This document shows positions 1 to 64,000 of a DNA stretch of 64,000 bases, one piece after another; position 1 is the stretch's first letter, and each line of letters begins with the position of its first letter. A program made the translations under genes and the position numbers. The stretch is from Gracilariopsis chorda (Eukaryota > Rhodophyta > Florideophyceae > Gracilariales > Gracilariaceae): assembly GCA_003194525.1 (NCBI GenBank), contig NBIV01000292.1:1-64000 (forward strand), given 5' to 3'. The notes under the pieces were generated by a model. That model saw nothing but the letters and a program-made list of their open reading frames with translations. It ran no database searches and had not been told where the DNA came from.

Positions 1-3000
1 GGCTCCGTCAGGTTTTGCGTTGACTATAGGAAGCTCAACGCTATGACCAAACGGGATTCGTACCCTATCCCCCGGATGGACGACTGTCTCGATTCCTTAG
101 GAGAGGCAGCTGTCTTTACCACCTTGGACGCCAATTGGGGATATTGGCAAATACCACTGGACGATGACGCGAAGCCGCTGACCACGTTTACGACCCACGA
201 GGGACTTTTCCGATTCATTTCGGATGCCCTTTGGATTAATGAACGCACTCGCGACGTTCCAGAGGGCAATGGACATTATCCTATCTAGGGTCAAATGGAA
301 GTTCGCGCTGGTCTACTTGGATGACGTTATCATCTTTTCGAAGACCATTGGTGAACATTTCTCCCATGTTAGAACAGTCCTGAGGATTCTCCGTGAGGCC
401 GGAATAACTTTGAAGCTCCCCAAGTGCTTCTTTTTCCAGTCCTCTGTGGATTATCTTGGCCATGTGGTCCGCCCTGGCTGCCTACAGGTTGCCTCGAGGA
501 CGACTGACGCCATACGGCAAGCTAAGCCCCCAGGACCCATACGGAGTTGCGTTCTTTTTTAGGTCTGTGCAACGTCTATCGTCGCTTTGTCCAAGGGTTT
601 GCGAAAATCGCTGCGCCGCTTAACGACATGTTGCGCAAAGGGACCCCATCGGAGTTCGATTGCCTGACGGACGAACAATACGAAGCTTTTGAGGCCCTGC
701 GGGATAAGCTTCTGAACCCTCCTATATTGGCCTTGCCTAAACCGGACAAACCGTACATCCTTGATACGGATGCGTCCGATGGCCAAATTGGATGTGTTCT
801 CCTCCAGGAACAAGAATCTCCGAAGGACTATAGACCAATTGGATATTGGAGCCGCTCGCTAACGAGCCCAGAGCGGAATTATAGCACGTCCGAGAAGGAG
901 TGCTTAGCCATTGTCTGGTCAGTATTAACCTTAAGGCCATACTTGGAAAGAGTCCGCTTTACCATTAGGACTGATCATCATTCCCTCAGGTGGCTTATGA
1001 ACATGACCGACGCGTCCAGCAGGCTCGCCCGATGGAGATTGCGCCTGTCGGAGTTTGATTTCGACGTTGCCTATAGGCCGGGGATCAAGCACCGAGCAGC
1101 GAATGCCCTCTCTAGGATCCTAACCGACGGCACCGACGAATCCCCACTGGACGACGAGCTACCCACGCCGGACCTTTCAGGTTATGAATCTGACCATGAG
1201 GATGACTTCCTTCTAGGACGCGTTAATTGCGATGACTCCGATGTGGACGTGAATGCAGTTTACCTTGTGGACTGGCCTATGGATGACGACAGCGAAGCGC
1301 GGACCCTTGAGGTTCATGCGGTTCAACCAGAGGAAAAGGAGCTCTTGCCCATCACGCTGGATGAGCTCCTTCAGGCCCAAAAGGACGACGAGTACTGCAA
1401 AAACCAGGCTGACCTCGTCGGGACCCCTGGCTGTCTGTTCGACTACGACCGATTCGGACTGCTCTGTCGCAGAGCCCCTCTGGACGGAGCAATCCAGCGG
1501 GTCATTCCCAAGGTCCTCAGGGCACGGGTTCTATACCTCGCCCATTACCCCCGGTTGGCCGGCCATCCTGGCGGAACAAGAAAGTATCAGTCCTTAAGGA
1601 AACATTTCTACTGGCCCTTTATGGCTAATGACCTCTGGCAGACCTCTAGGACATGCGCTTCGTGCGTGAAAGCACGCGGCTCGAAAACCATCCATCAGGC
1701 CAAGTTGAAGCTGTTCCCAGCCGCAGGACCACTGGAGTTTATCGCTACGGATATCCTAGGGCCATTACCGTCAACGACCCATGGGAACAAATTTATATTG
1801 GTGCTTACCGATCGGTTCACCAAGCTCACCAGAGCTATTCCCATGAGGTCCACTACGGCCACTGACGTAGCAATGGCGTTCTTGACCCATTGGGTGTATC
1901 CATATGGTCTGCCACTTTATCTCCTATCGGACAACGGGCCACAATTCGTGTCGAAATTCTTCGCTCACGTCTGTTCGACCTTAGGAATTAAGCACGTCAC
2001 CACAACGGCTTATCATCCGCAGACCAATGGACAGGCTGAGCGCTTCAATAGAACCATTAAGGACAGGTTGGTGCATTATGTTGCAGAGCACCAGGCCGAT
2101 TGGGATGACTACGTCGGACCACTGGTCTATGCGTATAACACGCAAGTCCATCGGTCCACGGGGACTACACCCTTCGACCTAACGCTCACGCGACAGCCCC
2201 CGCACTTTGCGGTTGACCTTAAGGACAGCTGGATACCACAGGACTTCACGGCAGAAATGACCCCTGCCCAGGCCAAACGGTACACCCGGAAGCGGATTGA
2301 CGATATCATCCGTACGGCCAGAGCACGGTTGAACAAGTCCCAACGGAGGTACAAGGATGACTTCGATAAGTCCGTCAGGTTTACGCTATCCTTTAAGGCC
2401 GGTGACATGGTCTACTTAGACCGCGCTCCATCGGATAAGCCGCAGGACGATATCGAGGTCATCACTCGAAAGCTCCTCCCACGGTCCACTGGTCCCTATA
2501 AGGTTCTCTCAGCTACGTCCCATACGGTCACTATTGAAATCGATGGCCTACAGGACACCGTCGCAATTGACCGCGTTACGGCCGCGCCTATGCCGCCGAA
2601 GCCCACTGGTTCCCCTTTGGAAACTCCTGAGGACGCCCCTTCAGATGCTCCCAATTCCGCCGTACAGGACTCTACACCTACGGACGAGCAGCTTTCGTCC
2701 CGCCCTAAGGTAGTTACGGCAGATCCATTGATCGCTACACCACTTCCAAAGGCCGTCTCGGCTGACCCACTGGCCCCCTCATCCCAAGAGGAACACAACG
2801 ACGGAGTACCGTCCCAGTTGGCCAATGATGGTTACGCCCCTTTGGACGAGATGGATCTCCCCGAGGAGTGGCCTGTGGATGTTCCGAAGGACGTATCTTC
2901 ACTTCCTAAGGAAAGCGCTATAGACCGTGTGGTCAATGCCGGCATTGACGACGACGGCGTCGTCAAATACCGTGTCCATTGGTACGGCTACAAACCCTCT

Positions 3001-3135
3001 GAGGACACATGGGAACCCCGGGAGAACATCCCGGAGAACTTTGTCCTTAGGTTTTGGCGCCGCATGGGCCGCACGGAGCGCGACCTTAAGGAGGGGGCAT
3101 ACATATTGAAATCCAATGGTCAAGGTTCGAATTAA
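1..3135 (+). pseudogene. Family A pol fragment: RT, RNase H, integrase, chromodomain
   Basis: The frame opens at the first base inside the RT (residues GSVRFCVDYRKLNAM). Compared with copy 3, one extra base near 227 and one lost C near 530 (five Cs instead of six) shift the middle of the RT out of frame; YLDDVIIFS survives in the shifted segment. From about 547 to 3135 the frame is clean. RNase H residues appear in TDASDG, SEKECLAIVW and RTDHHSLRW. The integrase has an HHCC zinc finger (LAHYPRLAGHPGG ... CASCVKARG) and an intact D-D-E core (ATDILG, SDNGPQF, GQAERFNR). A chromodomain (YRVHWYGYKPSEDTWEP) lies at about 2920-3070. Chromodomains of this class usually steer integration to marked chromatin. 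The +1/-1 pair suggests recent decay. Confidence 0.92.
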
Positions 3136-4494
3136 TCCAATGGACGTCGCTAGCTATCGCGCTAAAGTCGCTGAGCTGACCATAGGACAGACGTACTAAG
3201 CACGCGCACTACGCGCGCTAAGCCGATCTGGCTTTCCATGGGCCACGGCGCGGAGCGCTAACCATCCTCTGGTCTAACTATAGTGCGGCCTGCCTCTGGC
3301 GCACACTAATTTTGGCACTAACTATCAGCCCAATGAAACATCCGATGGACTTACAGCGCGGGCAGCGCCTGCCAAGGCGCGCGCGCTTGATCAAAAACGC
3401 CGTCGGCCAAATGGACAATTTTTTGAAGTGGCGTTGCACGCCCCGAAATCGGCCAAAGCAAAGAACGGCCGATATCTCGGCTTCTAGGCCGCGCACAGAC
3501 CAACGGACAGCCGATTCGGAGTCTCCTCGTTTCGGCCGAAACGGCACCGTACGGGCACATTGTGCGACGAGCACGCAAGAAGCGCGCGCGCTGGCCACTG
3601 GCATCTCAAAAAATCAACAATTTCCAATGGACAATTTCTTCGCTTGATTTTTCGAGTGCCAAGGGTGTTGTCCAGAATGGGCACGAGCCCCAGCGCTCCC
3701 ACGTTGGGCACGTGTCCACGCCCATTGGACAACCGCTGCCCTGAGAAACCGGCCACGCCGAGCGAGATCACTACGCCTCCATTGGCTACTGCAAACTGTT
3801 GCAAGTCCACTGGAGCGCGAACCGTCGCGGTGCACCCTGAGGGCAACCCACCGCACTAATAGACCTGAAGGCCGGTCAAGCCGACCTAAGGGAAACGGAC
3901 GTAATAACCAATGGATAACTTGACTTTATTGAGACCTAACAGGCTAATTGAAGAGTACCCTCAGGCCGATGGAGCCGGCGTGATCGCAGCAGCCGTGACC
4001 GGTGGACAAGGCGATGGCGCGCGCGATCGCCGACGTGACCGATGGACGCGATCACGGATGAACCCACTTGGACAGCTGATGCCGCGTGCCGCCCGATCAA
4101 CGGCGTCGACCAATGGGACATCGCGAGGCGCTTGGAGCGCCCCCGACGCTGTATGAACTCCATTAGGACTCCTCAGGTCCTTCTCGCCCGATGGAAACAG
4201 CACCGTGGCACTACCACTGGCCTCTCCGGAGACCGGACACCCGGCCTCCCCCGCCGTGCCGACCTTAGGACGAGATATGGTCGGAAAGAGTACGGACTAG
4301 GCTCCTCCAGGGGGGCGAACGCCCTCATGCACTCGGCCAAAGGGGAGCGGGGTGCCGCTGACAGCTGAAATCGGACAGGTGCGTTGTAGGAACGGTGAGA
4401 CCAAAGGAAAAACTTGGTAACCGGCCAATGGGCTGAAGATACCCGTGGAGGACAAGCGGTTCGACCGAGACGGTCAAGCCTAAGGAGAGGGCGA
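3136..4494 (+). other. Family A 3' non-coding region and polypurine tract
   Basis: No credible gene is seen between the pol stop and the LTR. The stretch is GC-rich with many CC-N3..5-GG motifs such as CCAATGGAC and CCTTAGGAC. Alignment by eye with copy 3 breaks near 4000-4015: the flanks match copy 3 near 43013 and again near 45183, so about 2.17 kb containing the antisense ORF is absent here. A purine-rich tract (AAGGAGAGGGCGA) directly precedes the LTR at about 4482-4494 and is the probable plus-strand primer. Confidence 0.75.
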
Positions 4495-4972
4495 TGTGAG
4501 ATAGTGAAGTCCAGTGGATTCCGCAACTCTGGAGACCCATGTGGACGATACACGTTGTGTATCTGGCCCAAGGATGGCTATCTGTATTTTATATAATTTA
4601 TTTAATTTTATTGAATTAGTAACCATAGGACTAGATATAGCTACTGTAGAGTAGGGCACTTTACAGTGCCACAGGGTCGAGGCGCCTCGGTGCCGATACT
4701 TAGGCACCTCGAGCTGCGCCTCCCCTAGGGACAGTAAACTCAGACACCCTTGTGAGTCTTGAGCACCCCCGTACTCGGTACTCACAATTCCCTTTGGCCT
4801 TCAAGGTATCGCTACCGCAATTCCGACCTGTAGGACTGCGTAGTCAGCGCCACCCCATTGCGCCAACATTACCAGAGGTGTCGCCGCCGCTTCATTAACC
4901 TTAGGACCCCCCAGCTCTGCCACGCTACCACGAGACCATTAGGAGCTTGCCCACTTGGCTCACTATCCTACA
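4495..4972 (+). repeat. Family A 3' LTR (copy 1)
   Basis: A 478-bp LTR that begins TGTGAGA and ends CCTACA. It matches the two LTRs of copy 3 over its length with scattered substitutions. Conserved internal hairpins include one around the ACAC-GTT-GTGT core and GGCACT-TTAC-AGTGCC. A TATA-like AT-rich stretch (TTTATATAATTTATTTAATT) is a plausible promoter region. Confidence 0.93.
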
Positions 4973-5332
4973 CAAATCTTGGAAAAAGTCCGTGACGTGT
5001 TATCTCAAGGATCCGTGCCACCACTTTCTTTAGTCTCAGACTTAGAGAGCCTTCCTGGTTTGCAAAGAAACCTCGTTGTGACTTCGGCTTCTGGAAATAA
5101 GGAACATACAGCGATCAAACCACCAAATAAAGGATATGTTAGAATGAAACGCAGAATCAAAGGATACACGGAGAGATTCAACTCGAAGAAAAAACGTACA
5201 TCTTCTTCATCTTGGGAGCTACGAGACGTATGTCAGGAATCATCGCAACGGCAATCGAGTCCCTCTTCTTCTGATATAGACAGAGCACAGCGGAAGGCTC
5301 TGAGCATAGTTGAAAGCATTGCAAGAGGTTAG
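4973..5332 (+). pseudogene. 3' tail of an unknown ORF cut by the LTR insertion
   Basis: Directly after the LTR an open frame of 120 codons runs to a TAG at 5332. It is rich in Ser, Lys and Arg (KKKRTSSSSW, SSPSSSD). The codons N-terminal to 4973 come from the LTR, so the true start is on the far side of the retroelement, outside the window. I do not recognise the family. It could be the C-terminus of a host nuclear protein or of a transposase. Confidence 0.45.
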
Positions 5333-6001
5333 GAGGTGTTAGTAGTTGAATCAAAGTAAATTCTTGTTTTAAGAGCCTCCAAGTAACGTACGAGAATGAC
5401 ATTGGACGAGTGAAGGCGCATGAAACGTGCAAGAAACGCGGGAATCTGGATAGGATGAAGGAGGTGGGAGTGGGAGTAGTGCGTGACTGTGGTGCTAGAG
5501 ATCTGGCATCGACGGCGGGAGAGATGGTGTGCGAATGTGTCTTCAGGTGCGCGATTAGGGATCAAAGACGGATGAACACTTGGCGCTTAGGGGTACGTTG
5601 TTGCTGGTTTGAGTTGCTCATTTTTGTTTTATTGGTCTACTGGGACAATAGAGGGCTGTGATTGGCCGCAGCAGAATGTGCATATGCCGGTCATTGAGCT
5701 GGGTCAGTTTTTTGGAGAGCTCGTGCTGAGCTGTTCCTTTTCAATCAATTTTTTACGCCGGCTACGCTGTGTAGATTATCCCCTGGCCGACAGGCCGTAC
5801 ACAAACGCAAAAACGTAAAGGGCCACAGCGAACACGCGAGTCGCATCATGGTGAAGGACTAGTGTCTATCCGCCCGGATGTAATGTTGCCAAATGATTAT
5901 TTTTTGAAGGTTTTGAACCTTTCATACACGCGTCAGGAACGATATTCTTGAATCAAAAGTACGTTTTTGACATCAAAAAAGCCGGTTTTTTGAAGCTCTG
6001 T
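5333..6001. other. Intergenic stretch, no gene recognised
   Basis: Only short overlapping frames occur here. A small perfect hairpin, AAGGTT-TTG-AACCTT, lies at 5907-5921. Nothing else is recognisable. Confidence 0.5.
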
Positions 6002-6165
6002 TTGGATTTCGAGGAACGCGGAAAAGAATTTACTTCCAGGTTCAAGCGCAACTCGGCCGCGCTGCCCAGTCTCCGTCGCGGACGACCGCGACCGTCGGGC
6101 AGCGCGGCAAAGGGTGCGCTTGGACTAGCTTCCTCGACGCTTGGCACCCGCGGCTTTCTTTTTCC
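6002..6165 (+). repeat. Split direct repeat A1 of the DIRS element
   Basis: It starts TTGGATTTCGAGG and ends GCGGCTTTCTTTTTCC, and aligns base for base with A2 at 11733-11896 with about ten substitutions. A partial, diverged second copy of its 3' half (GCGCTTGGACTAGC ... CGCCCGCGGC) follows at about 6200-6255. The outer edge at 6002 is the presumed 5' end of the element. Confidence 0.88.
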
Positions 6166-7007
6166 GTCGTCCGTTGTGGACGACCGCCACAGTCGGAGGC
6201 GAGGCAAAAAGCGCGCTTGGACTAGCTCCTCGACGCTCTGCGCCCGCGGCGTTCCTTCTCGCCGTCCGCGCTCTCGATCAGCACGGCCTCCTCCGTGCGC
6301 AGCAGCAGCTGACGAGCCCTTTATCCCCACCCCATTTGCTACGGTAGACGCAACACCTATACGTCATTGCCCAAAGCCTGAAACCTGCACTCCGGTACAC
6401 GAGTTTGCTCACCACCGGTATCGTCGCCGTGACCCAACAGCAGCACCCTGCACTCATTGCCGGCGCCATCTCTCTCACTAACGCCTTGCCCGCGATCTTT
6501 GCTGAGCTTCGTTCACCTTCTGCTCAAATTTCCGGCGTTGATGCCACCGCCGTCTCCAGCACTCCCACCATTTTCAACAAGGCAAATATCAAGACCAAAC
6601 ATCATCGCATACACCAAAATTCATTCAACTGACTGTTGCGGTAAACCACTATCGATAGTAGACTGGGCCCGTCTTATGTGCTCCGTTTGCATCCTTTGCC
6701 CGCTCTTTCTACATATGACTGTAATGAAACAAAAATTGTCTTGTTACACAAAGCACCGACGAAACGACACATGGCTACATCTGATCAATTATGAAGCACA
6801 AGCTAAACGTTCGGTCGGGCGAAGAACGCTACCACACCCCATGGCTTTGCCGCGAATGCCTTTGTGCCCTTATAAGGCAGCCACCGACGCCCTACCACGA
6901 TCCGCACCCTCTTGCACAGTTCAGAATCTGAGCCCGCATCGACCGACAGCCTCACTGCGTCAAGCACATATAAATTCAGTAAGCTTCTTGCCGCAAATAC
7001 CGTCCAC

Positions 7008-8141
7008 ATGGCAACTTCAGAGGGACACAATATGAGCCTTGATGTGGTATACTGTTCGCTCATCGAACTCATCAATGCTACCGATGAGTCAATCAAATCT
7101 TCGCTATTGGAACGCAATGCTCTGCCACCGCAAAACTCTCCGTCTCGCAAAGAGCTGCTTTTGGCCGCGATTCAGTGCCGAGATGCGACTAATCAAAAAC
7201 CTGACCTGAAGACTCCGGAAACTGCCATGAAACGCGTCCTGGCTATGACAGTAGACGAGATCACGTCGAAGGCACAGTCCGACCCTGCTGGACTCCAAGA
7301 TCTCTTACGCCGTGCTCACTCGTATGACACAACCCTTCCAAACCCACCTGTCCAGCCATCGGCACCACAGCTGGCATCAATAGCGATGTCATGGAAACTT
7401 AAATCACTCGAGACGATCAACAACGCGCAAAACTCCTCCTTGCAAGGCGCAGTCTTGTTGCCGGACGTTCCGCCCCCACTTTCAGAACCACTAAATTTAG
7501 ATGCTCTTCTGGGAACCAAGGAGACCGAGGAAAATCAAGCAAACACCTCCTCACCAAACGGGAACCACTCTCCTCCACACAAGAAGGCCAAGACATCTAT
7601 ATCTGTCGGTGGTATCCTTATCATCGATGAGAACGGTAAAAGCACCCCAAACCGCCCTCCACGTCTTGGTCCGTACCCAAGTAACTCGACACAGAAACCT
7701 CCGCTTTGTGTCATCGAACTCGTGGCGTTCAAGCTCTTGCGAGGCCTTCTTCAGAAAGGACGCTGTCTGGAGTCTACAGTGGCAGACGTACAATGGTTTT
7801 GAGGCCAAAAGGGGGAACTCATGGCAGCAGAGGCCAAGGCATACTTCCTCGCCCGCATCCTACACCTCGGCCTCCAGGACTTCGACCGCATGGAGAAGGC
7901 ACCCGAAACATGCTCGTGGATGGAAGTGGCCACAATGAGGCTGTACGCCTTAATATACGTCGAGAACGCAATGCGAACCATGAACGCATCCAGAGCCACA
8001 GCATGGACTGCGGCAACCCCCATACTGGAATCCAACCCAGGAACCCCTGCACTGCCGCCGGAGTTCGATAGCACACTTGCACGAACTCTTGCAATGAACG
8101 CAAAGGCCCAGAATGCGTTCAGGTCCATGAAAACAATCTAA
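7008..8141 (+). pseudogene. DIRS gag-like ORF, interrupted
   Basis: The first ATG of this frame is at 7008, after a TATA-like ATATAAAT at about 6967. The frame runs to a TGA at 7800-7802 and is open again in the same frame (MAAEAKAYFLARILHLGLQDF...) to 8141. The N-terminal part is helical and leucine-rich (SLDVVYCSLIELINATDESIKSSLLERN); the middle is proline-rich with a basic patch (PPHKKAKT). I see no zinc knuckle. The position upstream of RT is that of Gag in DIRS elements, so the assignment rests on context rather than on a recognised domain. Confidence 0.6.
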
Positions 8142-8562
8142 GGCAAGCAGCACAACCGAAACCGTCGCGACCGTCCAGAGGCTTTAAGGGACCGCCCAAG
8201 CCAGTAACGGAAACCAAAACACGACACTTTACTTCCAGCCTCATCCGCCTCAGTGGTAGTTACGACGGCCGAAGTTCTAACCTTTTTCCCCTTCCGCTGC
8301 CAAAACCCCAATCCACCCTTCCCCTTTTTGCCGCCGCCATCCCCTCCCTAAATTGGATGTTCAACCCATCAGAGAATAAGAGCCACTTTGTTACCAAAGA
8401 AGGATCCACACAGACTATCGCAACGCCATTCATCCATTCCTTTCAGAAATCCTGTCTCACCTCAATTCAAAAGCGAACAAGCCCTCTCCTCATTGCAGCA
8501 CCCTCCCCTCAATCAGACCTAACCAGAAGCATGCCGCCTCTCTCCGGAAACCACGACTTTGA
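8142..8562 (+). other. Spacer between DIRS gag-like and RT frames
   Basis: A C-rich stretch with no recognised gene. A frame at 8357-8773 is open but is probably a shadow, because the RT frame overlaps its second half. A TGA at 8560-8562 closes the RT frame upstream. Confidence 0.45.
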
Positions 8563-10473
8563 CCAAATCAACGCATCTTTCGACTCGGACAACCTTCTTC
8601 CCCGAATGAGCGCGGCGAATTTGCCTACATCCAGCCCAACCTCCTTGATCTTCCAGACCAATCTGTTCCTGCCCAACGATACCCTTGGGAACAAGACCTT
8701 CCCGATGAATCACGAGAGCTTTTTGCATCCCTATTTAACAAGTCCCTTGTTCTCCCGCTCAAGAAAGCACTAGTATCAAACCAACATGCCAAACCCCGCC
8801 TATGCTGCAAGCAGGAATCCTACCCCCTACTCCTCCATCGCATGGAAAAATCTGGTCTCCTGTCCTGGTCGCTTGCGTCAAATGAAACGGCGCACTCGAA
8901 GCAGCTCTCAGACTTCCTCACTATGACTCTCTTCGCCGTATCCAAAAACCAGTCCCGGCAACGCCTCATCAGCTGGCCGCGCGTACAAAACCAATTCATG
9001 CCCGACCGCCCTCATACCCCGCTACCAACGCCAGATCTATTCAAGACTATACGTCAGACATCTGTTCCGCTTGCATCCATCTACCTCGACATCGCCAATA
9101 TGTTCCATACAATCCGTCTCCCAGACTGGCTCGCTAACCTCTTCCCACTCCCAACCATCTACTTTGGAAACCTACCGGGCCCTCTCCAAAGATGCATCCA
9201 AGCCACGCTCTCGCATCGACCAAAGCAGAAAGACATTGTCCGCCCTCTCCAGCGTACGCTCCCAATGGGCTTCAAATGGGCCGTGCACATTTCACATCAC
9301 CTCGTTGCATCTGCCATCCGAGAATCCTACGCGTCCTTTCAACTACGTCAACCAGAACCGACCATTTATCCGGAGCATCTCCCCACCCTTTCCAGGTCCC
9401 ACACAGGACACATACTGTCAGAGCGATACGCGCTGTTGCTCCACATAATCGACGACATAAACGTCGTCTTCGCCGCATGGGACGACGCCGCTATAGATAC
9501 TTTTCACTCGAAATTGCTCTCAGCACTGGATCGCCGCAGTCTACCCGTCAAATGGTCAAAGTCCTCTGCCCTCGCGAAACCAGAGCGCACGAAAATCAAA
9601 TTCATTGGCTGGACATGGAACTTCCTTCTCGGCTGCATTGCCCCCCCCGTACTCAAGCTCTCCAATACCATAAGCCGTCTGAAGCTCGCATCCGCCGCCC
9701 TCCGGAAGGCAAGCAACCTCCCTCTTCAGGTTGATTCCTCCCAATCCCTCCAACGCATCGTTGGAAAGGCAACCTGGCTTACGCTCTCCAATCGGCCTCT
9801 GCTCTCTATTCTTTTCAACACTTTCCACCTCCTCTCGCACAACTCAACTCCAAAGAGCCTGCTTGCCCGTGCAGCCTCCGAGTTCGACCACCTGGCAAAC
9901 CTCCTGCCCCTATCCCGATTCGCTACTCTTACGACCTGGTCATCCCTCGTAATTGCCTTCGACGCCTCTATGCAGAAAGGCGCAGTCGTGTACACCTTAG
10001 TGGATCCAGAATTAATTGAAGGACTGTGGAGCTCAGGCGCACTCACCGCCAACGGCTCCTCAACCGGGAACCAAGCCCCGCCAGCCGACAGCAGCACGTC
10101 TCAGGAGCAAATGCAACCGCCCTCCACCCCTCTTAGAAGCCCCGCCCTCGAGAACGTCTTCCAGTCGCTGCATTGGAAAACGGCTTTCGTGCACGAATGG
10201 CAACGCACTGAACACATTAACATATTGGAAGGAACAACCGCCGTTCTCGCAGCCAGATGGGCAATATCCCGTCAAATTACTGAAAAGCGAGTGCTTTTCC
10301 TTTCTGACTCTGCCGCCGTCGTTGGAGCGCTTAACAAAGGCCGGTCATCAAGCCCGCCACTGAACCGCATCGCTCGAAAGTTTGGTGCAGCATGTCTAGC
10401 CGCAGATCTGCACGCAACGCTGGCCTACATTCACACGTCAACAAACCCGGCCGACAAACCAACTAGACAGTAA
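8563..10473 (+). CDS. DIRS reverse transcriptase-RNase H
   Basis: The frame is open from 8563 but its first ATG is at 8842, giving 543 aa. The residues between 8563 and 8842 read sensibly, so the protein may start upstream or may have lost its start. RT motif A is IYLDIANMFHTIRL, motif B LPMGFKWAVHISHHL and motif C HIIDDINV with an intact DD pair. RNase H residues follow in VIAFDASMQKG, NILEGTTAV and VLFLSDSAAVVGALNKG, and the domain ends with HTSTNPADKPTR, which matches the C-terminal signature of DIRS RNase H. The product copies element RNA into DNA. The recombinase frame begins just downstream in a different frame. Confidence 0.85.
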   Translation, partial: PNQRIFRLGQPSSPNERGEFAYIQPNLLDLPDQSVPAQRYPWEQDLPDESRELFASLFNKSLVLPLKKALVSNQHAKPRLCCKQESYPLLLHRMEKSGLLSWSLASNETAHSKQLSDFLTMTLFAVSKNQSRQRLISWPRVQNQFMPDRPHTPLPTPDLFKTIRQTSVPLASIYLDIANMFHTIRLPDWLANLFPLPTIYFGNLPGPLQRCIQATLSHRPKQKDIVRPLQRTLPMGFKWAVHISHHLVASAIRESYASFQLRQPEPTIYPEHLPTLSRSHTGHILSERYALLLHIIDDINVVFAAWDDAAIDTFHSKLLSALDRRSLPVKWSKSSALAKPERTKIKFIGWTWNFLLGCIAPPVLKLSNTISRLKLASAALRKASNLPLQVDSSQSLQRIVGKATWLTLSNRPLLSILFNTFHLLSHNSTPKSLLARAASEFDHLANLLPLSRFATLTTWSSLVIAFDASMQKGAVVYTLVDPELIEGLWSSGALTANGSSTGNQAPPADSSTSQEQMQPPSTPLRSPALENVFQSLHWKTAFVHEWQRTEHINILEGTTAVLAARWAISRQITEKRVLFLSDSAAVVGALNKGRSSSPPLNRIARKFGAACLAADLHATLAYIHTSTNPADKPTRQ

Positions 10474-10541
10474 ACCCATACCTCCAAGTGAAGCGAAGGA
10501 CGTCATTGGCACTATCACTCGCAGCAGCCCTCCTTGAACGC

Positions 10542-11591
10542 ATGATACACGAACAAGACAATAGACCCAACCCAAATGAAGCAGTTGTCGTAAATAGACT
10601 ACCGACTACCAGGCTGTTCCTCGCGGAGGCGCCCCCAAGAATACCCTTCCCAGCCAGCAGTTTCTTCTCAATGCACCCCCTAATCGCATGCACGATCAAA
10701 CCCAAGACCTTGCAATCATACTGCAAAGCGCTAGAAAAATTTACAGCAACACTCACGACAAGCTGTCGCGACCTGCACCACCTCGATCACCTAATCGACA
10801 GTTACATTAACAAAACCTTCGAAGAGGACCCGAGGGCCACCCGGAAACAAGAGATGACAAACCTGCTCTGTGCGCTATACATAGTGGATGCTCGTACGAA
10901 AACTGGCCTTCCTCTGTCCCACAGAAGTATCAAGGGCTGGGAAAAATCTCATAATGCCCAGCCACCCACACCATTTACCCAAGAAATCTTGCACGCCTTC
11001 GTAATGAAGCTCCTTCTTGACGGCAGAGCCGAAGCGGCCGTATGTTTGGCATTATCATGGGCCGGCTACCTCAGAGTAAGTGAAGCTCTTGCGCTTCGCG
11101 CGGAGAACGTTGCGTTACCTGGAGATCCTCGCGTTGCTGCATATGGAAACGAAGTTGCTGGAATCGCTATCTTGGATGCAAAGACTGGGCCTTTGCAATT
11201 TGTTTCTATTAAGGACAGGAATTGTATTACTCTTCTGACATGTTATATGAAGAAGCTAAGCAATATCCGAGACACACTCTTTACCATCAAATACTCTACT
11301 TACGCAGCACAGCTGAAGAAAGTTATGTCTTTTTTTAACGTGACACATTTGAAGTTTACTACACACTCTGCCCGAATAGGCGGAGCACTGCATGACTTCA
11401 TGCGTGGTACAAAGGCAGAGGATATCGCCTTGAAAGGCAGGTGGAACTCGCTCACGTCGTTGCGACATTATTTCACAACCGGCCGAGCATGGCTCATGAA
11501 AATGAATATAACCGACCACCAAAATGCCAAAATCAAGCAGTACAGTTTGAATATGGTTCAAACAACCGAACGCTATCGCAGCTTTGTCTAG
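10542..11591 (+). CDS. DIRS tyrosine recombinase (YR)
   Basis: The first ATG is at 10542 (349 aa); the frame is open from just after a TAG at 10464. Phage-integrase family motifs are in the expected order: the first catalytic Arg in GYLRVSEALALR, the H-x-x-R box in THSARIGGALHDF, and the nucleophilic Tyr in GRWNSLTSLRHYF. All are intact, so this recombinase could be active. Its known role in DIRS elements is to insert a circular cDNA without target duplication. The stop is 25 bp before repeat B1. Confidence 0.88.
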   Translation: MIHEQDNRPNPNEAVVVNRLPTTRLFLAEAPPRIPFPASSFFSMHPLIACTIKPKTLQSYCKALEKFTATLTTSCRDLHHLDHLIDSYINKTFEEDPRATRKQEMTNLLCALYIVDARTKTGLPLSHRSIKGWEKSHNAQPPTPFTQEILHAFVMKLLLDGRAEAAVCLALSWAGYLRVSEALALRAENVALPGDPRVAAYGNEVAGIAILDAKTGPLQFVSIKDRNCITLLTCYMKKLSNIRDTLFTIKYSTYAAQLKKVMSFFNVTHLKFTTHSARIGGALHDFMRGTKAEDIALKGRWNSLTSLRHYFTTGRAWLMKMNITDHQNAKIKQYSLNMVQTTERYRSFV

Positions 11592-11616
11592 GAAGACACA
11601 CACCTTCGGGAATTTG

Positions 11617-11732
11617 GGATATCATGGAGCTCTGCAGCTCCTGAGGTTGGCAAGGAAAAGCTCCATGCCATCGCGTCCATGCCAGCAATGCAAGAAAGCC
11701 TATCTTGCCAAAGCTTGAACCGATTAAAATAA
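11617..11732 (+). repeat. Split direct repeat B1
   Basis: A 116-bp copy, almost identical to B2 at 11938-12053. It begins GGATATCATGGAGC and ends CCGATTAAAATAA, and contains the near-palindrome GGAGCTCTGCAGCTCC. It abuts A2 with no gap. Confidence 0.88.
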
Positions 11733-11896
11733 TTGGGTTTCGAGAAACGCCGAAAAGAATTTATTTCCAGGTTCAAGCGCAACTCGGCCACGCTGCCCAG
11801 TCTCCGTCGCGGACGACCGCAACCGTCGGGCAGCGCGGCAAAGGGTGTGCTTGGACTAGCTTCCTCGACGCTCGGCGCCCGCGGCTTTCTTTTTCC
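11733..11896 (+). repeat. Split direct repeat A2
   Basis: A 164-bp copy of A1, placed between B1 and B2. It has the same end, GCGGCTTTCTTTTTCC. A 41-bp unique spacer with a C8 run separates it from B2. Confidence 0.88.
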
Positions 11897-11937
11897 CACA
11901 CCTCCCCCCCCTAAGGCTATCGCTTGCGCTCGACACC

Positions 11938-12053
11938 GGATATCATGGAGCTCTGCAGCTCCTGAGGACGGCAAGGAAAAGCTCCATGCCATCGCGTCCA
12001 TGCCAGCAATGCAAGAAAGCCTATCTTGCCAAAGCTTGAACCGATTAAAATAA
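11938..12053 (+). repeat. Split direct repeat B2, 3' end of the DIRS element
   Basis: A 116-bp copy of B1, nearly identical. Similarity stops at 12053, which marks the likely 3' end of the element. The AT-rich DNA beyond shows no duplication of the 5' flank. Confidence 0.87.
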
Positions 12054-13081
12054 AGTAAATTAGTAATATTTTACAAGCACATCTCTATCAAACCATCTGG
12101 TTGTCTTATGCTTCTGCTTCTAACCTAGCATAAACAACAGAAGCTTAGAATTTTTGCTATACGAAAACATGTTGCATAAATTATACAGACTACAAAAGGC
12201 AAGAAATCCGATCAAAATAACTAAAATTGAACGTAAAGTTGATTGTTCTAACCTCTTATAAGGTCAGCGGTCCGATAGACACTAGCATGGTTGCCATTGT
12301 AAAGGTTAAACGGTTAAGCTATCCCGATTATCTCTTGCAGAGTGTGCGGAATCTGTAAAGCAGACCACTAGTTTCTTGTACAGTACCTGGACTGCTTGGG
12401 GTTAGACGGGGCAGCGACTATTTTCTAGATTGTTTTCATACCTGTACGCAATACTTTGCCAGTGCTCCGTGGTACAAATTAGCAACCAAAATTGATGCTC
12501 CTGTTCGATACCACAGAACAAAAACTGTGAAGGTCACACCCGAACTAAAGAATAATGAACGTGGTAACTTGCTTTTTAGCCAAGTTGTACTAATCAGAGC
12601 AAAAAAGAGTAGCTTATGTACAGGAAGAGATCTATTTATATTCTATCGGGCAGAAAAAGACGTCATAAATGGTTTCAAGAAGTCGAAAGATACAACTTAC
12701 AAGTGATTTTGCTCGAGATTGCCTTTGGGTCTTTTCGTGTTCGTTTGTTTGTTTGGAACCATGAGTTTGGTGCTTTTCGAAATCAACATTATTTGTACGG
12801 TATACGAAGAATTGCACTTTTTAAGTCAAATTGTACTGAAATGGTATGAATTGTACCCTTGGGTACTTTTTAGTATCTTGGGAATCGTAGAGTTTCGGTC
12901 TCGTTGAAAAAGCAAGCATTGACAGAGTCTTGTTTCTGGAAAGACTATTGTGAATCTGAGTGTATTCTCTTGCCATTAGGGCAGGGCGTGCACCCCATAA
13001 TGGCCATACCCTGCCATCATCGCAAGGCCATGCATCTGCAAAAGCATGCGAAGCAGGCGTCAGCGCCCTTAAATCGCCAAA
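12054..13081. other. AT-rich intergenic DNA, no gene recognised
   Basis: Only short frames (under 80 codons) are found and no motif is recognised. An A sits at -3 of the next ATG at 13082. Confidence 0.5.
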
Positions 13082-13978
13082 ATGAACGCCATCGACGATG
13101 AAGCCGGTAACATAACCGCACAAGTGCAACTTAGACTGCTCCCCTCACACCCTAAGCTGCGCAACGAGCCCTCCCTGATGGTGGACGTGCACAGCGCGCA
13201 GTTCACTGTGCTGCACGCCACAGTAGAGCGCTTCATGAGGTCGGCGCCGCTCCAAAGCCGCGCGTTTGCAGAAACCGCGCTGAGCATTCTGCAACAAATC
13301 GAGGTTCCAGCACCAATGCAACCGTGCGTATTCCGTGCGGAAGGCGCACATCTCGTCGTTGACCACCACATGCACCCCACCTCGTCTCCTAACGCAGCCG
13401 CGGATCCACTGCATGTTTTTTTGCACGCGTATCACCTGCGCTTTGGCATGGAGCGCATGAATAGCGCCATCGTGACGCAGCTGCCCACAGCTCAGCTGGA
13501 AGCCGCTTGGCATTGTCTGCACCTGCGAGAAGGTGTGAAGAGACACTCGCTGTCGTACATGCTGATGCGTAGAAAGCCCAACAACTCGGCCACGTGCAGA
13601 GGGCTGCTATTACTGCACGGGCATCCCGGCAGAGGCAAGAACACCGCCACGCGCGCGTTAGCGCAGCAAGGCTGGGTGAACACATCGGCAGATGAAGTAC
13701 ATCAGGCGCTGAGTCAGGCGGTAGGAGCTAATTACAACTACCACCGTTACCACGGGATGGTGGAGGATGGATACGCGTACAACGGCAGCTACTCACTCGA
13801 TCAGATGCACAACAGCAGTAGCAAGAGCAGCAAAACCAACCAGAGCAACCAAAGTATCACAGAGAAGAAGAATTTTCCTTTATTTGTCTACACGGATATC
13901 AAGCATAGTGAGAAGGAGTTTTATAGGGCCGATAGTATTCTGAAGACAACAGTTTGCAGAAAAAACCACTCTATGTAG
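13082..13978 (+). CDS. Hypothetical protein with a degenerate P-loop-like segment
   Basis: An ATG-started frame of 298 aa with an A at -3. The first 200 residues have ordinary protein composition. A Walker-A-like stretch GHPGRGKNT, at about residues 182-190, follows the hydrophobic strand GLLLL, but carries Asn where Ser/Thr normally follows the Lys. Residues 240-260 are a Ser/Asn/Gln-rich tract (HNSSSKSSKTNQSNQS), and the last 40 residues look unrelated to the rest. The gene may be truncated, or an intron may have been read through. Function unknown. Confidence 0.45.
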   Translation: MNAIDDEAGNITAQVQLRLLPSHPKLRNEPSLMVDVHSAQFTVLHATVERFMRSAPLQSRAFAETALSILQQIEVPAPMQPCVFRAEGAHLVVDHHMHPTSSPNAAADPLHVFLHAYHLRFGMERMNSAIVTQLPTAQLEAAWHCLHLREGVKRHSLSYMLMRRKPNNSATCRGLLLLHGHPGRGKNTATRALAQQGWVNTSADEVHQALSQAVGANYNYHRYHGMVEDGYAYNGSYSLDQMHNSSSKSSKTNQSNQSITEKKNFPLFVYTDIKHSEKEFYRADSILKTTVCRKNHSM

Positions 13979-14279
13979 TAGCCCATGCACGTTAAGATTC
14001 GGTGCCTTGGCAATGAGGTCATTCAGTACCACAGCAGCTTCTTCCGATTTCATTTCGCTCTCAAAAATACGACGAACTACCTCTTCTAGCTCCTCTAACA
14101 AGGAAAACCAGAACCCAAGGCCCTCAACATTATCAAAAGGTGTTTCCGTCACTATTTGTGTGGTCCAGGAAGATGACGGCGCTGTCGTGCTGACGTGTCC
14201 ACTGAAACTGCAACCGACAATACCGACACTCAAACTGACAATGGACACATTGCATTGCAGACTAATGCAACCGACGCTG

Positions 14280-14377
14280 TGATGGTGACATGATTCTAGT
14301 TGTACGTTTCTAGCATTATTGTACGTCTTCTGATGCTGACATAATGGTAGTTGTACGTGTCCAGCATTAGGGTACCT
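14280..14377. repeat. 51-bp direct tandem repeat, two copies
   Basis: Two adjacent units start TGATGGTGACATGA and TGATGCTGACATAA, and both contain TAGTTGTACGT and CAGCATTA/TAGCATTA. About 80% of positions match. It lies in non-coding DNA. Confidence 0.6.
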
Positions 14378-14430
14378 GTTAGTTCGCGGTGCACTCAGCA
14401 CATAAGTAGTAGGAGAGGCCGCGAGACCTC

Positions 14431-14440
14431 TATAAAAAGG
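14431..14440 (+). promoter_or_regulatory. TATA-box-like sequence
   Basis: TATAAAAAGG stands out in GC-rich surroundings. Only a short frame (14488-14712) lies downstream, so a real transcript is not established. Confidence 0.25.
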
Positions 14441-14712
14441 CTCGCCGAACGTTCAGTAAAATCAAAGAAGAACAGGCAGGTGTCTGATTGAACTTGAGCG
14501 CCTCCCTTCTTCGGCTCCACAGCAGGCGCGCTTTCTTCTTCAACTTCTACCTCGACGAGGTCACAGTACAAAATAAAGAAACTGGAGTCGTCAGAATTAT
14601 GGCAAATGATGGCGGTTGCGTCTGGTTTGGGCATGAAGAGGTTGCTGGAACAATGTTCGTGGAATTATCTACTGTCTTCGGCAGATATTATATAGACGAC
14701 AAACTAACGTAA

Positions 14713-15454
14713 GAGGTATAATTATTTTTTACAAGCAGGTTTATCATGGCAAAGAGGTGCTCTTAACATGTTACTATTGGTTATTACGTAGACCTAGTAT
14801 ACAGAACTAAGAGGTATGAAAATAGAATAACTATCTATAAAATACCGAGCTTGGCACCCTGCAAGCCAACTCGGGCCAGACCACTTCTTCTATTTTTGGC
14901 AACCTTCACGTTATCTTAGCGCCGTCTGCTCCTCCCTGCCATCAACCATACTCTTCACCGCTTACCCTTTTACGTGTTGCGGCTTGGTCTGATGTATTTT
15001 CATACTTGCTTGTACTACGCTGCCCTTCTTTGGCTCTTATTGTGTAGCACGGTACACGTCGGCCGCGCATTAGATATAAGGTTTTGGTCGTGCGTGTAAG
15101 CTATTGCGCTTTATTAAAACTGATCATCAGCACTACGCTCAATCTAAGGTTTTGCTTGCGTATGTTATCCGCCGGTGTAGTGTCTCTGCTAAATTGTAGC
15201 GGGCTACGTTCCCCGTTGTGTTGTAAGGTCACTACAGATTTTTTTTTCTACCTTGCATTTTGGTTCTTGGTCGCAGTTTGTGCTTATTTACTACATAGGC
15301 ATCGCACGCCTGTGCTGGTACTCTCAAGCTACGAACCTGTTTCTTGTCTTGTTCTAGCTAAGAAGGGGGAATATTAAGGACTGTCGTTGTCCGGTGTGGT
15401 TTCCTCGTGCAGAATGACACTCAAAACTATCATAGTCTTTCCGGAAACAAGGCT
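14713..15454. other. Intergenic, no gene recognised
   Basis: Nothing beyond short frames is seen. A 97-codon frame at 15084-15377 lacks support. Confidence 0.45.
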
Positions 15455-15462
15455 ATTTGATC

Positions 15463-15648
15463 CAGGGGCATATTTGTGACTATCTATTTTGCCACATGAA
15501 GTAGTCATTGGTCAATACTTTTCCAAAATTGGTACTCAAAACCCCTTCAATAATAATCAAAAAAATAGGATGATGACTACCTCTTTTACCGAGGTAGTCA
15601 GTCACATTCCCCATTATAGCAAAATAGTTACTCACAAATAAGCCCCTG
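15463..15648. mobile_element. hAT-type MITE, 186 bp
   Basis: Terminal inverted repeats of about 33 bp begin CAGGGGC and contain TATTTGTGA and CTATTTTGC, with a few mismatches. The element is flanked by perfect 8-bp direct repeats ATTTGATC at 15455-15462 and 15649-15656. Eight-bp duplications and CAGGG-type termini are diagnostic of the hAT superfamily. There is no coding capacity, so it depends on a transposase encoded elsewhere. Confidence 0.85.
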
Positions 15649-16134
15649 ATTTGATCATGCTGGAGGTGTACGGAATCGCAGACAGAGCAAAGGAAACTTG
15701 CGGACGAGCTGGCCTATCAAGAAAAACCCTTTTCGTACTGCAATGTGTGCCGATGTCCGCGGTGACGCCAACTGTCAAGAATAATTTATCTACCTTGGTC
15801 AAAATTTCAACTTCCCAGTATCATACCGCAGGAGCTTGAGAACTGTAGCACAGCACCATGCCACCCAGCGTAGCGAGTGCATCACGTTTGCTGCATGTCT
15901 GGACACCTGCCCTTTCTCATCATACACGAGTCGATGCCTCACCTCCTCGTCGAAGCTTCTTCTCAAGCTCAGCGCTACCATCAACAGGAATCATACCTTT
16001 CCGGCAGACGAAAGGTTTGCCATCGCAGAGAGACTTGACATAAAATGCTTCTCTGCGACTGACTGTCTGCTTCAACCCGTGAAACTACTGTCCATGATCT
16101 GCTGCCAGTTTCATTGAACAACTACAGTATATGC

Positions 16135-18438
16135 ATGGCGTCGAACGACTCAGCTGAAGTAGCCGCAACCAAGGCAAGCCCAGATTCTCCAAGAGTAATC
16201 CCAACTCTCCAAGGATGGAAAGATGTCACGGAATCGTTTGATATAGCGAAGAATGAACTGGAGCTTGGGGAGATGATTCAATCGCAAGACTTCAATTTGT
16301 ACTCTGCAATGTCAGCCATAGGGTTAATGGATCCGAAAATGGATCTTGGGTGCGGGAAAGTCCGAGATGCCAGAGAAGTGCAGCTCCCGCAGGCACTAAC
16401 CGCAAAGCAAATCATAAACGTCATGGACCAACTGCTTGCTTGCGAAATGAGTTGGCTGGATTCGCACACCTTACCGCAAACTGTTTTTTCGTGCGTTTAT
16501 ACCCATCGTCTATCAGAGATTACACAGCTGGAGCTTTTTACGTTCTTGCGCTTGCAGCTTGCTACAATGGATAGCATAATTACCCTGGTTGAAGATGAGA
16601 AAGTCGCTGATGAAGAAGACTTCATCACATGGACTCATGGTTTTCAAATAAGACCGCTACGACCGGGTCAAAGCGACGGAGATGAAGAAACTCTCCGAAG
16701 CATACTGAAGGACATTGATGAAACAACTGCACGTGATCCGGAATACGAAAAGGCCGAAAGGGACGCCATTGCTCTCCGTATTAGGTTTCGCGTTCAGTTT
16801 CACCGCACAGTGAGATACTTTACCGGCCATTGGCAATATGACCAGTGGCAAAGCGATGGGAAGATCTTGGCGGAGCTGGAACAATTGGTAAACTCATGGA
16901 GCACTTGTCCGTTCTTGCATCACGTAGACAAGTCCCTAATAGACTTCGTATTCGATGAATCTATTAACCGACACTTACTAACATCAAGCCCTCCGAGAAG
17001 TGCACCGATATTTGACGTTTCATCTGCCCTTCGTTACCTTAAAGCTATCGTAAACGAGCTCAAAGCGTTTGTGAGCATTCGTGACTTAGCGCTGGTTTCG
17101 CCAGATCCGATGCACATGTCTCTCGCTGGAATCGTTGAGAATCGCCATTCACTTCATGTGGCTGTGCATGCTATACAATGTTTTGCCTCGGAGTTCAAGC
17201 CTAAGGCACTGACCAGATCTCTTATGGCAAGGATGATGCTTCCTCCATATGTTTCACTACTTTTCGGTCATCATCATGGCGATTTCATTAGGTTGGCAAT
17301 GACGGATCTCGGTTTAGATCCCAAATGCGATGTCAAGCAAATCGAACAACCCGGGAAACTTCGTAGAGGGATTTCAAGTTTGTTCAAACTTTTCTGTCGA
17401 AACCAAGGTCGTCAAAGAACAAATGTACTAAGAGAAGTATACTGGTGGGACCGGTTTGGAGTATCATGCCGAGAAGTTTCCGATTTGGATGAGGCAGAGA
17501 GTGGGTTGCGAGGCGATCCTGCACGTATTCTTGACCTCAGTTCGACAAACCAGAAAGGCTTGAATCCTTCGCGAAGCAAACAAATTGAAAGCGCTAACGG
17601 CAATTGTGAGGCAAAGCCGGCAAACGATATCAAACATAGTATACCGTACTATGGTCAAAAGCCCTGTCTTCAGTACTTGTCGCTAGAACTAACCGCTCGT
17701 CTTATGGTACATCATTGGTTGCTTGGGTTCGAATGCAACTTGTACCAAACTTATGAATACTCTGCTGTGTATTTCAATATCGGCTACGTTCTCATGTCAT
17801 TGACAAACGCCACCAAGACCATAGTCTCGAAGATGAGCCCAGAAAGATCAATGCATCCGCTTCGAACGGCGCTCTTCTTGTATGATGAAGGCTGCCGATG
17901 GTTGTGTAAGGCTTTTCTCACAGCGTTGGAAGCGTTTTCCACAAATGATAGCTTCGATTACACAAGCAGTTACGGTGGAACCTCACCAACGAGCACCTGT
18001 CAGAAGATATTCGGCTCAGGCGAACTGTGGTACGAACAGAGATTTGGTATGTTCAAAGGTTTGCAGAACGATCTGGTATACGCCGACCATGAGTCCTTCT
18101 TGTCTTTTCTTAAGATGCAGGAAGAGTCGTTGCAAGACGATAGCAAGGAAGCGGATATTTCCATATTGCGACTACGAGATGCTGCTGATTCATTCCTAAC
18201 AGCTCGACGCAAACTTGAACACGCGAAGAAATTTTCACAGCGATGTACTCCGAACGCAGTTACGCCGCAAGTACTGAAAGCTGCGAGAGTTGCAGTAGAA
18301 AATTCTCTCGTCATTTCTCGCCTGCTCACAGCACAGACCCATCCTTCAACGTTAACAGCTAAGCCGTCCGCTCGGAAGGTTTCTTTCAACTTCTCAAGAC
18401 ATCCTCACTTCCCCGTTCTTACAATCACCTGTACATAA
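16135..18438 (+). CDS. NAA35: NatC N-terminal acetyltransferase auxiliary subunit (Mak10/Naa35)
   Basis: A single-exon gene of 767 aa starting at the ATG at 16135. Naa35/Mak10 anchors the Naa30 catalytic and Naa38 subunits of NatC on the ribosome, where N-termini such as Met-Leu and Met-Ile are acetylated. The family signature is clear at residues 46-74: QSQDFNLYSAMSAIGLMDP, then KMDLGCG, preceded by a conserved GWKDVT segment. Length agrees with animal and fungal homologues (about 730 aa). It is convergent with the WD40 gene downstream; the two stop codons are only 88 bp apart, so their 3' ends must be close or overlapping. Confidence 0.9.
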   Translation: MASNDSAEVAATKASPDSPRVIPTLQGWKDVTESFDIAKNELELGEMIQSQDFNLYSAMSAIGLMDPKMDLGCGKVRDAREVQLPQALTAKQIINVMDQLLACEMSWLDSHTLPQTVFSCVYTHRLSEITQLELFTFLRLQLATMDSIITLVEDEKVADEEDFITWTHGFQIRPLRPGQSDGDEETLRSILKDIDETTARDPEYEKAERDAIALRIRFRVQFHRTVRYFTGHWQYDQWQSDGKILAELEQLVNSWSTCPFLHHVDKSLIDFVFDESINRHLLTSSPPRSAPIFDVSSALRYLKAIVNELKAFVSIRDLALVSPDPMHMSLAGIVENRHSLHVAVHAIQCFASEFKPKALTRSLMARMMLPPYVSLLFGHHHGDFIRLAMTDLGLDPKCDVKQIEQPGKLRRGISSLFKLFCRNQGRQRTNVLREVYWWDRFGVSCREVSDLDEAESGLRGDPARILDLSSTNQKGLNPSRSKQIESANGNCEAKPANDIKHSIPYYGQKPCLQYLSLELTARLMVHHWLLGFECNLYQTYEYSAVYFNIGYVLMSLTNATKTIVSKMSPERSMHPLRTALFLYDEGCRWLCKAFLTALEAFSTNDSFDYTSSYGGTSPTSTCQKIFGSGELWYEQRFGMFKGLQNDLVYADHESFLSFLKMQEESLQDDSKEADISILRLRDAADSFLTARRKLEHAKKFSQRCTPNAVTPQVLKAARVAVENSLVISRLLTAQTHPSTLTAKPSARKVSFNFSRHPHFPVLTITCT

Positions 18439-18526
18439 TCAGGAGTAAATTTCCCTGGATGGTAGCAAAGGGTCTCATATAACAAGAGGTGCACCATAGG
18501 AGGCGACATGCTCTTACGCGTCATGA

Positions 18527-19861
18527 CTATCGCAAACGTGCGTGTCCCTGACGATCTCTCGAGCTGTAATCGTTTTGTCCGTAGCCCTGACGACCACGTT
18601 GCCTTCCTGCACTCCGCCCTCTGCCGCTACCGCGCTCTCCTTCTTCGTTAGGCTGACCAGATGCACTGTACTTATCATTCATTTGATCTCCTGGACGTTG
18701 TCTCGTCCAGAACTTTGTAGCATGATCGTTTGACGACGTTGCCAAGATGTGACCCATAGGATGCCAGTCCAGATCCCAGACTGACGATTGATGAGCACAT
18801 GGCACTGAAGCTACGGGATCTGACTGTCCAACAACCCAAAAGTAGATTGCACCGTCATACGCACCAGATGCAAAGAAGTTCTCGTGCTGTGGGTGCCATT
18901 GCATTGAAGTGACTTCACGCTTGTGACCGCGGAACGCTTGAAACTCTTTCATCATACGTATGTCATATATTTTTATCAGCTGGTCTTGTGATCCAGAAAG
19001 GAGCCAGTTTCCATTCGCATTCCACTTGACTTTTACTATAGTCTTCTTGTGTCCATGTAGAGTTGTTAGGTTCTTGCCCGACTTTGCATCCCATATCTTG
19101 AGATTCGAGTCCTTTGACCCAGAGGCAAGAATTGGGTAACTTGGGTGCCAGTCAACACACCGAACGTCCCAGCCATGCCCCTCCAGTACACGCTCCTCCC
19201 TTATTTGAACAAAGTCCCAAACTTTAACGGTGTTGTCATCAGAACATGAAGCAAACTTGGCGTCAGTGTGCGAGAAACTGAGGTCACGTATTGTATCTTT
19301 ATGGGCATGGAAAGCCTGCAGATTGTTCATGTTTGACTGCCAGTACTTCACAGTACCCTTCTGGTCACCAGACAACATCCAGTTCTCGTCATGGCTCCAA
19401 ATGATGCTCCTAAGCTCAGCATCGTGTGCTTGCAAAATGGTTTCGAAGTTGAACGTAAGACCTTGCCATAGGGTAAACTCCCCTGTTTTTGCTCCAGTAA
19501 TGAGACGCTTACCCTCCGGAGTCCATTTGCAAGCATGTATAGGGCATCCCGGCTTGTTCATACTGCTGTGCACAAACTTCGTACAAGCACTTGTGACAGG
19601 GTTTTCACTCATTTGGTCAGCCGCAGGTGGTACAAGATTCACAGTAGATTCCATGTTGGGCTGAATTGCAGGCGTATCAATACCAAGCTCGCTTTGCCAC
19701 GCGCGGTCTAGAAACCATCTCATGGCAGATGAGTTGAAGTCGACTGTTCTTCTCGCCACAGCCTTTCGAAGCTGTTTGCCATCAAAAACATCGTTCCTCG
19801 GAGGTCTGCCATAGGAGCTGTTTGCGCCCGCCATGGTGAAAGAACTGTCAAACGCCGCCAT
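18527..19861 (-). CDS. PFS2: Pre-mRNA 3'-end processing WD40 protein (Pfs2/WDR33)
   Basis: A single-exon gene of 444 aa, ATG at 19861. The family is a scaffold of the cleavage and polyadenylation factor; WDR33 also contacts the AAUAAA signal. The N-terminus (DGKQLRKAVARRTVDFNSSAMRW) has the family's conserved run before the propeller. About seven WD40 repeats follow at residues 100-385, with ends such as TVKYW, TVKVWD, NLKIWD, LIKIYD, AIYFW and ATKFW. The C-terminus is a short RG/RGG-like tail (GSGRGRSAGRQRGRQGYG). It lacks the long collagen-like extension of vertebrate WDR33 and resembles the short fungal form. Confidence 0.92.
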   Translation of the reverse strand: MAAFDSSFTMAGANSSYGRPPRNDVFDGKQLRKAVARRTVDFNSSAMRWFLDRAWQSELGIDTPAIQPNMESTVNLVPPAADQMSENPVTSACTKFVHSSMNKPGCPIHACKWTPEGKRLITGAKTGEFTLWQGLTFNFETILQAHDAELRSIIWSHDENWMLSGDQKGTVKYWQSNMNNLQAFHAHKDTIRDLSFSHTDAKFASCSDDNTVKVWDFVQIREERVLEGHGWDVRCVDWHPSYPILASGSKDSNLKIWDAKSGKNLTTLHGHKKTIVKVKWNANGNWLLSGSQDQLIKIYDIRMMKEFQAFRGHKREVTSMQWHPQHENFFASGAYDGAIYFWVVGQSDPVASVPCAHQSSVWDLDWHPMGHILATSSNDHATKFWTRQRPGDQMNDKYSASGQPNEEGERGSGRGRSAGRQRGRQGYGQNDYSSRDRQGHARLR

Positions 19862-20432
19862 GTTCTATACCTTCAGATAATCACTATAAACGATTAATAA
19901 TGTGTACTTGCAGCAAATACCATAGCCCAAAAGGACATATTCTTAGATCGGTGCAGTGGATGGAGGGATGGTAAGATGGTGAGTAAACACTAACGGTGTG
20001 TATGACGGTAAATGTGAAGAGGGATGTACAAGTATCCTTGTAGCCTTCCTTCCTTCGTATTATTACAGGCGCGGATTGTGAAGAACGAACGAACGAACGA
20101 TCGTGGAGAAAGCATGAAGATCAAAACGTCGAGGGGAGCTGGTCATGAATGAGCTGTTGTACAGTACAGGTACCAAGGGTAGCAGGATACAGTTTGTACT
20201 GTTGGTACACTCCGCGAAAGCTGAATGAAGCCACCGGCCTCTTCCTTCCTGTGACAATACGTGAAAGGAAGGGAGGCAGGGTAGCACACTGTGCTTCTTC
20301 AACTCAGCAACGAGCGCAGTTAGGCAATCTTGTAGAGCGGAAGACCTCGCAGGTCAACATAAAAGGGTAGATAGCTTAAACAAGACCACGAAACCTAATT
20401 AAAATCCAAAACAACAAACACCTTCATTTGAC
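19862..20432. other. Upstream region of the WD40 gene
   Basis: No gene recognised. A short ACGA microsatellite lies at about 20085-20100. Confidence 0.45.
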
Positions 20433-21250
20433 TCAATACTTCGTCATTTCTCCCTTCTTTTCCACCACTTTTATGCAACGCTTTTCTAAAGACTTGTACG
20501 GAGTTTCCAAGTACTCATTGGTCACCTCGTTCCAACAGTCCACAATAACTTCCAAAAGCGTTCCAACATCCGCAAACTGGCGCTGATTAGCGTTTACTCG
20601 ACGTGCCAAACGTCACCAGATGTTTTCCATAATGTTTAAATCGGGACACTTAGCTAGCCAAGGAAGAACATGAACATTGTGGTCCTGAAACCATTTCCTT
20701 GTATAAACAGACCGATGTATAGAATCCTTATCTTTTTGGACAGTGAAAACTTCTTCCAATGTTTTGGCCACAAGCAGTAGCATTTCTTTTTTCTAGTAAT
20801 TTGCAGTACTTCTTAGAATCCATATTATTTTTGCAAACTACTAAATTACTCAAACAAGGAAAGGAATATGCACTCTATAACATGATTGCATCTCCACCAT
20901 TTTGCCTCTTTTAAAAAACAATTCTTTCTGAAAAAGATCATGATAGGTGTATGCGAACCAATTTGGACCATCAATCTTAAACTTTTTCTCATCGGATAAA
21001 ATATTCTTTTCTACTGTTCCATAAAAACGGTCCTTTTATGACGAGGACAAAATTTTCGTACTTTTTTATGGCGTTTTATCATCATTGGTAGCTTTTCCAT
21101 CTTCTTATAAATTAAATTGGGTTCATCCTTCAAAATCTGTTGAAATCTTCTGAGAGATACCGGTAGTGACAGAGCGTTACGAAGCTCTCTTGTAGATGAA
21201 GATGTGTTTGAAGAGGTGCGAATTGAAGCTCTTTTGCCAGTAGGGGTCAT
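20433..21250 (-). pseudogene. Decayed Tc1/mariner (IS630-type) transposase
   Basis: On the minus strand an N-terminal segment (LSLPVSLRRFQQILKDEPN ... KRHKKVRKF) resembles the second helix-turn-helix and linker of Tc1 transposases. Downstream in broken frames comes the signature VHVLPWLAKCPDLNIMENIW, equivalent to the Tc1 W-x-x-x-SPDLNPIENxW block. The last segment (NEYLETPYKSLEKRC) ends at a TGA at 20433-20435. Several stops and frame changes separate the pieces. No terminal repeats were found by eye. Confidence 0.72.
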
Positions 21251-21960
21251 TTTTGGTGTTAGATCCTTTAAACTGAGTATTATTCTAATTGGTATTCTTT
21301 GAACAGTTCTACAAAACAGAACGAGAGCGATTCAAAGTTGGACCTATTTCTCTCTGCAAGCAGCAGTGAGCTGAAGTTGCATAAATCATACCTTTTTCTT
21401 TGGGCTTACAGCGTTCCATCTTGGCTGTTGTTGCACTCGGGGAAACTGAGGGAGATGCAGGTGAAGCGGTTATGGGCTTTGAACTACTGTGTAGTTCGCA
21501 CACTTTTCAACGAATAATACTTAAGGTAAGTGGTCCTTAATTGAATTACGCAGGTATGGTTTGTTATTTCAGTGGCGGGCTGCACTCAAGCCAACTAATA
21601 TAGTCAGCAAGACGCTCTGGACCATTGGTAACTACTACTAAAAAATTAAATAGAATACTACACTATGCTACCGTGCACTGTGCTGCGGTGCCAGGTCCAC
21701 TGGAGGTCACATTTCAGATCACAATTATCTCCAACCCACGTGGCTAATATTGACCCGAGCCGGTAGTGCTCTGGTCCTTCGTCCACCTCTTTGGCAGTCC
21801 AGCTTGCCAGTCATCTGACCTTAGGGCTAATGTACTACAGCAAGAATAACGACACCGATCACCGTTAGTCATGGATCCTTTTCCAACGCTGAGAAAGTAA
21901 AGGCACAAGCGCTTGACCATCGGAGAGAAGATGCAAATCCTCCAGCTACTCAAGCAGGGA
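21251..21960. other. Degenerate repeat-derived DNA
   Basis: No gene. Some stretches recall family A LTR wording, but similarity is too weak to set borders. Confidence 0.35.
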
Positions 21961-22310
21961 TGAAGTGTAATGAGCTCAGGGAGGGATTCTTGGTACTTGG
22001 TTGATTTCCCGAATGTCTCGGTAATGTAGTCATTGCATGAACTACGACCACCAATAGTGGATTAGACACGTGGAAAACAGAAGAGTGAATTGGCGGTGGG
22101 CCACAGTAGTGGGCATCAACCACCAAAGTGGAGTAATTTAGTTAGTTTTATTTATTATTTTACAACCATTTCTGGGATGGTACTAACTAGTACTTAGTGC
22201 GCTGGCGAGTTGCGGTCACACCAGTAAACCTTCCCCAACAAGGAACCCAAAAATGGGGAACTGGCTCTAGACCTCACCCTCTTCGCGTGTTCTCTACTCC
22301 TCTTTGTAGT
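21961..22310 (+). repeat. Old, diverged family B LTR fragment (sense)
   Basis: It begins TGAAGTGTAATGAGC, matching the LTR start TGAAGTGCAACGCCC, and follows the LTR consensus (AGGGAGGGATTC, TTTCTGGGA, CCTTCCCCAACAAGG) until about 22310. Many differences mark it as older than copy 2. Confidence 0.75.
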
Positions 22311-22337
22311 GCAAAACCCTCTGAAGAGAGTTCGCTT

Positions 22338-22802
22338 ACCTGATGTCCGGGATCCGCCCTCTATGGAGGTGAACACAGCGGAAGAGCACTCTGCCCGTAC
22401 TCAGTGCGGTGCACGCCGGGTGTAAGACCTGAGACAGTTACTGGATATACATGCAGAGGTGAGGGACCAAGGGATAGTAAGACCAAGAGGGAATTGGGGA
22501 AAACCCGGAAAAGAGGGGGAGAAGAGATAGGGAAAAGGGATACTGTGGGACGGTGAACGCTCGTGGGAAAGCACAACCCAGAGCGGAGCCGCAGACTGTG
22601 CGACAAGCGGTGATAGGTCCGTAGGCGGAGCGACAACGATAAGGAACAACGAAATAATACCCTATACAGGGGCGGAAACCGGTCACAGTCTCAGGACAAT
22701 CCGTACCTCCGGATGATAAGTAGAACCAATAGATGGAGCTTCCTACATGACCGTGAGGGGTAGACGCACCAAAACCAGCCGTGGTTACCCTCCGCGAGGA
22801 GT
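22338..22802 (-). repeat. Old, diverged family B LTR fragment (antisense), left part
   Basis: It reads as reverse-complement LTR: GATCCGCCCTCTATGGAGG, GTGTAAGACC, CCCTATACAGGGGCGGA and CCCTCCGCGAGGAGT correspond in order to segments of the intact antisense LTR next to it. The younger solo LTR at 22803-23628 was inserted into it at GGAGT, and it continues from 23634. Confidence 0.65.
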
Positions 22803-23628
22803 TGTGGTGCAACGCCCCAAAGGGGAGAAACACCGAAAGACGTTCGGGATCTTTCCTCCGTGGAGGTGAACCCAGTTGGGTAGAGCCCCTCTAGGAGTGG
22901 CACGGCGGAGCCGGTTTGTAAGACCGAGGCCACCCTTCTTGACTAGCACAAGAGGGTTTAGGACAAGAATCGGTATCCGCGAGAGCGGGAATGCGTCCTC
23001 GCCAGAGGTAGGTTTCCACGTAAGTGGGGGTGTGTGAGCGGATGCGCACACAAGGGCCGCGGATAGCGGGAGATGCTACCCTAAAAAGGGCAAAAAGGAA
23101 GGGCGAAGAGGAGGAAGAGAGGACGAAGTGAGTCGCGAGAGTGACGGGGGCGAGCGGCGATGCCGGTAACAATATCCCTATACAGGGCGAAACACCAATG
23201 TGATTGGAATCATATGACTCCCAGTGATGGGTCCCTTTAGATGTGCAAGGGGGTTAGATGTCCCGTGGTTCACGGCGTTTCCCTCCAAGGAGGAGTAGAG
23301 CACGCGTGCAAGCGGTAACAACTAGAGCCAATTCCCCAGGTTGGGGTCCCTTGTTGGGGAAGGTTTACTGGTGCGACGGCAGTGCGCCGTCGCACAAAGT
23401 ACTAGCTTCCCAGAAATGGGTGTGAAAATAATAAATAAAATTAACTGAAATACTCCACATTTCGTGGCAACGTCCACTACTGTGGCCAACCGCCAATTGA
23501 CCCAAAACCGTGTCCTACGTGTCTATATCCACCATTGTGGGGCGTAGTTCATATACACACTACACAACCGATAATATCGGGAAAGCATTCAAGTACCAAG
23601 AATCCCTCCCTGAGGGTGTTGCACTTCA
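22803..23628 (-). repeat. Solo family B LTR, antisense, with 5-bp target duplication
   Basis: An 826-bp complete LTR. In its own orientation it begins TGAAGTGCAAC and ends TGCACCACA. Perfect 5-bp direct repeats GGAGT flank it at 22798-22802 and 23629-23633. Solo LTRs arise by recombination between the two LTRs of a full element. The insertion is nested inside an older LTR of the same superfamily. Confidence 0.92.
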
Positions 23629-23633
23629 GGAGT

Positions 23634-23760
23634 AGTGAACCTACGTAGGTGGATACGACTATAGCCCGGCCATCGGGAGGAAGACGTGACTCAGTTGCCT
23701 TTTACTGTACGGGAGGTCGGCTGAGGCCAACCTCACCTAAGTAGGTTCTACTGAAATAAA
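23634..23760 (-). repeat. Old antisense LTR fragment, right part
   Basis: Continues the fragment at 22338-22802 across the nested solo LTR. At positions homologous to GCACGCGTGC and CCCCA-GGT-TGGGG of the young LTR it has ACCTACGTAGGT and CCCG-GCCAT-CGGG: different sequences that still pair. Confidence 0.55.
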
Positions 23761-23989
23761 CTAAAACAATTAATTAATACGGTGCACACCTTACGAGGTC
23801 CATACACGTGGTAAACCCACTGTCAGGGTGCCTCGCACGGCTGTGCCACCAACATCCACCTGCCAGGTGTCCACAGAGTACAGTATACCACCTGTACCCA
23901 GGTCCCATGCCCGATTCACCGGTGAAGGTACCCATTATCGACTGTGCCAAATCAACCCAAAAAAGGGGGTACTTCATACCCATAGCCAC

Positions 23990-24265
23990 ATCACCTTACG
24001 ACGTTAAACATTCTATATGAATGCCTTCACCACCGATACTATCGGTTCCATTGCTCCACACTCTTTGGAGGGAAGCACCGTCGCATACGGGAAGTCTAAC
24101 CCCCTTGCCTATCTAAAGGACCCGACTATTCGGATTTTTATTCCAACTGTCTTGTTATGCGTCTTGTATAAGGTTTGTTTACCGGCATTGCGGTTAGTCT
24201 TCGTCACGACACTGGTGACTCAGCTCCCCATTTCTTTTCCCTTTATAGGGTGGCTTTTTGTAATA
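23990..24265 (+). repeat. Diverged LTR fragment (sense)
   Basis: Segments such as CCGATACTATCGG, CTTTGGAGGGAAGC, TCTAACCCCCTTGC and CCCTTTATAGGGTGG follow the family B LTR order but with heavy divergence. It is either an old copy or a related family. Palindromes are retained at homologous positions. Confidence 0.6.
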
Positions 24266-24419
24266 GAATGACCATTGGGCAGGTGCAGTGGTGAAGTAAC
24301 CAAAGTTCCGGGCTGGAAGAGGTCAGAAAATTGCTGGCCGAAATATTCCACGTGGCCAAGCTGGGTGCCTATGCAGGAGATACGAGGGGACAGTGCGAGT
24401 GCCAAGGCACTTTGGCCAT

Positions 24420-24774
24420 CGGTTTTATTATGTAGCTAATTTTATGTAATTTGTTAGGATAGTGTTCGGAGGTCAGAGTGCCTCGCCAGCCATATAGGTT
24501 GGCTTGGGTGCCGGAGATCTCTGAAGTGTAAAGACAAGCACCCTCACCGTCTTCTTGCCGCTATATGCAGCCAGTAGGACTCCAAAGCCCTCCAAGCCAT
24601 CGCTACCATTCTCCCGACCTGTACGGACTTGGGATAGCGCCCGCCCATTGTGCCTAGCTGCCAGTTGGTGCCCGCGATACTAATAGACCCACTGGATTGT
24701 CACCCCATTGGTTGGCTCTCTGCCGCTACTAACGCCTAGTACAGTACTACCCCAGTTGGCAAGAGGATGTAGTA
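24420..24774 (+). repeat. Old LTR remnant related to family A
   Basis: The order CCATCGCTACC, CCCGACCTGTACGGACT, GCGCCCGCCCATTGTGCC and CCCAGTTGGCAAGAGGATG parallels the 3' half of the family A LTR (TATCGCTACC, CCGACCTGTAGGACT, GCGCCACCCCATTGCGCC, CCCACTTGGCTCACTATCC). Copy 2 begins directly after it. Confidence 0.55.
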
Positions 24775-25599
24775 TGAAGTGCAACGCCCTCAGGGAGGGA
24801 TTCCTGGTACTTGATCGTTTTCCCGATATTATCGGTTGTGTAGTGTGTATATGAACTACGCCCCACAATGGTGGGTATGGACACGTGGGACACGGTTTTG
24901 GGTCAATTGGCGGTTGGCCACAGTAGTGGATGTTGCCACGAAATGTGGAGTATTTCAGTTAGTTCTATTTATTATTTTCACACCCATTTCTGGGAAGCTA
25001 GTACTTAGTGCGACGGTGCACTGCCGTCGCACCAGTAAACCTTCCCCAACAAGGGACCCCAACCTGGGGAATTGGCTCTAGTTGTTACCGCTTGCACGCG
25101 TGCTCTACTCCTCCTTGGAGGGAAACGCCGTGAACCACGGGACATCTAACCCCCTTGCACATCTAAAGGGACCCATCACTGGGAGTCATATGATTCCAAT
25201 CACATTGGTGTTTCGCCCTGTATAGGGATATTGTTACCGGCATCGCCGCTCGCCCCCGTCACTCTCGCGACTCACTTCGTCCTCTCCTCCTCCTCTTCGC
25301 CCTTCCTTTTTCCCCTTTTCAGGGTAGCACCTCCCGCTATCCGCGGCCCTCGTGTGCGCATCCGCTCACGCACCCCCACTTACGTGGAAACATACCTCTA
25401 CTGAGGATCACACCCCGCTCACGCGGATACCGATTCTTCGCCTTCACCTCCCTGTGCAAGTAGCGAGAGGTGTCCCTGGTCTTACAAACCGGCTTCGCCG
25501 TGACACCTCTGGGAGGGCTCTACCCAACTGGGTTCACCTCGTGAGAGGAAGATCCCGAACGTCTTCCGGTGTTTTTCCCCTTTGGGGCATTGCACCACA
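24775..25599 (+). repeat. Family B 5' LTR (copy 2)
   Basis: 825 bp, from TGAAGTGCAACG to TGCACCACA. The borders are fixed by two solo LTRs of the family with perfect target duplications. It contains more than 20 short hairpins, for example CCGAT-ATT-ATCGG, GCGACGG-TGCACTG-CCGTCGC, CCAAT-CAC-ATTGG, CCCT-GTAT-AGGG and CCCC-TTT-GGGG. Confidence 0.95.
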
Positions 25600-25602
25600 A
25601 AG

Positions 25603-25623
25603 TGGTCTCCCGACCTAGAATCG
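25603..25623 (+). promoter_or_regulatory. Primer binding site, family B
   Basis: TGGTCTCCCGACCTAGAATC starts 3 nt after the LTR. Its complement ends in CCA preceded by a discriminator A, a 7-nt acceptor strand, a 5-nt T-stem strand and a T-loop-like CGATT, so it fits the 3' end of a tRNA. The family A site is the same except at about three positions. I cannot name the tRNA. Confidence 0.75.
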
Positions 25624-25737
25624 GTTTTTGTTTTCCCTCTTACGAGGTTTGTTTTTATTTACCGTAAGTTCCGTGATCGTTCCCGTCGTAACGGTATTGG
25701 ACAAGTTCCAGCCGTATTGGCGGCGCTTTATCGCGGA

Positions 25738-27771
25738 ATGATACCCCCGACCGGGAACCCCGGAACCTCCTTTTGCCCTCGTTATCACCCCCGCAAGGGA
25801 AATGCAGCATCGACTCCGGCTGTTGCCACAGTGCCCCAGGCACCCCGGCCTGCTCCCGCTGTCGCGGCTTCAAGCCCCCGTGGAACGGGCGATAACACCC
25901 CCCAGGGCACTTCCCTGGAATCCCAGGTCCGCGCTCTGTGGACCGCCCATGACACCCTTGTAAGGGAACTAAAATCCCTCCAAGAGGTGGTCTTGGCAAC
26001 CACCGTAAAGGAGGTCGCAGAGGAACTCCGTATTTTACGGTCTGACGTCAACTCCGTGTTGGAGAGTTTGGGACAACCCGCCACCTTCATCGAAGGAGTT
26101 GAAGCCCGATTTGATTGGATTGGTGCCCGCCTGGAGACGCTGGAGCAGTTCTTCCTCATGGACAAACCAGCCCCGGATGATCCAGTAAACGAGGCATCGC
26201 ACAACGACCAGCTTGCTGGGAAGAAGAAAGGCCGTCATCGACGGAAACACCACCGAAAATATTCGGACTCCGATTCTTCGACATTGTCGGACTCATCCCG
26301 AAACCATTCGGTTAGCTCGAGCTCCTCGGACTCCGACTCGGAGGACGAGAAGCGAGGCTACTCCTCCCGCTCGAAGCGGTCATCGGCCACTGAAGGTGTG
26401 GTCCGAACCCGCCAGAAGAGGAGAAGACACCCCGGTCTCCGGGAATTGAAACCGAGAAACCCGGACTACCGGAAGCTTTTATCATACCGGTACTACCGGC
26501 TTGAAGACTCGTCACTTGGACGTACGCCCTGTGGTACGGGAAAGGTGCGAGAATGCATTAAGCAAATGCAGCTCTCGCTCCGCAACCAGTATTTTACTGG
26601 AGAGGACCCAGTCCTAGTACTGGATTTCCTATCCCGCTTTGTAGCGGAGGCCGATATCCTCGGTATGAATGAGGGACAAGCCTATTTGGCTTTACCGTAT
26701 TTCTTACGGGGAATGGCGGAGGACCAATACAACTCTGTCAGAGGATCTTCTCGTGCCTCCGAGGGAGGGGTTACTTGCTGGCCGGAGGCTGTGCAGTATC
26801 TTTTGCGCTCCTACGCCACAAACACCGCTATTCAGCAGGCTATCCTCGCTTTGCGAGATACGCGCCAGCGTGCTGGAGAGACCGAGACCGATTACTCGGT
26901 GCGCCTTAACAAGGCTCTCCACAGATGTGGTAACGTATACCCCGCTCGGGAGCGCAGTACCATGTTCATCGATGGTCTTGACCCAGCAATCCGGCGTTTA
27001 GCTACCCGTTATCGGGAGGACAAGCGGAGGATTACCTATCTCGAGCTGGTCCAACACGCCCGAGCGGAAGGGGATGCACTTCGTGCAAGAACTCCGAACA
27101 ATCGGTCTAAATCCGCCAAGGCGTTGTTGCTGGAAAGCGAAGCTTCCTCACTCCCGCTCACTGCGGATGGGAACCCTGGACAGGGATTTGATACCGTGCA
27201 TTTAGTGCAAGGGGATGGTGTGTCGATTCCCACCAGTGATTTACCGTCAACGACGGAGATGACCCGTGATACGGGAACGGAAGACCCCGTTTTGTACGGT
27301 GGTAACAGTCGGGTCCAACCCCAACGACTCCCGTTTTCAAACGGTCAATCCCGTTATCAACGGCCTGGATGGACTGACACCCGCCCTGCGGTTCGTTTCT
27401 CCGATACTCGGAATAATAATCCGCGTGTCGCGGTATTGGCTCTCATTTGCCACCTGTGCTATGCCCATGGCCATACCTCCCCTGAGTGTATTTGTTCACT
27501 GAAGGATATGGCCAAGGTGGTGGCAAATTATGAGGCCCTCACTCCAGAGGAGAAACGTTCCGTCCCGACGGCTTCCTACATCCGTGCTAAAACGGACTTT
27601 TCCCATGCCCTATCACAGACCCCGCGTGCGCGGCAAGCTTCATACACCCCGATTCGGGAGATCACGCAAACATCCGTTGCAACCCCCGCTTATGCGGATA
27701 GAAACCCCCGTCAACGGGATGAAGCACTCGTTGTCGAGGAAACCAACCCACCGCCGAAGGCGGAAAACTAA
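25738..27771 (+). CDS. Family B Gag
   Basis: The frame is open from inside the LTR. The first ATG after the PBS in this frame is 25738, giving 677 aa. A Ser/Asp/Arg-rich segment (HRRKHHRKYSDSDSS) at about residues 165-230 is followed by a capsid-like helical domain at about 240-440 (YFTGEDPVLVLDFLSRF, WPEAVQYLLRSYAT, ETDYSVRLNKALHRCGN). A CCHC zinc knuckle, CHLCYAHGHTSPEC, lies at about 571-584. The frame is intact. It packages element RNA. Pol lies in the -1 frame, and GGAAAAC abuts the stop. Confidence 0.88.
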   Translation: MIPPTGNPGTSFCPRYHPRKGNAASTPAVATVPQAPRPAPAVAASSPRGTGDNTPQGTSLESQVRALWTAHDTLVRELKSLQEVVLATTVKEVAEELRILRSDVNSVLESLGQPATFIEGVEARFDWIGARLETLEQFFLMDKPAPDDPVNEASHNDQLAGKKKGRHRRKHHRKYSDSDSSTLSDSSRNHSVSSSSSDSDSEDEKRGYSSRSKRSSATEGVVRTRQKRRRHPGLRELKPRNPDYRKLLSYRYYRLEDSSLGRTPCGTGKVRECIKQMQLSLRNQYFTGEDPVLVLDFLSRFVAEADILGMNEGQAYLALPYFLRGMAEDQYNSVRGSSRASEGGVTCWPEAVQYLLRSYATNTAIQQAILALRDTRQRAGETETDYSVRLNKALHRCGNVYPARERSTMFIDGLDPAIRRLATRYREDKRRITYLELVQHARAEGDALRARTPNNRSKSAKALLLESEASSLPLTADGNPGQGFDTVHLVQGDGVSIPTSDLPSTTEMTRDTGTEDPVLYGGNSRVQPQRLPFSNGQSRYQRPGWTDTRPAVRFSDTRNNNPRVAVLALICHLCYAHGHTSPECICSLKDMAKVVANYEALTPEEKRSVPTASYIRAKTDFSHALSQTPRARQASYTPIREITQTSVATPAYADRNPRQRDEALVVEETNPPPKAEN

Positions 27772-27796
27772 CTGAGGGAGTCTCCCCTTTGGGAGA
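27762..27796 (+). promoter_or_regulatory. Candidate -1 frameshift site at the gag end
   Basis: GGAAAAC (27762-27768) is directly followed by the gag stop TAA. A perfect hairpin TCTCCC-CTTT-GGGAGA lies at 27781-27796. Pol continues in the -1 frame (GGA AAA CTA). Family A has the same heptamer one codon before its gag stop (37775-37781). It is not a canonical X-XXY-YYZ heptamer, since only the A-site codon re-pairs well. Confidence 0.45.
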
Positions 27797-30700
27797 GGCG
27801 TCCTCAAGAACGAGGCTGTTGGCGCCCGAGGCGTCCTCGCCTCGCTCCCCGGTGAAAGTCCTCTCGAGGAAAGACACCGCTGACGCGGACTCTGCGCACC
27901 TCGGTGTGTTGCGTCGCCCGTGGATACGGAGTAAAAATCCCCGGATTCCCGGTAGAGTCTTGGTCTTGGCCAAGCGCAATTATAAGGTCTATGCCGACCT
28001 TGGCCTTGACCCCCAGTTTATGGTGAGGTTTCTCACCGTCCTGGATACAGGTGCAGGCCCCAACTTTGTTGTGGAATCATTGTTACCCCCGCTTGTGCGG
28101 TCGCGTATCCGCTCTGACGCGGTCCCCGACATTTCGGATGCGAACAACAATCCGTTACAAACGGTGGGCACAGTGGACCTCGTCGTGAGACTTGGTATCT
28201 CTGTGGTGAAGTTGGACTTCATCGTTTGCCGTTCATTGGCAGCACCAGTCATACTGGGATGTGATTACTGCGACAGATTTGTCGACGCAATCAGGACCCG
28301 CCTCAGGCGTGTAAAACTTGAAAACGGATCGTCGGTTCCGATTGTTCGCCGCCCGCTAAAGCGGTCCTCTCGGAAACAAGTTCCGCTCCCTGCCGCGCAG
28401 GAACCACCGCCCGCCTCCCGCGAGTCCACCAAGCTCCGCGTCGCTGCCTCAGTTTCTATACCCGCTGAGTCCCAAGTCTGGGTGCAGGTAAATTCCCGTC
28501 AACACGGTCTTCGGGTTATACAACCCCTCGCCTCGTTGTATGAGAAATCCCAGCTGGCGCTGGCTAATGGAATTGTCTCCATTTCCCCGGATGTTCCTTT
28601 CCGGATATTGGTTGCCAACCTTGGCAAACACCCCCAGTATCTGGTAAAACACCAAGTAACTGGGAGTGTAACCTCCCATCCTATGGGAATGCTGCCAACG
28701 AAGATGACAGCCGCCGATGTACTCGGAGTTACCACCTCTTCTGAGGAGTTCGCCCCGCCGTCCGAAGACGTCAAGTCTAAGGAGGGGGAGGAAACCGCTA
28801 CTTCAGCGTCGAACATACCGAGTAACTAGAAATTGCGAACCACACCTGTTCCACAGGACAATGCTCCATCGAGCAACGACTGGATTGATCCGGAAAAAGC
28901 ACTTGAAGCGCTGGACTTTAGCCACGTGCCAGAGTCGCACCGCGACAAACTCCGTACCATGTTACGGGAACTCACCACAATGTGGGATGGCTCGCTTGGC
29001 GAGATTAACGCAACGGAACACCGGATCGATTTAATCCCCGGTGCGCGACCGGTTGCACAACCCCCTTACAGGGCAGGTCCGAAAGCTCGGGGAGAGGAGC
29101 AGTCCCCAGTGGACAAGATGCTCGGGGCAGGTGTGATTGAGCCCGCTCAATCACCCTGGGCATCCCCAGTTGTACTGGCTTTGAAGGCCGACGGAACCTG
29201 GAGGTTCTGTGTCGACTACCGCCGGCTCAATGCCATGACTGTTAGGAACACGTACCCTATCCGTCGTATGGAAGAGTGTGTTGACACCCTCGCAGACGCC
29301 ACCGTTTTCACGGCCCTCGATGCCAATTGGGGATATTGGCAAGTACCTGTCAGACAGGAGGATCGTGACGAAACCGCATTGACCTGCCACGCAGGAACGT
29401 ACGGCTTCAAGCGGATGCCATTTGGGTTAACCATGGCCCCCGCTACCTTTCAGCGTGCAGTAGATATTCTACTCAACCGCTTTAAGTGGCGTAGGTGTCT
29501 GGTCTACCTTGGTGATATTATCATCTTCTCCAACTCGTTGGACGACCATCTCACTCACGTCCGAGACCTGCTGACCGTACTCCGCGATGCGGGAATTACC
29601 CTCAAGTTGAGGAAATGCGAGTTTTTCACAGATACTGTGAAGTATCTGGGTCACATTATCCGTCCTGGACGGTTAGCGATCGAGAAAGCTCGAGTCAAAT
29701 CCCTCGTTGAGGCGAAAGAACCCCGTACTCAAACGGAACTGCGCTCCTTTCTGGGGCTGGTCAACGTCTATTGACGGTTTATCCCGAACTTTTCGGATAC
29801 TGCAGCGCCCCTGAACGCGTTGTTGCGAAAGGGGAACACCCCAAAACTGGGAACATTTACGCCCGAGCAATCGGAAGCCTTTAACTCCTTGAAGGAGGCT
29901 GTCACATCAGCACCAATCCTACATCTTCCAAAACTTGGGTTGCCATACTCCGTAGGTACGGACTCGAGCGACAACCAAGTCGGGTGTGCTCTTTTTCAAA
30001 CCACCCCCGAGGGGGAACGACACCCAATCGGTTATTGGTCGCGCTTGCTCAATGTTCATGAGCGGAACTACTCCGTATCGGAGAAAGAGTGCCTCGCCGT
30101 CGTATGGGCGATGACCACTCTGCGCCACTACGTTATGGGAGTTCACTTCACCGTGTACACGGATCATTCCTCATTGAGGTGGTTGATGAATATCTCCGAC
30201 CCGTCGGGACGCCTCATGCGCTGGAGACTCCGCCTCGCGGAATATGACTTTCAAGTCATTTATAAAAAGGGTGCGCAGAACACCCAGGCCGACGCTTTAT
30301 CGCGGTTACCCACAAGTGGGGAAGCACTCCCAACGGAGGATGATGAAGTCCCATGCTTCATGGCTATAGACCCGGGTGATCCGGAACATGCCGTCGAGGC
30401 TAGGCCAGAAACCTGGGACGAGGATGCTGATTTTGACGAACTACTCGCATCGCGAGATAAATCTGAGAACCCGTTACCGGGAAACTTTGTACCGGTATCA
30501 CCGGAAGAAATGATCCGAGAACAATTCGGCGACCCATTCTGTACGAGAATTCGTGCCCGTATCAACGGTGGTGAAGATCTACCTTTCGGGGTAAACGACA
30601 AAGGCTACCTCGTAAGAAAGGTCGAAGCCCGCCCACTGATTGTGGTACCACATTCCCTGCAATCGCGGGTGTTACATCTATCACACTACGCCCCCATTGG

Positions 30701-33200
30701 AGGTCACCCAGGTGGGAGGAAACTCTACCTAACCCTGCGAAGGGATTTCTATTGGCCCGCAATGGCGGTGGATTGCTACGCAACTGTGCGGTTTTGTAGC
30801 GAATGCGCGAAGAATCGCGTCAAACTCCGCAAAAATGCGAAGAAGATGAAACTATTCCCCGCAAGGGCGCCGCTCGAGTTTATCGCCATCGATATTCTCG
30901 GACCACTACTCATCACGAAACGGGGAAACAAGTTTCTACTTGTCATTACCGACCGCTTTTCTAAGCTGGTAGGGACTGTCCCTCTTCGGAGGGTAACCGC
31001 TCTCACGGTGGCCCAGGCTCTGGTGACGCACTGGATTTTCGTCTACGGTCCCCCTGTGGAGGTGCTCTCTGATAACGGGAAACAGTTCGTGAGCAAGTTC
31101 TTCCAGGATTTTTGTCGCATCCTGGATGTCAAGAACTTGTTCACGACTACCTACCACCCCCAGTGTAATGGGCAAGTTGAACGGTTTAACCGGACGTTAC
31201 TCGCGGCGTTACGTTCCTACGTCGCAGACCCCCCAAAGAACTGGGACATGTACGCTGATGCGGTAACCTACACGTACAATACGCAGGTACAACGGACTAC
31301 CGGAGTTTCGCCATTTGAGTTGGTTCTATCTAGAACACCCCCGCCTGTGGCGCTGGAACCCCAAGCTACCTTGGACAATTTCCCATCAGTGGGTATCTAC
31401 CGGCAGCAATGGAAGCAATGGATTTCCAAGCTGGTCCCCGCTGCACGGAAGTCGGTGGCACGGGCCCAAGCCACTTACAAGCGGGATTTTGATTCTCGCT
31501 TGCGAGGTAAACCGTCCCCGATTCGGGCGAATAACTACGTCTTCATCAGGAAGGAGTACTACAACCCGGAACGGGAGAAGCGCCATAAACTCTCGCCTGT
31601 GGCGGATGGACCATTCAAGGTCATCTATGTGAACACCGACACTGTGGTGGTAGAGATGGGCGACACGCACGAACGGATTTCCCGTGATCGTGTTGTCCTT
31701 GCCCCTCCTCCCTCGTCAGAGGTAGTCCTGGATCCAGGCAACCCCGTTTCTACGGACTCTGCAACACCGGAATCATCCGGGAGTACTAGGCCTACGGTAC
31801 TACCACACCCCAGCCGGGGACTATCAGACCTACCGACCCTGTCGGACTCACCGGCTCAGCCGGGTAATTCGGGCCTCTCAGCGCCCGCCCCTACCACGCC
31901 CACCCCCCTGGCGCGAATTTATACCCGCCAGGCGGGGAATGTTATCCCTTATCCCGCCGCTCCGTCTAAGTAGGGGGAGGAGAACACTCGTTTTCGAGGA
32001 ACCCTATCGCCGTTGCAACGCACCGTAACATACGGAACACTGAACGTGGAGCACGGAGTATGTCAAGCGACACTAGTTCCCCGTTCTCGGGCAGTGCTGC
32101 GCAACAAGAGCCAGACGCGCAGGCCCCGCAAAAGCGGCAATTATACCGTGCTACATACACGGGAGGTTGAAGCGCAACTACCGCACACCCCTGTCAGGGA
32201 AAAAGGCAGCCAAGCCGCAGCCGAAGCTTCAGGCCCTGGCGCGCAAGCGCCGGAAACGCCTCCCGTCGTCGACGGAATGGAAGCCCCCGCTCCGGGGAAT
32301 AATTTGCGCCAACCCCCGCAACGCTGTGGCGAAGAACCGAGGAACTCTGGAAAAACGCGCGCCATCGCACGCTCGAAACCGGTCGTACCGGACGCTGCTC
32401 CTCTTCATGGAGATGGTGCACCGCGCTTAGCGGCAATTCCCCTGAAAAGGGTGTCATCGGCACCTGCCCGGCACCCCCCAAAGGGGAATTTTGACCAAAA
32501 TACCGGTGTACCGGAGTTAGCCCCAGGCAACCCGTCAGTAACCGGGGACACCACGGCGTCGCCGGAATATATGGTGCAGAGCGCTCGTGCACCTGGCAGG
32601 GAGGCGGAACGCTTACCAATCACCGTGTCACACGGGACCCCGCAGGGGATGTCGCAAACGCCGTTCCCGCATACGCGGCAAAGACCCCGCAAGCTCGCGG
32701 TTCGCAAAGAAGACCGCACTCACGGAGTTCAAGTCCCCCGCCGGTTGGCGGTTCGCCCGGCCTACCGGGATGACGGGAACAACGACGCCATTCTGGGGAA
32801 TGACTTGCCGGTGAAAACCGTGACGCCACAAACCCTCTTGAGGGATATTTTCCCGCATGAGCAGCGGCCACTAAGACAGTGCACAGCAACGCCGGAGACA
32901 TCGCCGACAACCCGGATGGGAGGCAACATACCGCACAGCCGGCAACCCTCGCAAGGGAGTACAACCACCACCTCGCACGGCCGGCAGATCTACGAACGAG
33001 AGTTCGTAGTAGACTGACTTGTCGGACACACCTGGGACCAGGATGGTATTCTACAATACCGCCTCCGCTGGTACGGATATGACCCCAGTGGGGATACGTG
33101 GGAGCCAATTGAACACCTCCCACGATGGCAGGTCGTGCGATACCACCGTCAAACGGGAACTGCAGCCCCAGCGACGCTGGTTAATGCCCAAGTCGGGTAG
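27765..33200 (+). pseudogene. Family B Pol: protease, RT, RNase H, integrase, chromodomain
   Basis: One continuous frame with four in-frame stops (TAG 28827, TGA 29772, TAG 31971, TGA 33015) and no frameshift. The protease has LDTGAGPNF (Asp at 28044). RT: FCVDYRRLNAM, ALDANWGYWQVP, FGLTMAPATFQRA; the catalytic motif reads YLGD (GGT at 29511) instead of YLDD, so polymerase activity should be lost. RNase H: VGTDSSDNQ, SEKECLAVVW, YTDHSSLRW. Integrase zinc finger and D-D-E (IAIDILGP, SDNGKQF, GQVERFNR) are intact. A 1-kb Pro/Arg/Thr-rich linker at 32013-33015 leads to a chromodomain (YRLRWYGYDPSGDTWEP) after the last TGA. The TGA at 29772 sits where family A has Arg. Confidence 0.9.
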
Positions 33201-33387
33201 CGTCACCGCGCGAGCGGAGGGCAGTAAGAAACGATAGCAAGGGAAAGTCCGTCAAAGACGGGGAATTCTAATTGGAAATCACCGTCCGAGACGGGAAAGT
33301 CTACCTAGCAGAGCAGCAAGCTCCATACTACACTACATTAACTGGCATAGCCAGGGAAGCAACACCAGGAACCTGGACAAAAGGGGC

Positions 33388-33918
33388 TCACTCTTCGCCG
33401 TTGCCCGGGGCTTGACCACCCGCAAGGCGGAAAGCCAACGCGTCCGCCATGGCGGTGACATCCCCCGGAAGGGTGTCTGAGCCATCCGCATAAGCGGTGA
33501 CCAATCCCTCATTGAGGACAGCGACCGGGTGAAACCACGGGGCAAGGCGCAGGCGCGACGCGTGATTCCGATTCATCGGGTTGAGCCCCACCAGGGTGTT
33601 GTAGGTTGGCCAGTTGAACGCCGCAGCGGTTCCGGAGGACCCCACCGAAGGTGGTAGTGCGAAGGGATGGTCGGCTGCAGCAGCCATATTCCCCGGTTGT
33701 ACCGGATGTCGATCGCCCTGAGGCAGGGGAACTGACCGAAAACCGGTGGTGTATCGCCCAAGAGGCCTCGGAGGTTGGCTGTGGTTGTTGATGTTGTTGT
33801 CGTCGTTCATTTCTTCCTTGTCGAGGGTGGCTGTTGTTGTCGTTTGTGCGCTTGGTGAGTCTGGTGCAGAGGGATTTACCGAAGAACCAGAGACAGAGCA
33901 CGCGCTTTTATCACCCAT
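33388..33918 (-). CDS. Antisense ORF in the 3' region of family B
   Basis: An ATG-started 176-aa frame on the minus strand, beginning 54 bp inside the 3' LTR border and reading towards pol. The N-terminus is Ser/Thr/Asn-rich (TTTTATLDKEEMNDDNNINN). The C-terminal 90 residues (FNWPTYNTLVGLNPMNRNH ... LPGDVTAMADALAFRLAGG) look like folded protein. No family recognised. Position and strand parallel the larger antisense ORF of family A; I see no clear sequence similarity between the two. Transcription could start from an antisense promoter in the 3' LTR. Confidence 0.5.
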   Translation of the reverse strand: MGDKSACSVSGSSVNPSAPDSPSAQTTTTATLDKEEMNDDNNINNHSQPPRPLGRYTTGFRSVPLPQGDRHPVQPGNMAAAADHPFALPPSVGSSGTAAAFNWPTYNTLVGLNPMNRNHASRLRLAPWFHPVAVLNEGLVTAYADGSDTLPGDVTAMADALAFRLAGGQAPGNGEE

Positions 33919-33962
33919 TTTCGCCTGGGAATCCTCCGCTTCCGCGTTCGTTTTCCCGTCTT

Positions 33963-33972
33963 AGGGGGGATA
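33963..33972 (+). promoter_or_regulatory. Polypurine tract, family B
   Basis: AGGGGGGATA lies directly before the 3' LTR, the expected position for the plus-strand primer. Confidence 0.75.
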
Positions 33973-34797
33973 TCAAGTGCAACGCCCTCAGGGAGGGATT
34001 CCTGGTACTTGATCGTTTTCCCGATATTATCGGTTGTGTAGTGTGTATATGAACTACGCCCCACAATGGTGGGTATGGACACGTGGGACACGGTTTTGGG
34101 CCAATTGGCGGTTGGCCACAGTAGTGGATGTTGCCACGAAATGTGGAGTATTTCAGTTAGTTCTATTTATTATTTTCACACCCATTTCTGGGAAGCTAGT
34201 ACTTAGTGCGACGGTGCACTGCCGTCGCACCAGTAAACCTTCCCCAACAAGGGACCCCAACCTGGGGAATTGGCTCTAGTTGTCGCGGCTTGCGCGCGTA
34301 CTCTACTCCTCCTTGGAGGGAAACGCCGTAAACCACGGGACATCTAACCCCCTTGCAAATCTAAAGGGACCCATCACTGGGAGTATAATTGTTCCAATTG
34401 CATTGGTGTTTCGCCCTGTATAGGGATATTGTTACCGGCATCGCCGTTCGTCCCCGTCGCTCTGGCGACTCACTTCGTCCTCTCCTCCTCCTCTTCGCCC
34501 TTCCTTTTTCCCCTTTTTAGGGTAGCAACTCCCGCTATCCGCGGCCCTCGTGTGCGCATCCGCTCACGCACCCCCACTTACGTGGAAACATACCTCTACT
34601 GAGGATCACACCCCGCTCACGCGGATACCGATTCTTCGCCTTCACCTCCCTGCGCAAGTAGCGACAGGTGTCCCTGGTCTTACAAACCGGCTTCGCCGTG
34701 ACACCTCTGGGAGGGCTCTACCCACCTGGGTTCACCTCGTGAGAGGAAGATCCCGAACGTCTTTCGGTGTTTTTCCCCTTTTGGGCATTGCACCACA
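33973..34797 (+). repeat. Family B 3' LTR (copy 2)
   Basis: 825 bp, starting TCAAGTGC (TG changed to TC) and ending CACCACA. About 27 differences from the 5' LTR by my count. Several fall in hairpin loops while stems stay paired (CCAAT-TGC-ATTGG against CCAAT-CAC-ATTGG), and one restores a stem (GTCGC-TCTG-GCGAC). Confidence 0.93.
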
Positions 34798-35033
34798 GAT
34801 ACCACCAGCCAAGATACCCTTCCGCTGAAAGCGATCCAACTCGTTCGAGCTCTCAGGCTTGAACAAGAACTTTTGAACTTCCCCTTTTAAGCCCTACTCG
34901 CCAAGATGCCCGTCACAAAAAACGTACTGCAGACAAGAGCGTGCATGAGTCGCGATTCTGTGCTAAAATTTGCTACACCTTACAAGGAAAAAGAATTATT
35001 TATGAGGTTTACCACTTTTCGTGGATAGATTAA
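34798..35033 (+). pseudogene. Tigger-like transposase remnant, N-terminal part
   Basis: Reading in one frame towards the copy 3 insertion gives DSVLKFATPYKEKELFMRF and, across the insertion site, IKKFVKRHALRSV. This matches the CENP-B/Tc5-type DNA-binding domain of Tigger transposases; the usual Trp before the second helix is a TAG here. The remainder is at 46170-46450, beyond the nested element. The left edge abuts the copy 2 LTR. Confidence 0.65.
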
Positions 35034-35510
35034 TGTGAGAGAGCGAAGTCCAGTGGATTCTACAATTCTGGAGACCCGTGTGGACGATACACGTTGTGTA
35101 TCGGGCCTAAGGAGGGCTAACTGTATTTTATATAATTCATTTAATTTTATTATTTTCTTAACCATAGAACTAGAGATAACTACTGTAGAGTAGGGCACTT
35201 TACAGTGCCACAGGGTCGAGGTGCCTCGTGCCACTACTTATGCACCTCGAGCTGCGCCTCCCCTTTGGACGGTAAACTCAGACACCCTCGTGAGTCCTGA
35301 GTACCCCCGTACTTGGTATTCGCGCTCCCAACTGGCCTTCAAGGTATCGCTACCGCACCTCCGACCTGCAGGACTGCGTAGTTAGCGCCATCCCATTGCG
35401 CCAACATTACCAGAAGTGTCGCCGCCGTTCCATTGACCTTAGGACCTCCCAGCTCTGCCACGCTACCACGAGACCATTACGAGTTTGCCCACTTGGCTCG
35501 CTATCCCACA
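35034..35510 (+). repeat. Family A 5' LTR (copy 3)
   Basis: 477 bp, TGTGAGAG...CCCACA. Strong hairpins include CGATACAC-GTT-GTGTATCG (35085-35103) and GGCACT-TTAC-AGTGCC (35194-35209). Confidence 0.95.
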
Positions 35511-35512
35511 TT

Positions 35513-35533
35513 TGGTCTCCTGACTTAGAATCC
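35513..35533 (+). promoter_or_regulatory. Primer binding site, family A
   Basis: TGGTCTCCTGACTTAGAATC, 2 nt after the LTR and nearly identical to the family B site, so both families probably prime from the same or closely related tRNAs. Confidence 0.72.
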
Positions 35534-35615
35534 CCTTGAACGTTTGAGTACAGACCTTAATGATAAGACGAAATTACGGGATTCTACCTTTGGAACTTAG
35601 ACCGACGGACTGGTA

Positions 35616-37787
35616 ATGACAAGCAACTGCCCCATGGATACCGAAAATAACCCCCAACATGATGATCAGAGGACCCCTCAGGCTGGCCCCAGTGGACTGT
35701 CGACGGTTCCTGAAACCATTGGCCTCGCGGCCGATGCGACCAGCGACCGCCAGAGTACGCGCAGTCAACCTTTAGTACGTCCATTGACCCCCGTGGATAA
35801 TCCGGAAAGGATTGCGAGAGAGTCCAATTTGGCCGCTCGTCTCCGATCCCGCCTCAACAGGATCAATTCCCAGCCGGCCACGCCGACGAAAAACCTACAG
35901 GAAGCTTCTCCAGATGTGAGGGAAGACCTCTCCAGGGGTCTCGCTGATGTCCTATGGCCGCAGCTGAAACGTCTCTGTGAGGAGCACGTTCAGTCCCTTT
36001 TGGATACCCGTGTTCCAGAGGTCTTAGATGGGATGATTGACCAAAGGACTACTCGCCTCGTTCCTCAGGTCCTGGAGTCCACGACCTTCGTGGAAGCCAT
36101 GGCCTCGACCATACGGACGGAGGTCACACGCCAGGTAGGCACCCCGGCCCTTGCGGCCAATATTCAAAGTATTCCGTCGGCCTCCGTGTGGCAACCACAC
36201 TCCGAACCCCCGGGAGTAGCTGCTCTACCAGCCCTTCGCCGGGTTAACCAACAGGAAGACCAAATGGAAGTGCACCCAGGGATTGGAAGAGACCCTCCCC
36301 GGCAAGAAGGCCTAATGGCTGCACGACCCATGAGGTACCAGGGCTCCCAGCAGGCCCGCAGATCCATTGGATTTGGCGATGTCGAGATCGCTCCATTGGA
36401 CGAGCGAAGTGCTGACCGAAGGAAGAACAGAAGACCTAGAAGGAACAAGAAGTCGAGGAAGAGGAGAGACCATTCGCAAGATAGCAATAACGGGTCCAGT
36501 TCAGACTCGTCAGTTTCGACCGATACGGACGCGGATGAGGCAGCTGTTCGACGCCTCAGGCCGCTGGCAACTACCAACGAACTTTTTAAGAAAGTGTTGG
36601 ACTATCGAAATTACCGACTGGACAACAGGTCCTCAAGGTATTCCGGTTCGGTGGCTGGACGAGTCACCAAGTGGGCCAAACGGATGCAGCTTACCGTTAC
36701 GGACAAGTTCTCAGGAACTGACCCGATCGCTGTCCTTAGGTTTCTGTCTCAATTCCGTACGGCCTGCGACCAGAACGGCGTCCACGAGGGAGCCGCTCTG
36801 TACCTGTTTCAGTTTTTCCTCAGTGGACAAGCGCACGACCATGTGGTTTCGAAGATCTCCGGTTCCAGTGACCCAATGGATGCAACGGTTATGGAGCTCC
36901 TTAGGTCCTACCCAGAGGTCGTTCATTACCTTTTGGAGACGTACGCCACTGACGACGTAATTATGGATGCCCATCAGGACGTGATTTCCTTTAGGCAAAG
37001 CACTAACGTGACCGAAACGGACTTTGCTGACCAACTGTGGAAGAAGGCATACCGCTGTGGGAATGTATTTTCCGAAGGACGACTCAAGCAGCACTTCATG
37101 GCTGGATTACTGCCGGCCATTAGGACTCACGTGCGTAATCACCACTCCGACAACCAGAGGCTTTCGTTCCGCCAGTTGGTTACGTTTGCCGAAAGATACG
37201 GCAAGACCTATAGGACATCCCGTCGAACGGCGGACATGGAGGCCAGAGGTCGAGCATCACCTTTGAGGAAGAGTTCCAAAGTCCATATGGTCGACTCTTC
37301 TGAAAGCGAGTCCACTGGTAACATCCGTTCGGAAGAAGGAGATATCCTTGCGGTCTCTTGTTCTTCCGCTCCTTCTGGTGCGCCATCCATATCGGCCACT
37401 GGAACTACTACTCCATCTGGACAAACGACGCCACGGTATACGTTCGTCCAACCTAGGAAGGACGTTTTCACCCGCTGGCCACCTTGCTACCTCTCCCTCT
37501 CCACGGCTGGGCCGTGTCATTGCATGAAGTTCATGCCAGAGGATGTTCGCAAGAACTTCCTAGCACTAAGGGATGAGAACTTCCAAGCCAGGAGGGCAGA
37601 GGGAAATTACCATCGTCAGTACCAACGGAATCAGTCCTCAGGGTCTAGTCGATACGCCACGCCGCGCGAGGCTCCGGCCTCTCAGGTCAACGCTATCGAT
37701 ATTTCCGATACGGATACTGTCCCTCAGGTGACCCCCGTGGAAGCTCCAGTGGACCGTCACGGAAAGACCGAACAGGAAAACGCGTAG
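35616..37787 (+). CDS. Family A Gag
   Basis: An ATG-started intact frame of 723 aa. The N-terminal third is Pro/Arg-rich. A basic segment at about residues 268-290 (DRRKNRRPRRNKKSRKRR) and a Ser/Asp stretch precede the capsid-like domain at about 320-540 (FSGTDPIAVLRFLSQF, YPEVVHYLLETYAT, ETDFADQLWKKAYRCGN), clearly homologous to family B Gag. Where family B has a CCHC knuckle this protein has only CYLSLSTAGPCHC, so the zinc knuckle is absent or degenerate. The pol frame opens in -1. Confidence 0.85.
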   Translation: MTSNCPMDTENNPQHDDQRTPQAGPSGLSTVPETIGLAADATSDRQSTRSQPLVRPLTPVDNPERIARESNLAARLRSRLNRINSQPATPTKNLQEASPDVREDLSRGLADVLWPQLKRLCEEHVQSLLDTRVPEVLDGMIDQRTTRLVPQVLESTTFVEAMASTIRTEVTRQVGTPALAANIQSIPSASVWQPHSEPPGVAALPALRRVNQQEDQMEVHPGIGRDPPRQEGLMAARPMRYQGSQQARRSIGFGDVEIAPLDERSADRRKNRRPRRNKKSRKRRDHSQDSNNGSSSDSSVSTDTDADEAAVRRLRPLATTNELFKKVLDYRNYRLDNRSSRYSGSVAGRVTKWAKRMQLTVTDKFSGTDPIAVLRFLSQFRTACDQNGVHEGAALYLFQFFLSGQAHDHVVSKISGSSDPMDATVMELLRSYPEVVHYLLETYATDDVIMDAHQDVISFRQSTNVTETDFADQLWKKAYRCGNVFSEGRLKQHFMAGLLPAIRTHVRNHHSDNQRLSFRQLVTFAERYGKTYRTSRRTADMEARGRASPLRKSSKVHMVDSSESESTGNIRSEEGDILAVSCSSAPSGAPSISATGTTTPSGQTTPRYTFVQPRKDVFTRWPPCYLSLSTAGPCHCMKFMPEDVRKNFLALRDENFQARRAEGNYHRQYQRNQSSGSSRYATPREAPASQVNAIDISDTDTVPQVTPVEAPVDRHGKTEQENA
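37775..37787 (+). promoter_or_regulatory. Candidate -1 frameshift heptamer, family A
   Basis: GGAAAAC (37775-37781) lies one codon before the gag TAG (37785-37787); the -1 frame is open through gag's end into pol. Family B has the same heptamer at the same place. Confidence 0.4.
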
Positions 37788-40700
37788 AGGAGCGGCCGGA
37801 GGCGAACCGCCCTTCTGAGGATCCCAGCCTCAACCCCGATGGACAGGAGTCACCTGGCTCCAGAAGTCCTTCGGAGTCTCACCAACCAACGGACAAGTGG
37901 ACCGACGACCCAATGGAACCGTCACTGGATGACCAGGACCCTATCTGTGTCCTTAGGAAGGAGAACTACAAAGTTCGCATGACCATAGGACTCCGCACCT
38001 CACACTCTAGAGTGGCTACAAGTGTGCTGGACACGGGCGCCGGGCCCAATTTGATACATTCTAAGGTCCTACCAATTGGTTGGGAAGACAAGGTCCGGGT
38101 GAAGAAGACCCCCAGGATTACTGATGCTTCGCGCAGACCAATGGCCATTAAAGGAATCATTTCGTTATTTGTCCAACTGGGCAGTTTGCGAGTCCGTACG
38201 TGGTTCCTCGTATGTCCGAACTTGGGAGCGGAATGTATCCTTGGGACTTCCTTCATCGACTGCTATGTGAAGGCCATTTACCCTGGCCTTCGGAAAGTCG
38301 CGTTCTATCGCGCACATCCTGTGGCCTTGATAGGTTCCAAACCGGGACCTGAGGCAAACCCGCGGAAACCTCCACTGGCGACGAACACTATGTCCAATAA
38401 GGTCAGGCTCACAAAAGCCTTGGTCATCCCTGCGATGACTCAGACCACCGCTTGGGTTCAGTGCGAGTCTTCTGGTCTTTTGACGCTGCAGAATCATCCG
38501 AAGACGATCCGCCGTCAACTCACCCTCATGGCCAATGGAGTTATGGACGTTCGTCCGCGGCAGCCCTTTGTGGTCAGTATGAGTAACTTCACTGACCATC
38601 CGGTTAGATTACCTACAGGAACAGTAGTCGGCATTGCCCTGCTAGCTCCTGTGGCCATTAGGGAAACCAATTTGGACAGCTCCCACCTGGACGACGACGA
38701 GGACGCCGAGTCCTGGGAGGGGGACGTCAAAATGGGGGAAGAATTCGAATCCTATAGGCCTCAGGTTATAGAGCTCCTTCGGGAATTCAAATCCATGTGG
38801 TCTGGCCAGCTAGGCGAGATTCGGGCGACAAAGCACCGAATCGACCTTAAGGACGACGCGAAACCAGTGTACCAACACCCCTATAGGACGGGCCTAAAAG
38901 GAAGAACCATCGTGGCCGAACATATAGAAAAGATGGGGATGGCCAACGTCATCGATCCGGCTCCTCCTCATCAGTCCGAATGGGCCAGCCCCTTTGTCCT
39001 GGTGGCCAAGAAGGATGGCTAGGTCAGGTTTTGCGTTGACTACAGGAAACTCAACGCTATGACCAAAAGGGATTCGTACCCTATCACCCGGATGGACGAC
39101 TGTCTCGATTCCTTAGGAGAGGCAGCTGTCTTTACCACCTTGGACGCCAATTGGGGATATTGGCAAATACCACTGGACGATGATGTGAAGCCGCTGACCA
39201 CGTTCACGACCCACGAGGGACTTTTCCGATTCACTCGTATGCCCTTTGGATTAATAAACGCACCCGCTACGTTCCAGAGAGCAATGGACATTATCCTATC
39301 TAGGGTCAAATGGAAGTTCGCACTGGTCTATTTAGACGATGTTATCATCTTCTCAAAGACCATTGGTGAACACTTCTCCCACGTTAGGACAGTTCTGAGG
39401 ATTCTCCGCGAGGCCGGAATAACGTTGAAGCTCCCCAAGTGCTTCTTCTTCCAGTCCTCTGTGGATTACCTTGGCCATGTGGTCCGCCCTGGATGCCTAC
39501 AGGTTGCCTCGAGGACGACTGACGCCATACAGCAAGCTAAGCCCCCCAGGACCCATACGGAGTTGCGTTCCTTTTTAGGTCTATGTAACGTCTATCGTCG
39601 CTTTGTCCAAGGGTTTGCGAAAATCGCTGCGCCGCTTAACGACATGTTGCGCAAAGAGACCCCATCGGAGTTCGACTGCATGACGGACGAGCAATATGAA
39701 GCTTTTGAGACCCTGCGGGATAAGCTTCTGAACCCTCCTATATTGGCCTTGCCTAAACCGGACAAACCGTACATCCTTGACACGGATGCGTCCGATGGCC
39801 AAATTGGATGTGTTCTCCTCCAGGAACAAAAATCTCCGAGGGACTATAGACCAATTGGCTATTGGAGCCACTCGCTAACGAGCCCAGAGTGGAACTATAG
39901 CACTTCCGAGAAGGAATGCTTATCCATTGTCTGGTCAGTATTAACCTTAAGGCCATACTTGGAAGGCGTTCGGTTTACCATAAGGACTGATCACCATTCG
40001 CTTAGGTGGCTCATGAACATGACCGACGCGTCCAGAAGGCTCGCCCGATGGAGATTGCGCCTGTCGGAGTTTGATTTTGATGTTACCTACAGGCCGGGGA
40101 TAAAGCACCAAGCAGCTGATGCCCTTTCCAGGATCCTGAGCGATGGCACTGATCAATCTCCTCTGGACGACAAGCTACCTACACCGGACCTGATAGGTTA
40201 TGAATCTGACCATGAGGATGACTTCCTTCTAGGACGCGTTAATTGCGATGACCCCGATGTGGACGTGGAAGCAATATACCTGGTGAACTGGTCTATGGAC
40301 GAGAAAAGCAAAGTACAGCCCCTTGAGGTTAACGCAGTTCAACCAGAGGAAAAGGAGCTCCTGCCAATCACGCTGGATGAGCTCCTACAGGCCCAAAAGG
40401 ACGACGAGTACTGCAAGAAGCAGGCTGGCCTCGTCGGGACCCCTGGTTGTCTGTTTGACTATCACCGATTCGGACTGCTCTGCAGCAGAGCCCCTCTGGA
40501 CGGAGCAATCCAACGGGTCATCCCTAAAGTCCTCAGGGCACGAGTTCTGTACCTCGCCCACTACCCCCGGTTGGCCGGCCACCCTGGCGGAACGAGAATG
40601 TATCAGTCCCTACGGAAACATTTCTACTGGCCCTTTATGGCCAATGACCTTTGGCAAACCTCTAGGACGTGCGCCTCGTGCGTTAAAGCACGCGGCTCGA

Positions 40701-42143
40701 AAGCCAACCATCAGGCCAAGCTGAAGCTGTTCCCAGCTACTGGACCACTGGAGTTTATCGCTACGGATATCCTAAGGCCGTTACCGTCAACGACCCATGG
40801 TAATAAGTTTATCTTGGTGCTTACCGATCTGTTCACCAAGCTCACCAGAGCTATTCCCATGAGGTCCACTACGGCCACTGACGTAGCAATGGCGTTCTTG
40901 ACCCATTGGGTGCATCCATATGGTCTGCCACTTTATCTCCTTTCGAACAACGGGACACAGTTCGTATCGAAATTCTTCGCTCACGTCTGTACGACCTTAG
41001 GACTTAGGCACGTTGCCACGACTGCTCATCATCCGCAGACCAATGGACAGGCTGAGCGCTTCAATAGAACCATCAAAAACAGACTGGTGCACTACGTCAC
41101 TGAGCACCAGGCCAATTGGGATGACTACGTCGGACCACTGGTCTATGCGTCGGTCCACGGGGACTACACCCTTCGATCTGACGCTCACGCGACAGCCCCC
41201 ATACTTCGCAGTTGACCTTAAGGACAGCTGGGTCCCACAGGACTTTACGGCAGAGATGACCCCTGCCCAGGCCAAACAGTATACCCGAAAGCGGAAAGAC
41301 GACATTATCCGGACGGCCAGTACACGGCTGGCGAAGTCCCAACGGAGATACAAAAATAACTTTGATAAGGCCGTGAGGTTTACGCCATCCTTTAAGGCCG
41401 GGGACACGGTCTACCTCGACCGCGCCCCATCGGGTAAGCCTCAGGACGACATCGAGGTCATCACCCGAAAGCTCCTCCCACGGTCCACTGGTCCCTACCA
41501 GGTTCTCTCCTCTACGTCCCATACGGTGACTATTGAAATCGATGGCCTACAGGACACCGTCGCGATTGACCGCATTACGGCGGCGCCTGAGCCGCCGAAG
41601 CCCACTGGTTCCCCTTTGGACAATCCTGAGGACGAACCTCCGGATGCTCCCAATTCCGCCCTACAGGACTCTACACACACGAACGAGCAGCCTTCGTCCC
41701 GTTCTAAGAAACTTATGGCAGACCCATTGGTCAACCCGACCGCTACATCACCTCCAAAGGTCATCTCCGCTGATCCATTGCCCCCCTCACCCCAAGACGA
41801 AAGCAACGACGGAGTACCGTCCCAGTCGGCCAATGATGATTACGCCCCTTTGGACGAGATGGATCTACCAGAGGAGTGGCCTGTGGATGTTCCGAAGGAC
41901 GCAGCTTCACTTCCTAAGGAAAGCGCTATAGACCGGGTGGTCAATGCCGGCATTGACGACGACGGCGTCGTCAAATACCGTGTCCGCTGGTATGGCTACA
42001 AACCCTCTGAGGACACATGGGAACCTCGGGAGAACATCCCGGAGAAGTTTGTCCTTAGGTTCTGGCGCCGCATGGGCCACACGGAGCGCGACCTTAAGGA
42101 AGGGGCATACGTACTAAAATCCAATTGTCAAGGTTCGAGGTAG
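37779..42143 (+). pseudogene. Family A Pol: PR, RT, RNase H, integrase, chromodomain
   Basis: The protease motif is VLDTGAGPNLI. RT reads to a TAG at 39020-39022 (copy 1 has Ser there) and continues in the same frame with ALDANWGYWQIP-type motif A, FGLINAPATFQRA and an intact YLDDVIIFS. RNase H (DTDASDG, SEKECLSIVW, RTDHHSLRW) is intact. The integrase zinc finger is intact, but the second catalytic Asp is Asn (SNNGTQF, codon 40946-40948). A 17-nt deletion after 41149, relative to copy 1, shifts the frame; the C-terminal part runs to 42143 with a chromodomain (YRVRWYGYKPSEDTWEP) at about 41930-42070. Confidence 0.92.
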
Positions 42144-43048
42144 TCTGATGGACGTCGCTAACTCCCGCGCTCAAGCCGTTGAGCTGACAACAAGGACAGG
42201 AGCACTGAGCACGCGCACTATGAGCGCTAAGCCGATCTGGCTCTCCATGGGCCACGGCGCGGAGCGCTAACCATCCATTGGCCTAACTATAGTTCGGCCT
42301 ACCTCTGGCGCGCGCTAATTTTGGCACTAACTACCAGCCCAATGGAACATCCGATGGAGTTACAGCGCGGGCGGCGCCTGCCAAGGCGCATGCGCTTGAT
42401 CAAAAACTCCGTCGGCCAAATGGACAATTTTTTTGGAGCGGCGTTGCACGCCCCGAAATCAGCCAAAACAAAGAATGGCCGATATCTCGCCTTCTAGGCC
42501 GCGCACAGACCAACGGACACTGGATTCGGACTCGCCTCATTGCGGCCTAAATGGTACCATATGGGCCCATTGCGCAGCTCGCGCACAGCCGGCGCGCAGG
42601 CCGACCGCTGGCACGTCAAAAAAATTGACAATTTCCGATGGCCAATTTCTCAGCCCAATTTTTTGGAGTGCCAAGGGCCTCATCCAGATGGAGACGAGCG
42701 CCAGCACGCCACGTGTTCACGCACACATGCCCAACGGCCAACCGCCGCCCTGAAGGACCGGCCAGACGGAGCGAGATCGCCGCTTCCCAATTGGTCACTG
42801 CAAGCTAATGCATGTCCATTGGAACGCGAACCGTCGCGGTGCTTCTCGACGGCAAACCACCGCACTAGCTGACCTGAACGACGGTCAAGCCGACCAAAGG
42901 GAAAAGAAGATAACAACCAATGGATAACTGGACTTTATTGAGACCTAACAGGCTATCCTATCAGCCCCCTCAGGCCGATGGACCAGGCGCAATTGCGTCG
43001 TCGCCCTGACCATCGGGGGAACCGCCACTGTTGGTGGGCACCTGACCA
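42144..43048 (+). other. Family A 3' non-coding region
   Basis: Matches copy 1 from 3136 to about 4000 with small differences. No gene is seen on either strand. CC-N3..5-GG motifs are frequent. Confidence 0.6.
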
Positions 43049-44937
43049 CTAGAACTTAGCCCACTGGGACCCGCCACGCGCAGACGCTTGCGCGGAGGAC
43101 TGCGCGGACCACTGGACGCGAAGCATCTCCCCACCGCTGCTGTCACTTACGTTCAGGCCATAGCGGGCATCGATATCCTCTAGGACCTTGTTGGATAACA
43201 TATGAGCATTCTCCTGTAGTACTTGCTCAACCGAGACCTTTAGGTCCTCATTCTGCTCCAGCAGGGCCCCATAGCACGATGCTCGCCGCGCCCAAGACCG
43301 AGCGCGGCGCAACAAGTCCTCGAGGCTATCGTTTACGTTCAGGCCCGCGGCACCTGCGACCGCACGGAGGGCTTCGGCCGCATTGGTTACGCCCACAGGG
43401 ACGGCCGGGACCAGTGGCAGCGGGATGACCGATACGGAAGCGTCCCACCGACAAGCGTGTAAGGGTTGACCACAGGGACTGGCTCCTCCACCGGAGCAAT
43501 AGGCGGACTAGGCGCGACCACAAGAGAACCAGCAGGCACAGGAGTAGTCACCGGCGCGACCTCAGGATCCGCAAATGCGTCGCCATCGTCCCCATCGGTG
43601 ACCACCGAAGGGCCCAACGGAATTGCCAAAGGAACTGCACTGCCCCCAGACGCGGGCAACGCCTCGTCCTCCAGGAAATTCTTCGACGAGAAGCCCTCGC
43701 CCTTAGGCCAGTAGTCCTCCACGTTTCCTCGCGGGACGACAGGTGGATTCGCCCTCAACGGCTTCGCCAGGTACACTTTTCCGTCGTCATGACCCTGCGG
43801 ATGGCGAGGAATACTCCTGAAAATGTCAGTCTCGTAGTCATACCAAAGGAAACCGGGAGTGTTTTCCCAATCGACCTGCAGGACATGATCCAAAAGGCCT
43901 TCGTTGTCCCCTACGGTGAACTCCTTCCCACGGACCATGTTCTGAACCCCAAGAAAGTTGCGAAAGTACTTGATTACCGAAACCGGGACCGGACACACTC
44001 GACCTTTTGGACAGCTCATTCCATTTCCATCGGACCAAACACGCCAGTCCTTACTACGGACGTTTCCTCGGACTCCATAACGCGCAGTGTGCAGGAAGAC
44101 CATAAGGACGAAAACGCCCCACTCCGCGAGGACGACCTGCCACAGGCGGTTCTCGGGATCAAGAAGTTGCCTGGTGTGGTACGCAAAGACCGATGGAGTC
44201 GGAACCAAGAGGAGCGGCGATACCTGCCAGAAGGACTGGAACCCTGACCCAGCGGGAAACTCGTACACCGGCGCATACAGACCTTCACGGCTACGTGCTG
44301 GCATATCATGGAACTCGATGTTATGCCAGCCGAAGAAGTATCCAAGGGACCTACGGATACGGGAATCCGGCTCCACGATGTCGCCCCAAAAGTCCCTATT
44401 GGTCATCCAGTAGATTCCGTCATACGGTGGGAGAAAGCACAACAGACCCAATGGATTAGGCCCCTTAGGAGGAAACTGGTCCCTAGCGCCCGCTGGATAG
44501 AAGCGAAAGAGCTCGTCCACAAGGAAATTGAGACGCCATTGGTATTCCACCTCCTCCGAGCAACGGACAAACGGTATGTCCACTGGAACAAGCTCGCGCG
44601 TCCTCTTCCCAGTGCGGACGTCCATAGGCTGATGCAACCAACGGTTCCTCCACGAGACGGGACAGGCATTCTTGCGCTGTCGCGGAAAGTCCGGAACGGC
44701 CTCGAAACGACGCGCATCGAAGTAGCGCTCCCTCATGAACCCCACGTATTCCTCGACGGACCAGGGGACAGAAACCTCGCGGTTGGTGCACGGCCGGCCA
44801 CGGGTGTAGTCGTACCGCGTGCCAGGAGTCCAGTTGGAGCCACGGCCGGCTCCGGAGGAACTAGCCATTTTGTCAATGGAAGGCGGCAGACGCACAGGCG
44901 TGATGTCCGAGACCTCGAGGTTGAACGCATCGTCCAT
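43049..44937 (-). pseudogene. Large antisense ORF (aORF) of family A
   Basis: A minus-strand frame opens upstream of 45318 with non-ATG codons. Its first ATGs are 44937 (MDDAFNLEVSD) and 44868 (MASSSGAGRG), and it runs to a TAA at 43387 (516 or 493 aa). A one-base slip near 43430 would connect it to a second minus frame ending at 43049, with a helical Leu-rich tail (LEDLLRRARSWARR, SVEQVLQENAHM). The central 300 residues are rich in Trp, Phe and Tyr (YQWRLNFLVDELFRFYP, IYWMTNRDFWGD) and include a hydrophobic stretch, VVLAEWGVFVLMVFLHTA, that could span a membrane. No family recognised. The whole block is absent from copy 1. Confidence 0.6.
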
Positions 44938-45331
44938 TGGGGAATCTGAGCGCCAGTTATACTGTGACGTCGAGAGGAGCCGTGACCGATGGATAGAGCG
45001 GTGGCGCGCGCAAAGGAGCGGTGATCGATGGAAAGGCTCGTCGCGTGAGCACCGTGCCGCGTGAAAGACCGCCAGAATCCGTGTGTGCAGGAGCCCCGGG
45101 TGGCAACCGCAATCGCGCTCGCTATTTCCAATGGCCGTCGGAAAGGGGACCTCAAGGACGATGTCAGGAGAGGATACGGAAGGGGATGACGCGCGCGACC
45201 GCCGACGTGACCGATGGACGCGAGCACTGAAGAACCCAATTGGACAACTGATGCTGCGTGCCGCCCGATCAACGGCGCCGACCAATGGGACCTCGCGAGG
45301 CGCTTCGGGCGCCTCCACCGCTGTATGAGCT

Positions 45332-45391
45332 CATCGGGCGAGGATGACCTGAGGAGTCCATTAGGACTCCTCAGGTCATCCTCGCCCGATG
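45332..45391. repeat. Perfect 28-bp hairpin in the family A 3' region
   Basis: Two 28-bp arms pair without mismatch around a 4-nt ATTA loop. The left arm starts CATCGGGCGAGG and the right arm ends CCTCGCCCGATG. Copy 1 has only the right half at about 4159-4192, so the left arm arose here as an inverted duplication. Confidence 0.85.
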
Positions 45392-45691
45392 GAAACAGCG
45401 CCGTGGCACTACCACCGGCCTTTCCGGAGACCAGACAGCCGGTCTCCTGCACCGTGCCGACCTTAGGACCAGCGATGGCCAGAAAAGATACGGACTAGAA
45501 CCCTCCAGGGGCCGAACGTCCTCATGCGCTCGACGAAAGGGGAGCGGGGCGCTGCTGACAACCAAGATCGGAAGGGTGCGTCGTGAGAACGGTGAGACCA
45601 AAGGAGAAACTTGGTAATCGGCCAATGGACTGGAGATAACCCTGGAGGACAAGCAGCTCGACCGAGACGGTCAAGCCTAATGATAGGGCGA

Positions 45692-46169
45692 TGTGAGAGA
45701 GCGAAGTCCAGTGGATTCTACAATTCTGGAGACCCGTGTGGACGATACACGTTGTGTATCGGGCCTAAGGAGGGCTAACTGTATTTTATATAATTCATTT
45801 AATTTTATTATTTTCTAAACTATAGAACTAGAGATAACTACTGTACAGTAGGGCACTTTACAGTGCCACAGGGTCGAGGCGCCTCGGTGCCACTACTTAT
45901 GCACCCCGAGCTGCGCCTCCCCTTGGGACGGTAAACTCAGACACCCTCGTGAGTCCTGAGTACCCCCGTACTTGGTATTCGCGCTCCCAACTGGCCTTCA
46001 AGGTATCGCTACCGCACCTCTGACCTGCAGGACTGCGTAGTTAGCGCCATCCCATTGCGCCAACATTACCAGAAGTGTCGCCGCCGTTCCATTGACCTTA
46101 GGACCCCCCAGCTCTGCCACGCTACCACGAGACCATTACGAGTTTGCCCACTTGGCTCGCTATCCTAAA
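45692..46169 (+). repeat. Family A 3' LTR (copy 3)
   Basis: 478 bp, near-identical to the 5' LTR. The last CA reads AA. Followed by the TSD ATTAA. Confidence 0.93.
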
Positions 46170-46450
46170 ATTAAGAAGTTTGTCAAGAGGCATGCGCTTC
46201 GCTCAGTTTCCTTCCACGGCGAAGCGGGTCAAGTCCCAGTGCACCAAGTCGCGCATGGTATCAATACTCTTTGACAAAAACTGCTAAAGTCTGAATGTGA
46301 AGACATCTATAACGTTAGTGAAACTGGCCTGTTACACAAACTACGATTCGGCAGAAAGAATTTTAGATCCTTTTAAGATCGCAAGATGTTGCGTGGGATC
46401 AAAGCTATAAAGACGAAAGACCGGGTGAAAGCGTTTAATTGAACCAATGC
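46170..46450 (+). pseudogene. Tigger-like transposase remnant, continuation after copy 3
   Basis: Continues the DNA-binding domain (KKFVKRHALRSVSFHGEAG) and, after a stop, reaches EDIYNVSETGLLHK, the decayed form of the Tigger box around the first catalytic Asp (usually NADETG). Further stops follow. A short frame at 46447-46698 may be its degraded C-terminus, but that is uncertain. Confidence 0.68.
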
Positions 46451-47113
46451 TGGATAGAACGATTGTTTCAGAATGTGTGGTAGAGCATAGTGCAAATGAA
46501 AAAGAGGATGCGGAAAGTGGGGTAACGGTGATGAAGTGTTTTTCAAATTATACTTTGCTGGCAGAGATGTTTGGGGCATTGAAAGTTTTGACGACGGAAT
46601 GCCAGGTTGGAGACGCTTTTGGCATCATCTGCGGGCGAGAAGGGCGTTTCTTGATGCGAAACATAGCAGAGAGTCAAGAAGGAGGCAGGCGCTATTAACT
46701 GAGTGTTTGTAACACGGTTTATATCTGCCCCCATTAATGCCGCTTCCCAATAGTGCCTACTTTTAGGGTCTTGCACTGGGCGGCACTATTGAGTAGGGGC
46801 CACTGTACTACCAACTTGGTACAAGTCCTGGCCTTTGTCGGTTTAAATTACGAAAGCTAAAGCGTTTATCTAACCCTTTTCACCTACGGAACTTTGGTAG
46901 CAGGTTGAAGCGTTACATCTACCAACGGTAGCCCTCCTGGAAGGCTCAAATTGATGCACGGCTCAAATTGGCACGGCAATTTTCTTCATGACACTGAGAC
47001 AATGGTCTTGAATTGACAGACCAAGAGCCCTCACCGTCAGCAACACCGCGGTAGTTAAAAGCAGCAGCTTGTTTCTCACACAACTCCAGTCCCAATGACA
47101 ACCAAGGACCGTC
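46451..47113. other. Intergenic or transposon-derived DNA
   Basis: No intact gene. A small inverted repeat CAATAGTGCC / GGCACTATTG lies at 46748-46757 and 46782-46791. Confidence 0.4.
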
Positions 47114-49057
47114 ATGCCGCATTCCATGCGGGTTATGTCCGGCATATACAAGCGAAGGCATCAAGAACGAAAAGTAGAACGAGAAAGACGTCACACAGCA
47201 CTGAAACTTCTCGAAAAAGGCCTTTCGATTCGCAAAACTGCGAAAGAGTCTAACGTATCACCATCTACGGTACAACGAATTCACACAGCTTTGAAGAGCG
47301 GAAACAAACGCGCACAAAATAAGCTGTTAGATCCAACTAGCCATCATGCCGGCCGAACGTGTGTGGTAGAAGTACCTGAACAACTCCTTGTTGTAAACCG
47401 TGCATATGAAGCAGCACGACGAGGATTCGCAATCGATTATGCTCAACTGAAAATGATTCTCGCAGGTATTGCAGCGGATGGAAGAGTTGGATACAAGAAC
47501 AAACTGCCATCAAGTGATACATTGAGACGGATTCGAGCACGACACAGGAATCTGACGTTCCGGAACGCAGAAAACATTACCGCAGCGAGGCTTGCAGCTC
47601 AGTCTTTTCATCATGTGAAAACTTTGAAAAACGTCTTGATTGAAATGGATAAGAAGCACCCGGGACTCCTGACAGATCCAAGCTGTGTGTGGAACTACGA
47701 TGAAACCAGCATTCTGCCGGAGTTCGGGAAGAGAGTGAAATGTTTTTGCCCATCCAACAGTCACCGTGGAGGTACTCGTCTTTCGATGAAAGAGAATGGA
47801 AAACACGTTACTGCTGGAATCGCTGTATCAGCAGCAGGTCACAAAGCGCCGTTGATAATGATTATCGCGGGAAAACGAAAAATGTCACACTGGCTTGAAC
47901 CACTGCACCGTGATGACTTTCTGGAAGAGGACGGTAGACCCCACTGGCTTACAATGAATAACTGGTGTCCTGATGACACATGTTTACTGATGAGCGAGAA
48001 GGGATCTGTAGACTCCAAGAATATGCCGCTGGTTGTGAAGCATATAACCCAGTATATTCGAAGGGTGGTACCAGCAGAGAAGCCGGTTTTACTGATTTTA
48101 GATGGGCATAGCTCCAGAGAAAGCATTGAATGGCTCGAGGTGTGTGCGTCAGTGAATATTGAGGTCTTGAAGCTGCCCGCGAACACAACACACTTTCTGC
48201 AGCCATGTGACAAGGCTGTGAACAAAGCGTTCCAGGTAAGTATCAGGAAAAAGCGGGACGCTCTCATGCGACAATGCTACATATCGCACGCTAACGTAGC
48301 CCTTAAGATAAAAATGGGCATTGCCGGATTCCATGCGATAACGCCAGCTGTTGTGAAGAGAGCTTTCGAGGAGGCCCGAATGTGGCCTATGGACTACAGA
48401 TTTTTGGACCCGTTTGAACCGTCATGACGGAGTACCGTTTCCCACCGCACGTTGGACAGTGGATGTGTCATTGATCACGAAATTTTTCACCTTGAAAGCA
48501 GAGAAGCCTACTTCAATCAGCGTAGCAATCGGTTGCTCATGACACAAATTCATTCGATGACGCTTCCTGGAAATAAACCCTCGTCAGCTCCCGCCGAGAT
48601 AGCGCTACTTATGCGCAACTCTTATGTTGTGAACAAATTGTTGAGAGAACGTATCCGACCTCTACCCAAAGCCGGTAAACCATCAACGAAGAACAGAGCA
48701 ATCGGTGCCGGTAATGAAGCCGAATTGCTAACAGTACGCTCAATAAAAGAAAAACTGGCATCCGTGAAGAATTCGAGGGCTTCCAGAACAGTATTGAAAG
48801 GGTCCAAGAACGTGTCCTCGGACGTAGTGCGGGTTTGCAAGGAAAACGTTGCAATCGAAAGAAAGGGAGTTAGAAAAGACTTAAGTGCAGAAGTGGACGA
48901 CGATTTCTTCGATAATCTTGTGATCGCGGAGTGGCCAAGGCTCAAAAACAGGAAAAAAGGACCGCAGAACGTACTTGGCATCGTGGACTTGAATCAGAAT
49001 GCGGCGGAAACATTGGTTTGGCTTTCGGAGAGCGGCAAAGGCCAAAATGCCTGTTGA
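47114..49057 (+). pseudogene. pogo-type DDE transposase with one in-frame stop
   Basis: ATG at 47114. The frame runs through a TGA at 48425-48427 and remains open in the same frame to 49057 (about 647 codons). The N-terminal helix-turn-helix is basic (GLSIRKTAKESNVSPSTVQRI). The catalytic D residues are in WNYDETS, LILDGHSS and FLQPCDKAVNKAF; exactly 35 residues separate the second and third, giving DD35D as in pogo/Tigger. The region after the stop (KLLRERIRPLPKAGKPS) resembles the C-terminal third of related transposases. The TGA precedes CGG, consistent with CGA to TGA by one transition. No terminal repeats were identified. Confidence 0.85.
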
Positions 49058-49411
49058 TAGAGGTGTTTCGAATTAAGCCTGGCAGTGTAAATCATCAATT
49101 GTTTAGTGTCCTGGGTATGGTAGCAAACCTTTGATATTGAGCACGTAAATGAAGAATTTTTTCCGAACAGAAGGTGTTCCAGATTGCACCGATGGGAAGG
49201 TTAGCGATCAGAAGGGCTTAAGTTGAGACAAAAACTGGGCTTGAAAAAAACGCATTTTTGGGCTGCATTGGCAGAAAATATCCTCTCACGCAGAGCCAAA
49301 GCAAGACCCTCTTCGCTTCCGGGCTTTACTTGAGACAACGCTCTCGCCGTCCCCGTCACACGGCTCTTCCTCTTATCGAGGCAAGCGCAAACCATACGAG
49401 GCTTTCGACAC

Positions 49412-52069
49412 TTATGATGTTTTCCTTCTTCCAATGCGCACTTTCCCACGCCCAAGTTTGGCCTCACGACGTCTGACTAACTCTTTCTGAAGTGCAACGC
49501 CCTCAGGGAGGGATTCTGGGTACTTGAACGCTTTCCCGATATTATCGGTTGTGTAGTGTGTATATGAACTACGCCCCACAATGGTGGGTATGGACACGTG
49601 GGACACGGTTTTGGGTCAATTGGCGGTTGGCCACAGTAGTGGATGTTGCCACGGAATGTGGAGTATTTTAGTTAATTTTATTTATTATTTTCACACCCAT
49701 TTCTGGGAAGCTAGTACTTAGTGCGACGGCGCACTGCCGTCGCACCAGTAAACCTTCCCCAACAAGGGACCCCAACCTGGGGAATTGGCTCTGAGCTTTA
49801 CCGCCTCCGCGTGTTCTCAACTCCTCCTTGGAGGGAAGCACCGTAGTGTACGGAAGTTCACCCCCCTTGCACATCTAAAGGAGACCCATCATTGGGAGTA
49901 CTAATTGTTCCAATCATATTGGTGTTTCGCCCTGTATAGGGAGCCCTGTCCACCGGCATTGCCGTATCTACTCGTCGCTCTCGCGACCCACCTCGTCCTT
50001 CCTCTTTCCCCTTTTTAGGGTAGCACCTCCCGCTATCCGCGGCCCTCGTGTGCGCATCCGCTCACACACCCCCACTTACGTGGAAACATACCTCTACTGA
50101 GGATCAAACCCCGCTCACGCGGATACCGATTCTTCGCCTTCACCTCCCTGCGCGAGTCGCGACAGGTGTCCCTGGTCTTACAAACCGGCTTGGCCGTGAC
50201 ACCTCTGGGAGGGCTTTACCCAACTGGGTTCACCTCGTGAGAGGAAGATCCCGGACGTCTTTCGGTGTTTTTCCCCTTTGGGGCATTGCACCACACTTTC
50301 AACACAATACTATCATCATCTTCGTTGCAAAACAACGGCGGCATATTTTCCTTTCCACACAGAAGATGCAAAGCAACTTTTGCCCTTTTTCCCTTACTTT
50401 TCGAACAGAAGCACTCTCTACCCACTTTCTCTGTACCATTGCAACACTTTCTCGCATTTGATTTGCGGTGAGTAAGTCGAAGTGCCGGAGTCCCACACTG
50501 TTTCGAAGACATACTTCGAACTACCCGAACAGGTGCTTTCAATGGCGATGCCTCCCACAACACGCGGTTTGTCGAACGCTCGCTCTGAAGAATGTTCTCG
50601 ACTGCTGCTAATGCAGCAGTAGAATCCTTATGAGCTGCCAGGGCCTCTTCAATGTTCTGTCGAATGACATGGTCACTTTTTCGAAGTCTATTCGACTTTC
50701 TAACCGTCATTGACTTTTCTTCACTTGTTTTGTTCTCACCAATGTCGCGGAACCCAAACCTTTCTCGAAACTTGTCTACAAACATATTGTCCAGTGGCCA
50801 TAAGCCAACATAGATGAAGCTCTTCTTCACAACCTCTGCAGTGATTGCGCGATAGCCTGCCATTGCCAATTTCATCTTCAAACACATATTGGCATGTGAG
50901 AACTCCCCGGTTGCCAGCAGAGCATCACGAAGCGATCTAGTTTCTTCCTTGAAGTGTTTATTCATATGAGAATCGCAAGGCTGTATGAAATGAGACGTAT
51001 TTGCAGGAAGCTGGATAACATGTATGTTGAATTTTTCGCATTCGTCTAACCATGCAGTTCCTTTGCGTGAGCTGTGACCATCGAGCAGAAGCAGAAGGGA
51101 CTTCGATTTTGACACGAACTGAAGTGCATAGTTTGCAAAGTGTTCAACGACATTCTTCAACAGGTTGCGATCCATGGAACCTTTTGGGCTACATCGAACT
51201 ACTGTTTTATTTGTAATCCAGTTCGAATATTCGAGCCACTTGTACCTTGAAGGTAGGAGATTCACAGTTTTCTGATCAATTGCATCCATCCACTTTGCCA
51301 TTGCTTTCTTTCCTTCCAAAACAAGGAAAGGTGGTGCGAGCTTTCCGGACACCGAGCCAATCACCACCGCCGTCAAATGCTTTCCGTTCTCTTTCAAGTT
51401 GTATCGTCGACCAGCATGATGCGAATTTGATGCCGAAAACACCTTAACTTTGCGGCCATGCTGTGCACTCACAGCAGTTTCATCAAGACTCCAGATACGT
51501 TCTGGGTCTTGAAATAACTCAGGTTCTTCTCTCTGCAGCTCTGTGAGGACGGTACTAAGTGTTTGAACATGATCAATGTTTTCGCCTTCAAAGTACTTAT
51601 GAGACATGTTCTCGGCGCAGCGAAATGTTGGTGAGCGGTTTCTTGCACGAAAAAACCGAAGGGCAGCATCAGAAGGTACACCTCGATGGTATCCATTACG
51701 ACCATCGCCAGTTATTTCAGCTATGAGACTCTTTAGGTTGTTGTTGTCGAAGTCAAATCCACGTCTAGCCGCATAAATCAGACGTTGGACAATTGTGGCT
51801 TCTTCGGAGCTGGTGAGAATTGTTGGTCTACAGGGCTTGAAATCCACTGGATGGAGAAGTTTGTGAAGTTTATTGCCACATGTGGACTTCGTGGCCTTGA
51901 TCAAACGATAGGTAGTTGCTCTAGATAGCTTACATGCCGACGCAACATTTCGGGGTTTGCAACCGTTGTGAAGTAGTTCTACCGCGCGGATTCGGTTTGC
52001 TTGTTCTTCGCTTCTACGCTGTGTTAGACGTTTTATTCTAGCGGTTTGGCGTCGCATTGACAGAGGCAT
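49412..52069 (-). pseudogene. pogo-type transposase split by a solo LTR
   Basis: ATG at 52069. The frame is uninterrupted to 50296, where the LTR begins; 23 more codons ending at TAA 49412 lie beyond the LTR and join in frame once the LTR and one TSD are discounted. Helix-turn-helix (RNVASACKLSRATTYRLIK), catalytic D residues in WSLDETAVSAQ, LLLLDGHSS and FIQPCDSHMNKHF, spacing DD35D. Apart from the LTR the coding sequence looks intact. As it stands the frame reads into the LTR and ends at 50216, so a slightly altered C-terminus (HEVNPVG) would be made. Confidence 0.88.
49488..50295 (+). repeat. Solo family B LTR inside the pogo transposase gene
   Basis: 808 bp, TGAAGTGCAACG to TGCACCACA, with perfect 5-bp target duplications CTTTC at 49483-49487 and 50296-50300. 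It has the same LTR ends as copy 2 but is clearly diverged in loops and in some stems. Confidence 0.95.
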
Positions 52070-52242
52070 TGCGTAGAGAATGGCGTATTGGGGTGGAGAA
52101 GGGGCCGGTTGAGTGCGGTGTTCAAGGGTGAGGGAATGTCAAGAAAGGGTAAAGTGGAAGCTTGGAGATATGAGATTACGTCATTTACAGTAGGGCCGTC
52201 TCAAGTAAAGCCCTTTCTCAAGTTAAGCCCTTCTGATCGCTA

Positions 52243-53342
52243 CCGCTCGAATCAGGAGTGACACATGCACTCATATCACTACAGTACACTATTTTTCAAA
52301 TGCAGCTCCGACTGTGCATGTTTTTGTTAAATGCTGCAAGTACTGTAGCAGTCTCCAACGTGTTCTCGCGAGCAAAGGTGCGCCTTCTTGAGTCCGGATT
52401 TCTCTTTCACGACTCGTGACTGGAGCGCTCTCTCGTACCTTTGGTACAGCGGTACCTCATGGATCAAGAGGTAAGATAAAGCGCTATGAGTTCGCGATCG
52501 GACATTTCCGGCGCCTGACAGCTTCATGAATCAACCTTTCAAGGAAGAGACAATTTCTTGTAAATGTTTCAAAACTAACGGAAGATACATATTTGGGACC
52601 TCCACCGTATCGTAGGAGAAGAACAAGAACCACGGAGAAGGAAACCCGTATACTAAGATACACCAGGACCCGTTTCTCGTCGGGTATCAACTGTTCCTAT
52701 CATCACAAAGTGAATATTGCAAGCGAGAAGAACTATTAGTTTGATACCAATTTTAGAAGTATCGCTACTAGTACAAACTATGGTTTAGAATGGCCAATAC
52801 ACCGTGGACTAGCCTCTGTGATGCGCCCTATCTTGTCATGAGATCCCAAGGATATGTTCAATTGCGCTTAACCTCAATGGCAAATTCCGATCGAATTATG
52901 CTTTGTGTGACACTTGCCAACAACGGGCAGAATTCATGATATGGGTAGGAAAAGAAGTTTTTAGAGAGCAACGACAAATGCTAAGGATATTTGTTTTTCA
53001 AGCTGGCTATATCGATTTTGTTGAACATGATGATGATGTTGATGGTCACGACGCCTTTATTTCAAAAGGGTATATGGAAGGAGCATAAAGGGGTTCCTTT
53101 TATCCCAGTAATGATTTGTTTTGCGTTCGAACTCCTTGCGTAGAGGCAGAAAGCTACCCCTTGGTACCGTATACCCATGTTTACTTCTTTCGTTCAAGAG
53201 TTCAGTTAGATCAGGTCTGAGAAGGTTTAAGTGATTCACTACTGCGAGGATGCCGATCTCCAAACGGCAACTACGAAGGTGTCTATTCAAAATGGGAATA
53301 CAGTTATGCAGTTGCAGTTAATAGTCAGTGGTCCTTTTACTC
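52243..53342. other. Intergenic, no gene recognised
   Basis: Only short frames on both strands. The 3' end of the TFIIB-like gene must lie here or just upstream. Confidence 0.45.
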
Positions 53343-56044
53343 TTAAGTATCATTGGGCTCAGATTCCGATGCGGTTTCGGAAGATTTTCCTGTTGGTTTT
53401 GGGTGACCAGGGTTTCCCGACTTCTCTTCCGCACTCATGTTTCCAGCGTCTGCGCGGTCATTGAGCGGCGCGTTCTCAACACCTGGATCTCCAAAGCCAC
53501 CAGTCCCGGCAGTTCTTGATTGCATCATCGAGGCCATGAAAGCCCATGGGTTCGAGCCAGAATCTGGTTGTTCAGCGGCAGCACCCTCAGCATCTTTCTT
53601 GTGTATTGCCTGGAAAGCTTGCATTGCTTGCATCATGCCAAACATCGACTGCATACTTGCCATCACCTGTTGAGTATTCTGTGGTAAGCCTGTTGAAGAT
53701 TTCCCTTGAGCAGCCGTCAGTACTGTCCGCATGGCACTCAAAGGGCTTTCACTTGATTGTGACCGTGCGGAGTTCGGAGGACCAGCATTTCTTGAATCGG
53801 TGTCTCGAGAGCGGGACTTTGTGCTGCCAGCTGCCTTTGAATGTGTTTCAACTTTTGCCGATAGCGTTGAACCAACATCTTGTTCCTTGGTGCACTTTGC
53901 TTGAGCATCCTTGTCTGTTGCTTCGGTTGTTGGGTTCGTTCGAGCTGGGGGCAGGGGGGGCGGTGGCGGGGGCATCATAATTTGTGGCATCATCGAAAAC
54001 GCATTTGCGAACGCTTGCATAGCGGGGTTGCCCATCATGGCCATGAGCGAACTGGAACTTGGTGGAAGAGCCGAACGGGTGGCTGGTTCTTGTTTTGGCG
54101 GAAGCGGTGGCGGAGGTGGTGGCTTTGAGACATCCGCTTCTAGCGGTTTCGAAGGTAGTTCTCCGAATCCTGGTGGTAGCGGTGGTGGAACAAGCAATTC
54201 CGGGTCACACTTCGCCTTATTCTCCGGCTCTGGTTCCTTATCTTTCAATGAACCGGGTGCATTCGGCTGCACAGATTCTTCTCGCTTCTCGGCTTTTGAC
54301 ACCTTTGAACCTCCTTGACTGGGACGCGCGCCCAGGCCTTCCGAAAGTACCTCCTTTCCTGCGCTCTTTTCTTCTGACTTGTACCATGACGGAATTACCG
54401 CAGCGTGTTCGCGATTCAGTTCTTTGTATACTTTCCGCAGTGTGACCTCTGTTAGGTTTGTTGCCCTGCATATCTCGGTTTGGGTTTTGCGAACTCCATC
54501 CATCTGACAGGCGAGATATATAGCAGCTGCCGATATTGAAACTGGATTCCGTCGCGAGCATATATTGTTGCGCATTGCATTCTCGGCAATGCCTATAGCT
54601 AGTCTCTGAGTTCTTCCAGAGAGGTCCAAGCGCCGACAAAACAAAGGCATGTGTGCAGTGACAGATGAACTGCTCTCGGGCCGCTGCTTCCGTAGTGCAA
54701 TTCTTACAACCTTCAGGTAGCGCGTAACTTCATTCACATCTAGATTAGCTGCGGATGAGATTTCTTCCAATGATAAGTGTCTCGGAGGTATGGCCCACGA
54801 TTCAAGTTCTTTCTCATCGATAGGATTTGCCCTTGAGTCTTTCTCTGTCGCCTCAGACTCCATGGGTTCTTCTTTCATAGTTCCATTGCCAGCCTGTGTC
54901 TTGTCGTTATCTGCGCCGGCATCAGTCATGTCTTCGTACCCCGGGTTTCCTGGTTCATCATCCTTGTCCAAGGAAAGCGCAAGTGAGACCTTCTCTTCTG
55001 TTATCGTTTCCCCCAATAGAATGTCTGAGTTTCTATCTTGCATCTCATCGAAGTCTCCGTTCTCGAGCTTTGTGTCAAGGTTATTCCTGGCATGTGCTAT
55101 TGATTCTGCCTCTGGCCCACTTGGTTCCAAAGACTCTTGTGGTGCTTTCCGATCGTTTCTCTTTTGCCACATCTCGTATTCGAACCAGCGCCTTTCCGCA
55201 GCAGCAACAAAGGCAGCAGTTGCCAGACACTCAACGTTTCGGTTACGTAAACTAGTATTACTAGCTGTATGCCGAAAGATACGCACGGCTAAGTTGATAG
55301 TTTCTTTGTCTACGCCAAGTATACTGGCCAGCTCCACGATCTCAAAGTATGCTACAAGCGTATGTCGTGCATCACCGCCAGACTTATTACGTTCAGTCCC
55401 ATCAGAAGCTTCTTCCTTCTTTGGGGGTACCCCGCCAGGAGCTCGTCCGTTGTAACCGATGTACCCAGAAAACAATGCGTCACCAATCAAGCGCTCCATT
55501 TCAGAGAGAGCGCCACTGAAGGTACGAGCAGAAGTGGCGAAAACCGGTTCACGAAGTGGTGACAGCATTCGAAAGACGGAGATAAACCCGGGCGTGCAAT
55601 ACGGATCAGCCGGAATATCCTTTTGGTTTCCAAAATCGCATCAGAACATGACGCAGTGTTGCAAATGGGTTGATAGTTAGATACCCTTAGTGTGGATACA
55701 AGAGGCGTGCTGATTTAACGTACATCGACAATATTTGCGTGCATGGAATCTGGCGCAACTACACAATGCGCCTCTTCAGTCTGGGTGACGACATGATACT
55801 CGGCGAGGTCTCCAATTCCTCGCTCCTCCAAAGTAAGCTTGCATCGTGAACATTGAGTAGTGCGGTTCACGGATCTGTCAAGTCGCAAATGCAGAACGTT
55901 TTCAAGACGCTTGTTAGCACTGCTGTTTGCAGCGGGCGTTTTACGGCGCAGGAGGTAGGTTGGCGTCGAGGTTGATGATACAACTTACACCCTTCTGAGA
56001 TTGGTGTTATGACAGTTGGGGCAAGTCTTTCGCGACCCTAGCAT
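53343..56044 (-). CDS. TFIIB-family transcription factor, three exons
   Basis: Exons are 56044-55989, 55874-55724 and 55619-53343. The introns (114 and 104 bp) run GTAAGT...CAG and GTACGT...AAG and contain CTAAC branch-like sites. The spliced protein is 827 aa. Exon 1 supplies TCPNCHNTN and exon 2 QCSRCKLTL: a C-x2-C-x15-C-x2-C zinc ribbon as in TFIIB. Two cyclin-like repeats follow (LIGDALFSG ... VECLATAAFVAAAERRWF; LSLEEISSAANLDVNEVTRYLK ... ISAAAIYLACQMDGVRKTQTEIC), separated by a long acidic insert. The last 350 residues are low-complexity with polyproline (KPPPPPPLPP, MMPPPPPPLPP) and Met/Gln-rich tracts. It could be general TFIIB or a paralogue such as plant pBrp; the insert and tail are unusual. 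Without splicing, the ORF starts at 55568 and lacks the zinc ribbon. Confidence 0.8.
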
Positions 56045-58562
56045 GTCATGAAAGCACCAACGTTTTGTTTCACATGAATTTCAAACAGGGGGATCAAGGA
56101 CGTGGAGTCAGTGACAGGCCCTGGAGAGTGCTGCTCTTGAATGGTGGAAGCACGGAAAATAAAGAAGGATAGTGCAGAGCAGCGGAACAGAACTCCGGGT
56201 AATCTTATAGCGAACGTCGTTGAACGGCGCGAAGCGAAAGAACGTCGAGGCATGACCTGCCAACGACATAAATGTTTGGAGCTGGCTCTGGGAAGCTACC
56301 CTGGTCCTAGTAGTGCTGTGTAGTACAACGTCCACGAAAACCAGCCTAAAATACAAAAATAAACGAAGACACATGTTGTAGTACAACAGTTGTATGCATA
56401 CCTCCACTTGCTTCTGCAAACGAGAAGGCCAACACTCAAACTTGACCAATCATGTGCCACTATCACTCCTTACCGTCCCTGGAGTCAGCCGTGTAGAGTT
56501 AGATTGCTACGGTGCAAGGCCATGACTGTCTATCCGGTGGTGACGGCCTGGTTGTATCAAAGGTAAGGGTTAGACGAACAGCCTAGGTGAAGCTGTGGGT
56601 ACTGGAGGGTTATGGAGTGCACCCGTATACCCAGGCCTAGCCTAGTATCATTGGGCAAGGGATTTTCGGACTATGAAACCCAGAACAAGAATGCGCAGGT
56701 TTAAGAAACGATCATGGTGTCAGATAAAAGAAGGCTATCACACTAGCTAGTATCTACTCCATACATATGCTTTATGCTAGGTCCTGGATATGGACTTGCA
56801 GCATACACATTTCAATTTCTTTCAGCCTTTAAACCTCGGTATGTATATGGTCAATATTGCCTGTTCAAGTGTTTTTAATCTCTGCAGATGGACCTTGAAC
56901 AGACTGACGGATACCGTGGCACCAATCTCTAGGAGGGAAGCTGTCTTGCTCGAAGAATATGTAACTGAGGGGCATGCTTGTAGAGGAATAAGGAAAGCTT
57001 GAAACTATGTCCCCCAGAGAACTTGAGAAACTCGAGACATATGTCAGCCAGTGGATCATAATCGAAAAAGAGGACTGAGTTTAGGAACAGGTGGGACAAG
57101 TACACGTCAAAGCGTTCTCCTCTATTTCTATCCTGAACGCGCTTTCTCGAAAGGTGGCTACTTGGTTAGATTCTCAAATTTGGCTTCCAAACCTCCCGGA
57201 TTTACTTCTACGAGAGTAGCTTGAAACGCCAATCTCCAATAGATTAAGGCTGGTTTCCGCAGCAGCAATCGGTGTTCCGTTTAGCTTAACGACAGCCAGT
57301 ATCTCCATTTGTATGAAGCCCGAACGTGCAGATTCAGCTTGCCTCACGGACACCTATAGGTTGGAAGCATTCCGCTTTTGTAGACTCAGAGAACCAAGCT
57401 CTGCATAAATATGTGGCTTCGTACTTGTAGCACGAACGAAGCAACGCGATCATGCCCGTTCGCGACTGTAATGAAGAAGGATGGGAGGAGTCACGAACAT
57501 AAGTCAATTGTAGATGAACTGCAAACGTTGATGGGATTTGTGCGGTTCAAATACGATCGGTACGGAATGAGAACGATTCAGCAACAAGCAGGTTGCCCGT
57601 CCCCTCTCTGCCTCTTCGGGGCGGATGTTGATTGTATTCGCTCCACTGTGTCTCTGGAGCTATGAACAAGATGCACGGTCCCGACAGAGTAGGTCGTTCT
57701 TGTTGAACTAACGATAGCGCAGCCAGTATCTATGCTAAATTGAACCGACGCTGTTTGCATCTGTTTCGGTATGGTGCCCCAGTGTAGCGAGCGAGCTGTG
57801 AACCGCAAACAGCATAAAGTGAGGAAGAGGTACTCTTGAACTCGAACGTTCTTTTCAGCAGTCTGGAATCCAGACTCCGGATCGACTCGATACAACCCCT
57901 CGCAAAAAGCTGCTGCGAAAGAATATGAACGGTTGTGAAACCTACTGATAGCAGACACATCAGGTTATTGCAAATGAACGCGCTCAGTGCCGGCTCGAAC
58001 GGCCTAGAGAGCATATTGGCGATTGTGAGCATCGCATGAGCGCCCAAGCGAACGGGCAAAAAAAAGAGAGCACATAGGCCCAGCGACTGGCCGAGTAAAC
58101 CAAGGGAGAAGCTCAGAGAATGAGCAAGACGAGCCCCAGCATTGTGCTGATCAGCTTCTTCGTGCAACAGGCCTCAGTAGCAACAACTCACGACAAGAAT
58201 GTGCGACTTGCCCGATCGCACTTCCACAACGGTACCGTTCTTATATACAGACACCTTCCCGAAACCATTTAGAGTTATTTCTCTTTGTCGAGTTATGCTC
58301 ACGCTCTTGTGATAAACTGTGCATCATCACATGCTGCCCCTGAGAAGGTACGGGTTAGCGATTAACCCCTTTGGTACTGCCACGTGTTCACAACAGCAAC
58401 GCAATCTGCTTAGCGCTCCTAGTTTGCATTTGCCTATGTTTCAAAATCTCACACTCAAGACAACTCATGTGAAGTTCAGATTCTGAACATGTTTCGCCCC
58501 GAACTTGTTTCGCTTCTATCTTCGACTCTTTGGGGTTAAAGGATTCGTCGCTCTGTCCGCAC
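56045..58562. other. 2.5-kb intergenic region, no gene recognised
   Basis: Frames are short and overlapping on both strands and lack recognisable domains. It holds the promoters of the divergent TFIIB-like and oxidoreductase genes. Confidence 0.45.
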
Positions 58563-59723
58563 ATGGATACCAACGCCACCTCCGCTACCTCCGACAAACC
58601 CGAAAAGACTATCGCAATCATTGGCGCGGGAATAATTGGAGCATCGATCGCATACAACTTGTCATTACACGATCGTCGCACAACAATCTTCGAACAATGT
58701 GCTCCTGCATGCGCAGCTTCCGGTAAGAGCGGTGGATTCCTCGCAAAAGACTGGTGCGACTCTTCAGAGCAGAAGCATTTAGCCCGACCATCGTTTGACA
58801 TTCATCGTAACTATGCGAAAGAATTGAACTGCGACATTGGATACAGACCAATCGAATCTTATTCGGTATCGCTCACCAGCTGCCCATCTCGCATCGTACG
58901 CGGAGCACGACGACCTGCTCCACTGGCTTGGCTTGATGGTACAGCAACTGTACTGAATGGTGCGCATCGTATTGGGACGCAAACTACAAATGCTCAGGTT
59001 TTACCGAAGCGGCTCACCGAGGCACTACTCCAACGCGCCGAAGAACGAGTGGGCTCTTCAGTCGTCGTGGCACGCGTAACAGACGTCCAGCGCACGCCAG
59101 AACGGGATGGGTGGCAGGTTCACTCGACGAACAAAAATGGCACCGATCAAATTGACACATTTGACATTGTAGTTCTTGCAATGGGTCCATGGACCATAAA
59201 AGCAAAGCAGTGGTTTCCGAATCTACCGGCCATCATGGCGCATAAAGCAGCCAGCGTAGTCATCAAAGCAAAAGTTCCGCCATCCGTGCTTTTCACCGAG
59301 TACGTGAACATTCGTGGCGAAGCACGCAGTCCAGAAGCGTACCCTCGTGTTGACGAAGTATATTTATGTCAATCTGCAATCGCAGAAGATCTAGCCGATG
59401 ATCCGGACCACATTCACCCTTCGCCGCAAGATGTGCGCGACCTAATCGCCTTTGGAGAGGGGCTGTCCTCCGATATTGGGTCAGCCGCAAAAAAAGCGAG
59501 GAACGTTAAGACACAAGCATGTAATCTACCTATCAGCCCAGATGGACTGCCTGTCATTGGTGCAGTAAGCGGGACGGACAAGTCAGTTTTCGTGGCGACG
59601 GGTCATTCTTGTTGGGGCATTCTGAACAGCGCTGCGACTGGAAAAGCCGTAGCGGAGCTAATCGTGCGCGGCAGGAGCACCGTGAACGTGCGAGCATTCG
59701 ATCCTGCTCGCTTTGGGGAATGA
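58563..59723 (+). CDS. FAD-dependent oxidoreductase, TDA3/DAO family
   Basis: ATG at 58563, single exon, 386 aa. A Rossmann FAD-binding motif GAGIIGASIAYNLS lies at about residues 20-33, followed by the family's second conserved block SGKSGGFLAKDWCD, characteristic of the TDA3-like branch of the DAO superfamily. A third block near the C-terminus (CNLPISPDGLPVIGAV ... VATGHSCWGILNSAATGKAVAELI) closes the FAD site. Yeast TDA3 is linked to endosome-Golgi traffic, but its substrate is not established, so no reaction is assigned. No signal peptide is evident. Confidence 0.82.
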   Translation: MDTNATSATSDKPEKTIAIIGAGIIGASIAYNLSLHDRRTTIFEQCAPACAASGKSGGFLAKDWCDSSEQKHLARPSFDIHRNYAKELNCDIGYRPIESYSVSLTSCPSRIVRGARRPAPLAWLDGTATVLNGAHRIGTQTTNAQVLPKRLTEALLQRAEERVGSSVVVARVTDVQRTPERDGWQVHSTNKNGTDQIDTFDIVVLAMGPWTIKAKQWFPNLPAIMAHKAASVVIKAKVPPSVLFTEYVNIRGEARSPEAYPRVDEVYLCQSAIAEDLADDPDHIHPSPQDVRDLIAFGEGLSSDIGSAAKKARNVKTQACNLPISPDGLPVIGAVSGTDKSVFVATGHSCWGILNSAATGKAVAELIVRGRSTVNVRAFDPARFGE

Positions 59724-60676
59724 AAAGTGATCGTGCTCTCCAGTAAGAGTGTGGGAACGTTGCATCCGCATAAAACTCTGTTTCTACGTTCTTCGAGAAA
59801 GCACAAACATAAGGGCACTGAAGGTGTTTCATGAGTAGGGCTATCATTGAAGATTGCTACGTGCGGAAAGCGGATTTGAAGCGCCAGAACGCTACAGCGA
59901 GGGATAAAGACGCCCTTGAGGCTCACAGCGCGAATAAGGGCAACACGCCAAATTGTTGCAGGGGTGCTGGAACATGCTTTGGGTGTTCAGATGCATAGCA
60001 TGTGGAAGGACACGGCGAAGTGGTTTACGTGATGTGTGGAACAATACGGCGGCAATGATGATGGTTGGAATTGGTGACAGCTCTGCGCCGTTGGCAAGAA
60101 GTATCAAGGCGATGTAAAGCGGTGACTGCTGAAGGTGCAGGTGGCGACATGCCTGTGCAGCGTGCATGGTAGCGCTTCTATGGCTGTCGAGCCCCTTGGA
60201 TGTGGCAGAAGAGGTGGGCCAGAGCTGTGATACACACTGGTACTGCAAGGGTAGGTTTGCAATGGTGGTGAAGTGCGCTGTCGGTGTGTGGCGGGTGGTG
60301 GAGGACGACGGTGCAGCAAAGTGTGACGCAACAGGTGGCTGTCCCGCATGCATTACTGCGTAGGACGTAAAGATTAGAGTGGTTGGTTGGTTGGTAGTGC
60401 GAAGGCGCCTAATACGCAAAGGGGCGTTGGTGGCGAGGTACTGCGCACCTGAGCAATTATACGCTTTTGCACGCGATTGCGTGAAGCAGGATTAGATGTT
60501 GCTGCAATGACGGTGTGACAGTTGACGTGGAAGAGAAGATGCGGGGTGGAAGGCGATGAGGAAAGACGGAAAACGCGCACTCTGTTAGCATTGCTAGAAG
60601 TGTGCAACACAGTTAACAGCTGTTTGGGTAGGGACTGAATGTATAGCGGTATGTAAGGTTTGACGAGATGCAAAAG
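59724..60676. other. Intergenic between oxidoreductase and uL6 genes
   Basis: No supported gene. A 175-codon minus frame at 59892-60419 is compositionally odd and lacks motifs. Confidence 0.45.
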
Positions 60677-61327
60677 CTAATCCTTCCTTGCACGCTTGCG
60701 TCGTACAGGCTCCGATTTGTATCGAATGCCCTTACCCTTGTACGGTTCTGGCGGGCGGTACGAACGGATGGTAGCGGCCAGTTGGTGCACTTTTGGGCGG
60801 TTTATACCCGCGACTTGGACAAGTTGCGGACTGATGACGTTGATAAAGACATGTGGATGGTGCAAAGGTAACTCAATAACATGCGACAAACCCAATCTCA
60901 AGAGCAGTTGATTACGTTCTGGAAGCGCCTCAGCTCGATAGCCAACACCATGCAATTCCAGGTTGACGGCAAAACCGTCGGTAACTCCACTGGCGAGGTT
61001 TTTGGTTACACTCAATGCATTGCCCACGCCCCAATAGTTGATACGCGGAATAAGCTGCTCTTCTGGAAGCGCGACGGATCGAACGATTTGAAAGTTTGCT
61101 GGATGGATGGTGGAGGCTGTGTGTCCTAGAGGACCGGCGGCAAAGGCGGTGGTCTTCTGGCATGAGTCGGGGGGGTAGAAGAACAGGGCGACGCCCGGCT
61201 CGGTGGGGACGCGAAGTTGCTTTGTGGGCGCGGTGATTCTGGTGGCGAACGGACTGGCGCGGACGTAGCGACCGAGATACTTGTAGAACTGCTTGAGCGA
61301 GATGATGGGCAGCATGCGCGCGGCCAT
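60677..61327 (-). CDS. Ribosomal protein uL6, bacterial type, probably mitochondrial
   Basis: ATG at 61327, 216 aa. The sequence spans both uL6 alpha-beta domains. The second contains the hallmark GFAVNLELHGVGYRAEALPERNQLLLRLGLSHVIELPLHH, and the C-terminus carries EPYKGKGIRYKSEPVRRKRARKD, matching the universal ending PEPYKGKGIRY. uL6 sits near the GTPase centre of the large subunit. The N-terminus (MAARMLPIISLKQFYKYLGRYV) could be a mitochondrial presequence; red algal plastids usually encode rpl6 themselves, which favours mitochondria. A longer open frame upstream is driven by poly-Pro from a G22/C22 run and is not credible. Confidence 0.88.
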   Translation of the reverse strand: MAARMLPIISLKQFYKYLGRYVRASPFATRITAPTKQLRVPTEPGVALFFYPPDSCQKTTAFAAGPLGHTASTIHPANFQIVRSVALPEEQLIPRINYWGVGNALSVTKNLASGVTDGFAVNLELHGVGYRAEALPERNQLLLRLGLSHVIELPLHHPHVFINVISPQLVQVAGINRPKVHQLAATIRSYRPPEPYKGKGIRYKSEPVRRKRARKD

Positions 61328-61403
61328 GGCGGAGGGGCTGCGAATGGACGAATGGACGATCGGACGAAGGGGGTGGGGGCGGAGGGTCGGGCGATGGCAC
61401 ACA

Positions 61404-61425
61404 GGGGGGGGGGGGGGGGGGGGGG
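61404..61425 (+). repeat. G22 homopolymer
   Basis: Twenty-two consecutive Gs lie 77 bp upstream of the uL6 start, within the shared promoter region of two divergent genes. The true length may vary between reads. Confidence 0.85.
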
Positions 61426-62142
61426 TGCAGTGGGGCACGTGCGGCGTGAGGGAATGGCGACGGGCAAGTAATTACGCAGGGGGGGTTGTAGTTAGCGGGC
61501 GGAATGGATTGGGGCGGCAAGCGTGACGGGTGAGTGGAAGCTGCGCGACGCAAGGCTCCACGGGCTGCGCGACTGCACGGCGCCGGGTGGCGCTGGATAG
61601 CCGAAAAAGAAAAGTGACATGGCGCGCCTGGTGGCGCACCACCAACACGAGCGGAGCGCCTCCGCGCCTCCGCGCCTCCGCGCCCATGCTGCCGCCGCGG
61701 GCACGGCGGCGCGCCTCGCTGCAAACGTGGTGCAAGCGGCGTCGGCGCTTTCGCGCCGTCCTCGCCGCCACGCGCGCAACCGCCCAACAGCAGCGCACGG
61801 CCAACAATCCTCCACCGCGCGCCCATGCGCTCGCCACACAAACACGTCACAGCCACCAAACCGCGCCCAAAATATCTCTCCCGAGAAAAACTGCAACCAA
61901 ACAGCACAACGCCCGCCCTCCGTCACCCATCACGCCCCCCCCCAATTAACACTCCACTACCGCGGCGCCCGCTGCAGCCTCCACTGGCGCCGCGCGCAGC
62001 GCCCGTCGCGCTGTCAGCGTGCGCCGTGCCATATCACCGCACATCTCGCCGCTCGCCTACGTACCCATATCTCGCCCGCTGGGATGCTCCTCCCCCCCCC
62101 CCGCCGGCCGCTCGCTGCCTTCTGTACCCCCGTTTGTACACA

Positions 62143-62157
62143 CCCCCCCCCCCCCCC
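62143..62157 (+). repeat. C15 homopolymer
   Basis: Fifteen Cs about 150 bp upstream of the ATG at 62310, in a pyrimidine-rich strand. Another C run lies at about 62090-62102. Confidence 0.8.
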
Positions 62158-62309
62158 TTCTCTCCACAACTCGGCTCTACCACTTGCTTTCCCCTTCCCC
62201 TCCCACCCCCAACTCCCGTCTTAACTTTCACACCTCCCGCTACACCGCGCTTATTCCCCCGGTTCTCCTGTATGAAACACTTGTCCGCGCCCCCACACTA
62301 TCTAACGCA

Positions 62310-62903
62310 ATGGCGTTTCTTTCGGGTGTGTCAAGTGCTCGTGCCGTTTGCAAACCTTATTCGTCCCGCCTAACCACCAACCCCACCACCGGTCGTCTCG
62401 TCCGTCGTCGAGGACGCGGCGTGCTTGTTCGATGTCGAGGTTTCGTGTGGTCAAAACAAGACCTCGATCACCTCAACGAGCTGTCCAAAATGCCCCGTCA
62501 TCAACTCGTTCCAGACGTCTTGGAACAGACCCAATACCAATCGCATTCAACCCTTCCGTCGCGCGAATCCTCGCCCGACCCGCAGCTGGACCCCACCGAC
62601 TCACAACAACTGCACCAGCAACACCATCACCAAACACCGCCCGAACCTATCGAATCGGAGCCCCCGCCGCAAGTCGTACCTTCTGCGGCTCACATTGTTC
62701 CTCATCCCATCGCCCAGCCATACCACCATTCTCATCGTTGTGAGCAGCAGCAGCAACACCACCAACCTCAACCTTTCAACCTGCCTCCGATCCACACACC
62801 CCCGCCAACGCCCACCACCCCACACAACTCTCCCTCTTCAACACAACCTAATCCCACAGCTGTCACCGCCATCGCCTCAAATTTCATCCACCTCACTCTT
62901 TGA
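62310..62903 (+). CDS. Hypothetical His/Gln/Pro-rich protein with transit-peptide-like N-terminus
   Basis: The frame opens far upstream, but the first well-placed ATG with coding character is 62310, giving 197 aa. The N-terminus MAFLSGVSSARAVCKPYSSR followed by an Arg-rich run (RRRGRGVLVRCRG) resembles red algal organelle-targeting peptides (MAF start, Ser/Arg-rich, no acidic residues). Residues 48-65 (WSKQDLDHLNELSKM) could form a helix. The rest is low complexity (QLHQQHHHQTPPEP, QQQQHHQPQP). No family recognised. It is divergent from the uL6 gene, with about 980 bp between starts. Confidence 0.5.
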   Translation: MAFLSGVSSARAVCKPYSSRLTTNPTTGRLVRRRGRGVLVRCRGFVWSKQDLDHLNELSKMPRHQLVPDVLEQTQYQSHSTLPSRESSPDPQLDPTDSQQLHQQHHHQTPPEPIESEPPPQVVPSAAHIVPHPIAQPYHHSHRCEQQQQHHQPQPFNLPPIHTPPPTPTTPHNSPSSTQPNPTAVTAIASNFIHLTL

Positions 62904-63746
62904 AATCGTTTCTTTCAACAAAAAGTACTCACAAACCCTGCTTTCAACCCTCTTCTTTCATCATCGCGTCGCACTCTTTGCGACACTCGCCTCACAAATC
63001 GCCACGTTTTGGTGTGCACTCCTCACAACAGCAGTCACAGCTGCTTTTTTTTTTTTGGCTTTTGATGATGAAAGCGTTGTGGTACCTTTGGTATTCTACC
63101 GCTTTGTGTGCTGTCGTTTGTTAAGCTGTTAGCTGCATAGAGAACGCTTCTCTTTAATCGTTCTAACAGAGCACTTGTGTTTGTAAAATAGCGTCTGTTT
63201 CATCACACGTGATAAACGGTTACTGCTCGTGCGTCGTTTGTCACGGTGAATGCATATCCCACGCCGCACCGCGCCGCCTTTTTTTTTTCTTGGCTTTAAT
63301 TATTTATTTATTTCACCTCCTTTCCGATCTGAGCTTTCATCTGCAAACAGATTCGCAATCTCGCCGATAACCCTTAACTCCACCCAACGCTCAAACAGAT
63401 GCCGCTCGGCCGCGTTCATACAATGGTATATGATACTTGGAGTCGCTGTTTCTTCTGCGCTCCTGTCCTATCACCATTCGGCACTCTCTCGTAAGCATAC
63501 ATGCCGACCGACCATCTCCACCCGTCTCTTCCCACTCGTGATCGGCCCATTGCGCCACCCTCTACAAACAGGCGCTGTTGAGAAGCACCATGGTGGCGGA
63601 AGTGCATGCACCATGCTCGATCGCTGCTGTGCCCGTTGATCTCGCCAGTATCTGCTCTTTGGTATTAGCTGTCATTTCTTATCGTTTGTAAAGCTTCCAA
63701 TCTGTGCTGCAATACAGTATAGTCTACTGGAGAGCGCTTTCGGCCT
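62904..63746. other. Intergenic between convergent genes
   Basis: No supported gene. T-rich tracts lie at about 63043-63057 and 63280-63290. Confidence 0.45.
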
Positions 63747-64000
63747 TTACGAAAGGTTTTTTTCCATATCTCGCATCTCCTCCACGGTCAGCTCTGGAAT
63801 TGGCTCGGGATTTAGTAGTGCCATTGAACGAGCCGTCTTCACTGCACGCGCCAGTTTGCGTTGTGACTTTGCGCATAGTCCTGACTTTCTGCGCGGTAGG
63901 ATCTTGAGATTATCCGACAGATACGCCTTCATGCTTTCCACCGCTCGAAAGTCTACAACGCTTCTTCCGCGATCATCTTTGAGAGCGCATTCCGACTTGT
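63747..64000 (-). CDS. Ribosomal protein bS18, probably mitochondrial, 5' end outside window
   Basis: The frame is open from the window edge to a TAA at 63747 (84 residues visible). The bS18 core is unmistakable: VDFRAVESMKAYLSDNLKILPRRKSGLCAKSQRKLARAVKTARSMALL corresponds to the bacterial segment ending RGKILPRRxTGxCAKHQRxLxxAIKRARxxALL. A short acidic C-terminal extension (PIPELTVEEMRDMEKNLS) follows. Red algal plastids usually carry rps18 in plastid DNA, so a nuclear copy points to the mitochondrial ribosome; that is inference. Confidence 0.85.
   Translation of the reverse strand, partial: KSECALKDDRGRSVVDFRAVESMKAYLSDNLKILPRRKSGLCAKSQRKLARAVKTARSMALLNPEPIPELTVEEMRDMEKNLS

Follow-up and report, generated by a model that had tools for sequence, protein, structure and literature searches.

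The window analysed here is the whole of a 64,000-nucleotide stretch of DNA from the red alga Gracilariopsis chorda (contig NBIV01000292.1), and within it lies an LTR retrotransposon, element B, whose parts are collected in Table 1. The Pfam domains of the element follow the order reverse transcriptase (RT), RNase H and integrase, which is the Ty3-type order, and its two LTRs are about 96.7% identical. A pattern search placed the CCHC motif of Gag at residues 575–588 of the translation of 25726–27768; the Gag protein gave no Pfam match to zf-CCHC, and the 347 residues of pol past the third premature stop (31974–33017) are without any Pfam match. In other copies of the element, the pol frame is open for up to about 1885 amino acids. 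A TGG lies 3 nt behind the 5′ LTR, with no tRNA matched to it. Rfam returned no match within the element at E values up to 0.1, and a search of viral contigs found no relative. The genome searched comprised 91.3 Mb in 1081 contigs. The window also encodes the host protein NAA35 (16063–18435), which is 62% identical to its counterpart in Gracilaria domingensis and 61% identical to that in Agarophyton chilense.

Table 1. Features of element B in the window
Feature	Position	Strand	Remarks
Element B, Ty3-type LTR retrotransposon	24775–34797	+	196 CC…GG mini-hairpins
5′ LTR	24775–25599	+	825 bp, TG…CA; 20 CC…GG hairpins
gag frame	25504–27771	+	stop to stop
Thirteen CC…GG hairpins within gag	26208–26709	+	example at 26232–26244
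CCHC zinc knuckle of Gag (C-x2-C-x4-H-x4-C)	27448–27489	+	pattern match
pol frame	27723–33017	+	premature stops at 28827, 29772 and 31971 in window copy
Reverse transcriptase	28830–29774	+	PF00078
RNase H and integrase (RH–IN)	29775–31973	+	PF17917, PF17919, PF17921, PF00665
3′ LTR	33973–34797	+	825 bp, starts TC not TG; 20 CC…GG hairpins

The copy in the window has no target-site duplication, the flanks reading TAGTA before the element and GATAC after it (24765–24774 and 34798–34807). Because of this, and because the 3′ LTR starts with TC, the copy may be recombinant or an eroded insertion. At 52 sites it departs from a letter common to all other B copies; the letter of the others is present in the related families C–E, described below, at 31 of these sites, and the letter of the window copy alone at none. 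These deviant letters, together with the three premature stops in pol, indicate that the window copy is itself drifting. Outside the element, 23273–23628 is an inverted fragment of the B LTR and 49486–50287 an apparent solo B LTR; on the minus strand, the translation of an open frame at 50216–52138 matches DDE_1, a domain of transposase type (PF03184, E 4.3e-12).

Element B is filled with short palindromes of the form CC…GG. Counting non-overlapping palindromes with arms of at least 4 and loops of 3–6 letters against 500 dinucleotide shuffles, we reproduced the counts of the initial annotation, with 13 in 26161–26760, 20 in each 825-bp LTR and a high density across gag and pol. The shuffles gave a mean of 1.04 for 26161–26760 (maximum 5 of 500), so that the random expectation of 0.6 stated earlier was slightly low; they gave 1.66 and 1.70 for the LTRs (maxima 7 and 6) and 19.7 for the entire element (maximum 34), where 196 are observed. 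Host gene 16135–18438, which had been named as a comparison, contains none (1.27 in shuffles), so the host gene does not equal the density of the element. When the motif is written as CCNN-N(3–5)-NNGG, element B has 187 per 10 kb versus 14.2 in shuffles, and the mirror type GG…CC has 18 versus 13.4; the CC…GG counts are 13 versus 10.9 per 10 kb in a further element family of the window, family A, and 5 versus 4.2 in host DNA at 12001–22000.

The excess persists when the encoded proteins are held constant. With 100 synonymous-codon shuffles, gag has 39 observed versus 4.2 (maximum 10) and RH–IN 35 versus 6.1 (maximum 14), and none of the 100 shuffles matches the observed count in any of five stretches of B (gag, 27723–28829, RT, RH–IN and 31974–33017). 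The same procedure gave 0 observed versus 0.8 for NAA35, one of two host genes tested, both of which lie inside the shuffle range, as do two family A stretches (1 and 2 observed versus 2.3 and 2.1). Synonymous shuffling of B yields a mean roughly double that of whole-codon shuffling (4.2 versus 2.3 in gag); part of the hairpin potential therefore sits in the protein sequence itself. Chance, base composition and codon use are thus ruled out as the cause by the dinucleotide, codon and synonymous shuffles, the very controls proposed in the initial annotation, whose ranges the counts for gag and for the element far exceed. A scan of the window in 2-kb bins for CC-type stems with arms of at least 5 and loops of 3–8 found five or more in six bins overlapping B and in two others (from 22001 and 48001, six each) that hold pieces of B LTR; the remaining 24 bins have 0–2 each. 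The bin 26001–28000 contains 40 stems versus 10.1 expected, with 20 versus 1.4 of CC type and 0 versus 1.3 of GG type. Maximal CC motifs number 109 in 25726–33017 and 55 in the LTR plus UTR, and the spacing in B, the densest family, is one hairpin per roughly fifty letters in coding and non-coding parts alike.

The hairpins conform to a narrow geometry of 4–5 base pairs and a loop of 3–4 nt, 11–13 nt wide in all, on a CC/GG base. The strongest departures from expectation in B are for arms of 5 with loops of 3 (53 versus 5.3) and arms of 4 with loops of 4 (76 versus 22.5), followed by arms of 4 with loops of 3 (45 versus 24.5) or 5 (45 versus 23.0); loops of 6–9 are weakly raised at most, and stems with loops of 9–30 are not in excess. 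Pairs 3 and 4 are enriched at widths of 11–13, and pair 5 is enriched at width 13 and not at 11 or 12, from which it follows that pairing goes inward until 3–4 nt remain. Fifteen of the 16 possible inner dinucleotides occur at pairs 3–4, each 3.7- to 30-fold over shuffles, those of A/T only being among the lowest. This bears out the initial description of palindromes that each have their own sequence and share a shape. The motifs occur in all three codon phases.

Element B, the subject of the initial annotation, is not the sole carrier of such hairpins; three further families of the same genome share the feature. Among the 150 RT matches listed, we selected another sixteen pieces of 1.3 kb, and 13 of them have an excess, with 7–15 CC motifs versus 0.5–1.4 expected; the other three (L079, L080 and L081), from distant families, have none. 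The 13 positive pieces make up families C, D and E, with C at 74–75% DNA identity to B. RT identity to B is 76–77% for C, 71–72% for D, 72–73% for E, 59% over 190 residues for A and 33–35% for L079–L081. The RT tree groups A with B–E (100/100), the inner order being partly unsettled with long branches flagged. Per kilobase of pol there are 17.4 CC motifs in B, 12.8 in D, 7.7 in C and 7.3 in E. When any outer pair is allowed (stems of at least 4 pairs, loops of 3–5), stems number 341 versus 116 over the 10 kb of B, 113 versus 41 in C, 98 versus 40 in D, 99 versus 38 in E and 166 versus 124 in A. In family A (35001–46200), 3-bp stems with loops of 1–5 are weakly over-represented (z 1.3–3.0 in gag, pol and the rest), and no clear positional code was found in them.

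The fate of the hairpins in individual copies was followed in the window copy and 29 of its closest matches (40 of 1232 candidates were scored, yielding 30 loci). Changes private to one copy arise at 0.175 per stem site versus 0.158 per site outside. In pol, 434 private changes in the 29 copies other than L020 remove 68 motifs, where random placement would remove 69.1, and create 3, where 3.5 are expected; inclusion of L020, an outlier, gives 86 lost (103.3) and 3 created (6.2). In the LTRs (n = 30), 252 private changes remove 58 motifs (55.2) and create 2 (2.2). Individual B copies are thus in neutral drift, and new motifs hardly ever arise by mutation. Because copies lose motifs at the random rate and gain almost none, the array must, we infer, be kept by selection in the transposing lineage. 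Two features of the copies themselves were noted. Of the 719 private changes in the 30 copies, 312 fall in L020, which is an old or recombinant copy. With L020 left out, L025, L030, L033, L036 and L037 are separated from the other 24 copies by 129 fixed differences in the pol region, all in the distal kilobase (alignment columns 3581–4587), as if two subfamilies had formed a mosaic. Hairpins are present in both versions of this kilobase and differ partly in sequence.

Comparison of the codon-aligned families reveals compensation. In all 12 directions of comparison, which are not independent of one another, the number of stem pairs changed at both positions that are Watson–Crick pairs is above the shuffle mean, and in 10 it is significantly so (reached by at most 50 of 1000 shuffles). 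Examples are B to D (15 versus 6.7, reached by 2 of 1000 shuffles) and D to E (15 versus 7.6, 5 of 1000). The two directions without significance are B to C (86 of 1000) and E to C (203 of 1000). Hairpins re-made between families include CCGCTTCAAGCGG and CCGATTCAATCGG, and CCCTGCGAAGGG and CCTTAAAGAAGG. Stem-site changes are confined to one arm in 27 of 238 comparisons versus 57.6 expected, a count that compensation itself lowers and that comes from comparisons that are not independent. The families, compared at 64–66% identity, also keep motifs at the same places: 19 of 59 motif centres are common to B and D (shift-control mean 1.6, maximum 6), 12 of 59 to B and E (0.9, maximum 6) and 8 of 44 to D and E (0.6, maximum 5). 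None is common to B and A, which has four motifs. Third positions of codons whose residue is unchanged differ less inside stems in five of six comparisons using B and D motifs (0.366 in stems and 0.611 outside for D against B), the sixth, B against C, being reversed (0.556 and 0.503). Residue change is lower in stem codons in two of the six comparisons, in one of these by 0.001 and in the other clearly. Synonymous constraint in stems is modest.

Overall, the hairpins look selected rather than produced by copying error. The initial annotation had offered both readings. Its proposal that reverse transcription turns quasi-palindromes into perfect ones is contradicted by two results: private changes create motifs no more often than random placement, in pol and LTRs alike, and changed stem sites are confined to one arm less often than expected. 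Its proposal of many selected hairpins is the better supported of the two, by neutral decay, compensation, shared positions and the shift of base register described below; action as RNA and binding by Gag, which formed part of it, would be possible further readings.

The C–G pairs of the stems stand in a register that differs between families. In stems of 4 bp with a 4-nt loop, with pairs numbered from the loop and both LTRs counted for B, C–G occupies pair 3 in 85 of 109 hairpins of B and pair 4 in 89 of 109. Family D resembles B (20 and 16 of 30), and in family C pair 4 is C–G in 18 of 35 and T–A in 11 of 35. In family E the preference lies at pairs 2 (21 of 32) and 3 (16 of 32), with pair 4 unbiased (6 of 32), a difference with few hairpins behind it. 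Fisher tests of B, with both LTRs included, against E give a p value of 0.002 for pair 2 and one of 1e-10 for pair 4. Hairpins of E with 3-nt loops and 4-bp stems show a weaker pattern, C–G being at pair 3 in 15 of 27 and at pair 4 in 10 of 27. Five RNA phages show no C–G preference by position.

Because the preferred register moves between related families, the data suggest that a reader of the hairpins is encoded by the element itself. Gag is the most likely candidate: in B it has the CCHC pattern and also a basic, serine-rich stretch, and it has relatives in Agarophyton chilense (best match 50% over 89% of the query), all of which suit it to this part. A search of the family A gag frame 35601–37787 for the exact CCHC pattern did not find it. 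The interpretation that we favour, tentatively and at not quite even chances, is that families B–E are Ty3-type elements shaped by selection for many mini-hairpins, each a candidate weak site for an element protein, most likely Gag. Selection would load the element with hairpins of near-fixed size whose C–G pairs keep a constant spacing from the loop; each would be a weak putative site for the element-encoded protein, most likely Gag; and many sites jointly might label the genomic RNA and make it compact enough to be packaged, by analogy with the dispersed packaging signals of RNA viruses.

Whether the hairpins act as RNA bears directly on this proposal. CC…GG is its own reverse complement, so that the strand can be read only from wobble pairs, loops or flanks, and G–U pairs are expected in RNA stems. 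Per excess perfect 4-bp stem with loops of 3–4, the number of G–T mismatches is −0.01 ± 0.07 in L030, a B copy with intact frames, 0.06 ± 0.06 in the window copy, 0.02 ± 0.08 in C–E and 0.52 ± 0.13 in five RNA phages. With 5-bp stems, the corresponding values are 0.05, 0.16, 0.40 and 0.73 for loops of 3–4, and 0.07, 0.17, 1.02 ± 0.19 and 0.87 ± 0.13 for loops of 3–6. Families C–E are thus no lower than the phages in the last case, the near-lack of G–U is firm for B only, and the argument that the hairpins lack G–U and so are not RNA is not upheld. In two phages alone, G–T and A–C excesses are alike; with five, the G–T excess is clear for 4-bp stems. The near-pure Watson–Crick pairing of B could reflect a protein that reads a regular helix, action in cDNA or a need on both strands. 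RNA folding scores are modest: B has z values of about −1.0 to −1.4, and C, D and E have −0.45 to −0.52, hardly below family A (−0.38). For L030 the sense and antisense strands score −1.37 and −1.36, differences elsewhere are small and of either sign, and loop and flank letters are nearly strand-symmetric with no firm strand signal.

Some further mismatch counts were evaluated. An apparent minus-strand wobble, with 38 C–A versus 14 T–G mismatches, was dropped, many cases being register shifts of C-runs; L030 has 3 C–A and 4 T–G mismatches. A G-to-A mutation bias was also considered as the cause of the C–A excess; private changes comprise 113 C>T and 105 G>A. Polarised changes between families have no consistent bias. 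One-sided A–C changes between families outnumber those of G–T, 122 versus 83, in 12 ordered, non-independent comparisons.

An arrangement of this kind might serve as general RNA structure, akin to the genome-scale ordered structure of viral RNAs, with no specific reader; it would keep the RNA compact or stable, or shield it against RNases or silencing. The pervasion of coding and non-coding parts, the compensatory changes between families and the short-loop hairpin excess of RNA phages would all fit; the narrow size with no excess of longer-looped stems, the favouring of CC…GG over the equally stable GG…CC, the family-specific register, the near-lack of G–U in B and the modest folding scores speak against it, and we consider it unlikely. 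Nor do we think it likely that single-stranded cDNA is the acting form, or that the hairpins must form on both strands, for instance in reverse transcription, cDNA protection or integration. The absence of G–T mismatches from 4-bp stems of L030 and C–E, set against their frequency in phages, points that way, as do the like folding of sense and antisense and the near-symmetry of loops and flanks; the phage-like value of C–E with 5-bp stems and loops of 3–6 points the other way. Moreover, we know of no cDNA function that requires such sites, which we count against this explanation.

The strand-symmetric shape and a CC to GG spacing of about one helical turn recall dyad-symmetric sites in double-stranded DNA for a dimeric DNA-binding protein. 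Such sites would hardly tolerate 15 of 16 inner dinucleotides provided that they pair, and pairing inward to a 3–4-nt loop is as in a folded strand; this explanation is already unlikely, and we attach very little weight to it. Equally little weight falls on fold-back template switching in the retrotransposition cycle, which would make and mend palindromes without selection. The hairpins do follow one RT group, and passages of PMC8794818 describe template switching that makes and mends hairpins elsewhere. The private changes of B nevertheless create motifs no more often than expected (3 versus 3.5 in pol, 2 versus 2.2 in LTRs) and destroy 68 and 58, and changes confined to one arm are too few (27 of 238 versus 57.6, with the reservations on compensation and non-independence given above). 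This explanation is largely refuted.

Returning to hairpins read by an element protein, we entertain as possible, with more doubt, a wider form of the proposal. An entire LTR-retrotransposon genome might be written in a hairpin code with its own register in each family (C–G at pairs 3–4 in B and D and at 2–3 in E, pyrimidine–purine pairs in C), kept in the transposing lineage by a co-evolving element protein, in which at least 100 sites of a single shape in each genome would mark self RNA or cDNA and tell co-resident families apart. To our knowledge, how LTR retrotransposons select their own RNA from the cell is poorly understood. In families B–E, one candidate site recurs in numerous natural versions within each element, and the four families differ in preference within one host. 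If the proposal is true, the idea of dispersed packaging signals would extend from RNA viruses to retroelements, and most of a coding genome would be seen to be under selection for nucleic-acid shape, the drifting copies serving as a built-in neutral control. The near-lack of G–U in B makes the choice between RNA and cDNA directly testable.

We found no description of a hairpin array in an LTR retrotransposon in the titles and abstracts of the literature searched, a body that leaves out most subscription journals. RNA viruses with genome-scale ordered RNA structure have such structure superimposed on coding sequence along the genome. The structure of B–E likewise overlies coding sequence; it differs in that only mini-hairpins of 11–13 nt are enriched, longer-range stems are not, and folding scores are modest. 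A closer parallel is offered by bacteriophage MS2 and other RNA viruses with dispersed packaging signals, for which genome-wide hairpins, in coding sequence too, are reported with a proposed common motif read by coat protein (PMC4751978, PMC6281560). Like these, the hairpins of B–E are many, genome-wide, share a motif and are, as far as can be judged from neutral loss in the copies and from compensation, kept by selection. RNA phages too have an excess of short-loop hairpins, perfect 4-bp short-loop stems reaching 1.8 times expectation in five phages versus 3.4–3.6 times in B. The differences are that B–E are LTR retrotransposons, that their C–G register is fixed, that G–U is almost lacking in B and that contact with a coat protein is putative. 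In Ty1 and retroviruses, according to passages of PMC8396678, the element's own RNA is recognised by Gag through structured motifs, with the signal near the 5′ end, whereas the sites of B–E lie in all parts of the element. Template switching as outlined in passages of PMC8794818 would yield perfect inverted repeats and apparent compensation, but the mutational gains and one-arm changes that it predicts are not found in B. Dispersed packaging signals are already known in RNA viruses; what is new here is their possible counterpart in this kind of element, together with a fixed geometry, a family-specific register and, in B, the near-lack of G–U.
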